Shown here piece by piece: positions 1-64,000 of a stretch of DNA of 64,000 nt. Origin of the DNA: Straminergon stramineum (taxonomy: Eukaryota; Streptophyta; Bryopsida; Hypnales; Calliergonaceae); NCBI GenBank assembly GCA_963920665.1, contig OY987273.1, positions 10,542,501 through 10,606,500 of the forward strand, in the 5' to 3' direction. The position numbers and the translations under genes were made by a program. Under the pieces are notes generated by a model that searched no databases, was not told the DNA's origin, and saw only the letters and a program-made list of their open reading frames with translations. Positions within the stretch are counted from its first letter, which is position 1; each line of letters starts with the position of its first letter.

Positions 1-2410
1 AGTGAGATCGCCTCATCCTTACCCTCGACTTGAGGATAGGACGGTCCACTGACTAAGTGCACCATTTCCTGCATGGCTAGAGCGCTACCTGATGGCATCT
101 GAGGTTGTGGTGTCGGAGCAACAAAGAATGTAATTGGACAGCTCTACAATTGGCTCTTCTAGAACTGCAACGAACTCAAGAGCACTACGAATTGGCTTTG
201 TAGCTCGTCATATTATGCGTCTGATTTCTCTTGGAGTTCAGTAATTTTCTCATTAGTAGCCTTGTTGCCTGCTAGTAGCTTAGCAACCAGCCTTTCTTTT
301 TCCTCCTGCTCCTTCTACTTGGCTATCCTACTCTCCCTAGCTTCCTCGTCTTTCTTCCGCCAGTCCTTCTCAACCTTCACCACCATGCCTAAAGGTGCGA
401 TGACAAGTTTTAGCTCGACTTGCTAGGGAACACCATCTACGTCATCGTCATCGTCTAATGAGTGCGGATGATTGATATCATCATCATCATTGATGATGAT
501 GGGGTTATCTGATGCCATTGAAGGGTGACTTTCTTCAGTTGCATGATTCCCCTTGGATCCGATTACGTCGGTAATCACAACATCCTCATTGTCTCTCCCT
601 CGTTCCTCTCCAACTTGCTCCTCTCGATGTCTCTCAAACTCGGTGTCGGTCTCTACATCCTCATCATCATGTTGACTTTGCAATACGACTAGAACAGTAG
701 GAGCATCCATCCATGTGTGGATTTGGAGTGTGTTAGTCCCAAATTGATCGATTCCTTCAACACCAGGATCAGTACTTACATGTGGCCTGATAGCTTCCCT
801 CTAGCGGTTTCCCATGACATTACTTTCTAGCGGTGACTCCAACGTCATGGGTGGCAATGAAGGTGAGTTGGAATGAACAACCACAAGTCCATGACTTGTG
901 GGACGATCATATAGTAGTGAATAAGGAGAATTCAAAATCATGAAGTCATTTTTATCCATCTTATTCGCTAGGAGAGCGATTTTTGAGTATGGCTTTGCAT
1001 CTTCTCTATCTATAAAGCCATAGAAGTATGCACCGAACATCTATAGATCACACACAAACATTTTAGATTTTGTATTTCTAAATCAATGTTGAATGTATAT
1101 CCAAGGTAGATGATATTATCGACGACCCGAGGATACCAATGGACTGCACATACTTCAAAGATAAGTTGAGAAAACTTAAAGAACTATAATTTTAGATACG
1201 AGAATATGATTTCTAAGAGAGAAGATACACTAACCTTTGCGGCTAGCATGAACTTTGGTCCTATGTAGATGCCAAGAACATTTTCATTTGGTGTTGCGAA
1301 GGCCTGGAGTATGTCTAGATAAAATTCCATCCGTAATTGAGTAGGATCCTCCTTTTGGCTTCCGTATTCTTGGATGGATCGGTATAGTATATACACCCGG
1401 AAGGTGTTTCATATTTTGATTTGAGACACATGCGGGTGGCGATGGCAAAGTCATTATCCTTCTTGAAAAGGAAGAGGAGCAACACGTCCGGAGCTTTTCC
1501 TCTATTCGTCACGTTATTCAACATCTCTGCTCTACTAGGGACGTAAGTGGATATGACCGAGTCATACCCACTAAGCCTCAGAGCTACAAAAGAAGTTACA
1601 ACCTTCACATCCTCCTTCCCATCAAGAATGAAGAGCTAGATATTTGGCTCAATCATTTTCGGTTCTAATTTCTGATCAAGGAAACTCAGAAAGGGGTCGA
1701 TAGCGCTTTCGGTATCAGTTGGATTTGATCATGGCACCACCCTAATATCTAGGACTACCAGATTAACCTCTCGTTGATGATAGGTAGAATTTGTGCTAGT
1801 CACAAGCGCCTTGGCAATGAAGTCAATTCCTCGTACCTACACTCCTCCAGCAAGTTTAGGAAATTGTTTCTTAAGATCCTTTGCTCGCTTCTGCCACGCA
1901 TCGTTCCTGAGCCATTTCTTGAAATACTCAACACTAGGATGCGAAAGAAGGAAATCCCACAACGTGGAAGTAAACTAGTGCCTCGCCTTCCATACTCTCC
2001 AGGTGGTATCAATGATGTTGCCACCATTGTCTATGAACATCAAAGAAGGTTTGAAGTCCATCAAATCTTGGAGAACAACTTTCTTGCGCTTCCTTCGCTC
2101 TACCCAATCACCATGTGCAATGTTGTCGGGAACTAGTATTTTTGTTCTCACAAAAGAGACTTTCAGGTATATTGATTTACACCCCGGAGTTTCACCTAGT
2201 AGGTGTTGAGCAAAAATTCCAAAGTCAATGTCCGTGAACCATCCGCAATGCTTGAAAAACTCTCTTTTCAAGGACATTGCTTTGATCTTAAAACCTTTAA
2301 TTTCCTTAAAAAATTTCAAAGAAATTGGCTCCATCAACTCTCCTTTATCCTAGCAAAATGGAGGAGACCAAATGATATGAAATCTTTCAATAGGCATAAT
2401 TCATTGATAA
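1..2410 (-). pseudogene. Leftward relic of the big NGQH/HAD gene (central and acidic exons)
   Basis: Decayed copy of the middle part of the gene that is nearly intact at 50577-57126. On the minus strand, 2337-1975 encodes the SLKREFFKHCG and DWVERRKRKK blocks of the central domain (compare HEFFKWLGN and EWVERRKRK in the intact copy). The similarity runs on through 1608-1250, ending in LRMEFYLDILQAFATP and LAAKV. An intron follows, then an exon from about 1040 that begins MFGAYFYGF and becomes acidic (Asp/Glu runs at 423-710). The frame breaks several times, and the segment runs off the left edge. Homology is by eye to three other copies in the window. A degenerate palindrome lies in the intron at 1116-1136 and another at 20-38. 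Confidence 0.75.
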
Positions 2411-3863
2411 GCTAATTCTTCAAAATTTACAGTAAAAAATCTTTAAAAATATGGGACCTTCCAAAATTTAGGGGAAATAAAGTCTCTTGAATAACTTGTG
2501 GACAATCTCTGGATGTAGGCCCTCTTCTTTTAAAAATGCTTTGCGGTATTGGCTGCATACATATTTCATATTAAAAACATGAACTACTTAAAACAATAAT
2601 TCTCTAAGGTTTAGGATTAACTTCAATACATTCATAGAAAATACCAGAATTTGGTGCCTAAGGTATGTACTAGGTGTAAATTATTAAAGACAAAAATTAC
2701 CTACAAGTAATTACTCTTATATATATATGTATAGGTATTACAAATAAATAAAATAGAAAAAATAATTTGCTTAGGGACCCTCCGTGGTTTTAGGGTCCCC
2801 ATCCTCATGGCTTTGGGTTGTCTCTCCCGATGAGTTAGGGTTCCTACTTCCCAATTCCTATTGACATTCTACACTGAATTCTTTTGTGTGACTTGCTTTT
2901 GCACGTTTGTTTTTTCTTCGTGTTTCTTCTATGTGGACATTTGCCCCCAAGGTTTAGGACTTCTCTTTTTTTGTGGCGCTTGTCTACTGCATTGTAATTT
3001 GGATAGATCCACCATTGTGTTTCCTTCCTTTCTCTTTGTTTTTCGCAAGTTTTTCAATAGTTTTGAGGGGGTTTTCTGTTTGGGCTTGAGGGTTTACTTA
3101 TCTTTTCTCTTGTGTGGTTGCTTCTTCTTTTGATTTCTTTTCCCTAAGTTTTAGAAGTCCCTTAAGAATCAGGGTTTGCGCCAAATTCCATCAGTGGAGG
3201 TGCGTTGAATCCCGTACCTACAAGTGCGGTTTCTTGGTCTCTAGACATAGCCACTACAACATCATATAGTTTGGTAAGATATTCTTTGCTTGATTTCTTG
3301 TAATGCTATGCTTTCCCACTTGTATGCTTATACTTTAGCTTTGCCTACTTTCAAGTGTTGTGCTTGGAGTTTAGCCTCTGCTTCATGCTTTCCTTGCTTC
3401 AAAGTATTGTGCCTAATTGCATTCTTTCTACCATTCTTGTTTGCTCAAGGGAATGGTTTCCATTTTCAATTCTCTTGAGTTTGATAGTCAATTGATTGTG
3501 CTCAGAAGCAATTGTTCAAGTTTGCCCAAGTTGATTGTAAATGGCATTTAACTTTGGAATGTTACCAATGCAAGTTTAGCATTGGCTTCCATTTTACACA
3601 AGCCTCACACATTTGCATACATGTACTCTAAATTCTACTGTATAAGATGAGCCTTTCCAACTCACAACAATTAATAATTGCTTCTTGGATATTTCGTAGT
3701 TGTTTCTTGCATTTTTGTTTCTTATTCATTGAATCTATAGGCATCATTAAAAATTTCTACTATTGCACATGTCTTGCTAGACAACAAAATTGGTAGTAAG
3801 AGAGCCCAAATGCTTGAGTTAAATATTAGGGGTTTTGTCATATATTCAATAGAGACAAGTGTC
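2411..3863. other. Non-coding, T-rich spacer
   Basis: I see no gene here. The stretch is rich in pyrimidine runs, which open spurious Phe/Leu/Ser/Cys-rich frames (2861-3133, 3290-3478) with no homology to the other copies. A small inverted repeat (GGGACCCT at 2775 against AGGGTCCC near 2802) is visible. By position this may be the upstream region of the leftward relic at 1-2410. Confidence 0.5.
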
Positions 3864-4320
3864 GGGTCAAGGATAATTATCCTTGACCCAATGATAGTTA
3901 TCTACAATTTTTTATATCAATAATATTAATCTTGGAATCAAAGATTAAAAAGTGAACCTTATTAAATAAAAATCAAGAAAACCCACAAACCCACATAGAT
4001 GCAAACAATTGATAGATCTAGATCCTACATGATATCATGTAGTATTATCTTCGACCTAAAAATAACTCATAATAAAAAAAATAATACATCCGAAATTCAT
4101 AAATATATATGAACTTCTACATGATAAAATGTGATAACAATGTTCAAATTAGAAACACTAATAAGCTTTAGTATAAAGTCATGACTAATATCAAAAACAC
4201 TCCATCTATAATAAAAAATCCCAATATATAATAACTTCACAAACTACATAGAAATTTTGGTTTCTATAATATTAAGATTGTAATGGAAGTGCATCCATAC
4301 TATCTTCGACTCGTAGATAA
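3864..4320. promoter_or_regulatory. Cluster of TTATC...GATAA-class palindromes
   Basis: Sites at 3877-3897, 4045-4065 and 4300-4320 match the relic-class 21-bp palindrome (core TCGA-S-TCGA, arms ATCC/GGAT, allowing decay). At 3864-3889 a second half-site lies back to back, giving a 26-bp perfect palindrome centred on GGATAATTATCC. The cluster sits between a leftward and a rightward big-gene relic, the same relative place as palindromes in the intact element. The role as binding sites is inferred. Confidence 0.6.
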
Positions 4321-4389
4321 ACTCCATAGGAATGTAGCTTACTAACTCTCTCTTAATACGAAGGTATACCAAAATGGTTGGCGAGGCGT

Positions 4390-5775
4390 TATGATTACTC
4401 AACAACCTTTCCATCCCTTGAGCCTTTCAATAGGTGGAAAGGACATGAATCCTTCATCATTGAGATGGAAGAGCTCTACGGTAGACTGTGGCAGTTCAAA
4501 TCTATTGTTGAATCTTGGACTATTGCAATAAATTGATTAAAAGACTACATGTTCCTCTGTCATTGTGTGAAAGAATCAACGATGTATGTCAATTGGAATC
4601 TAAATGAGAAGGGATCCCTCATTGAATGTCATCATTAGAACTTCATTGTAATTACTCTCCAAGCACATGACATCAATGGTTAGGAATTATCGCACACTCA
4701 CTCAATTGTCATCTACAAGGATGACAAAATAGGTGTCTTCGACCTACAAACTGTTATTGCAAACTTAGAGATGGCAAATCTAGAGGTGATGGCGTCCAAT
4801 TTCAATTGACAGTTCAGTCCTTGGCAACATAAGGATGTCGAATCGTAGACAAGAAGATTGAACATTATGTTTTGATGTTTGGAGAAGCATGCCATGCAAA
4901 ATGTCCAAAGGCCAATTCGAAGTGGTGAAGGGAGAAGTCAGCCCAGGCAAAACATTCAAAGCAAACTACAAACAACATCAACTAGAAGAGGTAGATCAAC
5001 AAGTAGAGGAAGTAGAAGAGGTGTAGCTCGTACTTAGGTGTCCAAACAAAAAGTAGTTAGCTTAGCAGGCGGAGAAACTAGCGACAAGCATTGTATGACT
5101 ATCAGCCAAATACGGCCAACGATAGCTAGGAGTTCAAGCTTTGCCCTCACCAATGTCAGAGTGGGAAGCCAAAATGATGAAAAGATGATTGTGAATTATG
5201 AACTCACTACTGCCTATCAAAAAGAATTTTGGGAAAAATACAAGGACTACTTTATTTTTGATCCCCACACATACAACATCTCCATCACTCAATGCTTTCT
5301 AGCAAGAGAGAAGTACATCATTAGAAAGCTAGAGTCTAAAATTGTGAAGGATGTTAAAAATGAGCTAATTCATCTTGGGGATGCCAATTTGAGGCAAAGG
5401 ATTTGTTTGACATCCATGGATGCTAATAGGAAGCTACTAAAAGAGCTCCTAAGGGCTAGGATGCTATCAAAGCTAGAATTTTTCTCATTATTAATGGCCA
5501 ACACAAGATCATAGCTGCCAAATAGCTCCAAGTCGGTGGTGTTTGTGAGAGTTGTAGGGCCGAGCTTCAGACTTGGAAAGCTACAATTGTTTGGAGTTTG
5601 GACCCAACAAATTTGACTAGGATCTTAAAACGGTATAATACAACCAATCATCTCTAGCACAGTCAACCAACATGGGGGAACCAAATATCCACCTATAGGT
5701 GTATCTGGATATTTGCAAGACGACCTACTGCTACCTCTATCGAAGCACCAATCTACGGGAACTAGGTTGCCATGA
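4390..5775 (+). pseudogene. Rightward big-gene relic, exon-2-like part (N-terminal and INGQH region)
   Basis: The stretch carries the same blocks as the intact exon at 51499-52922 and the relic at 61130-62508: EELYGRLWQFKS near 4470, LKDYMFLCH near 4540, then a disordered Arg/Ser/Gly-rich stretch near 4960-5020. From 5209 on comes the domain that leads into FLIINGQHKI near 5480 and IVWSLDPTNL near 5600. The longest open piece is 5038-5514. A TAG at 5512-5514 follows INGQHKIIAAK, just past the signature motif. Multiple stops and shifts make it a pseudogene. It is the first exon of a chain continuing at 6058, 7578 and 10436. Confidence 0.65.
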
Positions 5776-5811
5776 ATCAACAAGCATACACGGTAATACT
5801 ATCAACTAACC

Positions 5812-5949
5812 TTATCCTCAACTGGAGGATAAGCTAGTCTTCCCTTATTCAGGTATTACTTATAAGAGTACATTAGCCTCATGGAATTTGAATATCATAT
5901 GTATCCACACTTAGTTAAAGTATTTTCATTATCTTCAACTCGAGGATAA
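5812..5949. promoter_or_regulatory. Two relic-class palindromes in an intron
   Basis: TTATCCTCAACTGGAGGATA(A) at 5812-5832 and TTATCTTCAACTCGAGGATA(A) at 5929-5949 are near-perfect 21-bp palindromes. They lie between the exon-2-like and exon-3-like parts of the relic, where the intact gene also has a palindrome (52968-52982). Confidence 0.7.
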
Positions 5950-6057
5950 TATCCTCCAATATGACTCCGCTACATTCAGTAATGATTCATAGTCATTTCT
6001 TATTGCTTCAGTCTCGCAAAGATTTGTTGATATTGTGTTGATCCAATTTTAGAGCAT

Positions 6058-7356
6058 TAACTTGGGCAAAAACGGGGCTAATGTGAAGAATGCGTCTGAT
6101 GTCAAGAACAAGATTGGATTAATCACTTTGGCAAATGACACATACAAGTTGTGGGAGGAGTTCCTAGCAAGGCACATGGAGGGATCATTGATTGATCCAT
6201 GCACGCAAAAGCCGTATAGAGCTTCAAAGACATTCAATCCGAAGTCGTTTTCGTTGAAGAGGGAATTCTTCAAGTATATGGGGCATTTTATAAACAAGGA
6301 TTTGAAAGAATACACCCTTCATCTCCTTGGTAGGATAGTTAGGGGCACTCGGAACTACCCAAAAGTCTCGTTTTACAAGACAAGGTTCCTGTGCAAAGAC
6401 AATTAGTCCGTAAGATCGCAACAGACTGGGTGGAGAGAAGGAAGCATAAGGTCATTATTGAGGAATTCATGGCCATCGATGCATCCTTGAAATTTAAAGA
6501 CGGATACAAGGATGTGGATGACACGGAGTGGAGGAATTGGAAATGCTTGCATCTGTTGATGTTAACGTCCTGGGATCTTCTTTTGATCACAACTCCAAAC
6601 AACTTCTTCACAAAGTACCTTACAAATGAAGCGAAGAAGAAGAGAGCGATAGACTAGCAAGACAAACAATTCCCAACTATCTATCCCATGTTCAAGACAT
6701 TCTTGAAGATGAAGGGATGAGTCTACAGGCTAGTGGGGGATGTATTCATTTGGGATCACGAATGTTATCCACAAGCATTTTGTACAAGCCACCATTGGCA
6801 GTACTAGACAAGGAAGCTTCCCCTTAGAGTTATTGATTTCCGTCAGATTTCAAGATTGAAATCCGGATCTGGTGAAGCTCTACCAATTTATCTGCTTCTC
6901 AAATTTCTTTTGGATCATATGAGGCCTACTTTGTCATCTCCAAACTCTTGGTTGTGGATTGTTGGCAGTTTACTCAATGCTCAGGTGACCACTTCATTTG
7001 CATCAAAGCATATGAAGCAATTCGTTTTGAAGAAGTCGATCTACATTCCCTCTAAAGTAGAGCACTTGGATGGTGTTACAAATTGGGCAACTACAGCCTG
7101 AGTGACACTCTTGTTTCTCTTGAAGAAAGAAGAGAATGGGGAGCTCTAAGGTCAGAACACCATGAAGGACGAGTATTCTACTTCAAAGAATGCCTACTAC
7201 ATAGAGTTTTGTAAGAACAACAAGGCCAATTATAGAGTCTATTAGAGCAAGCTCAGGATGGAATTCTATATTGTCATACTACAGAGCTTCATTGTTCAGG
7301 GGGAGAATGTAATTGCCATTTATAGGGGATTGAAGTTTATGATTGCTGCAAAGGTG
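6058..7356 (+). pseudogene. Rightward big-gene relic, exon-3-like part (central basic domain)
   Basis: Matches the intact exon 53027-54379. The order of motifs is the same: LWEEFLARHMEGSLIDPCT (6149-6205), SLKREFFKYMGHF (6250-6290), PKVSFYKTRF, DWVERRKHK (6425-6451), then RMEFYIVILQ and the end MIAAKV at 7356. The last exon bases AAG are followed by GTGTGA, equivalent to the intact donor ATG|GTATGT. There are at least six in-frame stops and some shifts, many of them TAG. Function is unknown. The conserved basic WVERRKRK stretch could contact nucleic acid. Confidence 0.75.
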
Positions 7357-7378
7357 TGACACCTATTCCTGCTCTCTT

Positions 7379-7399
7379 TCATCTTCAAGTTGAGGATAA
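7379..7399. promoter_or_regulatory. Relic-class palindrome in the next intron
   Basis: TCATCTTCAAGTTGAGGATA(A) is a decayed 21-bp palindrome located about 20 bp after the splice donor. The intact gene has a palindrome about 13 bp after its equivalent donor (54392-54406). Confidence 0.6.
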
Positions 7400-7577
7400 A
7401 CCTACTCTGTGCTTTGAATTGGCGATGGTATCTAGTTAAAGAGTTTGTGTTGTAAATGTGAATTTACTGGGATTTTCAGGCTTTAATTTATCATTGTCTC
7501 GAGCATAACTTCATTCCAACATTTTAGCACTTCAAATTATGTGGAAATTTTGTTTACAAGTGCTCTTGGACCTTCAG

Positions 7578-8883
7578 ATGTATGGCCTCTACTACTATGG
7601 TATAACCAAGAGGCATTCATTTGAGAAGTTCCGTGAAATGGCAAGGCATGGCAATAGAATGGACTTGAATGATTTTTTATACAACAATTCACCATACCTT
7701 GCTAATTATAATCGTCCGTGTCTCCTTGGAACTCCAGAATTGAACTCTGAGTCCATACCATCAGAAGAGGGCAATGAGGATACAATAGTGGATGAGAGGA
7801 ATCTCATGGATGGCAAGGAAGATTCAAATCTTGGCATCGATGAATTTGGGACGAACACCAATATTGTCCGTAGTGGGGATTTTGAGGTATCTATGGATGA
7901 CTTCCAAGTTTTGAATGGGGCACTACCATCAACTTCCACAAGAGTTTGAGATTTTTATGCAGAAGCCAAGCAAAAGCAGAAAGGAAAGTAGACCTTGAAG
8001 AGGCCCATCCATATCGATGTATCTTTTAGTGACATGTTGGATGGCTACTCGGATGTGGATGAATTCAACTTTGGCTGGCCCAAATCTGAGTTAGGAGGCC
8101 CTTTTGGAGGAAATAATGTGGTGGATCCTCAAACTAGACTAATGTTAGACTCCAGAGTTCCTCCAATTGCAAGCCAAGTACCACTCCGTCTTGTAAAGAT
8201 GGAGCTCATGGACTTTTGGATAGAAAGAGTGATGAAGAAGGCCAAGAAAAGAGAAGAGAACATGATCAAAAAAGAAAGGGTGAAGAGAATAGAGGAAGAA
8301 CATCATTTGCTCAGGATAGCGTTGGACTCTCATCCAATTTCTTTGACTTCACATCAAGAAGTGAGTGATGTCTCGGGGCTGCAAGCCTATTTTGGTATTA
8401 TGGAACATTGTTATGTTGTCGTAAACACTGAGAGCTATCTTCGAGATGAAGAAAACATTATCCCCTTCTTGCTTCTTTGGAGAATACTACTCCTCCTCCT
8501 CCTGACAACAATCCTTTGTTGTCCAATGCTAATGATGGGAATTTGCTAAATACATCCAAAGAGATGCTGTGCACTTTGAATGCCCCAAAGAGCATGTAAC
8601 TTAGTCATGGCAATCCTTGAGGTGAGGATAATTCAGAGAAGCCCTTGGCTTTGGAGGAATAGTTTGAGGTTGTCCTCGAAATACAAGAGGGAACAATTCA
8701 GGAGGATGTAGTTCTTCTTGCAAGTGCCACACCGATCAAAGATTTTTTGGTCGAGTCCCAAAATCCTGACGATGAAGAAGAAGAAGCCGTTGACTACAAG
8801 GGTGTTTTAGAAGACGACTCTGCGAACATAATATTCGATGAGGTATTCTCTCCGCAATGTTCTGATCCATATGATTATTCTTG
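7578..8883 (+). pseudogene. Rightward big-gene relic, exon-4-like part (acidic, coiled-coil)
   Basis: Begins right after a CAG acceptor with MYGLYYYGITKRHSF, the same exon start as MSGLNVYAVGVSDESA in the intact copy (54617). The NRMDLNDFLYNNSPYL block (7657-7704) is shared with relics at 59666 and 1040. Later parts are acidic, then strongly charged and helical near 8200-8330 (KKAKKREENMIKKERVKRIE), consistent with a coiled coil. Several stops break the frame. It ends near 8883, after which a TIR element intervenes. Confidence 0.7.
8611..8631. promoter_or_regulatory. Decayed relic-class palindrome
   Basis: CAATCCTTGAGGTGAGGATA(A) keeps the GGATAA arm and the spacing of the 21-bp site but has lost part of the core. 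Confidence 0.45.
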
Positions 8884-8990
8884 AGTCATTCCTTTTCCAT
8901 GTGATTGATATTTGTTTTTGATTCTATCATGTTACCCTTGCTTAGTGAAAGAGTCTTATGTCGATTCATTCTGATTGACAAGAGGGAGTG

Positions 8991-10425
8991 GACAATCTAA
9001 AATGCCCCTATCTCTTTGGGGTGCTTGAAGTGCCTTATTGAGCAAGGGGGACCTCGGTGGTGACTTCCCAAGCCTTGCATAGGCTAAAAAAGGAGAAATG
9101 TATTGCGGCCTTAGTAACACCTTACAACTCCAATCAAACTTCAAGACCCCTTCATAGTTTTTAGGTCTCACCACGCTCCAATATCGGTATCACTTAGGCC
9201 CAAATAACTAACACTGCACATGCCATGCACTCACAACATTAGTTCCCATTTCCAACTCACATTACTAAGTCCCAATGCTTGGAACTTCTAGTATGCATTC
9301 CATTTGTGGCACTTGGCATGTCAATTGGTGACATGGGGCGGAACTTCCATCTTACTGTGCTAGGACTCATGGTGGCACTACTCACTACAATCCTAACCGC
9401 CCTTGGTTGTCATCCCACTTCATATTAGGCCCGTTGTGTATTTGCTATTCTCACACCAACACTAATCGGGACTCACAATTTAGGACACATTGCCAAAGGC
9501 CTAGCAAGGAGTGGGACTCCAACCTACCAGTGCCCCGGGACACACATACAAGTATCCCAAGGAGCTGTGAAGCTGGTGGTGAAGTTACATCACCACCTAT
9601 GAGTCACCAGGATTCACAAAGGCTTCAAGAGGGAGGGAGGAGGGGGACCAACCCCTCTTATAGTACTCTCTATAGTATTCGGTAGCTCCCCCCCCCCTTG
9701 TGGATCAAAGGAACTTTCCAAACCCCCTTGGATTTTGGAAAACCACCCGTTTCCACCCGAAATCTCCAAGTTCCCACTCCGTTTCGACTCTCGAACTTCC
9801 AAATGACATAACTTTGTTGTCAAGGCTCCAAATCCCACATGAAAGCCCATTTTGGATATCTACACGACAAATAAATGCCAATGGACTACTCACTTGTCCC
9901 ATTTGGACAAGTTCCTCCAAAGTTATTGCCCTCCAAAGATTCGGGTCCACTAGGAGTGGCATCACGCCTTTACCACGACCCTTCTCTTGGCCATAACTTT
10001 TGGCTCATGGCTTAGAACCTCGTAATTCTTGGGATTATAGGTTACTTGTCTTTGTAGATTTCCAATGATATGCTACATGCCATGCTTTGTTGAGTGATTC
10101 TTTAGGAACCCCTCACACCCAACCTTTGAGTATCTTGGCGCCACCGAGACACCCCCAACTTCGAATGGCCATAACTTCTAGCCTATTAGTCCAAATCACG
10201 TGTTCTTTAGACAGTTAGAAGCGTATTCTCAAGAGCTTTCCAAGAACGTATGACATGCTACAATGCCTTTCTTATACAAGGCGCTATTGTGCCCTATTTT
10301 CTCAAGAGTCTCTCATTTCTCCCTTCTTAACCTATTGCAAGGCTTAGGAAGTCAACCCCAAGGTCCACCCCTTGCTTACTAAGGCACTTCAAGCACCCCA
10401 AGGAGATAGGGGCATGAGGTGTCAT
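8991..10425. mobile_element. About 1.4-kb non-autonomous element with ~50-bp inverted repeats
   Basis: Left end ATGCCCCTATCTCTTTGGGG at 9002 onward is repeated inverted at the right (the complement of 10363-10415 reads ATGCCCCTATCTCCTTGGGG, followed by TGCTTGAAGTGCCTTA). About 50 bp match with few differences. The interior is non-coding and holds several degenerate copies of a CCATAACTT motif (near 9801, 9985, 10170). The true ends and target duplication could not be fixed. It lies between the exon-4-like and HAD-like parts of the rightward relic, so it interrupts that gene. It could also be two inverted LTR fragments. Confidence 0.55.
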
Positions 10426-10435
10426 AGTTCGAAGC

Positions 10436-10863
10436 TCCATGCTTAAGACAACGGTAGAGTTAGTCACAAGATTTTTGTTTTAGAATTGTAGACCACCCTT
10501 TGACATCTTAGGACATGACAAGTGCAAGAAGGTGGAAATGTCTCTAGGAAACTTCCTTGTTCAGGATGGGAACCTCTTCAAGCCTTTGCTTCTCAAAGTG
10601 CTTGCAGACCACTTCTTTCTAAATCCCGATGATTGCACGTCTTTTAGCAAAGACAACACTCTTCTCATTGACAACTCCCTACACAAAAGTGTGCTCAATG
10701 AGAACGAGAATGTGATATTGTTAAACAATTGGAATCGTTTCAAGCGTGGGGACAAAGTCCTCATGGAAACCCTCGCCCCTTGGCTAAAGCGACTTCACAA
10801 GGATTGTAAACTAGGCAGCTTGCGAGAGTATGTCAATCTCAACCGCATCGGAGAACCCCTATA
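10436..10863 (+). pseudogene. Rightward big-gene relic, C-terminal half of the HAD domain
   Basis: From about 10510 to the stop at 10863 the frame matches the HAD phosphatase C-terminal half of the intact gene. Examples are DNTLLIDNSLHKSVLNENEN (10651-10710) against NTIAVDDSPVKHVMNNAEN, then VILLNNWNRF and LAPWLKRLHKDCK. The motif III acidic pair is changed to IDNS here. The N-terminal half with motif I is absent, probably lost with the TIR-element insertion. It is open over 110 codons with no stop. Confidence 0.75.
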
Positions 10864-11171
10864 GTAGAATCTTCATATAGAGCAGATGAACTCTTGGACG
10901 GCATGAGAAAGAGTGCTAGGAACTTTAGATCATGTTTCGTGCTACTGGGGTTGAATTTAGTGATAGAAATTGACAAGTGTACAAAGAAATAGACTTTGCT
11001 GTATCATGGTCAATCTTGGGACTCATTGTGCATTGTGTGAATGCGGAATCTTCTGTACATTTCATTCATTTGTATTATAAAAATTTTGAATTTTCATATG
11101 AACTTCTAGCTTGTTCTTCTTCTAATGAAATGTCTTGACACACTTGCATCATCCCTTCTTCAGCTGTCTAG

Positions 11172-11192
11172 TTATCCTTGGGTTGATGATAA
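11172..11192. promoter_or_regulatory. Decayed relic-class palindrome
   Basis: TTATCCTTGGGTTGATGATA(A) keeps both TTATC and GATAA ends. It lies between the HAD-like and the small downstream frames, where the intact element has a weak site at 57328-57342. Confidence 0.5.
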
Positions 11193-11243
11193 CATGTAGG
11201 GCTACTTTGTATTTTTTGGATGCTTTAGGTTGGAGGATTAGTT

Positions 11244-11942
11244 ATGCACTTGCTCCAACAGAAGAAGCCACTGACAAGGAGCATATTGTCTGGATCAAAG
11301 GCTTCCTTGTCGAGGAGGTTGGACTCAAGTGCAAGTAGTTGCTTACCGTCTCCTAATTCCAGGCCTTATTTGCTCTACTCTCCTACGGACGCAGCTTTAA
11401 CAGCCCTCGACTTTTCCAAGGAAAATGTGGAAGAAGGTGTTGTGGACAGCTTGCCCAGTTGGGGCCCCATCAGGAACCCAATTTGCTTGCCATCCCCTTT
11501 GAAGAGGACATCTTCAACACCAGGTCGACCTCGTTCACAGTCACCTACTACACATACTCAAATCACCTCACACAAGAAACTCTATACAAATGTTGAAGGT
11601 GTTGTTGAGGATCTTCGTGTTGGCAATGAAGTTGTGACACTAGCTATATGTGGGCAACATTTTGTTCACAATAGCGATACAAAAGCGGATTCCGAGGGTG
11701 GGGTCTATAAAAAGAAGATTTCAATGGGTGGATGTATTGCCCGTCACAGCCCATGCCTTAGAGACACAACCGGTTCGCTCCCTTCCAAATCCATGAAAGG
11801 TGTATCTTCACCTTCCTTTGTACCTATTCACCATTGTACAGTTCATGGCAACTATTGGCGATCGAACAACTTACGATCAAGAGAAACAATTGATTCATAT
11901 ATATGCAATGTCAATAGATTGCTATTTAGCTTACCTCCTTGA
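11244..11942 (+). pseudogene. Relic of the small downstream frame (gene 3), long open copy
   Basis: An open frame of 232 codons. It matches the intact frame at 57460-58095 through ENVEEGVVDSLPSWGP (compare GPIEDGVVDSPPNGAP), the following SPLK motif, and HKKLYTNVEGV (compare RKLYEDVGI). The protein is Ser/Pro/Arg-rich and mostly disordered in appearance. No known family is recognised. The upstream boundary is unclear, because in the intact copy the frame seems to open at a splice acceptor. It is retained here without stops, longer than the intact copy allows, so the C-terminal part may be an accidental extension. Confidence 0.5.
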
Positions 11943-13132
11943 AGTTGTAAGTCTCTTTTCTACAATGGTATTTCACGAAGCGAACGCAATCAACAGAGAG
12001 AGGTTGATGAACTAATGAAGATGGGGATGTTTAGTCTTGTCCTTTGTACAAGTGAACATCCAAAGCCTTCTTAGCACAAGGATATCTTCAAAGGGTTAGC
12101 TAAGGTAAAAGCTTTGGAGACAGCAAAGAGCTCTTCTTTGAGCAAGACCAATGGTTAGAAGATTGATTCTCGTTTCCTAAGCAACCACTCTTGTAAAACA
12201 TTAGTTACTATAAATAAAATAGTCAATTATATACAAAAGGGTCCATTTTTAGCAATTTAGAATGCTTTTGGTACACATAATTGGCCTCTTCATGTTAATA
12301 GGAATACATCCAATCACTAGAGTAATTGAGATTTCATTACCTTTGAAGTGAAATATATATACAATTGACATAAATTGTTACATTTGTACATAGGTTCCGA
12401 AGTAAGTTCGCATCCTTTGATGTAAATTGACCCTTTTTCATAATGTCACATATTTTTTGGACTTTCATTTGAAATTCTGTTTCTCATTTTCTCATCTCTT
12501 TATTATATTAGTCTTTGATTGCTCGAAGTATTCTCAAAATGTAACTCAATATAATCTTTGTGCTTATTTTTAATGTATATTCTCTTCATGTTTTAGTCAT
12601 AGGCTTGCCTATATTTATCTTTGCCTTCAACAACTTGTCTTTGAATCGAAGGGCTCTAAGGTCTAATTATCACCACTTTTTCTCATTTTAATGAATATGG
12701 CCTTGCTAGCTTATGAGGACACATGAATGACTAAGACAAAATTTACACAAAATAGTGAAATTTTGTTGTTTTAACATTAGGTTGCTTTAGAACAAGAAAA
12801 GTACTTTGCACGCCATGAAAATGAACAAATTTATCTTACAATATTTTCATTTTCTTCATGGAGGTTCTAAAGTCTCATTGTTGAGAATACCTAATTCAAA
12901 AGCAGTATATTCTTGTACAATAACAAATAATATTTGAGTACTGTTAAATGTCAAGAAAATAGTGTAGAACAACTGCAATTCACAATTTGTTGTAGTCAAA
13001 ATCAATATAAAAAAAGGTTAGATTTCAAGGGGAACTTACATTCATTACTCCAAAGGTTGACGTCCAAAATAATGCAACAACAAAGAATTTTGAAATGTAA
13101 ACCAAACTAGAGGAATCTAGAACCCCAAATTA

Positions 13133-13206
13133 TCCTAAATCCTAAATCCTAATCACCCTTTTTGTTTTGATCCCTAAGCCCTAAGCCCTAAACCCTAAAA
13201 CCCTAA
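13133..13206. repeat. Interstitial telomere-like CCCTAAA tract
   Basis: A run of CCTAAAT, CCCTAAG and CCCTAAA units, the plant telomere heptamer on this strand. Similar tracts occur at 45783-45846 inside the intact element, near 63396-63445, and at 28951-28988. Confidence 0.75.
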
Positions 13207-14048
13207 AGCATTACACCCTAAGGATTGGAGACCAAAGAAGATGGCAATAGAGTAAAAACAAGGAATAAAATTTTTAGAAGTCCCCAAAGAAGGAAAGCCA
13301 ACTAACTAGAAAGTGTAAGTGATGAAACGAACTATAAATGGACTAACTTTTTTTAGGCTAGTATTATTAGAGTCACATCTTCATTGTTGGAAGTTGATTA
13401 TAGCCACTAAAGAAAGTGGCACTCAAGTGCTGGCAAAGAGAATAAATGATAAACACAATTAGATGTTGTAACATATGAGGAAATTTGAATTCTCTAACTT
13501 CTGTAGCAATATTTTCCCACCCCTTCCTCCCAAAAAGTTTCGCCTTCTCTGCCCAACATCATTGATGTTGCAATTTTTGCGTCATGCGCAACAACCCTAT
13601 TTTTTTCTCCTCATTGTTCTTATATTCTTGTATCACTTCCACATTGCATCACCTTTTCGTTTCTCACAAATATTTTGAATCCTTTACAAATTCTTACGGA
13701 GAGTAGACAGTTTAAGAGGAGCAAGAGTGTTCCTTCATTGCCCTTTCTTATAAGTATTATTATCCTTTCACTGGTTTGTAGAGTAGATGCTACTTGTCTT
13801 TGCTGATTTCTGTCAAGTTGTGAAGCATTTTAGAGTAGTGTATTCACAAGAAAGTCATTGAATCATGGAAACTAAATTGCTTATCTTTGACAGAGTGAGT
13901 ATTGTATTTTGCATTGTCGTAATGGCATGGTACGCAAGGTCCGATATTTATGTCCAAAAATATGGAAGAACGTATTCATTGACATTCATAACTAATATGT
14001 AGTATCTCCTTAGCTCTGGGACAACTCTTAGATTTAGGTAGTTGATGG

Positions 14049-14567
14049 TTATTGTTGACTCGAGGATAAATAGTTTTGATATATGTTTTTATGTGAATGA
14101 TATCAAGTGTATTCTTGTATCCAGTGTATACTTTTTTTATTATAAATTATGTTTATGTCCTACTGATGGATAAGATACAGAGCTTTTTAACTTTGACAGA
14201 GAGTGTGGATATCCATAACTTGATGATAAGAATTTTCAACTTCAGAAACACTCATATTAGATTGAAATGAAAATGAAAATGCATAGTTTCATCGTTTTGT
14301 ATTCTTCTACAATACTTATTGATAAGGATTATCAAAGCTCTAATATTTGTATTATATTATTATTAAGTTGGTAATTGAGTTAGAAATTTCCCTAAATTAG
14401 GGAATAGAGAATGTCTAGGATGAGTCAAGTATTATTTTGACATTTATCCTCGACTCAAGGATATGTGAATTTTATGAAGAGATGATTTGTGACTATCATT
14501 TCCAGAATATGGAATGAAGTCCTCTTGTATTTCTAATAATTGAAATTTATTGTTGATATGAGGATAA
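14049..14567. promoter_or_regulatory. Palindrome cluster upstream of a DUF7869 relic
   Basis: Relic-class 21-bp sites at 14049-14069 (TTATTGTTGACTCGAGGATA+A), 14209-14229 (weak), 14444-14464 (TTATCCTCGACTCAAGGATA+T, nearly perfect) and 14547-14567. They lie 270-790 bp upstream of the DUF7869-like frame, mirroring the cluster at 43765-44713 upstream of the intact DUF7869 gene. Confidence 0.7.
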
Positions 14568-14837
14568 TCACACTCTTGTTAATTTGTTTATTTATAATCA
14601 AATATAAAATATAAATTATTATTGTGTATAGTGTTGAATTCCAAAATGGTTAATTTAGTCTTAGAATCAAGATCCTTCACGGGATGAGGTTTCAATTTAT
14701 GAAATAATATTATTTAAGAATTTAAGGAAATACTAATGTTTTGAATTAGTGTGCACAGGTCTTGTAGATTCTACACATCACATGTGTATTGTTGAGTTGA
14801 TGAAATATCATTTGATTGTTGACGTGTTTCTCACAGA

Positions 14838-16638
14838 ATGGATATTCATGGACTTGAAGATTTTGCAAACTCGGTGCCTACATTACACCTAGATGTTTGT
14901 ACTTGTGATGGGATTCCTCATGTACAGTGGAACTTTAAACCAGTTACTCTCTGTAATGAAGTAGGGGATGATGTCGCAAATCAGCAAATGCAGTTTCCTA
15001 GAGCTTCGATCCAAATATTGTCGTGAATAGCAACGGGAAACCTCTTAGTGATGATCGAGTTTTAGATCAAATTACGGAGTCTTTGTGCGAGGAAGAAGTC
15101 TTGTCCGAGTGGATGTGGTCAATTCACTCTTGGCACATCTAGAAAGTTTTTCTCCATGGTGTGAGTTTGTATGACCATAACCAAACACATATTTACAATA
15201 CGGCCATGAATGCTACTAATAGAAGAAATTAGAAAGGGGTTCAATCCTATGAAAGCTTTCGTGAGAGAATGGAGCCTAACATCCTTCCCCCAAAGGAGGC
15301 CCTCCTCGTCGCTCGAGCGATCACTAAAGTCTACACCAAAACATGTTGTCCGAAGAATTGCTTGTAGCCTTTTCTGCATGGGCAAATTCAAGGCATTCGT
15401 TCTGAACTTCATGTTAACGGTGGAGTCTATGGTTGAAAGAAGTGTCTTCTTGAGGTGCATAGGTAGATCCTTAAAGATTCTGTTGGCAAGGAGTGGATAA
15501 CCTTGAAAGGAAGGGAAGTGTGTCCCACTACATGGTGGACCATTTATGGGATTTTGAAAGCTACCTTTTATAGGTACAAAGAGATTGAGAAAAATGGGAA
15601 GCAAGTAGAGGCGCACGGGAATTTGGGGTCCAAAAAAGATGGAAACATACTATGCAAGCAACTACGGCACTCTAAACATTAGTAGTTCTTGAAGCTAACA
15701 AAATGCCACACAAAATGAGAACACTTGAATTAGGGGAGAAAGTCCTGGAAATGGTTTTGTCGTGTGTATTTCGTTGGAGTGATCAATTACCAAAAATCAA
15801 TGAGGCCAATGTTACTTTAAATTTGCAACCAATTTCTTTGAATGGCTTAAGCAACATTTGGCATGTTTCTTTCCTAGAATTCGCTCCAAAGTCATGTGGA
15901 GATAGTTTTGCTCGATGTGGCCTGTGTCACAAATACAAGCAATTGAAGAGTGCATGCACTCCCCTTTCGTACGTGCAAGAGAAGTGGTCCATTGCTTTGG
16001 ATACCTGCCTTGTGGGCCAAAGGGCCCATAGAGATTTGTACTATGGAAATCAGCATATCTCTGAAACATATCTTGAGAAGATGGATGAGAAACAAATCAT
16101 CATCCATGATAAAATGGATCACTCCAAGACCGCTTCTCCACACTTCTCTCACAAGACCAAAGCAGCAAATTCCTGTATGAAAATGCCCATTGTAGTTACG
16201 GGTATGATTGTTCATGGTCATGGGGATGTTTTGTATGCACGCTATGGCTTAGACATTTCCCCAGGAAATCAAATCATACCAATGGGTACATCGCAAAGTT
16301 GTTGCTTGATGTTGAAGAACCACCAAAGAATTCATTGCGCAAGCTCTACTTTGAAGAGAGGACACAATCCAACTTAACCAAGGGAGTTCTACAAGAGGCA
16401 GATATTTGTTTGGACTCCCTCCTTCCTCCTTTGGTAGAATTGATCCTAGATCAACCTTTGCCACCAATATTGACTTTGCAATTGGATAATGCATTAGGGG
16501 ATAATAAAAATAGATGGATTTTTGCTTTTTGTTCCCTACTTGTATACAAAGGGATTTTTTGTGAAATGGACATCAAAGTCCTCATTGTTGGGCACACTCA
16601 CAAAGACATTGACGCTCTTTTTAGTTGATGGAGCACTA
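14838..16638 (+). pseudogene. DUF7869-type transposase relic, 5' part
   Basis: Decayed homologue of the gene at 40826-43666. Recognisable blocks in order are VTLCNEV near 14946, SLYDHNQTHIYN near 15163, KTCCPKNCL near 15343 and ATFYRYKEIEKNGKQVEAHG near 15561. From 15703 it is open through FARCGLCHKYKQL, IIHDKMDHSKTASPHFSHK, VVTGMIVHGHGDV and ARYGLD. After a frameshift near 16290 it continues with LQLDNALGDNKNRW and VGHTHKDIDALFS, then a TGA. The coding match stops exactly at a 5-bp duplication (CACTA, 16634-16638) where a T element has inserted. The frame resumes at 23003. Confidence 0.85.
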
Positions 16639-17739
16639 TGTTGTACGCGTAGTGGAGTGTAAGTACCATTACAACACCGAAACGTCGTAAAATGATTCGA
16701 AATATTGTCCTAGAGGATTCTAGACTATTGTTGCAAGCCAAAATTATTCGTATTACCAACTTAAGCACTCTCTTCACCTCTTTTTCTCTTTTCAGGAATC
16801 CGAATCCGTCTCTTCTCTCACACACTAGTGTTAATGCCTCTATTTTACCCTCAGAGGGTCTACCTTTGATCTTGTAGAGGGGTAGGGACTCACCACTTGT
16901 ATTCCTCACACTCTCTTCTCTCTCTAAACTACACAAAACACACTTAGACCAAATTTTGCACTAGATTAGACCAAGAAACACTCTCACAACTTCCCGGATG
17001 GCCAATCTGGAAGGCAAGTTACTCAGAGCCATAACCAATCTTCTCCACTACAATGACAGATCAAGAGAAATTGGAACCGATGGGGGAGTGTTAGTCGTTC
17101 ACTAGACTAATCCTAGGGTTTGGCAAGCCTTCTAGAGAGTAGGATGGGGATTTTTCTGCTAGCGGTTGCTTATCTCTGCACGGAACCTTCTTTGGTATTC
17201 TAGACTCGCACCCACGCCACTCCTTGCCGGATTTCTGTTCCACTGCTTTAAAGGCACCACGCACAAGACCGTATTCACAAGCCTAAACTACGTCACAAAC
17301 GGTCCCTCCTAAATCAGATCCAGTTACCTTAGATCCGGATTCCTCCTTTCCTCTTCCTCTCTCTTACACTTCAATGCTCTCACAAACAAACACAGGAAAG
17401 TTGGATATACGACAAATCAATTCTTGAATGTCCATTTAGTGGCTCAGATTAAAGAAAGGATGACAAGATACCACCTATACGCACTAGGATGGAATGAGAG
17501 GACAACAAGCCTACAATCCCTTTAAAACTAAAAACCCCAAAGCCAAAAAGCCACCTGGAAATCTTGGAAACCAATCATAGACTTCCCAAGAAACCCGAAA
17601 AGTCAGATCCTACAAATCCGGAACCTGGGCCCACACCTAGAAACCCGGATCAGATTCAAAATTCAATTCCTAACTAACTGAAACCTCTTCCATGTCTTCC
17701 TCCTCCTCTTCTTCTTTTGATCCGGTTTGGTATTCTTCC

Positions 17740-19511
17740 TCCTCAGATTGAGAAATTTGAGTGACCTCGCTCTTGTCTTCTTCTCTTGGAGAGGTTTCAT
17801 CCAAGATGATGGTGGTCCTCTTTTGCCTCGATTGAGGCTGCTACATGTGCTCGAAACTTTTTCGGATGAGTCTGGGCAGGATTCTTCAATCCTCCAATCT
17901 GATCCGCCAGGTCACTCTGCATAAGCAACCTGGGTGTCTGAAGAGTTTCCTTCTCAAGAAGACAGATCGTCGGAATTGGTGGCGAGACGGTAACTTCCGG
18001 TGGCGCCAACTCCCGTGCTGCGTCCGATTGCTTGGTTGGCTCCCGAATTGTCTTCACGCTCCCTCGGATGGTCTTCTCTAGTTGAGTTGAGAAGGGTTCT
18101 GTTGAATGTCGGAGAGTCTTCTTAGGAGCTTCTGGTCTTGATGGAAGTGGCAGGGATGCTGTTAACTTCACTAGAGTTTCCGTATCAAAGTGGATCTTTG
18201 GAAAGTGGGAAAAATCCATGACCCGGTTCGAATCAATCCGCCCTAAGAGTTGGCGCATCACCTTCAACACTGCATCCATTCGTGATGAGAAGTCGACTAG
18301 GATCTGGACTACCTTGGATCTAGTCAAATGTCCTTCTTCAATTAGCCAGTTCTAGACAAGGGAGGCTTTGACAATGAGCTCCACAGGTCTATCCACCTGA
18401 CCGAATAAGTTCTTGACAAGCTGCAGAGCTTCCTTCTCCCTTTGCTTTGTTGTGGCTAACTCTCCTTCTACCCAACTCAACCTGGCCTAAAGGTTAGTCT
18501 TCTCCTTCTCCAGATTCTCAATCTATTTCTCTTTCCATCCCAGCTCTTCCGGATTCAGAAGTTTCTTCACCGCATCGAGTATATCCTCTAGCTCGACCTT
18601 CAACTCCTTGTTGATCCTTTTGAGAAGGTCTACTAAGGTCTCATGGTACTCCTGTGCTTGCAGCACCTAGTCAAATCCGGTCTTGAAGAACCCGAAAATA
18701 TCTTCCTTTGGTTTCTCCGGAACCTTCTTCGGAATAGGGAGTTTCCCTCGTGAAGCCAGATCGGTAGATTTCCTTCGTCTCTGAACTATGAGTTGCTCCT
18801 CCTCTTCCAACTCTTCTTTTTCATCAAATGTCGGGTGCTCTGCCTTCACTTCATTTGTAAGGCCGTAATGCAAGATTGTGGATCCGGTATTGTACTCTAC
18901 CATTTCTGCATAATGGTAGAGGTGGAACAAGTAAGGATCGATTGGGCTGGTCTTAGCCTTTTCTACATTAGCAACAAGCTTGGAAACTATTGCTCCAATG
19001 ACTTTGCCCCAGTTGACTGGTCTACTCTCCATTGCTCCAAAAATGGTGTTGGCTACTATAACCGTAACTCGGGTAGGCTTTTCTGGATATAAGATCGAGA
19101 TAAGGAACTCTAAGACCTGCTTCTGCCTTCCATCTAAACAGTCACTAATGCCATACCCCTCCTTAGAATGGGTTGCATTCTTAAACTTCCCCACCGCGAA
19201 CTTATCCATTTGGGATGCTAATCCGGATCCTTTCCTAAAGAATTTGTATATCTTTGCCCAAACTTCATTTGTCCAGGTTTCGGGTTGCCCCCTCACCATC
19301 AACTCATATTAATTTGGAGCTCCTACGAGTCTACGACAAGCTCCTGAATCATTTGATTGTTCTTCACAGTCCATGGCCTTAGGAATAGACCAACACACCC
19401 TATCGTGCTTAGGTCATCTTCTAATTGTGACCGGTCCCTTAGTCTTTCCAGAATGGTCGGACAGACCATCCATGCAATAACTAAAGGTTTCTGGATATCT
19501 CCCTCCGCCAT
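17740..19511 (-). pseudogene. T-element ORF, copy A
   Basis: Begins MAEGDIQKPLV at 19511. After a stop and shift near 19320, the frame 19302-18667 is open (211 codons) through TWTNEVWAKIYKFF, GKFKNATHSKEGYGISDCLD, EKPTRVTVIVANTIFGAM and PYLFHLYHYAEMVEYNTGST, to an acidic EEE stretch. A TAG at 18667 replaces the Trp codon of copy D/E (NWVL). The distal part (18327-17797) is open again through LVDFSSRMDAVLK and SVKTIREPTKQSD. The domain looks gag-like or 'plant transposon protein'-like, plus coiled coil and acidic tail. The assignment is tentative. Confidence 0.7.
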
Positions 19512-21360
19512 CGAGAACCAAAACTAGGTTCAGATCTGGTGGAGACAAACAGTCCATAGCTCTTGAAAGGATCACTAACTCACCACTCTTTCACTCAACT
19601 ATATCACTACAAGAAAATGGACAAATATGTGACTGCGAAAGAATGACTCTACAAAAAATGTGACTTTAGAGTGACTACAATTCCCTAATTGCACCATTGT
19701 GGGTGTGTCTATAGCATTCAAGTTAGGGTGCAGTTGTGTTCACAACTACAGGATGACCCCATTGACAGTGGGGCAATTTCATCCGCCTCATTCTGTTCAT
19801 AGCGTTAGAGACGTTCTAATGTAGCAGGACAGAATTCCACCATGGACACGTAGTCATGAACGAGTCTGTAGTTGTCATAGACTATGACTTACCTTCACTT
19901 CAGCATGACTACAAAATGACTTAAGGGATACTCGGACATGCAACAGAGTTGAAGGACTAAATATCTTTTTCACAAGCAAGTGTACACGTGGCAATTAGGG
20001 GTTGGTAGTAACAGAAAATTCCAAGTGTGTTTCACTTGGGATTTGAAGTCATTCATCACAAATTAGGAAAATGAAGCATACAAAAATGCTTCTTCTTTCT
20101 CTATTATTTTTTATCATCTTTTTTTATTTATTCTTAATTTTAAAAATGTAGATTTGAATCTTATGGGCAATGGTTAGCTTGAGAAATCACTTTTTGGATA
20201 CACTAATTAGGTGATTTTGGTCTAAAACCTCTAAAGTTTGTCTAATTCATTCATTTTGATCAATTAAGAAGACCCTAATTAACATGAAAAAAAAAGAATT
20301 CTTGCACCTCAATGGGATCAAAATGTATATTCCTAATGAGTTGTTTTTTTAAATTAAAAATTTTTGGACCTATTCATAGAAGTGAGAAAAAATGCTAAAA
20401 TTTGGAGATTTGTAGGCATCATAATGCACAATTATTAAATTTTAATTGAAAAAATTGATTCTTTTATGTATTGAACCACTAAATATAAGTCATATCCAAA
20501 AATCATATAAAAATAAAAGTATTTGATATTCCAAATGCCTGTTATTGAAGATTTTATATACATAAGATGAAACTTACTTTTTCAACTAAAAAATTCATTA
20601 AATTTTTAAAATTTTGTTTGATTGAGATGAATTTATTTTTCTTGATACATTATCAATTTAGGTAGTTAAAACCTCATTTTGTAAAATTACACTTTATTAT
20701 ATTTAAAAGATGAGGTTGTTTAACACATGGGAGTGGACTAACATTGTAGTTAAGACAACCTTTTGAGGTACCCCAAGGCCCAAGCTAACTACTACCCTTG
20801 TTTTTCTCTTCTTCTCCCTTTTCTTTTGTTTTATCCTCTTTTTTTGACTCCTTCACTTATCTGTTTCATTAATTGTAATTTTCTTCAACTTACTTAAAAA
20901 AATAATGATTATTTCTCCTTTTTTGTATTTTACATTCTTTAAGCTTTTTTTCTTTTACTTCTTATAAATTTTTCTTCCTTTTTTCCTTTTCTCTTGTCAT
21001 CTTCATTTCTTTGAAGCTTTTTTATCTTTCTAAATTCTCTACTCTTTGTTTATCTTTAAAAAAAAGTTATTTTGTCATTTTCTTTGAAATCATGCATTTT
21101 GAATGGCCTTTTTGCTTTGTCGGTGTATATTATTTTCTTTGTTAGGGTAAACTTTAAGGTTCATTTAAATTCCTACTAGTATAAAAGCAATAATTTCTAT
21201 CCATTTCTGTCATTATCTATATACTACTTCCAAATAATTAAAGTGATTGAAAATTAACATTTAAAGGTTCCAACATACTTACATGAAGGTATTTTAATGA
21301 GCCAAAGGCAATCATTAAGTCCCGTTTCCTCTTTACATATATAACAATTTTGCTTCTCCG

Positions 21361-21445
21361 TTGTCACTTCAATATGACTTTCTAAGACTACAAAATGACT
21401 TCTTAAGACTACAAAATGACTACCTAGGACTACAGAATGAGTTCA
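21361..21445 (+). repeat. Short tandem repeat inside the CACTA element
   Basis: Three to four copies of an approximately 20-bp unit, AATGACTTCTTAAGACTACA, produce an artefactual LRLQNDF repeat in one frame. The unit is the same as the subterminal repeat motif, so this may be an internal transposase-binding array. Confidence 0.65.
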
Positions 21446-21946
21446 AAATGTCTCAGACTACTGCACACCTACTCTACTACCACTTCAATGCCTTGTCTAT
21501 TGTGATGCGCTACACAATTTCCAAACATCTTGCATACCTTTCATTACACTTACTCTACATCTATAGCACGTTTTCATATTTGACACATATGACAAGGATG
21601 GACAAAATTTAGAAAGGATGTTAAAAAATGTTAAAGAAAATGTCTTTTCTAATACCTATCCCAAATTTGTCCACAACTTTTGATTTGAGGATCAAAATCT
21701 GAAACAAATTTTTGTAGATGAAAGTAACATTGATTTTCCAACTTTTATTTGTTCGAAGTATTTTGAAAAAAATTAATCTTCTATACCTAAATGGGGTTTG
21801 AAATATTACTTGTATCACAATTCCTGCGTTTTACAAATCCCACATGGTTTGTCTTGCTTCCTACCACCACAAAGTCTTGTTACTTGACCATTTCATGCCA
21901 ACCCACTACTTGGCCTGACAAGCCTAGTGACACATGTGCCAAGTAT

Positions 21947-22015
21947 GGTGTATGGTATTCTATGTTTGGTATATGGTATTGTGTATGGTAAATTGTATGG
22001 TGTATAGTGTATTGC
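21947..22015 (+). repeat. TATGGTGTATGG-like simple repeat
   Basis: Degenerate tandem TATGGTGTA/TATGGTATT units inside the CACTA element, non-coding. Confidence 0.55.
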
Positions 22016-23002
22016 TTTGGAACTTTGAATGTATTAACATGTGATTGTTGAATGACTACTCCTTGCCCAATTGTCATTATATTGTTTTTTACACACATTG
22101 TAACTTATAAATAACAAGAAAAATGACCTCCCACATGTAAAGGAGTGTATTGAATCCTAAATACATGTCTTTTAAGAATGAATATGGTATAATTTGCCAC
22201 ATGCCAGTCCACCTAAATGATACAATCACTTCATCACAACTTCTAAATGACTGCATGATGACTTTTGATGTGTCTATCCACGTTAGATTTCTAATGGGTC
22301 TGTTGCAACTAGAAAATGACTTCTTAATGACTACCAACAAAGCCACGTCATTGAAGAATGACTGGTAAATGACTAGATACATGGCCAACCACAACCAATC
22401 AAAGACTGCCACATCATCCAATTTGGACATGTGCTGAATACACGCCCTCTCCACCTCAACCTCCACATGTATTTCTATCATCCTTTTTTCATCCAAGAAT
22501 GGATGGTGATAATACACCCGCATTCATTTACTTAAACGACTAAACAATAATGACTCCAAGGCCTTGAAGTCATTTAGCAGTCACATGACTTAAAAATGAC
22601 TACATTACAGTCATTTTTGACAGTCATTATTTTTTCCATTTTCTTGTAGTGTATGAGCACAAAATTGCTACGGAAGAAAGAGGGAGGAGAAATGGGAGTG
22701 GCGGGGGTTAAGTACCTGTCATCCTACCAACCATTCCAGAAGCAAACCATTTACTCATAACAGTTCCCTAGATTCCTAGACCGGAACTCTAGGCCGTAGA
22801 ATGTTGCTATCCGAGTTACCGGAATCTGGTTTTGTCTTAGATCTTTTTACGGAATACCCAGATCATCCTCTCAGCCTTAATATAATGTTTAGGCTAGGTG
22901 GATTCTAATTTCGTTTGCCTAGTGAAAATTTTGAAAAATTCTATACTATAATAGATCTATTTTATACTAATCTGGTAGATTCTATGTTTATGTCTCGGGA
23001 CA

Positions 23003-24079
23003 CACTAAATTGAAGACAAACAACTATCCAACACTTCCGAAACTCATGAAATCCTTCATGGATTGTGAAACGCACCCGATCATTTCTCATCTCATTGAGG
23101 AAGGTCCCGATTTCAATCGACATATAGATGGATATTTGGACATAGGTGTAGAGTTTTTGGAAGGTCATTCTAGGTCCCAACTGTTCAAGTTTTACATGGA
23201 TTCCAATGGATGGCCTTTAATGGAGTATAAGAATTTGTATACGAATAGAAAATGGTGCCAAAGCACAACAACCGGATTCGCTTGTGGTCTGAGATTGAAG
23301 ATGAGCATCCAATAGCTCCAAGCGGTGATCCACCACCTCTTGTTCCCTAGAAGATGTGTTCTCTTGATGTGATCAACAAAGGTTTGAACGGTTTCATTAC
23401 ATGGTGGAGCAGAATGGCAAACGATGACAAATCTAGAGAATTCAGGAGGAGAAATAATCCTATAAAAGATTATTGGGAAGGTGTTCAAAAAGCTCTTGAT
23501 GCACTTCTAGAGCCACATGAGGGATTGCTACATGGATTCTAGCTAGCTTTGAGGATCATCCATGAAGAGACAAATCGTAGGCAAAGGGATGGTACACTAC
23601 ATGAAGGGGATGTAGAGGATGCACCCTGTGTTGGACAAAAGCGTGATCATCCACGTGCTTCTTTTTGTATTAATCACGATATGTTCACAAGTTATTTTAT
23701 CACGGTTCAGCCTGCTAATGGTGACTCCAAGTCATTATGGCTTGCTAGAGCCATTATAAATCTGAATCCAAATCTAGATCCAAGGCATATGAATATGATT
23801 CAAATCCAATATTGAACACCAGCTTTAGATCGACACATTATCATGGAAATATATGATGGATGGGACACAAAAAAAGGGAATGTGTGGCACAAAGATCAAG
23901 CAATAAACCCAACACGGTCAAGCATAGACTGTATCATGACGGCTTGGAAGCCACATATGTGAGAGGGGACTTTAGATCCAAGGGTGACAATTCTGAGGCT
24001 ACAAATTGACATCATCAAAGCATTAGTGGAAGCCTTCATAGCTAATTTAGATGATGATGAATCTATGGCAGAAGGATGA
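23003..24079 (+). pseudogene. DUF7869-type transposase relic, 3' part
   Basis: Continues the relic ending at 16638. LPKLMKSFMDCETHPIISHL (23035-23094) matches VPALMKSFMDVESIPTIPHL of the intact protein. FKFYMDSNGWPLMEYKN, SYFITVQPANGDSKSLWLAR and YDGWDTKKGNVW follow, corresponding to the C-terminal region YFVAVRPADGDSQPVWIAR. The frame shifts or stops near 23310, 23350, 23540 and 23814. The end is near a TGA at 24077-24079. The two halves lie 6.4 kb apart only because of the T and CACTA insertions. Confidence 0.85.
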
Positions 24080-24609
24080 ATAGTTTGTAGATATATAAGT
24101 AGTTTTTGTTGTAGGGTGTGAAGTAGAATGGACTTTGCATTTACATGTTTTGAGATATTTGCAGAAATATATTTTGTCAATTTTATTAAAGTAGTCTAAC
24201 TATGTTATAGTTGTTGATTTCTATTAATAGTATATTTTATCTTCTTATTTTTCTCCAATGTTTTGCATTAAGTATATTCATTTGAGGTTTTTTTTATAAA
24301 GATGGTTTCCATGTTAAAGTTTGGTATCAACAATCTAAAGAGTAGTCCTCCGATAGATGCACCTCTCAATTTCAAGAAATGTCTCAACTGATGACATCTT
24401 GCATGATTTAAATTCTATATTTTTAATGAAATAAGAATATTCAAAAGTTGAACACAACATCTTCCTACTATTTATAGCAGTAGAAAATTAATTAAACATG
24501 TATTTCAACATTTGCAAGTCCCAATTTAATGAACTCTTTTGTATGCTAAATATAGAAGTGAATTAAAATGAGACATGAGTTTGTCTCAATTTAACAAATA
24601 AGGCCTTAT
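24080..24609. other. Non-coding spacer
   Basis: AT-rich sequence 3' of the DUF7869 relic with no frame, repeat or structure that I can support. Confidence 0.4.
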
Positions 24610-24900
24610 ATACAAAGCTTTAGAAGACTCCGCTATCTAAGAGCCAAGGGATTCCATAATTGTTGTATTCAAAGTGTTATAAGTCCCCACGATGTAAAGG
24701 TCAAGGGATCCCTTGGTTGTTGTACCTAAAGTGTCATAATGCTCCATCATCGTAGAGTTGAGGGATCTCGCAATCGTTGTATTTGAAGCATCATAGGACC
24801 TTGAGATCTAAGAGTCAATTGATCCCTCAATTGTTGTACATAGAGCTTCATGAGGCCACACAACTCTAGAGTCTAGGGATCCCATGATGATCTAAACCTT
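24610..24900 (+). repeat. Degenerate 57-59-bp tandem repeat, about 4-5 units
   Basis: The phrase ATTGTTGTATTCAAAGTG recurs with changes near 24659, 24717, 24775 and 24830. Each copy is preceded by an AGGGATCCC-like segment and followed by TCATAA. Units have drifted by roughly 20-30 percent. Non-coding. Confidence 0.6.
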
Positions 24901-25729
24901 AGTTGGGGACTTGTCTGCTTGATTATGTGCGCCTCATTGATGTCTAGATGTTTTATTTTCTTTGTTGCTTTTCGAGGATCGTGAGATTCAACAATCTCTT
25001 TTTTTGAGTGATCCATAGATATCAATGTGAGAGAACCTTGTGATTATTTTATTGATGATCCTTTGATTGCGACATTGTGGAATCTTATAATTTATTGGAG
25101 CCAAATTATAAACCTATGTAAGTGTTTCTTTGCAAGCATCGTGGAATTTCAAGATTGTTGGTTCGAAGGATCCCATGAGTGAAGTGTCATGGGATCCTAC
25201 AATAATCTTGATCTTGATAGGAGACTTGACTTTTTGAATTTGTTCACCTTATTCTTTCTTACTTGTTCTACTATTGCATTGATTCTATACCAATTTTGTT
25301 AGACCGCATGGTTGTTTATGTACTAAGCAACTTGTTGATTACTATAGTAGCATGTGCTTGGTGATGTTGCCTACGCATAAGATCGTGAGATCCCTTAACA
25401 TTGTTTTTGATGATCACATTGGCTCTTTTTTTATCCCAAGGGATATGTTTCCACAATAGGTTTTCCAAAATTAAAGAAGGCATGTCGTCATCTTGTTAGA
25501 CCATGGATAGGGCACTCTTTTCTTGACTTGCCTAACTCTTTCTAGCATTGATGATTTTTGTAGGTTTGACAAATTAACAAAATCTCCTTTATAGATTTGA
25601 CAAACTCATTCAAAGTTTAGATTCAGTCTATGAGTTTGCTATTGATGCGATTATTCCATATGTAGGATGATCATATGTGGGAGGTGAAGCACAGGGGCCA
25701 ATGTTGAATCCAAATTGTTTGTGAATGGT
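24901..25729. other. Non-coding spacer
   Basis: No gene is visible. Phrases such as GATCCCATGA and AATCGTGAGATC recall the adjacent tandem repeat, so this may be a more decayed extension of it. Confidence 0.35.
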
Positions 25730-26460
25730 GATTGGATTAAGCTATTCATTCCTAGAGTCAGTGAAGTTGGATCAGGGATTGTTACAGAAGTTCGTCCTTA
25801 GGGCCAGTGGCTTGGTGTGTCCATACTTGTGGATCCATGGATTTACATTTTGGTGCAACCTCATTCTATCAATTTAGAATTTTAGAATTTAAAATGTTTT
25901 CCACGTCACAAAGGTATGAGAATATTGGAGGATGTTCAAGAGAATTTAGTGTTGTGGAAGGTTGCTGACATTGTAAGAGCATCAAGAGATCCCCCGATGG
26001 ATCCACGTCTCTATATTTGTCATGGAGTGTGGTTTGGACTTGATGTGTATTAGAAGGATGTGGGAGGCCTACCTATTTTCTTGGGTAGTGTAATTTGCTG
26101 GAGCCTAGAAGATCATTTCCAGGATGAAACACTTGGTGAGGGATTCCTAGGTATGACAGTCCTCAATATTTTTGTTGGTAATACAAAAACTTGAATGTCT
26201 CAATGACAGGTGGCCAATGGGCAAGTGTTTGTTTTCAAACAGTCATTCTTTGGAGGAGACAATGGATCATTTTTTTGTTGTTCCCGATATCAATGACCCT
26301 CTCACTTATCTTAGTAGTAGAATGAAAGCACCATACTACTTTGTAGTTCATAAATCCAATCTAAACTTGAAGGAAGCACAATACGCCCGCAAAACAATAG
26401 AGGAGGAAATTTGGAAAGTCAACTCCAAAAAGTGTTGAAGAGTTTTGTGTTGCCAGCATT
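25730..26460 (+). pseudogene. Unassigned decayed coding-like segment
   Basis: One frame from about 25735 to 26190 reads through only a few stops, with plausible protein texture (FIPRVSEVGSGIVTEVR, MRILEDVQENLVLWKVADIV, HGVWFGLDVY, LPIFLGSVICWSLEDHF). A clean 88-codon frame follows at 26172-26438. I could not match either to the other genes in the window. It may be another mobile-element gene. Low confidence that it is coding at all. Confidence 0.25.
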
Positions 26461-26580
26461 TTAACTAGTAGTCTACGCTTCTAGTAAGGCAAAAATAGTA
26501 TTTGAAGTTGTTTGAGGATCGTAGCAAATATGGGATTTCAATAGGAGGACAACGTCATCAATTGGATGGGGATTGGAAAT

Positions 26581-27603
26581 TGTCACGAGAGGTAATCTCG
26601 GAATCCACCGGGTTAGTATAAAATAGGTCTATAATAGTATAGAATTTTTCAAAATTTCTTATAGGAGAATAGAATTAGAATCCTCTTAGCCTAAACATTG
26701 CATTGACGCTGAGAGGATGATCTAGGTATTCCGTAAAAAGATCTAGGACGGATCCGAATTCCGGAAACCTGGATAGCAATAGCCTATGGTCCAGAGTTCC
26801 AGTCTAGGAATCTAGGGAACCATCATGGGTAAATGGTCTGCTTTTGAAACGGTTGGTAGGATGATCGGTACTTAACCCCTGCCACTCCCATTTTTTCTTC
26901 CTCTTTCTTCTGTAGTGATTTTGTGCTCGTATAGTTGAGTGAAAGAGTGGTGAGTTAGCAATCATTTCAGTAGTTCAGTTAGTTCCGATTTACGATGGCA
27001 GAGGGAGATATCACTAAACCACTAGTTACGGCACGGATGGTCTGTCCGACCATTCTGGAAAGACTGAGGGACCGGTCATAGTTAGAAGACAATCTGAGTA
27101 AGATAGGGTGTATTGGTCTGTTCCTAAGGCCATGGACTGTGAAGAACGATTAAATGATTCAGGAGCTTGTCATAGGAGCTCCAAAGCAGTATGAGCTGAT
27201 AGTGAGGGGGCGATCTGGAACCTCGACAGATGAGGTTTGGGCAAAGGTATACGGATTCCTAGGAAGGGATTCAGATTAGCCTCCCAAACGGATAAGTTCA
27301 CGGTAGGGAAGTTCAGGAATGCAGCCCATTCTAAAGAAGGGTATGCCATTAGTGATTGTCTAGATGGGAGGCAGAAGTAGGTCTTAGAGTTCCTTATCCC
27401 AATCTTGTATCCGGAAAAGCCTATCCGGATTACGATTATGTTAGCCAACACCAGTTTTGGTGCAATGGAGGGTAGACCGGTCAACTAGGGCAAAGTCATT
27501 GGAGCAATAGTTTCTAAGCTTGCCACCAATGTAGGAAAGGCTAAGATCAACCCAATCGGTCCTTACCTATTCCACCTCTACCACTATGCAGAACTTTTGA
27601 GTG
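26581..27603 (+). mobile_element. T element copy C, 3'-truncated
   Basis: Starts TGTCACGAGAGG at 26581 like the other T copies (TGTCCCGAGACA, TGTCGCGTGCCG). It follows the family consensus through the 5' non-coding region and the start ATG GCA GAG GGA GAT near 26996, as far as HLYHYAELL near 27600. There it breaks off into a DUF7869 relic. Its ORF has TAG (27079-27081) at the Gln codon seen in copy A (RSQLEDD), a TAA near 27151, and other damage. The lost 3' end means no target duplication can be checked. Confidence 0.85.
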
Positions 27604-27639
27604 ACACAAACAACCTAACCCTCACTAAACCAAAAGCTT

Positions 27640-28430
27640 GGGTTGGAAGTATGCCCCTTCCGTAAAATTTATATCTTTAGCTAGACAATTCTACTAAAGA
27701 TAATAAGAACAAATATCTTATTGCATTCTTGTCCTTGCTCATTAGATGAGGTGTCTTCAAGGAAATTCAAGCTGGATTTCTACTTGTCAGACACACTCAC
27801 AAGGACATCAATGCATATTTCAACCATATCTCCAAGGCCCTAAAGACCAAGAACACTTTTGTTGACATTGACCTCATGAAAGCTTTTATGAAGTCCCAAG
27901 AACTATCATTAATGCTAGAGTTTATATAGGAGGTAGGGGATTTCAAGCCCTTTAGAAAGGGCTACTAGACTAGTGGCTTGAAAAGATTGATTGGATTGGG
28001 GGAGATGCACTTGTTCAAGTTCTACATGGACATTGATGGGGTCCCTGTCATGAATTTCAAAAGGTCAATAGTTGATTCAAAGTAGTTGCCTTTTGATAAA
28101 CCTTCTCAACACCTTTGGAAGAGAGACGACAATGGTCAATTAATGCTCCCTCACGGTTGTTTGAAGCCTATTCCATTTAAGCCCACATGGGTAGTGAGGT
28201 TCCCATGCCCACTAGAAATCAAGAGAAGGCTAGGGAAATGGCTTAGAGAGCTACCATGAACAAGGGTTTCATGATGGTGGCACTCGATAAATACATTGAG
28301 TATTGGCAAAAATGAATGTCAAAATGCGAGGGATTTACAACTACATTCAATCCATACTTAGATTACTGGAAGTATGAGCTTGATGAGTAGAAGCAACCCC
28401 TACCTGAGTACTTGGGGGGGTTTATGTGCA
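27640..28430 (+). pseudogene. Second DUF7869-type transposase relic (fragment)
   Basis: Matches residues about 390-560 of the intact protein: LDNSTKDNKNKYLIAFLSLL (27681-27740) against MDNATRDNKNRYVYCFWSLL, GFLLVRHTHKDINAYF against SFMIVGHTHDDIDALF, then MKAFMKSQE, LFKFYMDIDGVPVMNF and LWKRDDNGQLMLPHG. A TAG at 27678-27680 sits at the Gln codon conserved in the other two copies. The 5' part is missing at the junction with T copy C. Confidence 0.85.
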
Positions 28431-29612
28431 ATTGGAGTAGCAATATATGTGTGAACAAATGATAGGGTATTTTAAAAACATGGGGGCTAAAAATTATAAA
28501 TGGGTTTAGAGTAATTAGGGTATCGAAAATGGCATTGAACATCTTTAAAGTACTATAGGGTATGGAATAATAGGTCTCATTAGGAAATGTAGTAGTCCTA
28601 AAATACCCCCCTTTATATTATTATTTTTCGCCAAAAGTTTGAAAATCCTACCTTGTGAGTGGCATATTGGTTAGGGTAAAAGAATGTAAATTTTTTATTA
28701 CTATGTCCATAGTATTCTACCATACAAAATATAATTCACTAGTTCATTTATTGCCTTTAAAGCTAGGATACTCCTAGTGGCTTTCACTACTCCTACACTA
28801 CCTCTTACAACACATCATTTTATAGCTTGTAGTACTCTTATAGCACATACCTTACTGGTTTTATTGTTGGTCTTTATTGCACTGAGCATTGGTGGGAACA
28901 GTGGCCATTGATGGCTTATTCCATTGATTTGGGAATCTGGTTTGAATACTCTAGGGTTTAGGGTAAACAAAGTTTAGGGTGTCAAGGTTTGAGTTGCAAG
29001 GACATTAATTTGTCTACAATTCACCAAGATTATTTCTTCCACTTGAGTGAAACAAGATACGTACACAACGCATGTGAGATTCACACATTTGCATTGCCAT
29101 TCCCAATTTCAAGCTTCACAGTGAAAATTGACTTCACCATGTGCTCCTACCAATGTTGACTCGCTGTGAAGAATGTGGTGATGAGAAAATTGCACCTTGT
29201 CATAGCCCTCATTATGTGTTGGTGCAAATCTGCATTTCTGGTTTTTGGTTTACTACGTTGTATCAATCTTCTAGAATGCACTTGCAATTGCGGTGAAACC
29301 TCCTATTTTGAGGTAATTAATCTAGCATTTGACAATACTTTTGATCCATTCTCAAGCTTAGGTTTTAGGGTATCAATCTTTGAAACTAAAGCACAGTGAT
29401 GTTAGTTTGCATGAACAACCTATCTCCCAATTGCACTCTTGAACAAGGGCACCTGGATTTTGTAAGAAGTCTATTTTAGGGTTGTCTTGCCTAGTCTACG
29501 ATTTATTGTTAAAGGTTTTAGGCTGCCTTTCTTGTGCAATTTCTTGTGCATCTTTGTTTTAGGGGGTAACGAAAGATTCTCTGTGTTGAGGGTAGGGTTT
29601 TTGGCATAGAAG
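28431..29612. other. Mostly non-coding, with TTTAGGG-like words
   Basis: AT-rich. At 28951-28988 it holds GGGTTTAGGGTAAACAAAG and further TTTAGGGT words. The small frame at 29166-29399 has no counterpart and is not supported. Confidence 0.4.
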
Positions 29613-30099
29613 ATGGCACTCCATTTCAAGATTAGGTTGTACTCGGTGGAAGATGATGTTGTGTGGCCAAAGCTTCTAAGTCCCTTTTTTTGCCAAATGG
29701 GTGATACTTGTGATGATTTGTGCACATGCTTGAAAAATGGGGGATGCGTGGAGTGGCCCTTCTTTTTCTCGGACTTCCAAGATGACTGTCTAATCCTCAA
29801 GAGGTTTGAGGCCATGAATCCTATGATAGACTGTGTCTATGTCATTCCTACGGTAGAGGATGATGGTGGACTTTGGAAGCGATGTCGTCTTCAAAAGCTG
29901 ACCGAAGCAGAGAGAAGTGACTTTGCAGTAGAGCCCCAATTGGAAATTAGGGTTGCATAAGCTGCCCAACCCTATGTCATAGATGTCTTGGACTTCAGTG
30001 TTCCCTTGACGTTGGAGGAGGCAAAAATTAGTGTATTGTGGAATCCAATTGAAGTTCTTGAAGAAGAAGAGACTTTGCTCCAATCGACACTCTTATAAG
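29613..30099 (+). pseudogene. Unassigned ORF of ~161 codons with one in-frame TAA
   Basis: Starts ATG GCA CTC CAT TTC AAG at 29613. It is open to a TAA at 29958-29960, then continues in the same frame to 30099. The texture is protein-like: MGDTCDDLCTCLKNGGCVEW with a Cys cluster, DDCLILKRFEAMNPMIDCVY, and an acidic end (EVLEEEETLLQS). It is convergent with the big-gene relic that ends near 30578. I do not recognise the family. The TAA could be a mutated CAA. Confidence 0.35.
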
Positions 30100-30577
30100 G
30101 CCTTATTCGTTAAATTGAGACAATATGGTCATTTTGAGACTTTGAAAACTAGAGTGTGAAGCCTTATTGAAAAAAAAGTTGTTTAACTCAAAGATAAATG
30201 GAGCCCAACCTTCAAGAATCCTCAAATCTTATGAACATATTGTTGCATTCGACTTGGAACCACCAAGGAGGATTTCAGTCCTATGATGTTCGAAGAAGTA
30301 CTCAAGAAATAGAAAAGCAAGTGAATTTACATTCAGTAAGCTCGATTTACTCGGGAGCTAGGATACACAAAGAAAATGTAACTATTGCTCTCCTATTCAC
30401 TTGAAATGAATGAATTATGAACAATTTAATTTTTTAAATCTATGTTAAAACAAAGAGGCTTATTGTACATGAAGCACTCAACTTTTCTAAAAATTGATTT
30501 TTTGTATTTTATATACCAAGCTATTAATAGTAAGATGGGCTCGGAAACCTATGGCTCCGGAGACCTAACTTGCTCAC

Positions 30578-31330
30578 CTATGTATTGATTTTGGCCATAC
30601 AATTGTTCTTTGACTCTTCTACCACTTTCAGCTTTGCTAGGCCTCTGAAGATATCATCATGTTGAGAAGGATAGCTTGGTTCACTGTTAGAGACGGTCAT
30701 GCTGCGGAGGTCCGAACTCAAAGAGCCATTTTTCATGTTGTTCTCTTTCCAGGTGTTTAGAGAACTCCTATAGGTGGAAAGAGATTTGGCTTGTCGAGGA
30801 GGTAGCCTTGGCAGTGATCTATTCACAATGGTTATGTATGGGTTTCCAAATCCAATTGATTTTGAGTCTGTCGACTGTTGGTGGTCTCTGAGAGCCCTTT
30901 GTCAAAAAAGACTGTCCGTAGAGGGGGACCATCTTGCTCCTGCATATAGCGCCATGTGAGGTTGCCTATCCTCGAGTCGAAGTAAGTTCCCTCTAGTTGC
31001 TGGCCATATTGCCGCACTCGCCCTCTGATCCTAAAAGGAGGAGGGTGCTTTCACCTCAAGGGCTAACTAATTCTTAGAGTTGAATGGAACATCATCCTCG
31101 TGCTGAGGATGGCTTGTCTCCTCACCAACGGGGAGGTTGAGTTTCTGATTCGTCACTGCTTCCGTTCGTGGAGCTGGCAAGAATGATCCTTCTTGAGCCG
31201 AAGATGCTAGTTTGAGTGGAGATGGTAAGCAAATGGGGGGCCTCCACTGGGTGGATTGTCTACGACTCCATCTTCAATGTCACCCTTGGAGTAGTCTATG
31301 GCCTTAAATGCCGCAGACACGGCGGAGCAC
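30578..31330 (-). pseudogene. Relic of gene 3, leftward copy
   Basis: Placed downstream of the HAD-like relic on the same strand, as gene 3 is in the intact element. Visible frames are 31017-30832 and 30826-30578, rich in Ser, Pro, Arg and Lys, broken by stops and shifts. The similarity to 57460-58095 is weak, so the call rests mainly on position and composition. Confidence 0.35.
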
Positions 31331-31869
31331 AGCATGTATGGTTTGGAAATGGGAGCGGATACCACAGCTCCCTCTCATGGAGTCCGATTGCCCTGAGAGA
31401 GACTTTAGTGATCTAGACGCCAAGCTTCGCATCAACTTCTACCTTTTGGTAGAAACAACAATATGAGTAGCCTCAACTTGTAGTACATGTAAAGTACACA
31501 AGGCTCCCACACATCATTGTTCGTAGAATATTGGACACAATGAAATTTTCAATAAGGAACAAGAGACCTGGGACGGAATTTTGGAAATAGATAGTGACCT
31601 AGAATTGGATGGCAAACTCAATTCTCAAAATATTTATTAACAAAAGAATGTTAATTGTACAAGATTATAATATATAAAATATCACTTCCAATTCGATTAA
31701 ATGGAAGGTGGGCGACGGATAAGTCTATCTCCTACAATAGGTCGACTCTATTACTAAGTTCATTGCAAGAAGTTCGAAGCGTGCCCTGACATTTTGAGCC
31801 GAGTCCTTCATCACATCTACAATGCACTTGTGATCATAGTCACGAGCGCCAAGTGGTTTCACTCCTATG

Positions 31870-32131
31870 CCATTGTTGTAGACATATTGTTGTAGTTGTC
31901 CCAGTTAGCAATTGGATTCTAGACATCGGAGCCACAGTAGGAGGGTCACCAAGAACACATCGTCCCTCTATTTTGTCTGTGACCAAGTTTCTAGGAAGAT
32001 TGCGTTGATGTTCCCATTGCAAACACTCTTTTCCAGAGAGTCATCAATGAGAAGGGTGTTGTCCTTGGTGAAGGATGTGACCCTACTAGAATTGGAGAAT
32101 AGTTGCTCCGAGAGGACCTTGAGGAAGACCC
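31870..32131 (-). pseudogene. Leftward big-gene relic, C-terminal half of HAD domain
   Basis: Reads FLKVLSEQLF, SFTKDNTLLIDDSLEKSVCN, then NAIFLETWS, and after a shift LVTLLLWLRCLES. It corresponds to FLKKLDTLFN, TPENTIAVDDSPVKHVMNN, NVVLSDSWS and LLPWFRRVHD in the intact copy. Motif III Asp-Asp is kept. The match begins exactly at the duplication GACCC (32127-32131) of T copy B, and the N-terminal half resumes at 35293 on the other side. Confidence 0.85.
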
Positions 32132-35100
32132 TGTCGCGTGCCGGAATCCCGGAATCCACCGAGTTAGTAGTAAATAGTTTATAATTATCTAGAATTTTTC
32201 CAAAATTCTAATAGAGAAATAGGATTAGAATCCTCTTAGCCTAAACATCTCATTAAGGCTAAAAGGATACTCCACAAGTTTCATAACAACATCGAGGACG
32301 GAACTGGACTCTGGAAACCTGGATAGTGATAGCCTACAATCTAGAGTTCCGGTCTAGGAAACTAGGGATCTGTTACGGGTAAACGGTCGGTAAGATGACA
32401 AGTACTTAACCTTTGCCACTTCCATTTTTTCTTCTTCTTTCTTCCACAACTGTTTTGTGCGTGTATAGCTGAGAGAAAGAGTGGTGAGATAGTGATCATT
32501 TCAGGAGCTACTAATTGTCCAGATCTTGATTTAGTTTTTAGTTTGTAATGGCGGAAGGGGATATCTGGAAACCGTTGGTGATGGGGCGGATAGTCTATCC
32601 GACCATTCCGGAAAGGTTGAGAGAGCAGTCATAGTTGGAGGATGATCTAAGTGAGATAGGATGTGTCGACCTGTTCTTAAGGCCATGGACAGTGAAGAAT
32701 GATAGGATGATTCAGGAGCTTCTAGTAGGAGCCTCGAATCAGTTCAAGTTGACAGTGAGAGGGCGACCCAAAACTTGGACTAATGAGGTCTGGGCCAAGG
32801 TTTACAGATTCCTCCAAAAGGGATCCGGATTAGCCTCTCGAACGGATAAGTTTGCAGTAGGAAAGTTTAGGAATGTAGCTTATTCTAAGGAAAGGTATGC
32901 TATCAGCAATTGCCTAAATGCAAGGCAAAAGCGGGTCCTAGAATTTCTGATCCCCATCCTATATCTGGAAAAGCCTACCCAAGTTACGGTTACGGTAGCC
33001 AACACCATTTTTGGTGCTGTGGAGGGTAGACTGATCAACTGGGGCAAAGTTATTGGAGTAGTAGTCTCTAAGCTTGCTGCCAACGTTGGAAAAGCTAAGA
33101 CCATCCCAATTGGTCCTTACCTATTCCACCTCTACCATCATGCAAAACTTTTGAGTTATGCAGAAATGGTAGAGCATAACACCGGATCCACCATCCTACA
33201 GTACGGCCTCATAGAGGAAGTAGAGGCAAAGCAACCAACAATTGAGGAGGAAGAAGAGCCAGAAGAGGAGGAGCATCTCCTGGATCGAAGGCGGAGGAAA
33301 TCCACTAATCTGGCTTCAGGAGGGAAACTCCCAACTCTAGAGAAGATTCCAGCGGAAGAAGGAGGCATATCCGGATTCTTCAAAACCAGATTCCATTAGG
33401 TACTACAAGCTCAAGAGTACCACGAGAACCTAGTGGACCTGCTCAAGAGGATCAGCAAGGAATTGAGGACGAAGTCAGAAGACATACTCAACGCTTTGAA
33501 GAAACTTCCGAATCCGGAAGCGCTTGAGAGAGGAAGGAGAAGCAAATTGAAGGCCTAGAGAAGGAGAAGACGGACCTTCAAGCAAGGCTAAGCTGGGCTC
33601 AAGGAGAGTTGGCCGTAGCAAAGCAAAGGGAGAAGGAAGCCCTGCAGTTGGTCAAGAACCTATCTAGGTTGGTGGACAAGTCGATAGATCTAGTCGCGTA
33701 GGCCGCTCTTGTACAAAACCGGCTTACAGAAGAAGGACATCTCACCGGATCCAAGGTGATCTGGATCCTGGTAGACTTCTCTTTGAGAATGGAGTCTACT
33801 TTGAAGGAGATGCGACAATTGCTAGGTCGAATTGATCTAGATTGTGTCATAGATTTCTCCAACTTTCCGTAAATCCACTTTGACACAAAGACTCCGGTGA
33901 AGTTGACATCATCAATGCCACTGCCATCTACACCAGAAGCCCCTAGGGAGAGTCTCCAACATTCTACAAAACCCTTCTCGACGCAGCTCGAGAAGACAAT
34001 CCAAGGAAGTGTGAAGACAGCTCGAGAGCCAACCAAGCAATCGAAAGCAACACAGGAGTTAGCACCACTGGAGATTACGGTTTCACCACTTGTTCCAATA
34101 TTCCATCTTCCGAAAAAGGAGCCACTTCAAACACCTCGGCCACAAACCCGTGGTGAATTGGCGGACTAGATCAGAGGACTATTGAATCTGGCCCGAACCC
34201 ATCTAGAAGGTTTCGAGTACATGCTGCAGCAACAACCAAGGAAGGAGAGGAATACCATTATTTTGGATGAGACATCTTTAGGTGAAGAAGATGAGAGGGA
34301 GATCATTTAGATTGAGAAATCTGAGGAAGAGGAGTACCAGACGAGATCGGAAGATGAAGAGGAGGAAGACATGGAAGGGCAGGTTTGTTGCCCTCTCATT
34401 CCATCCTAGCGTTATAGTTTGTATTTTGGCATCCTTTCTTTAATTTGAGCCATCAAGTGGACCCTCAGGAATTGATCTGTTGTATATCCAACTTTCCGGT
34501 GTTGTCTTGTGAGTGTGTTTAAGTAAGAGAGGAGGAGGAAAGGAGGAATCTGGATCTACAGGGACTTAGACTTGATTTGTGAGGAACGTTTGTGATGTAG
34601 TCTAGATTAGTGATTTTGGTCTTGAGCACGTGCCTTTAAAATACTAGAACGGGAATCCAATTAGGAGTGGCATGGGTGCAAGTTTGGAACACCAGGGAGG
34701 GTTCCGTGTGGAGATAAGCAACCGCCAGTGGAAGAAATCCCCATACCACTTACCGAAAGGTTAGCCAAACCCTAGGATCAGTTTAGCAAATGACTTACAA
34801 TCCCTATATCAGTTCCGGTTTCTGTTGGTCTGTTGTAGTGGAAAAGTCTAGAGGCGGCTCTATGTGACGTGCCTTCCGGATTGGCCATCTGGAACGTTGT
34901 GAGAGTGTTTTCAGTCTAATCTAGTGCAACAATTGGTCTAAATGTGTGTTCTGAAGTTTAGAGAGAGAAGAGTGCATGAGAAATACAAGTGGAGAGTCCC
35001 TACACCTCTATACAGTCAAAGGCGGACCCTCTAAGGGTAAAACAGAGGTACCAGAAACCAATGTTTGTGTGTGAAGAGACGGATCCGGATTCTAGATTGG

Positions 35101-35292
35101 AGTGGATCCGAATTGGATTCCAGAAAGGTAGTGATTTGGAGAAGAGAAGAGAGGTGAAGAGAGAGCTTAAGTCGATAGAACGGATAATCTCGGCTTGCAG
35201 CAATAGTCTAAAATCCCTTGGGACGATATTTCGAGTTAGTTTACATGTTTTGGTGTTGTAAATGGTATTTACTACCATCTACGCATACAACA
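32132..35292 (+). mobile_element. T element copy B, complete (3,161 bp, TSD GACCC)
   Basis: Begins TGTCGCGTGCCGG at 32132 and ends TACGCATACAACA at 35292. GACCC duplications lie at 32127-32131 and 35293-35297. Removal joins the two halves of the HAD relic in frame (minus strand AAA GGG GTC TTC CTC AAG). The layout is about 415 bp of 5' non-coding DNA, a long ORF (32548 to about 34409), then about 880 bp of 3' non-coding DNA. The only obvious internal direct-repeat candidates are short. No LTR pair, primer-binding site, reverse transcriptase or integrase is visible, which fits a giant solo LTR or a gag-only derivative. Confidence 0.9.
32548..34409 (+). pseudogene. T-element ORF, copy B (about 610 codons when damage is ignored)
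   Basis: ATG at 32548 gives MAEGDIWKPLVMGRIVYPTI. A TAG at 32632 (Gln in copy A) is followed by an open stretch 32635-33396 with LFLRPWTVKNDRMIQELL, TWTNEVWAKVYRFLQKGSG, TVTVANTIFGAVEGRLINWG, PYLFHLYHHAKLLSYAEM, NTGST and an acidic EEEEEPEEEEH stretch. TAG at 33397 replaces a Trp codon. A coiled-coil region follows, with one frameshift near 33520. The distal frame 33897-34169 is open until TAG at 34167 (Gln in copy A), and the acidic tail ends near 34409. Role unknown. A gag-like structural protein is the best guess. Confidence 0.75.
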
Positions 35293-35297
35293 GACCC

Positions 35298-35640
35298 CTT
35301 TATACCCAAACGAAAGAAAGTTCCCTGATGATCTTTCTATGTTCCTGCAGTGTTCATGAGCCATGATATTGAAGGGGACTTTGCACCCCTTACAAAAGTA
35401 AGCTGTGATCGGTTCCGCATTGGACTTCAACATGGAAGTCCAAACTACCACCCTACCCACGATCTCTAAAACTTGTCGGAGGAATTCACCCGCATTTTGC
35501 CTAGCAAAGACCACCTTCGGTCCAATGATCATGGGATTTCGATGGCATAGAAAATTGTCTTCAACCCTATACGGTTTAAATTTTGAGGTGTAGGATTTTA
35601 GCGCGCAATTGCACAGACTGTTGTTCATGTCCAAGACAAT
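35298..35640 (-). pseudogene. Leftward big-gene relic, N-terminal half of HAD domain
   Basis: Reads LDMNNSLCNC (motif I position; DLNGLLCVCED in the intact copy), then IIGPKVVFARQNAGEFLRQV and GRVVVWTSML (motif II region; FVSVWSSM in the intact copy), to FGYKGV at the T copy B insertion. The first motif has Asp-x-Asn rather than Asp-x-Asp, as in the intact copy. So Asn at that place is ancestral in this family, not a recent lesion. Confidence 0.85.
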
Positions 35641-36729
35641 GTTTAGCCACTTCCTTTAGGGTTGGGGCACTATGGGTGAAATAGTCCTTGACACGATCTC
35701 TCCGTTGCTTACAAACTCTACTTGATGAATGCATAACAACATAAAAATGGAGTTACCTATTTAAAAGCGGAAGTGGGAGAGCTAGAAAGCGAGGGGGAAC
35801 ATTGCATTCCACTAATTGACTACGGTCTCCCTTTGGAAAGTGACTTCACTGGCAACGAATGGTGCAAGTTTACATGTTTATTACACTGAGCCAAAAACAT
35901 CGACATCAAAATGCAATTAGACCGCAAAAGAAATTCATTAATATAGGTAAATCCACATATTTTATTGATATAGATTATATATTACACCAACAAATTGTTG
36001 CTTTCATCTTGAGATGGCAAAACTATACACTCATGACTATGCTACACTATATTTACACAAATGAAGCCACCAATGGGTTTGTCATCAGTGCGATGCAATC
36101 AAAGAGTGTCTACGCATCCTATCATGTAGCATAGATAGGAATAAGATTCAAGAACTAGGAGAAGACTGCCTTCGGATGAACAAACAACAGACTCATCCAT
36201 GACTCCAAGTTTCGAGAACCTAGTTGAAACCAGAAGGATCAAAGGGATGTACTTGAGTGGAGTCTGGAGCTTGCAATTCACTTCTCTCCTGAACCTCCTC
36301 TGGCGGAGGAACTTGTTCGATCCCCACCTCCTTGTTCACCTTCTACTCCCCCTTACCATAGTCCATTCACTCTTTTGAAGAAGAAAATGGCGAGTCTGAA
36401 TGCTCGAGTTTTTGCTCTATTATCTTGCATGTAGGTACATTCGTCTGCAACGAGAGCTATGTAGACTCTGTTGCGGTAGAAGAAGGACTAGGTCTTGCCA
36501 AATTATCATCAACTCAATGATAGGGCTCCCTCATAAGGCCAAGTTGTCCAAGCGCAGATAGATTCTAGGTCTCCAAAATCACTATCTCGAATCTCGCTTG
36601 ATTAGGAGAGGGCACATTGAGAATTTGGAGGGTCGAAAGTGAAGTGTGCACAATCTCCGCAACTAGAGGAACAAGATAGGTGATAACCTCGACTCAAGGA
36701 TCCCCTAGCTTAGACACAAAGCTTTGGGC
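35641..36729 (-). other. Intron and eroded exon-5-like region of the leftward relic
   Basis: It lies between the HAD exon and the acidic exon on the minus strand, so it should hold the Pro/Ser-rich exon 5. Short Pro/Ser-rich pieces near 36240-36400 are compatible with that, but I cannot define exon limits. Palindromes at 36503 and 36683 are listed separately. Confidence 0.4.
36503..36703. promoter_or_regulatory. Two relic-class palindromes in the leftward relic
   Basis: TTATCATCAACTCAATGATA(G) at 36503-36523 and ATAACCTCGACTCAAGGATC(C) at 36683-36703 keep length and core of the 21-bp class. Confidence 0.6.
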
Positions 36730-37203
36730 ATCCTGCAAGGCCATAGTGGCCGGTGCTGATATTGAAGGCTAATACAATGGAGGAAGCATTGCAGAAGCAA
36801 GAGGGTTGTAGGATTGGCTAGGTTGGGCATTCAATTTTTCCATTAAAAACCTCATTTGCTAATCCAATGTGTTGAGCTTTTTATTTGCATTTTGTTACAC
36901 CTTGTAGATAATGGTGTTTGTTGCCTCGTTCTTCTCTAGCACCTCAGCCTGCCACCTATCTTTCTCATTACATTCGGCCTTTCAAGCTATCAGCCTTTTT
37001 CTTGCATCCTCTTGGTGCATCCACCAATCACCCTCTACTTTTATTTTGCCTAAGGGCAAGATGACAAATTTCTCTTCGCTAGGTTTTCTTTTGGGATCCT
37101 CCCCGTCATCATTATCCGAGGATGTGGCCTATAGATATCTTCATCAACACTCAAGTCGATGACAGGTCCACAAATGAGGGTCTTTCTTTTGGGCGGAGGA
37201 GGT
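36730..37203 (-). pseudogene. Leftward big-gene relic, second part of exon 4
   Basis: Continues from 59152 across a T insertion. The frame reads PPPPPKRKTLICGPVIDLSV then DEDI, followed by coiled-coil-like stretches homologous to the end of the relic at 1-420 (the DW..K..EEAR..RIA pattern). The join across the T element is EMT-PPPPP with one copy of the duplication removed, keeping the frame open. Confidence 0.75.
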
Positions 37204-37208
37204 GGTGT

Positions 37209-40030
37209 TGTCGTACACGTAGTGGAGCGTGAGTACCATTACAACACCAAAACGTCATAAAATGACTCGAAATATCGTCCCAGGGAATTCTAGACTGTTG
37301 TTGCAAGCCGAAATTATCCGTATTGCCAACTTAAGCTCTCTCTTCACCTCTTTTCTCTCTTTTCCGAATCACTACCTTTCCAGAATCCAATCCACATCCA
37401 CTCCTTTCTGAAATCCAGATCCATCACTTCTCACACACACGGGTTTTTGGTGCCTTTGTTTTACCCTTAGAGGGTTCGCCTTTGATCTTGTAGAAGGGTA
37501 GGGACTCACCAATCATATTCCTCAACACTCTCTTCTCTCTCTAAACTATACAAAACACACTTAGACCAATTGGTGTACTAGATTAGACCAAGAAACACTC
37601 TCACAACTTCCCAGATGGCCAATCCGAAAGGCAGGTCACTTAGAGTTGTAACTAGTCTTCTCCACTACAATGACAGATCAGCAGAAACCAGATACCAATG
37701 GAGGATTGTTAGTCATTCACTAGATTGATCCTAGGGTTTGGCAGACCTTCCGGGGAGAATAGGATGGGGATTTTTCCGGTGGCAATTGCTTATCCCCGCA
37801 CGGAACCCTCCTTGGTATTTCGGACTTGCACCCACGCCACTCCTTGTTGGATTTCCATTCCAGTGTTTTAAAGGCACTGTGCACAAGACCGTATTCACAA
37901 GCCTAAACTACATCACAAACGTTCCCTCCCAAATCAAATTTAGTCTCTTCAGATCCGAATTCCTCCTTTCCTCCTCCTCTCTCTTACACTTCAACGCTCT
38001 CACAAACAAACATAGGAAAGCTAGATATATGACAGATTAATTCCCGAATTTCCACTTGGTAGTTCAGATTAAAGAAAGGATGACAAGATAACAACTACAA
38101 GCACTAGGATGGAATGAGAGGACAACAAACCTGTCCCTCACTTAAAAACCCAAAACAACCAAAGCCAAAAAAATCCACCTGGAAATCCAAGTGACCAATC
38201 ACAGACTTCCCAAGAAACCTGGAAAAGTCAAATCCTACAAATCTAGAACCCTGGCCCACACTTGGAAACCCGGATTAGATTCAAAATTCAAATCCCAACT
38301 AACTAAATTCTAACTACTTTGCGCCTTCTTCTTATTGCTCCCGCCTTGATTTGCTAGTGCTCGATGGACGACCTTGGAGTCACTTTCGAAGTTGCCTTCA
38401 CCGGAGTCATCCTCAATGCTACCTAGGTCTGGATCTTCTGGATTTCTGGAGGCAAGTCTTCCTCATCTATGTCCTCCTCTTCTTCTTCCTCTTCCGATCC
38501 GATTTGGTACTCCTCTTCCACAGATTTCTCAATCTGAGTGACCTCCCTCTCATCTTCTTCTCCTAGAGAGGTGTCATCCAAAACTATGGGTGTCCTCTCC
38601 TTCCTCGATTGAGGCTACAGCATATGCTCAAAGCTTTCCAGATGAGTCCTAACTAGATTCATCAATCCTCCAATCCGGTCCGCCAAGTCACTTCGGATAA
38701 GCAACCTGAGTGTTTGAAGGGTCTCCTTCTCCGGAAGACAAATTGTCGGAATCGATGGCGAGATCATAACTTCTGGTGGAACTAACTCATGTGATGCGTC
38801 CGACTGCTTGGCTCGCTCTCGCACTGTCTTCACACTCCCCTGGATGGTCTTCTCCAATTGAGTTGAAAAGGGCTCTATTGAATGCCGGAGAGTCTCCTTA
38901 GGAACTTCCGGTCTTAACGGAAGTGGCATTGATGTTGTCAACTTCATCGGAGTTTCTGTGTCAAAGTCAATTTCCGGAAAGTTAGAAAAATCCATGACAC
39001 GGTCCGGATCAATCTGCCCCAAGAGTTGGTGCATCTCCTTCAACACAGAATCCATCCTTGATGAGAAGTCTACCAGGATTCGGACCACCTTGGATCCGGT
39101 GAGAAGTCCTTCTTCTACAAGCCAGTTTTGGATAAGAGAGGCCTTGACGACAAGATCCACGAGTCTATCCACCAGACCAGATAGATTTTTGACCAGCTAC
39201 AGAGCTTCCTTCTCCCTCTGCTTTGCTACCGCTAGCTCCCCTTGTGCCCAACACAGTCTAGCTTTAAGATTTGTCTTCTCCTTCTCCAGACTTTCAATCT
39301 CCTTCTCCTTCCGTCCCAGCTCTTCCGGATTTGGAAGTTTCTTTATGGTGTTCAGTATGTCTTCTAGCTCAACCTTCAACTCCTTGTTGATCCTCTTCAG
39401 ATAATCCGCCAAATTCTCATGGTACTCCTACGCCTACAAGACCCAGTTGAATCCGGTTTTGAAGAACCCAGAAATGCCTTCTTCTTCATCCTCTGGAACC
39501 TTCTCTTGAACAAGGAGTTTTCCTCGTGAAGCCGGATTAGTGGATTTCTTCCGCCTCGAATCCATGAGCTGCTCCTCCTCTTGTAGCTCTTCCTCTTCCT
39601 CAAATGTCGGTTGCTCCGTCTCCACTTCTTTTGTAAGGCCGTAATGTAGGATGGTGGATCTGGTGGTGTAGTCTACCATTTCTACATCACTCAAGAATTC
39701 CGCATGATGGTAAAGGTGGAATAAGTAAGGACCAATTGGGCTGGCCTTTGCCTTTCCTACATTGGCGGTAAGTTTGGAGACTACTGCTCCAATAACTTTG
39801 CCCCAATTGACCAGTATACCCTCCATGGCACCAAAAATGGTGTTGGCTATCGTAACCGTAATCCAGGTAGGCTTTTCTGGATACAAGATCACGATTAGAA
39901 ATTCTAGGACTTGCTTCTACCTCGCATCTAGACAGTCACTGATGGCATAACCTTCCTTGGAATGGGCTGCATTCCTAAACTTTCCTACCACAAACTTCTT
40001 CGTACAGGAGGCTAATCTGGATCCCTTCTT
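37209..40030 (-). mobile_element. T element copy D/E, 3' part (TSD GGTGT at far ends)
   Basis: On the minus strand this is the 3' 2.8 kb of a T element: it ends ...CGTGTACGACA at 37209 and is flanked by GGTGT (37204-37208). The match to other copies breaks at 40030, in the middle of the ORF (KKGSRLAS), exactly at the end of the 18.4-kb element. The missing 5' part is at 58439-59146, ending beside the second GGTGT (59147-59151). Together the parts make about 3.5 kb. Confidence 0.9.
38340..40025 (-). pseudogene. T-element ORF, copy D/E, distal part
   Basis: Open pieces are 39892-39434, 39412-39197 and 39172-38615. They include VTIANTIFGAMEGILVNWGK, PYLFHLYHHAEFLSDVEM, FFKTGFNWVL, a heptad-like Glu/Lys coiled coil (KEKEIESLEKEKTNLKARL), LVDFSSRMDSVLKEMHQLLG and an acidic end. 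Two TAG codons at 39434-39436 and 39428-39430 stand where copy B has Gln (VLQAQEYH). This copy shows that the Trp before VL is ancestral. Confidence 0.75.
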
Positions 40031-40047
40031 GAACACAATATTCATTA
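40031..40047 (+). repeat. Left TIR of the 18.4-kb element
   Basis: GAACACAATATTCATTA, perfect inverted match to 58422-58438. Just inside, CATTATTTTGGGAGG and CTCTCAAAATAATG (40043-40081) form a near-perfect hairpin. Confidence 0.9.
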
Positions 40048-40271
40048 TTTTGGGAGGTTTAGACTCTCTCAAAATAATGTTATCCATTTAGATGCTTAAA
40101 ACTGAGATTTCGTTTTAGCCAATTTAGGTTGACAAATGTTAAGTTTATTAATTCGAAAGTAGAATTTCCATTAAAATGAGAGTTTTTAGGGTTAGTAAGC
40201 CCCACATTACATTTTGTTCATTGTGAGAGGAAAACTCCGATTCATATAATTGAAGTTCATGTCCTAGACTA

Positions 40272-40440
40272 AACACCAAGTCATGACCTCTGCGGTTGGT
40301 TGTAAGGAGTTGTATATGTCATTCAAGTGGTCCGGGTTCGATTCCTATTGAATTCGTCTGAGCGCATGATCTGTACACATGACTTGGTGCTGCTAAGTGA
40401 GATTCGCAGGCAGGAAAGTTGTAACAACCAACCCAACCCC
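40272..40440 (+). repeat. tRNA-like / SINE-like segment
   Basis: A perfect pol III B-box word GGTTCGATTCC (40335-40345) lies about 35-40 bp after an A-box-like CTGCGGTTGGTTGTAAGGAG (near 40289-40309). It is enclosed by a 12-bp perfect inverted pair, CACCAAGTCATG (40274-40285) and CATGACTTGGTG (40378-40389). No acceptor stem fits a functional tRNA. Most likely a tRNA-derived SINE or its relic near the left end of the large element. Confidence 0.5.
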
Positions 40441-40825
40441 TACCCAAAATGTGACAAGTGCTTTACACGTTAACAAAATAAAAGGTGGGTATACCCACTA
40501 TCTTTTTGGTCGAAATGGATGTACAATTTCAAATGACATATATACAACAATAATTATCTAAATAACTTCATTGAATAATATTGAATATCAAACACCATAA
40601 GAAAATACATATAATAATACTATATGTACTTGCAATTGTTCTATACACGCATAATATATTCTTGCTAACATATATGCAATACCAAACAATAATATAAAAC
40701 CAATCAATTGAACCCTATTTCATGTACTATAAAATTTAAATTCCAATTACTACATGAATAATGACGATGTGCTACTACATTATTACAAAATGTGTAGTAC
40801 ATATATACAACCATATCTTTGGATA

Positions 40826-43195
40826 TCAAGTGTACGATGCGAGACTCTGGTTGATGACTTCAATTTGAACAGCCGGAATCTTGATCAAGCAATGGATGGT
40901 GTCCTTCCTTATAGTAGAACTCCATGTTGTCATTAGAGCGTTTGTATGCTCCCAAACCGGCGGCTCAGTTTCATCGACCTTCCAACGCAAACCTCTATCG
41001 CTGTCCCATCCAGTGTAGTTGTCTTGAACTTCCCTACTTCTTGATGTTGGACGGAAATACTGAATGAGGATGCAATTCGGTTTCTCTGGATTACTGTTTG
41101 GATCTGACAATGCCCTTGCAATCCAAACAGGTTGACTGTCACCATCCGCGGGGCGAACTGCAACAAAGTACCCATTGTACAAATCACGCCCCACCCTAAA
41201 TGATGGTTCAAGACGACCAGATCGAGGCCCAACGTACGCTTCATCCTCCGCAAACTCTTCACGGTCCTCACCATCATCCCCTAATTGATCCACTCGTGTT
41301 CGTTGAACACGTGTTTTGGGCCACAAACCGTCCCGCAAAACTGTAGAGCTTGGTAACGGTTCTTGCATTGCTACCCTCACATCACGCCAATAGTGAACCA
41401 AATGCTCATACCGCCTTCGGTATTCTCCAGTAACATCTGCATTACACAAGTTATCCCAGTACTTCTCAAATCCAGATATACCTTTCACAATGTCATTGGT
41501 GCCTTTCATTTCCATAGGTTGTACTGGCATCGGTACTCCACGGGGCCACTGACTTTGCCCTTCATCATCTTCTTTCCACAACTTAATGGGCCTACCATTT
41601 TTCCCTTTCCAATCTGCATCAGTGCACTTCAACTTGTACTTCATGACCGGAATTCCATCTGAATCTAGGTAGAACTTCACTTGTTGTGGCTTTGTGTGCC
41701 CAATTAGAATATCGTCACCATCAATAAATGAACCAGCAATGAACCCCTTGAAATCGGGCACCTCTTCAATTAGATGTGGAATAGTAGGAATGGATTCTAC
41801 ATCCATGAACGACTTCATGAGTGCAGGGACAGTCGGAAAACTCTCCTTCTTCAAAAGCATACTCCATCTCCCAAACAAAGCATCTATGTCGTCATGAGTA
41901 TGACCAACAATCATGAAACTCACATACACTTCACGAAAGATCTTGTTCGCGACTAGTAGAGACCAAAAACAATATACATATCTATTTTTGTTGTCCCTGG
42001 TGGCATTGTCCATTTGCACGTTCAGAATAGGCGGTAATGGCATTGCTGGAAGTAAAGGTTCTGGTAGCGGGGGTAGTGATGCTAGACACATTTCCTTGTC
42101 CTTGAGCACTGCTCTAAACAAAGATGTCGCCCCTGCATTTTCAAACAACTTCCTTGAAGATGACTTCGGTGCTTCTTCAAGGTCTCGCAACAACTTTGCC
42201 ATTGACCCAATGGTGTAATTTGAATCATGCTTAAAGAGATCCAAACCATAATGTGCATAGCGGACATCAGCATGACCATGTGCAATCATGCCAGTGACGA
42301 ACACAGGCAACTTCGTTAAACCATCAAGGTCCTTACTTTTATGGGAAAAGACAGGAGAAGCTGTTTTTGCATGATCCATCTTGTCATGCATGATTGTAAG
42401 ACATTCATGTGGAGATGTTTGAGACCAATATCGGTTTGCATAATAGAGCTCCCTATGCGTGCGAGCCTTGGCAAGGTGTTTGTCCAACCTCGTCGACCAC
42501 AACAGAGCACTTTCAGACCCAGAAAGAGCACCCTTCACGAGCTCACGTAATTTGTCACAAACAGCGCATCGAGCAAAGTTGTCTCCGGGTTGCTTCACAT
42601 CATACTCAGGGAACTTGGTAGACCTGATCTTGCTCAAGTTCGATGTTGAAACCTCCTTCAGTCCGAAAGCCACATTCACTTCGTTGATTTTTGCCATCTG
42701 ACCCTTCCATTGAAACGTAGCTGGCAAAATTTTTGATACGACTTTTTCTCCTGATTTGAGCGTGTGGAATTTATGTGGCATGTGATCCGCTTCCTTTTCC
42801 AAGATGCACTTCAAAGTTATAGACGCTTGTTCCGTGTGTTGCCTTGGCTTCAAAATTCCCAAATTCCCATGGTCCCTAGCTTCCAGACCATCCTTCATGG
42901 CATATTTCTTGTAGCGGTAGAAAGTAGACTCTGGAACCCCAGCAATATGCATCCAGGCTCGCATGCACACGTCTATCTCATCTATCGTGACCACCCTTCT
43001 CCCTCGTGAATCACGATGCATCTGCCTGTGAACTTCAGTCTTAAGATACGCTCTATGCTTGAACGTTGAATTTTGGTACATGCGAAGCAGGAAAGCTCGA
43101 ATCTTCTCTCTTGGAAATGGTTGGACGCAGTTTTTACTACAACAAACTTTGCTGGACACCATATTGATGGACTCTTGACTAAGGAGGTCCTTCAT
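40826..43195 (-). CDS. DUF7869-type putative DDE transposase of the 18.4-kb element
   Basis: Uninterrupted 789-codon frame, by far the longest in the window. From the N-terminus: a Cys cluster (VCCSKNC, residues 17-23), a DNA-binding-like helical stretch ending GVPESTFYRYKKYA (86-99), GNLGILKPRQHT (110-121), a CxxC pair (C210, C213), and HDKMDHAKTASP (270-281). LNVQMDNATRDNKNR (391-405 area onward, Asp near 406) and VGHTHDDIDALF (430-441) follow. The spaced acidic residues in HDKMD, QMDN and GHTHDDID suggest an RNase H-like DDE core, as proposed for DUF7869-type proteins. The C-terminus has YFVAVRPADGDSQPVWIAR. Two relics in the window keep the same motifs. Start at 43195 is the first ATG after a TGA; the homologous region extends further upstream. 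Named family from memory; catalysis is inferred. Confidence 0.85.
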   Translation of the reverse strand: MKDLLSQESINMVSSKVCCSKNCVQPFPREKIRAFLLRMYQNSTFKHRAYLKTEVHRQMHRDSRGRRVVTIDEIDVCMRAWMHIAGVPESTFYRYKKYAMKDGLEARDHGNLGILKPRQHTEQASITLKCILEKEADHMPHKFHTLKSGEKVVSKILPATFQWKGQMAKINEVNVAFGLKEVSTSNLSKIRSTKFPEYDVKQPGDNFARCAVCDKLRELVKGALSGSESALLWSTRLDKHLAKARTHRELYYANRYWSQTSPHECLTIMHDKMDHAKTASPVFSHKSKDLDGLTKLPVFVTGMIAHGHADVRYAHYGLDLFKHDSNYTIGSMAKLLRDLEEAPKSSSRKLFENAGATSLFRAVLKDKEMCLASLPPLPEPLLPAMPLPPILNVQMDNATRDNKNRYVYCFWSLLVANKIFREVYVSFMIVGHTHDDIDALFGRWSMLLKKESFPTVPALMKSFMDVESIPTIPHLIEEVPDFKGFIAGSFIDGDDILIGHTKPQQVKFYLDSDGIPVMKYKLKCTDADWKGKNGRPIKLWKEDDEGQSQWPRGVPMPVQPMEMKGTNDIVKGISGFEKYWDNLCNADVTGEYRRRYEHLVHYWRDVRVAMQEPLPSSTVLRDGLWPKTRVQRTRVDQLGDDGEDREEFAEDEAYVGPRSGRLEPSFRVGRDLYNGYFVAVRPADGDSQPVWIARALSDPNSNPEKPNCILIQYFRPTSRSREVQDNYTGWDSDRGLRWKVDETEPPVWEHTNALMTTWSSTIRKDTIHCLIKIPAVQIEVINQSLASYT

Positions 43196-43666
43196 TTTGA
43201 TGCATGTCTCACGCGGCTGATTTCAAACAGTACTTGTATATGGTCGACTACTCTTCGATGATGGAGGATTTGCACGAATCGCTTGCAGACGGTTGTAATT
43301 ATCCCTGATTGCATGGTCATGTAGACTTGCCCCACGATAGTGGACAAGCTTAATATCCCAGGCTACTAAAGCACGTACCCGCTCCTGGGGGATGTCTGCT
43401 TCAGAATGAGTCTTTGAGATGTGTATTGCGACATGAGTGTCCCCAAGGGAACCATCGGCACCGAGGACTAGATCCGAGTTCACACTGTGGCAAATGCCTT
43501 CACCAACAAGAGTTCCCGCATTGTTGTATAGAGTAACAACACTTGTATTCCAGCATCATCTTGGAAACCCTTCGCACTCTGGAATGTCAACCTCCATTTC
43601 GTCTTGCCCTTGTACTTCATCATCAGACCAGACAATACTGTCGAACGGGACATCTTCGGAACACAT
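43196..43666 (-). pseudogene. In-frame N-terminal extension of the DUF7869 gene, broken by two TGA
   Basis: The same frame continues upstream from 43195 to an ATG at 43664-43666 (MCSEDVPFDSIVWSDDEV), interrupted only by TGA at 43223-43225 and 43556-43558. The stretch is homologous to the relic at 14940-15220: VTLYNAGTLVGE against VTLCNEVGDDVA, and VHYRGASLHDH against VFLHGVSLYDH. So the ancestral protein was about 946 residues. Both TGAs could be CGA codons changed by CpG deamination. Alternatives are small introns or a true start at 43195. Confidence 0.65.
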
Positions 43667-43764
43667 TTTACCTGTACCTATCCATACGAATAATGGGGTA
43701 CCCAGTTATACATGAATGGTCTCAAAAGAAACGAACACTCTAAGGTATTCAACTTGACTGTAAT

Positions 43765-44713
43765 AAGTCGAGTCAACCTAAATAGGAAACATTGAAAAGT
43801 CCATGGAAAGGTCTAAAAACGGAAGTCTCCAAGTTATATTCAAATCTCATAAGCTAGACAAATCGATAAATCTGGTTAGATCAACTCGACCTAATCTATA
43901 CAATGTCGGAATCAATACCCAGACAAGACAAGCAGTAAATCATTGTATATTTTAAAAAGTATTTAAAACCCATATTCATTAATAACATGATTGACATATC
44001 TGTGATTTATCTGGAATGTGTCAATTTACAAATGGTTTTGTTTATTCGTTGCAAGTCACTGGACATTTAGGTCGGCTTGACCTAAAAGCGCACACTTAGT
44101 TTGTAAGGACTCCGTCTTCGATGCACATTAAAATTCAGGTTCATAGCAATTACCAACAATTCAATAATATCAATTAAATTGATAGAGTAGGTTAGGTCGA
44201 TTCGATCTAATCAGTAAAATGTCAAAATCAATACCCAGACATTAAAAACAGTAGATCATTGCAAATTTTACAAATAATTTGAACACAATATTCATAAATA
44301 ACATGATTGACACATCTATGATTTAACCGGAATGATTCCATTTTTAAAAGGTTTTGTTCTTTGGTTGCAAGAAACGGAATATTTAGGTCGGCTCGACCTA
44401 AAAGTGCACACTCCGTTTAGGAGGACTTCGTCTTCGATGGACATAAAGTTTTTCGTCCCTTGCAATTACTAAAACCCTTATCATATCAACTAAATAGATA
44501 AAGCTAGTTAGGTCGACTTGACCTAATCTGCACAACGTTCAAATAGAGATCTGAATTATAAATAGAGAATACCGTATCTGTCGACTCCAAGTGCATATAT
44601 AGTTAAAGTAGCAATTTATGTCCTCGTCCGTTTCAGGTCGACTCGACCTAAACTGTATACAAGAATTGAACTATTCTAATGTGATCATTTAGGTCGACTC
44701 GACCTAAATGATC
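43765..44713. promoter_or_regulatory. Palindrome cluster upstream of the DUF7869 gene, in ~316-bp tandem repeats
   Basis: AGGTCGA-S-TCGACCT-class sites lie at 43765, 43878, 44069, 44194, 44385, 44510, 44635 and 44691 (15-bp cores). Spacings alternate 191 and 125 bp because a 316-bp unit is tandemly repeated (about 43890-44200 and 44206-44516 share long text such as ATAACATGATTGACA). The last site is the centre of a 31-bp perfect palindrome, 44683-44713. The cluster occupies the presumed promoter side of the leftward gene. Confidence 0.8.
44281..44295 (+). repeat. Internal copy of the TIR core
   Basis: GAACACAATATTCAT is a 15-base exact match to the element's terminal repeat. It lies in the second 316-bp unit. 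The first unit has a decayed version at 43966-43980. Confidence 0.75.
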
Positions 44714-47700
44714 CCGGAATATCCGGAATATTTAGTATTACTTCATTCTGTCCCAGTGTCCGCATTTTTCGGCGGTTTTACCGGGGCTATGGAAAACGAA
44801 GCTACTCACTCCAGTATCAAATTCGAGAACTGCAACAATGATACAGAAATTCCAACATTCGTCGATTCAAATGCAGAACAACATGGACATACAACACAAC
44901 GAAACAACAGACGAACGATTCATTGTCATTGATTACTGACTTCGAGAAATGATAACCTGGAATCAATTGACTGAAAATCTGAATACAAACTACAGAAGTG
45001 TCCATAGAACCTTACTCAAAACGCTGAGCTCTACCTTCCCGCAGCTATTTACACCTAGTATCCACGGGGAATGCTGTAAGCAACCTTCAGAAAATGGATC
45101 CAAATTGAATCAAAAGGAAGAAACAGCACGCAGAGGAGCAAACCGAAATCGAAAATGTGAGAAAGAATACCCTAACCCAGACATGCATGGAAGTGGATGA
45201 CTTCTTGGCGGGAAAAAAGAAGCGGGAAGTGAAGAAATGAAGTTCGAATTCTTCAGCGGCTAGCTGTAAATATCGCTTGTTGACTAAAAAAATCCACTAC
45301 GTCGTTCACTTTTTTATTTATAAAAAGGCATGGACAGCTATTTTCGATTTAAAAATGTATCGCCCTCTTTCCGGTTAACAGTGTTCTTGAGATTCATTTT
45401 CTATTTCGGAGAAAGTCCTTTTCGTTTTGTCAGTTCCACGAAGTCCCTCTCATTAATATGATCAGTGGGCCCTTCTTATTACTATAGGCAACAATATTTT
45501 AGGATATACTCAATGCTAATTTTAAGGCAGCATGGACTGCACATGGTACTTAAAGTAGAGGAGTCTATTATGAATTTTTGTCATTACCCGGGGAGCAAAA
45601 CATTTTCGTCTCATGTACATATTCCATTCCTCTTAGCATTTCAGTAGGAAGTCCAAATCTTTTTTCAACTAGAAATATGTTGGGACCACAAGTCCATGGA
45701 ATCCAACGCTACTTTTTCACTATTACGTGTACCTTTTACAGTTTGAGTTTGAGTTTTTTTAGTAACTATTATAGATACAGTTCAGGGGGTTTAGGGTTTA
45801 GGATTTTAGGGTTTAGGGTTTAAGGGTTCAGGAGTTCAGGGTTCAGATTTCATGGATTTTAAGATCATGAATGGACTTTTTTGGAGAACAACTGAGGGTG
45901 TGCTTAGAGGTTACTTCAAACCCATATTAAATTTGTATAGGGTTTGCAAAAAGTTTATATCTCTAGCTTTATTCTTTTTATTCAAGGGATTCATGTTTTA
46001 ATTCTTAGGACGAATGATTTGAATGCTACTTTTGGAAAGGTATACTACAAATAAATAAATTAATGAGTCATTTATCTTGGAAATAGTCTAAAAATGTATT
46101 TTTTTATCTTATAACTCTTGAGTCAAATTCTATGACGTGGACGACTACATTTTGTTTTAGTGTAGTAAAGGCCTCTCAATGAAAATTTGAAAACTAAATA
46201 TGCAAATTCAGAATGATCCTCATTCCTATCATTGAAAAAATTTAGAACCTTGAAAAAAAGAGTACTACCTACTCTTTGGAATTTGTTTTGTTTGTAATAT
46301 GAAGTATTCAAATCTTTATCTTAAAGTGATCATAGAATAGTAACACGTACAAGTTCTACAAACATAAAGACTACTTTACAGAGTTTTAGAATAGATTAAG
46401 TGCTATATTCATGTTTTTAAAATATATTATGAAGTTTCCTAAGAAATGAAAAATGACCATACATACACTCTTATCATAGAGACTATACTTATAGGAACCA
46501 TATAGTTTTTGCAAACAGATATTAGACAAGAAAAAAATTTATGAATTACTAATAATTAAATCACACCTGAAGTGAATATTTTAAAGCTATTTGCACAACT
46601 TGTACATATTTAAAAGTTATTTCATGAAAGGCAAATGAATATGAAATTCATGTGTTCAATGATTTTAGGTAGTAATTTTCTCTTATGCCAATTAAAAAAA
46701 GAGTTGGAAGCAATTAAGCAATAACTATTTACATATTGGGACATCGAAATTCTACATTTTTTAATTTATGTCCACTAGTGTAAACTTTGCACTCTTCGTA
46801 ATGTCACCCTATGTAGAGTGCAAAATGGTGGAAAAAATAGATTGTAAGTACTATTTATAATTAACGAACACAACTTATAGAAATGTATAATTTCAAGTAG
46901 AATGTGTGAAAGAAAATGACCCAAGACGTTCAAAATATTGACAATATCTAAAGGTCCTTCAAAGTTGAAGATTGTAGGTGCTACTCTTTCTTTAAATTAT
47001 ATTGTGAGACAAATGACTTAGGCATCTTCTTTATTAAAAGAAAAAATGTTTTAGAGGACAAGACATACAATTCATAGGAAAATCTATAGAAAATATGAAT
47101 CTACATTTTCAAAATATAAGAATTTCTATAAAGTTATAGGAACATTGATGTTGTAGTATATATGTTTAAAAATTACAATAGAATCCTAAACAAAGATGAA
47201 GTATAAGCATAGGCACTTAAAAAAATGTAGCTTGTACATTGAAAAGTTTTTTAGGGAGTAGACATTCATGCACACATTCAAATAATGAAGTTCATTTGTA
47301 AGTTCAAAATACTAGAATGAGTGAACAATGCTGTAATATTTGTGGTGAGGGTACAATAATTTGAAATCAAGCAAAGTAAATAACAAAAAATAGTGTGAAT
47401 CAATTTTGCTGAACATTAAGTTATTTCACATTTTTATAATGCTAAATAATTATATTGTATCATGAATTGAGATGCACATACAAAATTAGGCTTCAAAACA
47501 TTCCAAAATTCGCACAATTGGGAAATGCTTGCTTACATACAATAGAACTAGAATTTGTATAACTCACTAACACCCTCTTCTTCATACACTTAGACATGTA
47601 AGTGGTTGCATGAGTAACATGTGAATTATGTTTTTAGAAGCACTATGGCTTTATATTATTGTTTGTTATTGCAAATATGTTGGCAAGACTAGATTCTATA

Positions 47701-49404
47701 TTTACAAAACAATTGCATGTACATATAGAAGGCTACATATGTCTAAGATAACATGAAATGAATCATTGCAAGGCACTATTGCATTCATTCCATTAAAATC
47801 CAATCATTCATGGCTTTAGATGCCACATATATAGTTATGATGATTTATTGGAAGGACCATTTTGTATTGAGTGCAATATTAGGAAGAAGTAAATGACCAA
47901 TTGAAATACTTCAAAATTTTTTGGTCTAGGGTTTAGATTTTCTTTAGCTTTCCCTTCCAAATTGTGCCACTCTATATCTTTCTTCTTACGTCATTAGTAT
48001 AATGTCTACAAAATTCCCATTGCTACATTTGTGCTTATTGTAAAAATTTACCTTACATTTAACATTCTAGCAAGAGTGACACTTTGATAGAAAAAGAAGT
48101 AATCTTGTAATTCTTCTATTCATTTGAATGAAATGAAAATTATCTATTCCAAGGAAGTAATTATGTTATAACCAGTAAGCTCTTAGACCACCTTCAATAC
48201 AGTCGACAGTGAACTTCGTATACTTTATGGTGGGTAAGATAAAGGCTATTGTAAATTTATGTTGATTATTTAGCACCTTTCCCTACTTTCCCCCTCTATA
48301 ATTCCATGATGAATTCCATTCTAAAAGAAAATGAAACAAGTAACTATGAGATAGTTTGAAAAATATTTTACATTGTGTGGAGCAACATGTGCCCCAATTA
48401 TTTACAACTGCTCTACATTTATGACTTTATCAATCTCAATACTCAATTTCAATGTGCTCTCATTCATACGTACAATGAAGCTATAATTGCAAAGCAATGA
48501 AGAGTTCCAATTACAAAATTTACAAAGCAACTTCTTAACGGTTAGTACTATCAAAATAAAAAAAAGTGAAATGTACTTATTTTGTAATTCCTATAAAGAA
48601 CTTACATGCATGACTTGAATAATAACACTACAAATGCCCTACACCAAAGTGCATGCAACCTTCATTGGTAAACATTTTTCAAGATTACATAGTATGGTGG
48701 AAGCGTGATGTAAGGGTTTCTTTTAATCACAAAAAATTGACGTAATTTCCTATTTTTGAAATATATTTCCCATAATTCTTATTTGAATATGTTCCCATGT
48801 CTACTGAAAAATATCAAGAATTATAATGCATTTGAAGGGCACTTATTATTTAAAGTAAATTTCATACCCACACCCTTTCAATTACACAAACAATATAAAA
48901 GACTGCAATTAGGTGAGGTCACCCTCATATCTTGTACATTTGAACCGTGTACAATTTTTTACTATTACTACTATACAGAAATTTACTAATTTAGTACTTG
49001 GTATTGTTGTCACTATCTATTCGTGGAACTTTCTTGTTTACAAATGCACCTATATGTACATTAGAAGTTCTTCTTCACTTTAGTGCATGTAAAGTAACTT
49101 TCTAGGGGACAATGCCCCATACTTGTATACCTGTAAATTGATTTTGACGTGTATTGGTTGATAAATGGCAAAGAATTTGTATATGTAGTATGTAACTACA
49201 ACTATTCATCCTTCAAATTTTGTATAGACAGGAGAGACATTTCAATATGTTTTAATCTCTATAGTAAAGCTTTAATTTTTTTGAATGAGATGATGTCACA
49301 TGGTACTGAAAAGGTTGATTTCCATGATGCACACTTTTTTCTTTGAATGTTTAGGCAACCGAATTTTAGTTTTGAATGTACGTATGTCCTATACTCCTAT
49401 TGAT
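44714..49404. other. AT-rich non-coding interior of the 18.4-kb element
   Basis: No gene can be supported over 4.7 kb. Small frames at 44708-45200 and 45465-45823 have no counterparts in other copies. A telomere-like tract is listed separately. Base composition becomes very AT-rich from about 46000 to 49300. Confidence 0.5.
45783..45846 (+). repeat. Interstitial TTTAGGG tract
   Basis: GGGTTTAGGGTTTAGGATTT and further TTAGGGTTTAGGG units, degenerating to GTTCAGG. It lies between the two divergent genes of the large element. Confidence 0.8.
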
Positions 49405-49800
49405 ATGGGGTGGGTATGTTTGTGTGGGTATGTTTTAATGGGTACGTAAATGCGAGTACATTATTTGTGGATAAAGGGGTGGCGGGTATGTGGGACGGGT
49501 ATGTGGTGCGGGTATGTGTAGAGTACTTTATGGGCTGGTATATGTTGGGCGTTAGGTTTGGGGGCCGGGAACGGCTGGGTATTTGGGGGTAGGTATGTGG
49601 GGGGTGGGTAAGTTGGGGGCGGGTATGTGCAGGCGGGTATGTGAGGGCGGGTATGTGGGGGAGGGTTTTTTTAGGGGGGTCGGGTATGTGGGGGAGGGTT
49701 TTTTTAGGGGGGTCGGGTATGTGGGGGAGGGTTTTTTTAGGGGGGTCAGGTATGTGGGGGAGGGGGGTTTTCGGGGGGGCGGGTATGTGGGGGGGCAAGT
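49405..49800 (+). repeat. G-rich minisatellite, GGGTATGTG units and a 33-bp repeat
   Basis: Many GGGTATGTG words, with four consecutive 33-bp units at about 49649-49780, each GGGTATGTGGGGGAGGG followed by TTTTTTTAGGGGGGTC. In translation it gives 11-residue repeats on either strand (GMWGRVFLGGS or PHIPDPPKKTL), which I take as artefacts. Runs of G make quadruplex formation plausible. Confidence 0.75.
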
Positions 49801-49826
49801 ACGGGGCGCGAAGGCTCCAGTTAGGG

Positions 49827-50060
49827 TTTGCTTCTCCTGCCGCTGCTCCTCGTCGTCGGTGCACCCCTCATTGTCGCTGCGCCTCCTGCCTTTTGCTGCT
49901 CGTCGCTGCGCCTCCTGCCTCGACCTAAACTCGTCGCTGCTGCTACTGCTGGTGGTGGTCGCTGCTGCTGCTGCTGGTCGTCACTCCTGCTCCTGCTTCT
50001 CCTGCTTTTGCTATTGCTTCTGCTTTCACTTTCCTCGTTGTTGCACGTGCTCTCATCGTT
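49827..50060 (+). repeat. CTG/CTC/CGT trinucleotide-rich tract
   Basis: Imperfect GCTGCTGCTG and CTCCTGCTTCTCCTGC repeats. Both strands open low-complexity frames. A half palindrome TCGACCTAAA lies inside at 49920-49929. It may be transcribed 5' sequence of the big gene, but no coding claim is made. Confidence 0.6.
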
Positions 50061-50576
50061 GCTGTTGCTCCTCGTCTTCCTCCTTGCACCGTTGGTAGGG
50101 TTTACGTGAAGCTCTCCTCTATTGCTACTGCTCCTCCTGTCCTCATTGACGTTGGTGCTCGTCGTCCTCTTCCTTGCACATATCGCTATTGGTGGTCTCC
50201 TTGCTTTGCCACAAATTGCACAGGTTTTGTTCTTCACTTCTTTTACTTTCAATTTCATTGAAATTTAAGTAGGTTCATTGTGTCTATATGCTTTGTTTGT
50301 GTGGAGGAGGTCTTCTAAAGTCCACTTCTATAGTTATGCTGTTCTGGGTTGTCCTTTGAAGTTCTGGACTGTGCGTGATGGTGTTTTGGAGTATGAGGGT
50401 CTCAATGTCTGCTTCAATGTGATAACAAAATGCTTGATGCAATTACATCCGTTCATCGTACCAGTGCATTTGGTGTAGGGTTTTGGTAGTTCTTTTTTTA
50501 GTGTAGATTTAGGAATGCATAGTAGCTTTATAGTATTGCATTGTGCTCTACGATGTTCTTTTGAATTTAGTCTCTA
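50061..50576. other. Upstream region of the big gene
   Basis: No supported gene. A CACAG|GTTTTG donor-like junction near 50223 and more balanced composition suggest a transcribed leader, but this is only a suggestion. Confidence 0.3.
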
Positions 50577-53500
50577 ATGAGCTCGCAATGCAATGAGAGA
50601 GTGTTCTTTAAACATAGCAATCTGATTTCCCCTTCAATTCTCCAGAATTTGACATCCACTCTTAAAAACCTGCAGGACTATCTCGCTTGGGAGCGGATTA
50701 TTGAACAAAAAATTTATTTTCCACAGATTTACTTGCAGTCCAACGCAGATACCCCTCCCACGGCCAAGGTAATCCTTCATAGCTGCAATTTAGGTCGATG
50801 TCACTTTAGGTCGACTGTTGTGATAGAGGCTTCGAAAATTCCTAGTCGTGGAATGAAATCACATCGACACGAAAGCAGAGCGTCATTTTAGGTCGGGTCG
50901 ACCTAAAATGACACACATCTCCCTGCTCGTTCAACATACACTATCCATCCATCATACGTAACAAGACAGCCTGAGCACAAAAACCCCATCAATCATGTTG
51001 GAAAGTGAACAATTCAGGTCGAGTCGACCTAAACTGACTTAAATGTCCATGCTTGTTGAAGATACCACTTCAATATCTGGAGTATACTGGCTAAATGTCG
51101 AGTATCACTAATTACATATGAAAAATTCACAATTCAGGTCGAGTCGACCTAAAGTGTCCTTAGCCAGCAACTACTGAAGTAAGTAAAAGTAACGATTACA
51201 CACAAATAATATCGAACATGTTGTTTAAATATATTGAGATGTGTAACCTATTCTACGAGGAAATTTAGCTTCTGACTAAGTAAAATTAACCGATACAAAA
51301 TCGATTAGGTCGACTCGACCTAATCAATCTGAAACAAAAATGCGTTAAACCAAAATTCTGTATAGAATAACAGCAGACCTTAATGTAATTCAAAAATTCT
51401 ATAATGTCTTGACTAAGTCAATGCTTTTAGGTCGAGTCGACCTAAACCAGTGAAAAGCTAACATAATATCCACCATTGAAAGCAGAATGGAAGAGCAGGT
51501 TCAAAAGCTTGAAGCCTTCTGCAAGCGACTTGATATCACCCGGGACAAGGAAGATGGGGACGATTTTGAAAACGATGGGGATTACTGGGAATTTCAATCA
51601 CTGGAGAAGATGGAGAAATGGAGCCTCAAAATGATTCCCTTCAAAAATCTCATTTGCTTCTCTGCAAAGTATAAAGACAATGAACCATATTATCCAATCT
51701 CCTATGACGAAAAGATCAAAGACATCGCCCAAGACGTCGGATCAATAATCAAGATCCATTGTGTGACTGCGCAAATAGGGTTAAAAGATGAACAGCAGTA
51801 CCACTTCACAATTGTACTTGACGCAGCAAAGATCGAATTCAATATAACCCCTTTCCTGGAATCTCTCCAGCCAACGGAGTACAGAACCGAAATTCCAGAA
51901 TTGGAAAGAAAGGTCGACTCAAACTTTTTCAAGAATGCTGCTGGGAGGCCGTTTAGTGGCAAACAATTGTGCAATCGTCTACGAACACTTTTCGTCGACT
52001 TTGCAGTATTGACAGCAAAGCTTGACCTCAAACGAAAAGAAATGGTCTCCCGCTCAGTATCGCACGACGTGCCAAGCCATGGAGAGGGCCAGGGATCTAT
52101 GGGAACTCCAGGGACGCAATAGAGTCGTGGTACACGGAGAAGTAAACAAGCCGCAACCCCGCCCACGGGAACAAGGAAGAGCAACCTAGCATCCTCCTCG
52201 GGGAGACGAGGAGGAGAAGGTGCTCCTTCAATTTCAATTGCTGGAGAGCAAAGCTTCGCATCCGCTGTTACAGACGTGCCAGAGGCACATGACCCCAAGC
52301 GCAAGCATGACTACAAACAATCAACAGAGGCCTACAAGAACTATTGGACCTCTTGTACAGATGCTTATATTTTTGAGATAAACGAAAAGAAGTCTCTCTC
52401 CATAGATCAACTTATCCCCGCACCACTAGAAATGAACATCCGTAGTCACGAGCAAAGGCTAGCAGCGGATGTGTTGCACTATTTAATTCACATGCCGGAT
52501 AAATCGACTAAGCAAACACTCTGTGTCATGCCAGTAGACCAGACGTGAAGCCGGGACCTACATCTTGGGACACCATCAAGAAGGGAGAGTTTTACCTTAT
52601 CAATGGTCAGCATAGTGTAACCGCCAGCAAGATGATGGTGGACATGAACCTGGATGAGGAGATTGTCAAGCACTTTCGGAACTGGGATTGCTACGTCGTA
52701 TGGTCCAACGACAACAAGAAGTTGAGATCCATTTCCGCATACTACAATAGAGTAAATCATTTTGTTGCGATGAAGCCATCCTGGTCAACGAACATCCTAG
52801 GCGCGAGAACTGTGTGGGAGAACATGGGGAGGCCCAGAAATCCGAAGGAAGCTGTACCTGTTGGCACTCTCTCCAATGCCAGACGCAATGCAAAGAACAG
52901 GGCCAACTCCTTGAGATTCAAGGTCAGTGATTACTTCCTTGTAATATGGGGCCTGTAAATGCATTTTAGATCGAGTCGACCTAAGTTGGCTTTGGACTTA
53001 TGAGACTTGATTTGCACTGTGTAGAGGAGTTTACAAAGGCCATGAACAAGCGTTTCGCTATGCTTGACGTCGTGAAGTCTCAGAAAGCCACTTGTGGGAA
53101 GGGTGGTGAGGAGAAGCTGAAAATCACGAATGAATTGAAGATTGTCACCGCTCCCGACGATGTTTTCAATTTGTGGAGTGAGGTCATCTCCAGTGCTGCT
53201 CACGGAGAGCTCATAGACCCGGACACGCTGCTGAAATTTAACAAGAGGTCGGGCTGGAAGTCTGAGAACGGGAATTTGACGCATGAATTTTTCAAGTGGC
53301 TTGGAAATCTCTCGCTAGCTGATCTTGCGAAACTTGCAAAACACATTCTCAATCAATAGACAGGAAAGCGGGACCAGCCATACCTGAAGGTGACGATAAA
53401 AATGATATCGTCAGTGCTGGAGAGCTGTTACACTTGTAAGGAGTGGGTTGAGCGGCGGAAGAGGAAATATTTGGTAAAGAAGGAGCTTTACCTTTTGGAC

Positions 53501-56500
53501 CCGACACTTGGTCTGTTGAATGCCTTTGATGAGCTCAACGTTGAGAAGTGGCGAGAGTTCAAGTCTAATCGGAACATCACTAGCGCTACAATGAATGTGC
53601 TACTTGAGCAACCCAGCGATGACTATTGGAAGGAGGCCAAGAAAACGAAGTCGAAGAATAAGAAGGCCGAGGAAATGTCACCCTATGTTGCTAAATTCTT
53701 CAAAGTGTTTCTGGAGAGGAGGTCGAACTTTGTGAAGCCGCTCTTCGTTGCTCATTATCGTCCATACGATATCAGCAATGACGTGCATGCTGATTGGCCA
53801 AGAGGTGCATGGAAGGATAATACAGTGGAGGATGTAAGGTTCGGAGTGATTGACTTTAGATACACTCCTGGCGTCCTCAACAAGCTGAAGTGCAATCCAA
53901 CTATGCCGTACTTCTTCGCTGTGCTTAAGTCGTTCCAGGAGAAGAAGAAGCCATTGTTGGAGGAGGTCGGGACATGGCTCTTCATCTGCTCGGATTTAAC
54001 CGAGCAAAATCAAGCTCTACATTACGTGTAGAGCAATGAAGTGCTCAGAGAGTATCAAATGGACTACTCTGACTATTGGCCAGCACGGCATGAGAGGATG
54101 GGAGATTACTCCCCAAACAACAGTAAGGCTATGGAGAAAGTTTATCTTACCTTCCTGCAGAATCCTAACAACGTTGTTCTCATCACCCCAAAACCTGCTT
54201 ACAGAGCACCGAATACTGATGTGTTCAATAAGCCAAGGGCCTATAATGAGCTACGATATAGAATTAATAATATGGAGCTGCGGATGGAATTCTACCTCGG
54301 AATTCTGAAAAGGTTTTGCTTTGCGGGGAGGAGTGTTATGTCGTTGTTTGCCAGCGCCAAGTTCACATGCGCAGCAATGGTATGTTGTTTTAGGTCGAGT
54401 CAACCTGAATTTGCATTTGTGATTTTGTGTTGGAGCGCTCAAACATGCTAATTTCATTACTATCTAAAAAAGAAGGCTCTGATAATATTTTTTTGACTGG
54501 TAATGAACATCAGAATTTGTCAATGACATTCAGTTATAGTTACCTGTTTAGGTCGAGTCGACCTAAGATATGTTCACTGAATCGAATCCTGTTGTTTCCC
54601 TCCCTGTGATTTTTAGATGAGCGGCCTTAATGTCTACGCTGTGGGAGTCTCGGATGAATCGGCAATGTGGACTGACATTGTGGAAATGGCCAAGTCACTA
54701 GACATTAAGGACTTCGAGCCAAACGGGTACTTCGTCGATGAAACCAGATTCAGTCGGAAACCCGTGGGTGCATCAACACCTACATCAAGCAGGAGAAAGG
54801 GAAAGTCGGTGTGGGACCGATCCTACACCCCTTTAGGTCGAGGCGGTGGATCGCAACGCGAGAGTATGGATTTATCCTCCGACACAGAGGCCGATGACGA
54901 TGATCTGGATGCGGACGACGTGCAAGAGGAGCAATGTACGCCACCAGCGCAGCTATCACAAAGCCTTCGAGGGTCGTCTGCTTCGTCGGGGCCCCCTGTG
55001 GAGAGGCAGCCCACTAGCACCCCGCCTCCAACCACGGGCGAAAAAAAAAGGAAGAGGGCCACCTATCGTGATGTGGATCTTCAGGCTGAGATAGCGCAGC
55101 TCAGAGCGGACAGAGTGAAGGATCGAGCAGATTCCTTGGAGTTGTATGCGGAAACAAATAAACGAATGGACATGTTCCTAAACTTCATCATAGCGGCAAG
55201 CAAACGTCAAGATGACCAGTTTTCCGCCATTCAAAATCAGCTTGCAGGGATCAGGCCGCCGGCTTCGTTGCCACCATCGCTTGAATCTGGCCAGTTGAAG
55301 ATCCAGGGTCCCCTCACAGGTTCTATCAACAGCGGGGAATCTAGTCTCGCTCATCCCAGTGCTAGTCTTCCCGGTCTGGCTCCGACCTCCTTTGTTGTCC
55401 CAGCTCCTCCTCCTCCAAAGGAAGATCGCCCCGCAACTCCAACTCCACCAACAGAGCCTGAGGTTGAAGAGACGCAGGTGGATGCAACGCCCCCATTGGC
55501 CACACCTGCTGAAGGTGCGGATGTTGTTGGTCCCAGAGAAGGCTTGGCGGAGGACCTCGATCACAATGAGCTCTCATCCAGCATGAATACACCAGCAGGT
55601 TGTAATTTATAATCACTCGATGTCAAGTGTATAGTTAGGTCGACTCGAGCTGATTTGTAATATAGATTTTTTTGTAGCGGAAGACGTTTAGGAGCGAAGG
55701 GGCCTTCCATTTTGACACAGGACTTATATTGGAAAGAATTATGGTCATGAATTCTTCATTTTGAACATCAATTTTGAACATCAATTTTGTATTTTAAATT
55801 CCAATGCGATTGAATGGAAGTATGTTCTTGATATCTTACAAATTGCCTCTCTATATATTCCTCTGGTGCAGGCCTTGTCAATGTGTTGAAAATGCCTTTA
55901 TCCTCTGTTGCCCCAACCCTTCACTCGCCTCCTCCACCGTCGCATGTTCCCATTTCCCTGGAGATGAATTTATCTCCAACGCCAAGTGCAGTGACATCGC
56001 AACCGGGGGATAAGACCGCAACAAGACCGTGTCCAGGAGATGATGACACCTCCATTCCCGATGACGTGCTCATGGAGGTTAGGATTCCTGATCCAGTCAC
56101 TATGGCCTTGGAAGATCTGTCACAGCTGGGAACGTCTTCTCGACAGCAGGTACATTTTGCTGTCTTCGATATTCTTAGTTACAAATGTCATTCAGCGTTA
56201 GGGGTGTTCCTTTCTTCTACCATTGGTTTTTTTATCCTGGATTGTGGGTTGCCATTTCGTTTCGCGTGAAGTCCAAAATTCGTCCCGTAGGGTAGTAATT
56301 GGCTATGAATGTAGCCGTTTGTTAGCAGGGATCGGATCCTCCATGTCGTCGTGGAGAATCGTCGAATGAAGTCAACGTTCCATTGAGGTCCAGGGTGACT
56401 GAGAAATGGCTCAACGTCGTCTTGGACCTGAATGGACTATTATGTGTTTGCGAGGATGCTAAAGTGAAGGGTTGGGCGAGGCACGTCGGTGACGCGTCGC

Positions 56501-57126
56501 AGCCCCACTCCGCCACGATCCTTGTGGTTGTGGGGCCGAAGGCTATGTACGTCCGACCGGGGTGTGCACGATTCCTTCGTGAATTAGGCCAAGTAGCTTT
56601 CGTCTCAGTGTGGAGCTCAATGAAGAAGTCCACCACAGAAGAAGTCTGTGCATATCTCTTCCGGGATCTAGGAATGCCCTTCCTCGTACTAGGACAGGAT
56701 TCATGCACGAAGCTCAAGTGCAAGGATGGTTCAGGTCAAGTCACCACGTTCAAAGAGCCAGGGACGAGCAAGGAACTTTTCCTCAAAAAACTTGATACAT
56801 TGTTCAATGGCTCACATGGGAATTTCACGCCCGAGAACACCATTGCAGTGGACGATAGTCCCGTTAAGCATGTCATGAACAATGCAGAGAACGTCGTACT
56901 CTCGGACAGTTGGAGTCACAGGGGGAATGGTCCGAAGGACTCATTCCTCTTGGACGTTCTACTTCCTTGGTTTAGGCGTGTGCACGATGCTCGAAACCAA
57001 GGGCTAAAATCGTTCAGGGAGAATAGTAAGGGGAAAATGGGGCGGAAAATGCTCTGCAACGAACGAAGTCGTCAAGAGTATAATAGGCTTATGGAAGTGG
57101 TCCGAGTGTCCTCGACTTTGAAATAG
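50577..57126 (+). CDS. Six-exon big gene: NGQH (ParB/DGQHR-like) domain fused to an FCP1-like HAD domain
   Basis: Exons by reading-frame and GT/AG phase: 50577-50768, 51499-52922, 53027-54379, 54617-55598, 55872-56149 and 56329-57126, about 1,675 codons. All junction phases agree (0, 0, 0, 1, 0). Exon 2 is one base short, implying a 1-nt deletion near 52525-52545. In-frame TAGs occur at 52120, 53357 and 54029. Three decayed copies in the window show the same exon order, which supports a single gene. Domains: N-terminal region, INGQH motif, basic central domain with EWVERRKRK, acidic/Pro-rich exon, HAD C-terminus. The role is unknown. It may be the element's DNA-binding or accessory protein. 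The first exon is the least certain; ATG 51487 is an alternative start. Confidence 0.7.
50792..51443. promoter_or_regulatory. Palindrome cluster around exon 1/intron 1 of the big gene
   Basis: Half-sites AGGTCGA at 50792-50798 and 50808-50814; full 15-bp sites at 50890 (one mismatch, arms extend to 50882-50912), 51016, 51136, 51307 (23-bp perfect arms 51303-51325) and 51429 (TTT/AAA-flanked). Spacings run from about 120 to 170 bp. The placement mirrors the cluster before the DUF7869 gene. Confidence 0.85.
51499..52922 (+). pseudogene. Exon 2 of the big gene, with INGQH motif
   Basis: One frame runs 51487-52548 with a single TAG at 52120-52122, then shifts by one base to 52545-52922. Early blocks YWEFQSLEKMEKWSLK, HFTIVLDAAKIEF and NITPFLESLQ align with relics at 62508-62038. 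The Ser/Arg/Gly-rich linker follows the TAG. The second half carries LSIDQLIPAPLEMNIRSHEQ, GEFYLINGQHSVTASKMM (INGQH at 52598-52612), YVVWSNDNKKLRSISAYYNR, then WENMGRPRNP. The GQH motif within a hydrophobic strand-helix context resembles the DGQHR and ParB/sulfiredoxin-like signature. Relics keep INGQH or INGQY. The exon ends AAG|GTCAGT. Confidence 0.75.
53027..54379 (+). pseudogene. Exon 3 of the big gene, central basic domain
   Basis: Follows a TAGAG acceptor and is open in one frame for 451 codons except TAG at 53357-53359 and 54029-54031. Motifs in order: VFNLWSEVISSAAHGELIDP, THEFFKWLGN, KEWVERRKRKYLVKKELYLL, PYVAKFFKVFLERRSNFVKP, then NELRYRINNMELRMEFYLGI, ending FASAKFTCAAM|GTATGT. 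All four copies in the window share the WVERRK and RMEFY.. blocks. No known family is recognised. The Lys/Arg clusters would suit nucleic-acid contact. Confidence 0.8.
54617..55598 (+). CDS. Exon 4 of the big gene, acidic and Pro/Ser-rich with a coiled-coil segment
   Basis: Begins after TTTTTAG with MSGLNVYAVGVSDESAMWTD and is fully open for 327 codons plus one base. It ends CCAGCAG|GTTGTA. It contains an acidic block (SSDTEADDDDLDADDVQEEQ, 54874-54933), a basic KKRKRA patch (possible nuclear signal), a helical segment (EIAQLRADRVKDRADSLELY) and a Pro-rich end. A palindrome half-site TTTAGGTCGA lies in the coding text at 54832-54841. Relics start with MYG, MFG or the like at this exon. Confidence 0.8.
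56329..57126 (+). CDS. Exon 6 of the big gene, FCP1/NIF-like HAD domain
   Basis: 266 codons, intact. Exon 5 (55872-56149, Pro/Ser-rich) joins it in phase (SSRQQ|GSDPP). Motif I is VVLDLNGLL (DLNGLL at 56425-56442), motif II FVSVWSSMKKST, motif III NTIAVDDSPVKHVM (DDSP at 56851-56862). The order and spacing fit the FCP1/SCP (NLI-interacting factor) branch of HAD phosphatases. Canonical members have DxDx; here the second Asp is Asn, as in a plant-type group with a DLNGLL motif. It could be a phosphatase of altered chemistry or a binding pseudo-enzyme. The family comparison is from memory. Confidence 0.85.
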   Translation, partial: GSDPPCRRGESSNEVNVPLRSRVTEKWLNVVLDLNGLLCVCEDAKVKGWARHVGDASQPHSATILVVVGPKAMYVRPGCARFLRELGQVAFVSVWSSMKKSTTEEVCAYLFRDLGMPFLVLGQDSCTKLKCKDGSGQVTTFKEPGTSKELFLKKLDTLFNGSHGNFTPENTIAVDDSPVKHVMNNAENVVLSDSWSHRGNGPKDSFLLDVLLPWFRRVHDARNQGLKSFRENSKGKMGRKMLCNERSRQEYNRLMEVVRVSSTLK

Positions 57127-57459
57127 GACACTTTTGTTTCCATAGATCAGGTCCATTTGAGCTACTGGGAGGGCACATCGGGAAATTTCATTCTTTGTGC
57201 AATTTAGCTCGGATTGACCTTATTTGTATATAGTCAATAAGCGCATTCGTTTCAAGTTTGTCCAATCCAATTTCTATAATAAATGTTGATTTCATGCTTG
57301 ACTATGGGAAACTCAATGTTGTCATTTAGGTTGCTTCGACCTCATGTGCTCGTCTCTCTGTATCGGATGCATCTACTACATGGTGCTTGTTTGTATTACG
57401 AGTTGTCAATCTTTGTGGACTTCTCACTTGGAAAATCTCTAAGCGCCGCTTCATAGCAG
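57127..57459. other. Spacer between the big gene and gene 3, with one weak palindrome
   Basis: Non-coding. AGGTTGCTTCGACCT at 57328-57342 is a decayed site, and AGCTCGGATTGACCT near 57206 a weaker one. Confidence 0.5.
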
Positions 57460-58095
57460 AGTTTCGGCAACAAGCCATCTCCACTACCAGATGCCAGTCT
57501 TCCATGTGCGGCATCAATGGACTCCGTCCTGGACTACAGCCAAAACGCTATTCTCAGCACAGGGAACTTCCTGTGCTCGGCGGCGACTGCCAATTCGACA
57601 ATGGACTTCTCAATCGGGCCCATAGAGGACGGGGTCGTGGACAGTCCGCCTAATGGAGCGCCTCGTTTGCCGAAATCATGCTCACCTTCTCCTTTGAAAT
57701 TCAGAGATCTTATGGCTTCCAGGAAGTCGCCATCTGCCTTGGAGAGAATGCCATAGAGAAAATTGTATGAAGACGTGGGAATTCCAAATACTACAATGGA
57801 GACGAAGAATCCCCTACCTATAGAACCCTACAAACAAGTTCTCCATGTCCGATCTCATGGGCCTCCTATTCCTCGTCCACGAGCACAATGTCTAGGTGTA
57901 CGGAAGACCAAGACGCACGATGGAGTGCCACCCAATAGATATGCTGCACCGGTTTTCGACGCTTGGGATCGAAAGATCTTACGACTCCAACGGCTTCAAG
58001 GGCTAAGGGAATATAAGAAGAATGATAACGAATACAGTCGTGGACCCGAAATTATGAAGGCCATGGAACTGCTGAAGAGTAAATCGGACATATAG
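57460..58095 (+). pseudogene. Gene 3: small Ser/Pro-rich downstream frame
   Basis: The frame opens just after a CATAGCAG acceptor-like site at 57459 and runs to 58095 with one TAG near 57754. Recognisable pieces are MDFSIGPIEDGVVDSPPNGA, SPSPLKFRDL, RKLYEDVGIPN and a basic helical end. The rightward relic at 11244-11942 shares EEGVVDS.P..GP, SPLK and KKLY, which supports real coding. No family is recognised. It may be a seventh exon of the big gene if the stop at 57126 is bypassed by splicing, or a separate gene. Gene 3 ends 343 bp before the right end of the element. Confidence 0.5.
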
Positions 58096-58421
58096 ATGTT
58101 GTTCATATTTTTGATACAAAGTCTATACATACATGTAAGCATTGTGCAGATATGCAGTTACTTATAACTCAATGATGGGGTAAATCATACTCACGGCAGT
58201 TATAGGCATTGTCACAATCCTTTTGTGAACAGGAACTCAAAATCCGTATAGGAGTTCTATATGACAATCAAATTTTATTATACGTACAGTAGTTTCTAAA
58301 AATAGAGTCACCTTCTGCCACGTTTTTGAGTACTCTTTCAGGAGATTAGAGGGGTATTGCTTGAATCTGTGTGTAAAAACTAGGGCTCTATACCTCTCAT
58401 TTCATTGGAAATCTCTCATTT

Positions 58422-58438
58422 TAATGAATATTGTGTTC
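58422..58438 (-). repeat. Right TIR of the 18.4-kb element
   Basis: TAATGAATATTGTGTTC, exact complement of 40031-40047. TCTCATTT is repeated twice just inside. Confidence 0.9.
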
Positions 58439-59146
58439 TTGGGGAATCCATATACCTTGGCCCAAACCTCTTTGGTCCAGGTTCCAAATTGCCCCCTCAC
58501 TATCAACTCATATTGATTCAGAGCTCCTACAATGAGCTCCTAAATTATCTGGTCATTCTTCACTGTCCATGGCCTCAAGAACAGGCTAATACATCTTATC
58601 TCACTCAGGTCATCTTCTAGCTACGACCGCTCTCTCAACCTTTCCGAAATGGTCAGACAAACCATTCAAGCCGTCACTAATGGTTTCCGGATATCTCCCT
58701 CCGCCATCGAGAACTGAAACTAAGCTGAGATCTGGTGAAGACAACCAACGAGTAGTTCCTGAATCGATCACTATTTCACCACTCTTTCTCTCAACTACAC
58801 GAGCGCAAGACTACTATGGAAGAAAGAGGAAGAAGGAATGGGAGTGGCGGAATTAAGTACCTGTCATCTTACCAAGCGTTCCAAAAGCGGACCGTTTACC
58901 CGTAATGGATCCCTAAATTCCTAGATCGGAACTCTAGACCATAGGTTGTCACTATCCGGGTTTTTGGAATCCGGATCTGTCCTGGATCCTTCTATAGAAC
59001 ACCTAGATCATCCTCTCAATCTTAATCCGATGTTTATGCTAAGAGGATCCTACTTCTGTTTGCTTATTGGAAATTTTGAAAAATTCTATACTATTATAAA
59101 CTATTTCATACTAACCCGGTGGATTGCGAGTTTATGTCTTGCGAAA
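58439..59146 (-). mobile_element. T element copy D/E, 5' part
   Basis: On the minus strand it begins TTTCGCAAGACATAAAC (family TGTCCCGAGACATAAAC, so the second base has mutated) and runs through the 5' non-coding region and ORF start (MAEGDIRKPLVT near 58705) to VWAKVYGFP, where the 18.4-kb element interrupts. The flanking GGTGT at 59147-59151 matches 37204-37208. Confidence 0.88.
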
Positions 59147-59151
59147 GGTGT

Positions 59152-59666
59152 CATTTCAGGGACATTGGTGTCGTCCCCCTCTCCAGGGCCCGGGAGTGCC
59201 GTATTTTGAGAAGCCTCAACAGCAAACGTTTTGGGAAGTTGTTGTGATAGTGCATGTTGTTGTTTTTCCCACTTGTGGTCGGATTCGACATCCTCCCCCA
59301 ACTTTTTAGATTCCGAGTCGAATGCCACAACAAGAATTGCCATCCATGTGTACACTTAGAATATGTTGGTCCCGTATTCATCCAATCCCACCACTCTAGG
59401 ATCAGTTCTCGTTTGAGGACCAACATATTCCTGCTCTTGCTCCACTAGGGCAATGTTCTCTACCAGCGAGTTCAACGTGGAGAAGGTAGCAATGTCAAAT
59501 GCAATACCACAAGTCCCCAAGGAGTTGGTTTCACATACCCAAGCAAATATGGAGAGTTTGAGAACAAGAAATCATTCTTGTCCATCCTGTCCACTAGGGG
59601 AGCGATCCGTAAATATCCTACTCTCTTGTCTTGATCGCAAAATCCATAGTAGAATGTTCCAAACAT
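59152..59666 (-). pseudogene. Leftward big-gene relic, first part of exon 4
   Basis: Starts MFGTFYYGFCDQDKRVGYLR at 59666 and runs through DRMDKNDFLFSNSPYLL and, after breaks, TNILQVYTWMAIL, SESKKLGEDVES and GDDTNVPEMTP. It ends at the T insertion. The same exon continues at 37203. Confidence 0.8.
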
Positions 59667-59820
59667 CTATATGAAAAAAACATTTCACATCAGCAAATAC
59701 TCACGTATTTGAAACCTACTAAATATACAATCTACATAATCTATCATCCAATAGACGATATGGACTAAATATTTGATTTGAACCACAACACACTGGCCCA
59801 AGAGCACAACATTTCATTGG

Positions 59821-59841
59821 TTATCTTTGACTCGAGGATAA
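59821..59841. promoter_or_regulatory. Relic-class palindrome in intron 3 of the leftward relic
   Basis: TTATCTTTGACTCGAGGATA(A), two mismatches from a perfect 21-bp palindrome, adjacent to the exon junction as in the other copies. Confidence 0.7.
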
Positions 59842-59849
59842 CCGGCTCA

Positions 59850-60880
59850 TAGTAAATACCTTGGCGGCCAGCATGCATTTTGGGCCCCCATAAATGCTGA
59901 GGACGTTCTGATCGTGAGTTGCAAAATCTTGAAGCATATCTAAGTAGAATTCCATTTGCAATTACCTTGCGTGAATCCTCCATTTTGACTCTATGTTCCT
60001 TACCGAATCAGAGTAATAGGTGTAGTCGCTTGGCACTTTATACTCCGGCTTCACATTACCGTGGACGGATGTCATGAAGTTGTTGTCCTTTTTTAATAGA
60101 AAAGGGAGTGGCAGGATTGCAACAACTGATCAATTTGTAATGCGGTTAAGCCGCAACCTTCTTGAGGGGATGTATATTGACTAGACGTAGTCATAGTCAC
60201 TTAATTTCAACGCCACAAAATTTAGTGCAACGTTCACGTCATCCTTGCTTCCCAAAATAAAGAGCTAGATAGTTGCCTCAGTCATACACAACTCCAGATT
60301 CTGGGTGAGAATGTCTAGAATTGGACCGACCTCGGTCTCGATTTCACTTGCCTTCAATCTTGGAAGCTCCCTGACATGTAGAAAGCCGAGATTGACCTTT
60401 TGGCTACGATATTAGTAGAACCTAATACTTGATACCAATGCCCGAGCGGCAACATCAATACCTCGCATTTAGACTCCACCATTAGAATTTTGGTTCTAGC
60501 AATAGAAACTTTCAGATATATTACATTTTGATGCCGAGTTTTCTTGAGCAAGTGTTGTGCATAGGCATCGAAATCAGTGTCTATGAAATGTCCGCAATGC
60601 TTGAAGAACTCTCTCTTCAACGACATAGCTTTTATTTTGAATGTTTTGATGTCCTTGAATGGAATCAAGGCCAAGGGGCAATTAGGGCGCCTTCTGAGTG
60701 CTTCGTCAAGAACTTCTCCCACAACACCCACAAGTCATCTAGCAATGTGATTATTTGCATTTCATTCTCAAGGTCAGTTGGCCCTCTAATGGAAGCGCCA
60801 TCCTTCTCAGGATTTATGTTTTGGAAATAGTTGATGACTACATCAGTGAAGTTCTGTAATGTGAAATCAAATGACAAAAA
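59850..60880 (-). pseudogene. Leftward big-gene relic, exon 3 (central domain)
   Basis: 60877-60665 reads DVVINYFQNINPEKDGASIR and LWVLWEKFLTKHSEGALIAP. 60731-60354 contains MSLKREFFKHCGHFIDTDFD and VIYLKVSIARTKIL. Fragments down to 59870 include QMEFYLDMLQDFATHDQNVL and the exon end. The WVERRKRK block seems deleted or scrambled here. Stops and shifts are numerous. Confidence 0.75.
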
Positions 60881-60914
60881 AATTAAAAACTAGTTATGAT
60901 TTGGAAAACCAATG

Positions 60915-61050
60915 ATATTGTCGACTCAATGATATAGACATCTCATGCAGCACATAATATTTGTCTAATATGTCTATAGAATAAACTAATAAATTCTCGC
61001 AAACTACTGCTTAATTCAAAGTGAAACTATTATTGTTGAGTCAACGATAA
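60915..61050. promoter_or_regulatory. Two relic-class palindromes in intron 2 of the leftward relic
   Basis: 60915-60935 (ATATTGTCGACTCAATGATA+T) and 61030-61050 (TTATTGTTGAGTCAACGATA+A, one mismatch pair from perfect). Confidence 0.75.
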
Positions 61051-61129
61051 TGAGAGCCGGCCATTCCTCACCTTATAATTATTCAAATTATAAATAACTT
61101 TGTTTCCTCTAGTAGAGTCCTTAGTCGTG

Positions 61130-62508
61130 ATGTTTGTGGGTCACTTGTACAAAATCCAAATATTCCAACAACTAATCATTTGATTACCCTATGTTGGTTG
61201 TACATGGTCCAAATGATCCATGCAGTTGTAGAACCTGGAGATGTTTCAAGATTGATTTGGATCAAGTGACCAAACAATGAGTGCGTCCCATGTCTTCAAC
61301 TCCTCTCATTGGGAATCTGCTTAACTTGCCTGCTACAACACTTTTGAAGCGGTAATGTTGTATTGGCCATTGATTATCATGAAATTGCTAGCCTTTATCT
61401 CATCCCACTTCTTGGGATTCTTCTTTAGAAACTGAGTTTTTTCATCCACAGGGGTCAAACAAACTTTCTACCTCTACTTGATGTCACCGATTTGAATGAT
61501 TTTGTTCTTCACTGCCTCTACAATATCTTTTTGTAGAGTGCAAATGATGAATTCATCTTAGGCTATTATACATTACTGGATGTCGACTACAACCGGCACA
61601 CTATCAAACAAAAAGCATAATAAGTGGTTGTCCCAGAAGTTTCGTTGGATAATGGCAAAGCTCTCATAATCCTCTATCAGAGTTTCAATTTCGGATGAAG
61701 TGGGGTTTACTATCGTGAGAGCCGACCCTGAACTCCCACCACCTACTGTAGCTCCTCCGTGAGTGGACTTTTGTTGTTTTCTACTTGAATCCGCCGCTCC
61801 AGAATTAGAGGTTGTTTGCTTTTTAGATTCGGATCAGATTTGACCTGATCTTCCTCCTCTACTACTTGTTGCATTATCACCAAATATTGATTGCCAACCA
61901 ACATCTACTTCCCTTTGCGGCTGAGAGAGATTCCAACCTATCATTGTCTGCTTTTCTTCATTCTATAGGGTGTATCTGACCAGCGTTTGCTAGATTAGTC
62001 TCAGCCTTTGCACCATTGATCAAGTCGTTGTATATTGCTAAGGAATGTATCCTGATTTGTCAAATTCTTCATTAAGAGATTCCATTTGGGATCCCTCAAG
62101 AAAAGTGACAAGGTTGTCAATGTCAAACTTGCCGTGGTAAGCGTTCACATCGATTACAATCAAGTGAGAGTGATCTTTTTCTTTTCCACTCTCGTCAACT
62201 TTCCGGAGGTCAAGAACTATGTAGTTCTTGTGGTGATCTTTAGTTATATTCACTTTTTCCTTCATATTCCATTGAAGGTAAGTTGTCTTTCCTAGAACCC
62301 GGTAACGGAGGTAGACATAATCTTTCTAGCAATTGACACCGAAGCTCCAAGTTGTGCTGTGTTGTTTGAATTGCCAAAGGTTGCCATAGGTTTTTGGCAT
62401 CTTAGCTATGAAAGATTCATCTTGCAATGAATTTTTGAAAGGTTCTAGATGGTGCATCGTTACACTATAGTCATAAAGATCACTTGTATCCATTTTTGAG
62501 CCCTCCAT
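61130..62508 (-). pseudogene. Leftward big-gene relic, exon 2 (N-terminal and INGQ region)
   Basis: From 62508: MDTSDLYDYSVTMHHLEPFK, YGNLWQFKQHSTTWSF, then 62265-62038 with HLIVIDVNAYHGKFDIDNLV. A Ser/Gly-rich linker near 61850-61720 and WDEIKASNFMIINGQYNITA (about 61410-61350) follow, then VWSLDPNQS. His of INGQH is Tyr here. The order equals that of the intact exon 2 and the relic at 4390-5775. Confidence 0.75.
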
Positions 62509-62538
62509 TCAGGGGCCAGGAGATTGTTAGATTCTAAC

Positions 62539-63312
62539 TTATCATCAACTCAATGATAATGCTAATGATAATACAGTGTTTCTAGAGGACTGGATAGGTT
62601 GTCGAAGAATGAAAAGGTAGAGAATTAGAGACTTTGTAAGTACATTGCTAATATCTAAATGAATGACTGGTTGGAATGAATCATCGGGTCGACAATATCA
62701 TCAAAAGTAGAAATTTATTTTAGGAATCCTTTGATTATTTCCTTGTGGAAAAAGTTTTGTTGTTTTTTATTTTTAATAAGTGTGACATTCATTTGGAATA
62801 AAATGATTCATTTGGAATAGAATTATGAGATTCTTTTTGATATTTCCAAAATTGTTTTTGAGTAGGAAGCTACCTTTTGACTTTCATCTCACGTTATATT
62901 TTTTAGTTGTTGATTTCTTTTTCTTTTTATGTATCGTTGACTCAACGATAGATTGCTTCTTCTTTTTGACAAAAGTTTACGGAGTATTTTTTGTTGTTGT
63001 CAGTTCGTTTATTTTATTAGTTAGTCTAGCATATGCTTTTCTATTGATGAAAATACTCTCGAATCTATATTTATGGGTTCTTAATTCAAAGTATCCTCTA
63101 TTCTTTTGCTATCTTTTGAAGATTAGTGTATTTTAATTTATCATCAAGTCGACAATATTTTCTTTTTAACAAGGAAATGGGATGGAGTTGTATGTTGGAG
63201 ATATCCTGGACTCAATAATAGAGTTCAAGATGGACACTCTTTTAGTTATTTATTGCTATGGGATTGCAAATTAGAAATTATAGGGATCTAGTTATCGTTG
63301 ACTTGAAGATAT
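62539..63312. promoter_or_regulatory. Palindrome cluster upstream of the leftward big-gene relic
   Basis: Relic-class sites at 62539-62559 (TTATCATCAACTCAATGATA+A), 62932-62950 (TATCGTTGACTCAACGATA, 19-bp perfect), 63138-63158, 63201-63221 and 63292-63312, plus a weak one near 62679. They occupy the presumed promoter side, like 50792-51443 in the intact element. Confidence 0.8.
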
Positions 63313-64000
63313 GAAGGAGGATTGCGTCCAAATTCTTGTATGTTAGGCACCTCTCTTGAATGAACAGCCTAAATTCTAATTGTATTTAGTGATTACATTG
63401 ACCTTAAATCCTAAACTCTAAATTTAATTCTAAAACATTAATCGTAAGTCTTACTAAGAACAATGAACCCCAACACTACAAACTGAAGCAACAATGAGCC
63501 AATTCAAAAGACAATCCCAAATTAAAAACTTCGAAGAACCAAATTTGAAACTTTTCATAGCAAAACAGGAAACAAGAAACATAAAACAATCGAAAATCAA
63601 ACCCTTATTGAGTAAAATTTTGGGGCAAGAAATTGCACCTATGAAGTAGACAAGGACGACCTTACAGAAGTAGTTGCAAGTAATTCAAAAAGCAAGTCCA
63701 AGCTATTCAAATACCAACAAATCCAAACAATTCAAATAGCAACAACTCCAAGAAGAAGAAGCACGAACTTCTAACGAAAAACTTGAAGGACACACATTAC
63801 GAGTATGTTCAATAACTCACCCTCCAAGTTCAATCGGTATTGTTCCAAAGCAGAGAAGTCCTATGTGTAGCAAGTAGTCGGTTGCGCCCCAATCACAAAT
63901 TCAGTCTCTTGTCAGAAGGCTAAAATCCCACATCTCCAATGATCGTGCAGCTCACACAGCTACCTACAAAAAACAATGCAAAACCTATTATAAACTACAC
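63313..64000. other. Non-coding right edge with a decayed telomere-like tract
   Basis: AT-rich, A-rich on this strand, no gene. 63396-63445 holds CCTTAAATCCTAAACTCTAA, a weak CCCTAAA-like tract. If the layout matches the intact element, a rightward DUF7869 relic would be expected beyond the window. Confidence 0.4.

Follow-up and report, generated by a model that had tools for sequence, protein, structure and literature searches.

An 18.4-kb sequence interrupts a copy of a repeat, the T element, in the 64,000-nucleotide stretch of DNA analysed here (the window). The locus raises the question of what kind of element this is, where exactly it ends, and what its genes and its array of palindromes are for. 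The original prediction was a complete DNA transposon of unfamiliar type with exact ends. What we find is a large DNA transposon of the cut-and-paste kind, complete in this copy but decayed, that is multicopy in the genome, and the explanation that best covers the whole, to which we give a probability of about 0.7, is a cut-and-paste family, probably of Sola type, in which gene A encodes the transposase and gene B a reader of the palindromes.

Ends, insertion site and copies in the genome

The 17-mer GAACACAATATTCATTA stands at 40031 on the forward strand and at 58422–58438 on the reverse strand without a mismatch, against 0.02 occurrences expected at up to two mismatches; a third copy, with one mismatch, lies at 44281, in a tandem repeat (period 316) internal to the element. 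As predicted, both 17-bp inverted termini are perfect, but their outermost base was random among 30 fetched copy pairs and, across 33 pairs, proved to be part of a 4-bp duplication. We therefore place the element at 40032–58437 (18,406 bp), with 16-bp terminal inverted repeats (TIRs) at 40032–40047 (+; AACACAATATTCATTA) and 58422–58437 (−). This boundary, drawn from the 33 paired copies and the T paralogs, leaves the element complete and its ends exact, one base inside the predicted coordinates on each side.

The duplicated target site, CTTG, lies at 40028–40031 and 58438–58441 (both +), between the left (37209–40027) and right (58442–59139) parts of the interrupted T element as delimited by alignment to its paralogs. 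That the insertion lies within a T element was borne out, the flanks 38461–40028 and 58439–59139 forming one collinear sequence against three T paralogs in the window (17684–19603 (+), 32150–34375 (−) and 26593–27604 (−)). Rejoined with one duplication, the empty site measures 21 bp; counted by eye, paralogs A and C likewise have 21 bp, but B has 20 bp, so that the predicted equality of length with all three held for two. T elements are repeats about 3 kb in length, whose spans in the window are 16639–19603, 32132–35292, 26581–27604 and 37209–40027 plus 58442–59139; the T pieces that we tried matched no Pfam family above the cut-off.

Genome-wide, the exact 17-mer occurs 36 times in the 326-Mb assembly, where the window is C11:10542501–10606500, and its reversed control not at all. 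Searches with the left end (200 bp; best 40 of 111 candidates scored) and the right end (best 40 of 136 scored) give copy counts that are lower bounds. Within 75 kb, 36 of the 40 scored left ends were paired with a properly oriented right end, a count that includes two added right ends of a second subfamily, and the spacing was 14.9–24.6 kb in 28 of these 36, in keeping with the terminus pairs 5–25 kb apart for which the original prediction had proposed a search. Duplications were read from 33 pairs (30 fetched at both ends, two copies fetched in full and the copy in the window): 29 carry an exact 4-bp duplication and none matches at 5 bp or more, whereas in 2000 shuffled pairings the number of identical 4-bp duplications averaged 1.0 and never exceeded 6. 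Among the lengths of 2, 4 or 8 bp considered beforehand, the aligned copies thus bear out 4 bp. Three of the four remaining pairs (C11:0.74, C11:16.57 and C11:10.89) are off by one base and the fourth (C11:5.30) is unlike; a further pair outside the set has TATT on both sides. The 16-bp TIR is exact at 26 of 33 left ends and 30 of 33 right ends. Target preference is weak (at most 0.25 bits), with A/T in the middle of the duplication and a pyrimidine three bases outside it, and one copy (C3:37.116–37.135) is nested inside another (37.112–37.149), with exact duplications on both.

The copies fall into two subfamilies. Over the left 2.1 kb, which includes much of gene A, 11 copies are 93–97% identical (a shifted 1.7-kb piece was used for c11_10.89); the right 2.1 kb is 82–96% identical within subfamilies and 58–61% between them, so that gene A, together with the left end, has been exchanged between lineages. 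The window copy matches subfamily E at 94% over 3.65 kb and beyond that mostly in exons. All 11 full copies hold the same gene segments, one with gene A partly deleted.

Among the best 40 of 111 left-end candidates, 21 lie on C11 (17.4 Mb, 5.4% of the genome; P ~1e-16), as do 19 of the 36 exact 17-mers, an enrichment that a sex chromosome, or an otherwise non-recombining one, would explain.

Genes of the element and their decay

Gene A (40826–43666 (−), about 946 codons, start codon assigned by hand) is the predicted DUF7869-type cargo gene, its product matching PF25273 at E 1.8e-42; in gene A and its relative P0003, DUF7869 is the sole Pfam match at the thresholds used. Three aspartates, D418, D543 and D585, are invariant across 38 relatives and follow predicted strands or lie on a helix. 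The model of the core is of low confidence, and structure searches listed no transposase or DDE structure and gave no confirmation of an RNase H fold. Gene A is a probable transposase, and we infer a DDD enzyme that would cut at the termini and join the element to staggered 4-bp targets. The literature searched does not mention DUF7869. The element gives this Pfam family without assigned function a context, in which it probably serves as transposase and the target duplications are 4 bp long. A remnant of another DUF7869 gene, 68% like gene A over 232 bp, lies at 15676–16628 (+), cut at 16639, where a T element begins; a 233-aa piece of it scores below the DUF7869 model in Pfam.

Gene B (51487–57126 (+)) has ParB-like, methyltransferase-like and FCP/NIF phosphatase domains. 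Its introns (52923–53024, 54380–54616, 55599–55871 and 56150–56328) are predicted from GT..AG and frame only. The large protein described in the original prediction as NGQH/HAD is present and reads as the product of one spliced gene, with the phosphatase (PF03031, E 1.2e-13) at its 3' end (56330–57126 (+)). By fold, gene B contains a ParB-like domain and an N4/N6 DNA methyltransferase domain; profile libraries gave no ParB or methyltransferase match. The catalytic motif of N4/N6 DNA methyltransferases is (D/N)PP(Y/W). Gene B lacks it and has D-F/L-R instead, in which D675 and R677 are each conserved to 90% or more, and a motif so degenerate implies no enzymatic mark. Older decayed relatives of gene B (with the WVERRK motif) or of the phosphatase were found by eye among open reading frames at 1315–2349 (−), 5038–6657 (+), 10484–10864 (+) and 60189–60659; the relics at 60.2–60.7 kb and 1.6–2.3 kb are 71–72% alike, and the two pieces tried had no Pfam match above the cut-off.

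The third predicted frame, ORF3 (57517–58095 (+)), is conserved, with 189 protein matches. Indirect evidence suggests that the gene set travels together. In Ceratodon, a gene A relative (KC19_3G000300) and an ORF3 relative (KC19_3G000100) are near each other by locus tag and have a record of the same size. Among the matches listed, with 112, 38 and 113 distinct record sizes for gene A, gene B and ORF3, longest-record sizes coincide in 7 cases for gene A and ORF3 (the Ceratodon case included), 2 for gene B and ORF3 but 0 for gene A and gene B.

All three predicted cargo genes are thus present, but in the window copy they are not intact: gene A is interrupted by TGA at 43556 and 43223, gene B by TAG at 52120, 53357 and 54029 and by a frame change near 52546, and ORF3 by TAG at 57754. 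Other copies have CGA or CAG/CAA at 43556, 43223, 52120, 53357, 54029 and 57754 in 7 of 10, 7 of 10, 7 of 10, 5 of 9, 8 of 9 and 10 of 10 cases, respectively, and three of the six stops recur in one or two other copies. The stops are compatible with C-to-T change at CGA and CAG, sequence contexts open to methylation in plants; for ORF3 this requires a CAG form, since most copies have CAA at that codon. When the ten other full copies are aligned in the frames of the window copy, every one of them likewise shows stops in at least one gene segment. The window copy is dead; it would have been inserted before it decayed, or mobilised by an intact relative.

Compared with the other full copies, the window copy gives dN/dS values of 0.15–0.36 for gene A, 0.07–0.41 for gene B segments, 0.14–0.27 for the phosphatase and 0.18–0.57 for ORF3, so the compared segments of all three genes are under purifying selection. 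The short exon 55872–56149 was left out and three split copy-segment pairs were dropped; against subfamily E, gene B segments 1–3 are synonymously saturated and give no ratio, and segment 4 has no match.

Comparison with known transposons

The element probably belongs to a family of giant cut-and-paste transposons of mosses, of the Sola type; the attribution to mosses follows from the named relatives of its proteins, which come from Physcomitrium and Ceratodon. According to the sections of the literature consulted, Sola elements encode a DDD transposase, make 4-bp duplications, have TIRs of 11–1124 bp and can be longer than 15 kb (PMC10741241), and Sola1 is tabulated for Physcomitrella (PMC9033089). 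Here the duplication is 4 bp in 29 of the 33 pairs and in the TATT pair, and the TIR, at 16 bp, lies within the published range. Closest in description is Sola1-1_Ec32 of Ectocarpus, 21.5 kb long, in which a gene on the opposite strand encodes ParB-like and N4/N6 DNA methyltransferase domains (PMC12477816, in the part consulted, which cites its references 50 and 51 as sources for similar algal proteins). The moss element resembles it in giant size and in a ParB-methyltransferase gene on the strand opposite the transposase, but differs in that the methyltransferase motif is lost and an FCP/NIF phosphatase is fused. Based on the 4-bp duplications, short TIRs, size and opposite-strand ParB-methyltransferase gene, the element is most likely a giant relative of Sola. 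On this likeness of described features we do not file it as a Sola member, a status defined by transposase similarity.

The predicted unfamiliar type therefore holds in part. General features fit published Sola elements, but the excerpts of the Sola literature consulted, including those on Sola1-1_Ec32, which came from searches not aimed at these features alone, contain no counterpart of the fused phosphatase, of the arrays of palindromes or of miniatures that bear such arrays. The sections seen of PMC8226300 name neither ParB nor Sola. Sola2-Fanzor chimeras of Dictyostelium and Polysphondylium, as far as the consulted text of PMC3627910 describes them, have 4-bp AT-rich duplications and Fanzor cargo; the near-identical 5' part and entirely different 3' part among their families recall the module exchange seen here, whereas their cargo differs and the duplications of the moss element are weakly biased.

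The original prediction had also named Zisupton/KDZ, Ginger and hAT beside Sola, and the features of these three were not found. The KDZ elements (Zisupton, Kyakuja, Dileera) resemble ours as giant transposons carrying accessory genes, but in the excerpt consulted they make 8- or 7-bp duplications (PMC12730594), and none of the 33 pairs matches at 5 bp or more, which also sets aside hAT, with its expected 5- to 8-bp duplications. For Ginger, a Gypsy-type integrase domain is missing, gene A and P0003 matching only DUF7869 at the Pfam thresholds applied. In the CMCT group (CACTA/EnSpm, Plavaka and others) a 4-bp duplication fits the 2–5 bp range, but CA..TG termini are mostly expected and ours are AA..TT.

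Palindrome arrays and their candidate reader

A 15-bp palindrome, AGGTCGA(C/G)TCGACCT, occurs 18 times in the element at up to two mismatches and never in the remaining 45.6 kb of the window, in agreement with the predicted array. Eight sites lie upstream of gene A (43765–44705, 0–2 mismatches) and five upstream of gene B (50890–51443, 0–1 mismatch); within gene B, intron 1 has one (52968–52982), intron 2 has two, at 54392 and 54550 (54392–54564), and intron 3 has one (55637–55651). Seventeen of the 18 are noncoding (P 3e-4). At up to three mismatches the window holds 21 sites against 0.67 expected, 19 of them within the element. The 11 full copies carry 8–19 palindromes each, and subfamily E keeps them at corresponding places although the surrounding noncoding DNA is mostly unalignable.

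The arrays also occur in a family of miniatures with the termini of the full element (159 matches; best 40 of 67 candidates scored). We examined 21, namely 20 from the match list and the first one found, 314–709 bp long as cut. All 21 contain palindromes, 109 in total against 0.35 in shuffles and mostly 51 bp apart, in a search that allowed CpG decay and two mismatches; these 109 are not independent, since the copies share ancestry. Palindromes with every CpG intact number 2 in 13 miniature copies. Flanking 4-bp duplications are identical in 8 of 21 and within one mismatch in 10 of 21. The original prediction had taken homology past the termini as the sign of wrong ends: the flanks of full-length copies look unrelated (30-bp and 12-bp flanks, compared by eye), but 11 of the 21 miniatures continue past the cut point at one end, six exactly with TTTGACACACAA and five with similar letters, and their true ends would lie further out.

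The palindrome array may serve recognition by one element protein, and for this role the ParB-like fold, an array layout like that of VANC21 and the retention of arrays in short copies point to gene B. The consulted parts of PMC5735166 describe, for VANDAL21 of Arabidopsis, a short, repeated noncoding motif to which an element-encoded protein, VANC21, binds; its repeats stand upstream of one gene and within the introns of further genes. The layout here is similar, upstream of a gene and in introns, but the VANDAL21 motif is a same-orientation 9-mer and not a palindrome; loss of methylation is shown there and would follow here only by analogy, the likeness being one of motif layout. In the mechanism that we propose, the gene A protein would cut and join as described above. 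With less confidence, the ParB-like protein would bind palindromes in promoter regions and introns, and this binding would mark the element's DNA as self. By analogy with the VANC proteins of Arabidopsis, gene B might thus keep the element expressed against host DNA methylation, and miniatures would retain termini and arrays as both would be needed in cis. In our judgement, anti-silencing is favoured over transposase recruitment. Tentatively, one may go further and see a eukaryotic self-recognition system made of bacterial-type parts, in which a fusion of a ParB-like domain, a catalytically altered methyltransferase and an FCP phosphatase reads parS-like arrays, and gene-less miniatures carry these arrays for recognition, activity and mobilisation.

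Other explanations of the palindromes were weighed against the same observations. A host transcription factor could use them as ordinary enhancers or repressor sites, in which case gene B would have another role. Regulatory sites can occupy such positions, upstream of each of the two divergent genes and within introns, but miniatures of 314–709 bp have retained and multiplied these sites at ~51-bp spacing, for which control of gene A and gene B offers no direct explanation, and we consider this account rather unlikely. Alternatively, the gene A transposase might bind them as internal sites for assembling the ends, as subterminal repeats do in other plant transposons. The presence of palindromes in both full-length and miniature elements would agree with this, as would gene A being the module most alike between subfamilies. 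The sites are not subterminal, however: all 11 full copies have their first palindrome at least 3.7 kb inside the left end, and in 10 of the 11 the last is at least 2.8 kb from the right end (1.1 kb in c11_13.81), which makes such a role improbable.

A ParB-like protein could also partition or tether excised element DNA, as bacterial ParB does with parS. ParB proteins carry an arginine motif, but the gene B rows covering it read NGQHS; an extrachromosomal form finds no support, no ParA-like gene was noticed among the open reading frames, and we regard this function as very unlikely. That modules recombine (93–97% identity on the left in 11 copies, 58–61% on the right between subfamilies) might even suggest a chance composite of unrelated repeats with host genes as cargo, but dispersed copies with the same termini and duplications, and the same gene segments in 11 full copies, make this scarcely credible. 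Mosses include a tractable laboratory species, and a defined DNA motif with gene B as its candidate reader in this group makes it directly testable whether plant and algal transposons use their ParB-methyltransferase proteins to mark their DNA as their own or to protect it.

A G-rich tandem array (49460–49800) with 33-bp and 14-bp periods and GGGTATGTGG-like units lies in noncoding DNA at the centre of the element. The copies at C4:5448189–5449405 (L018) and C5:4021232–4022448 (L020) have two nested termini ~71 bp apart, of which the outer resembles the right terminus of the full-length element.
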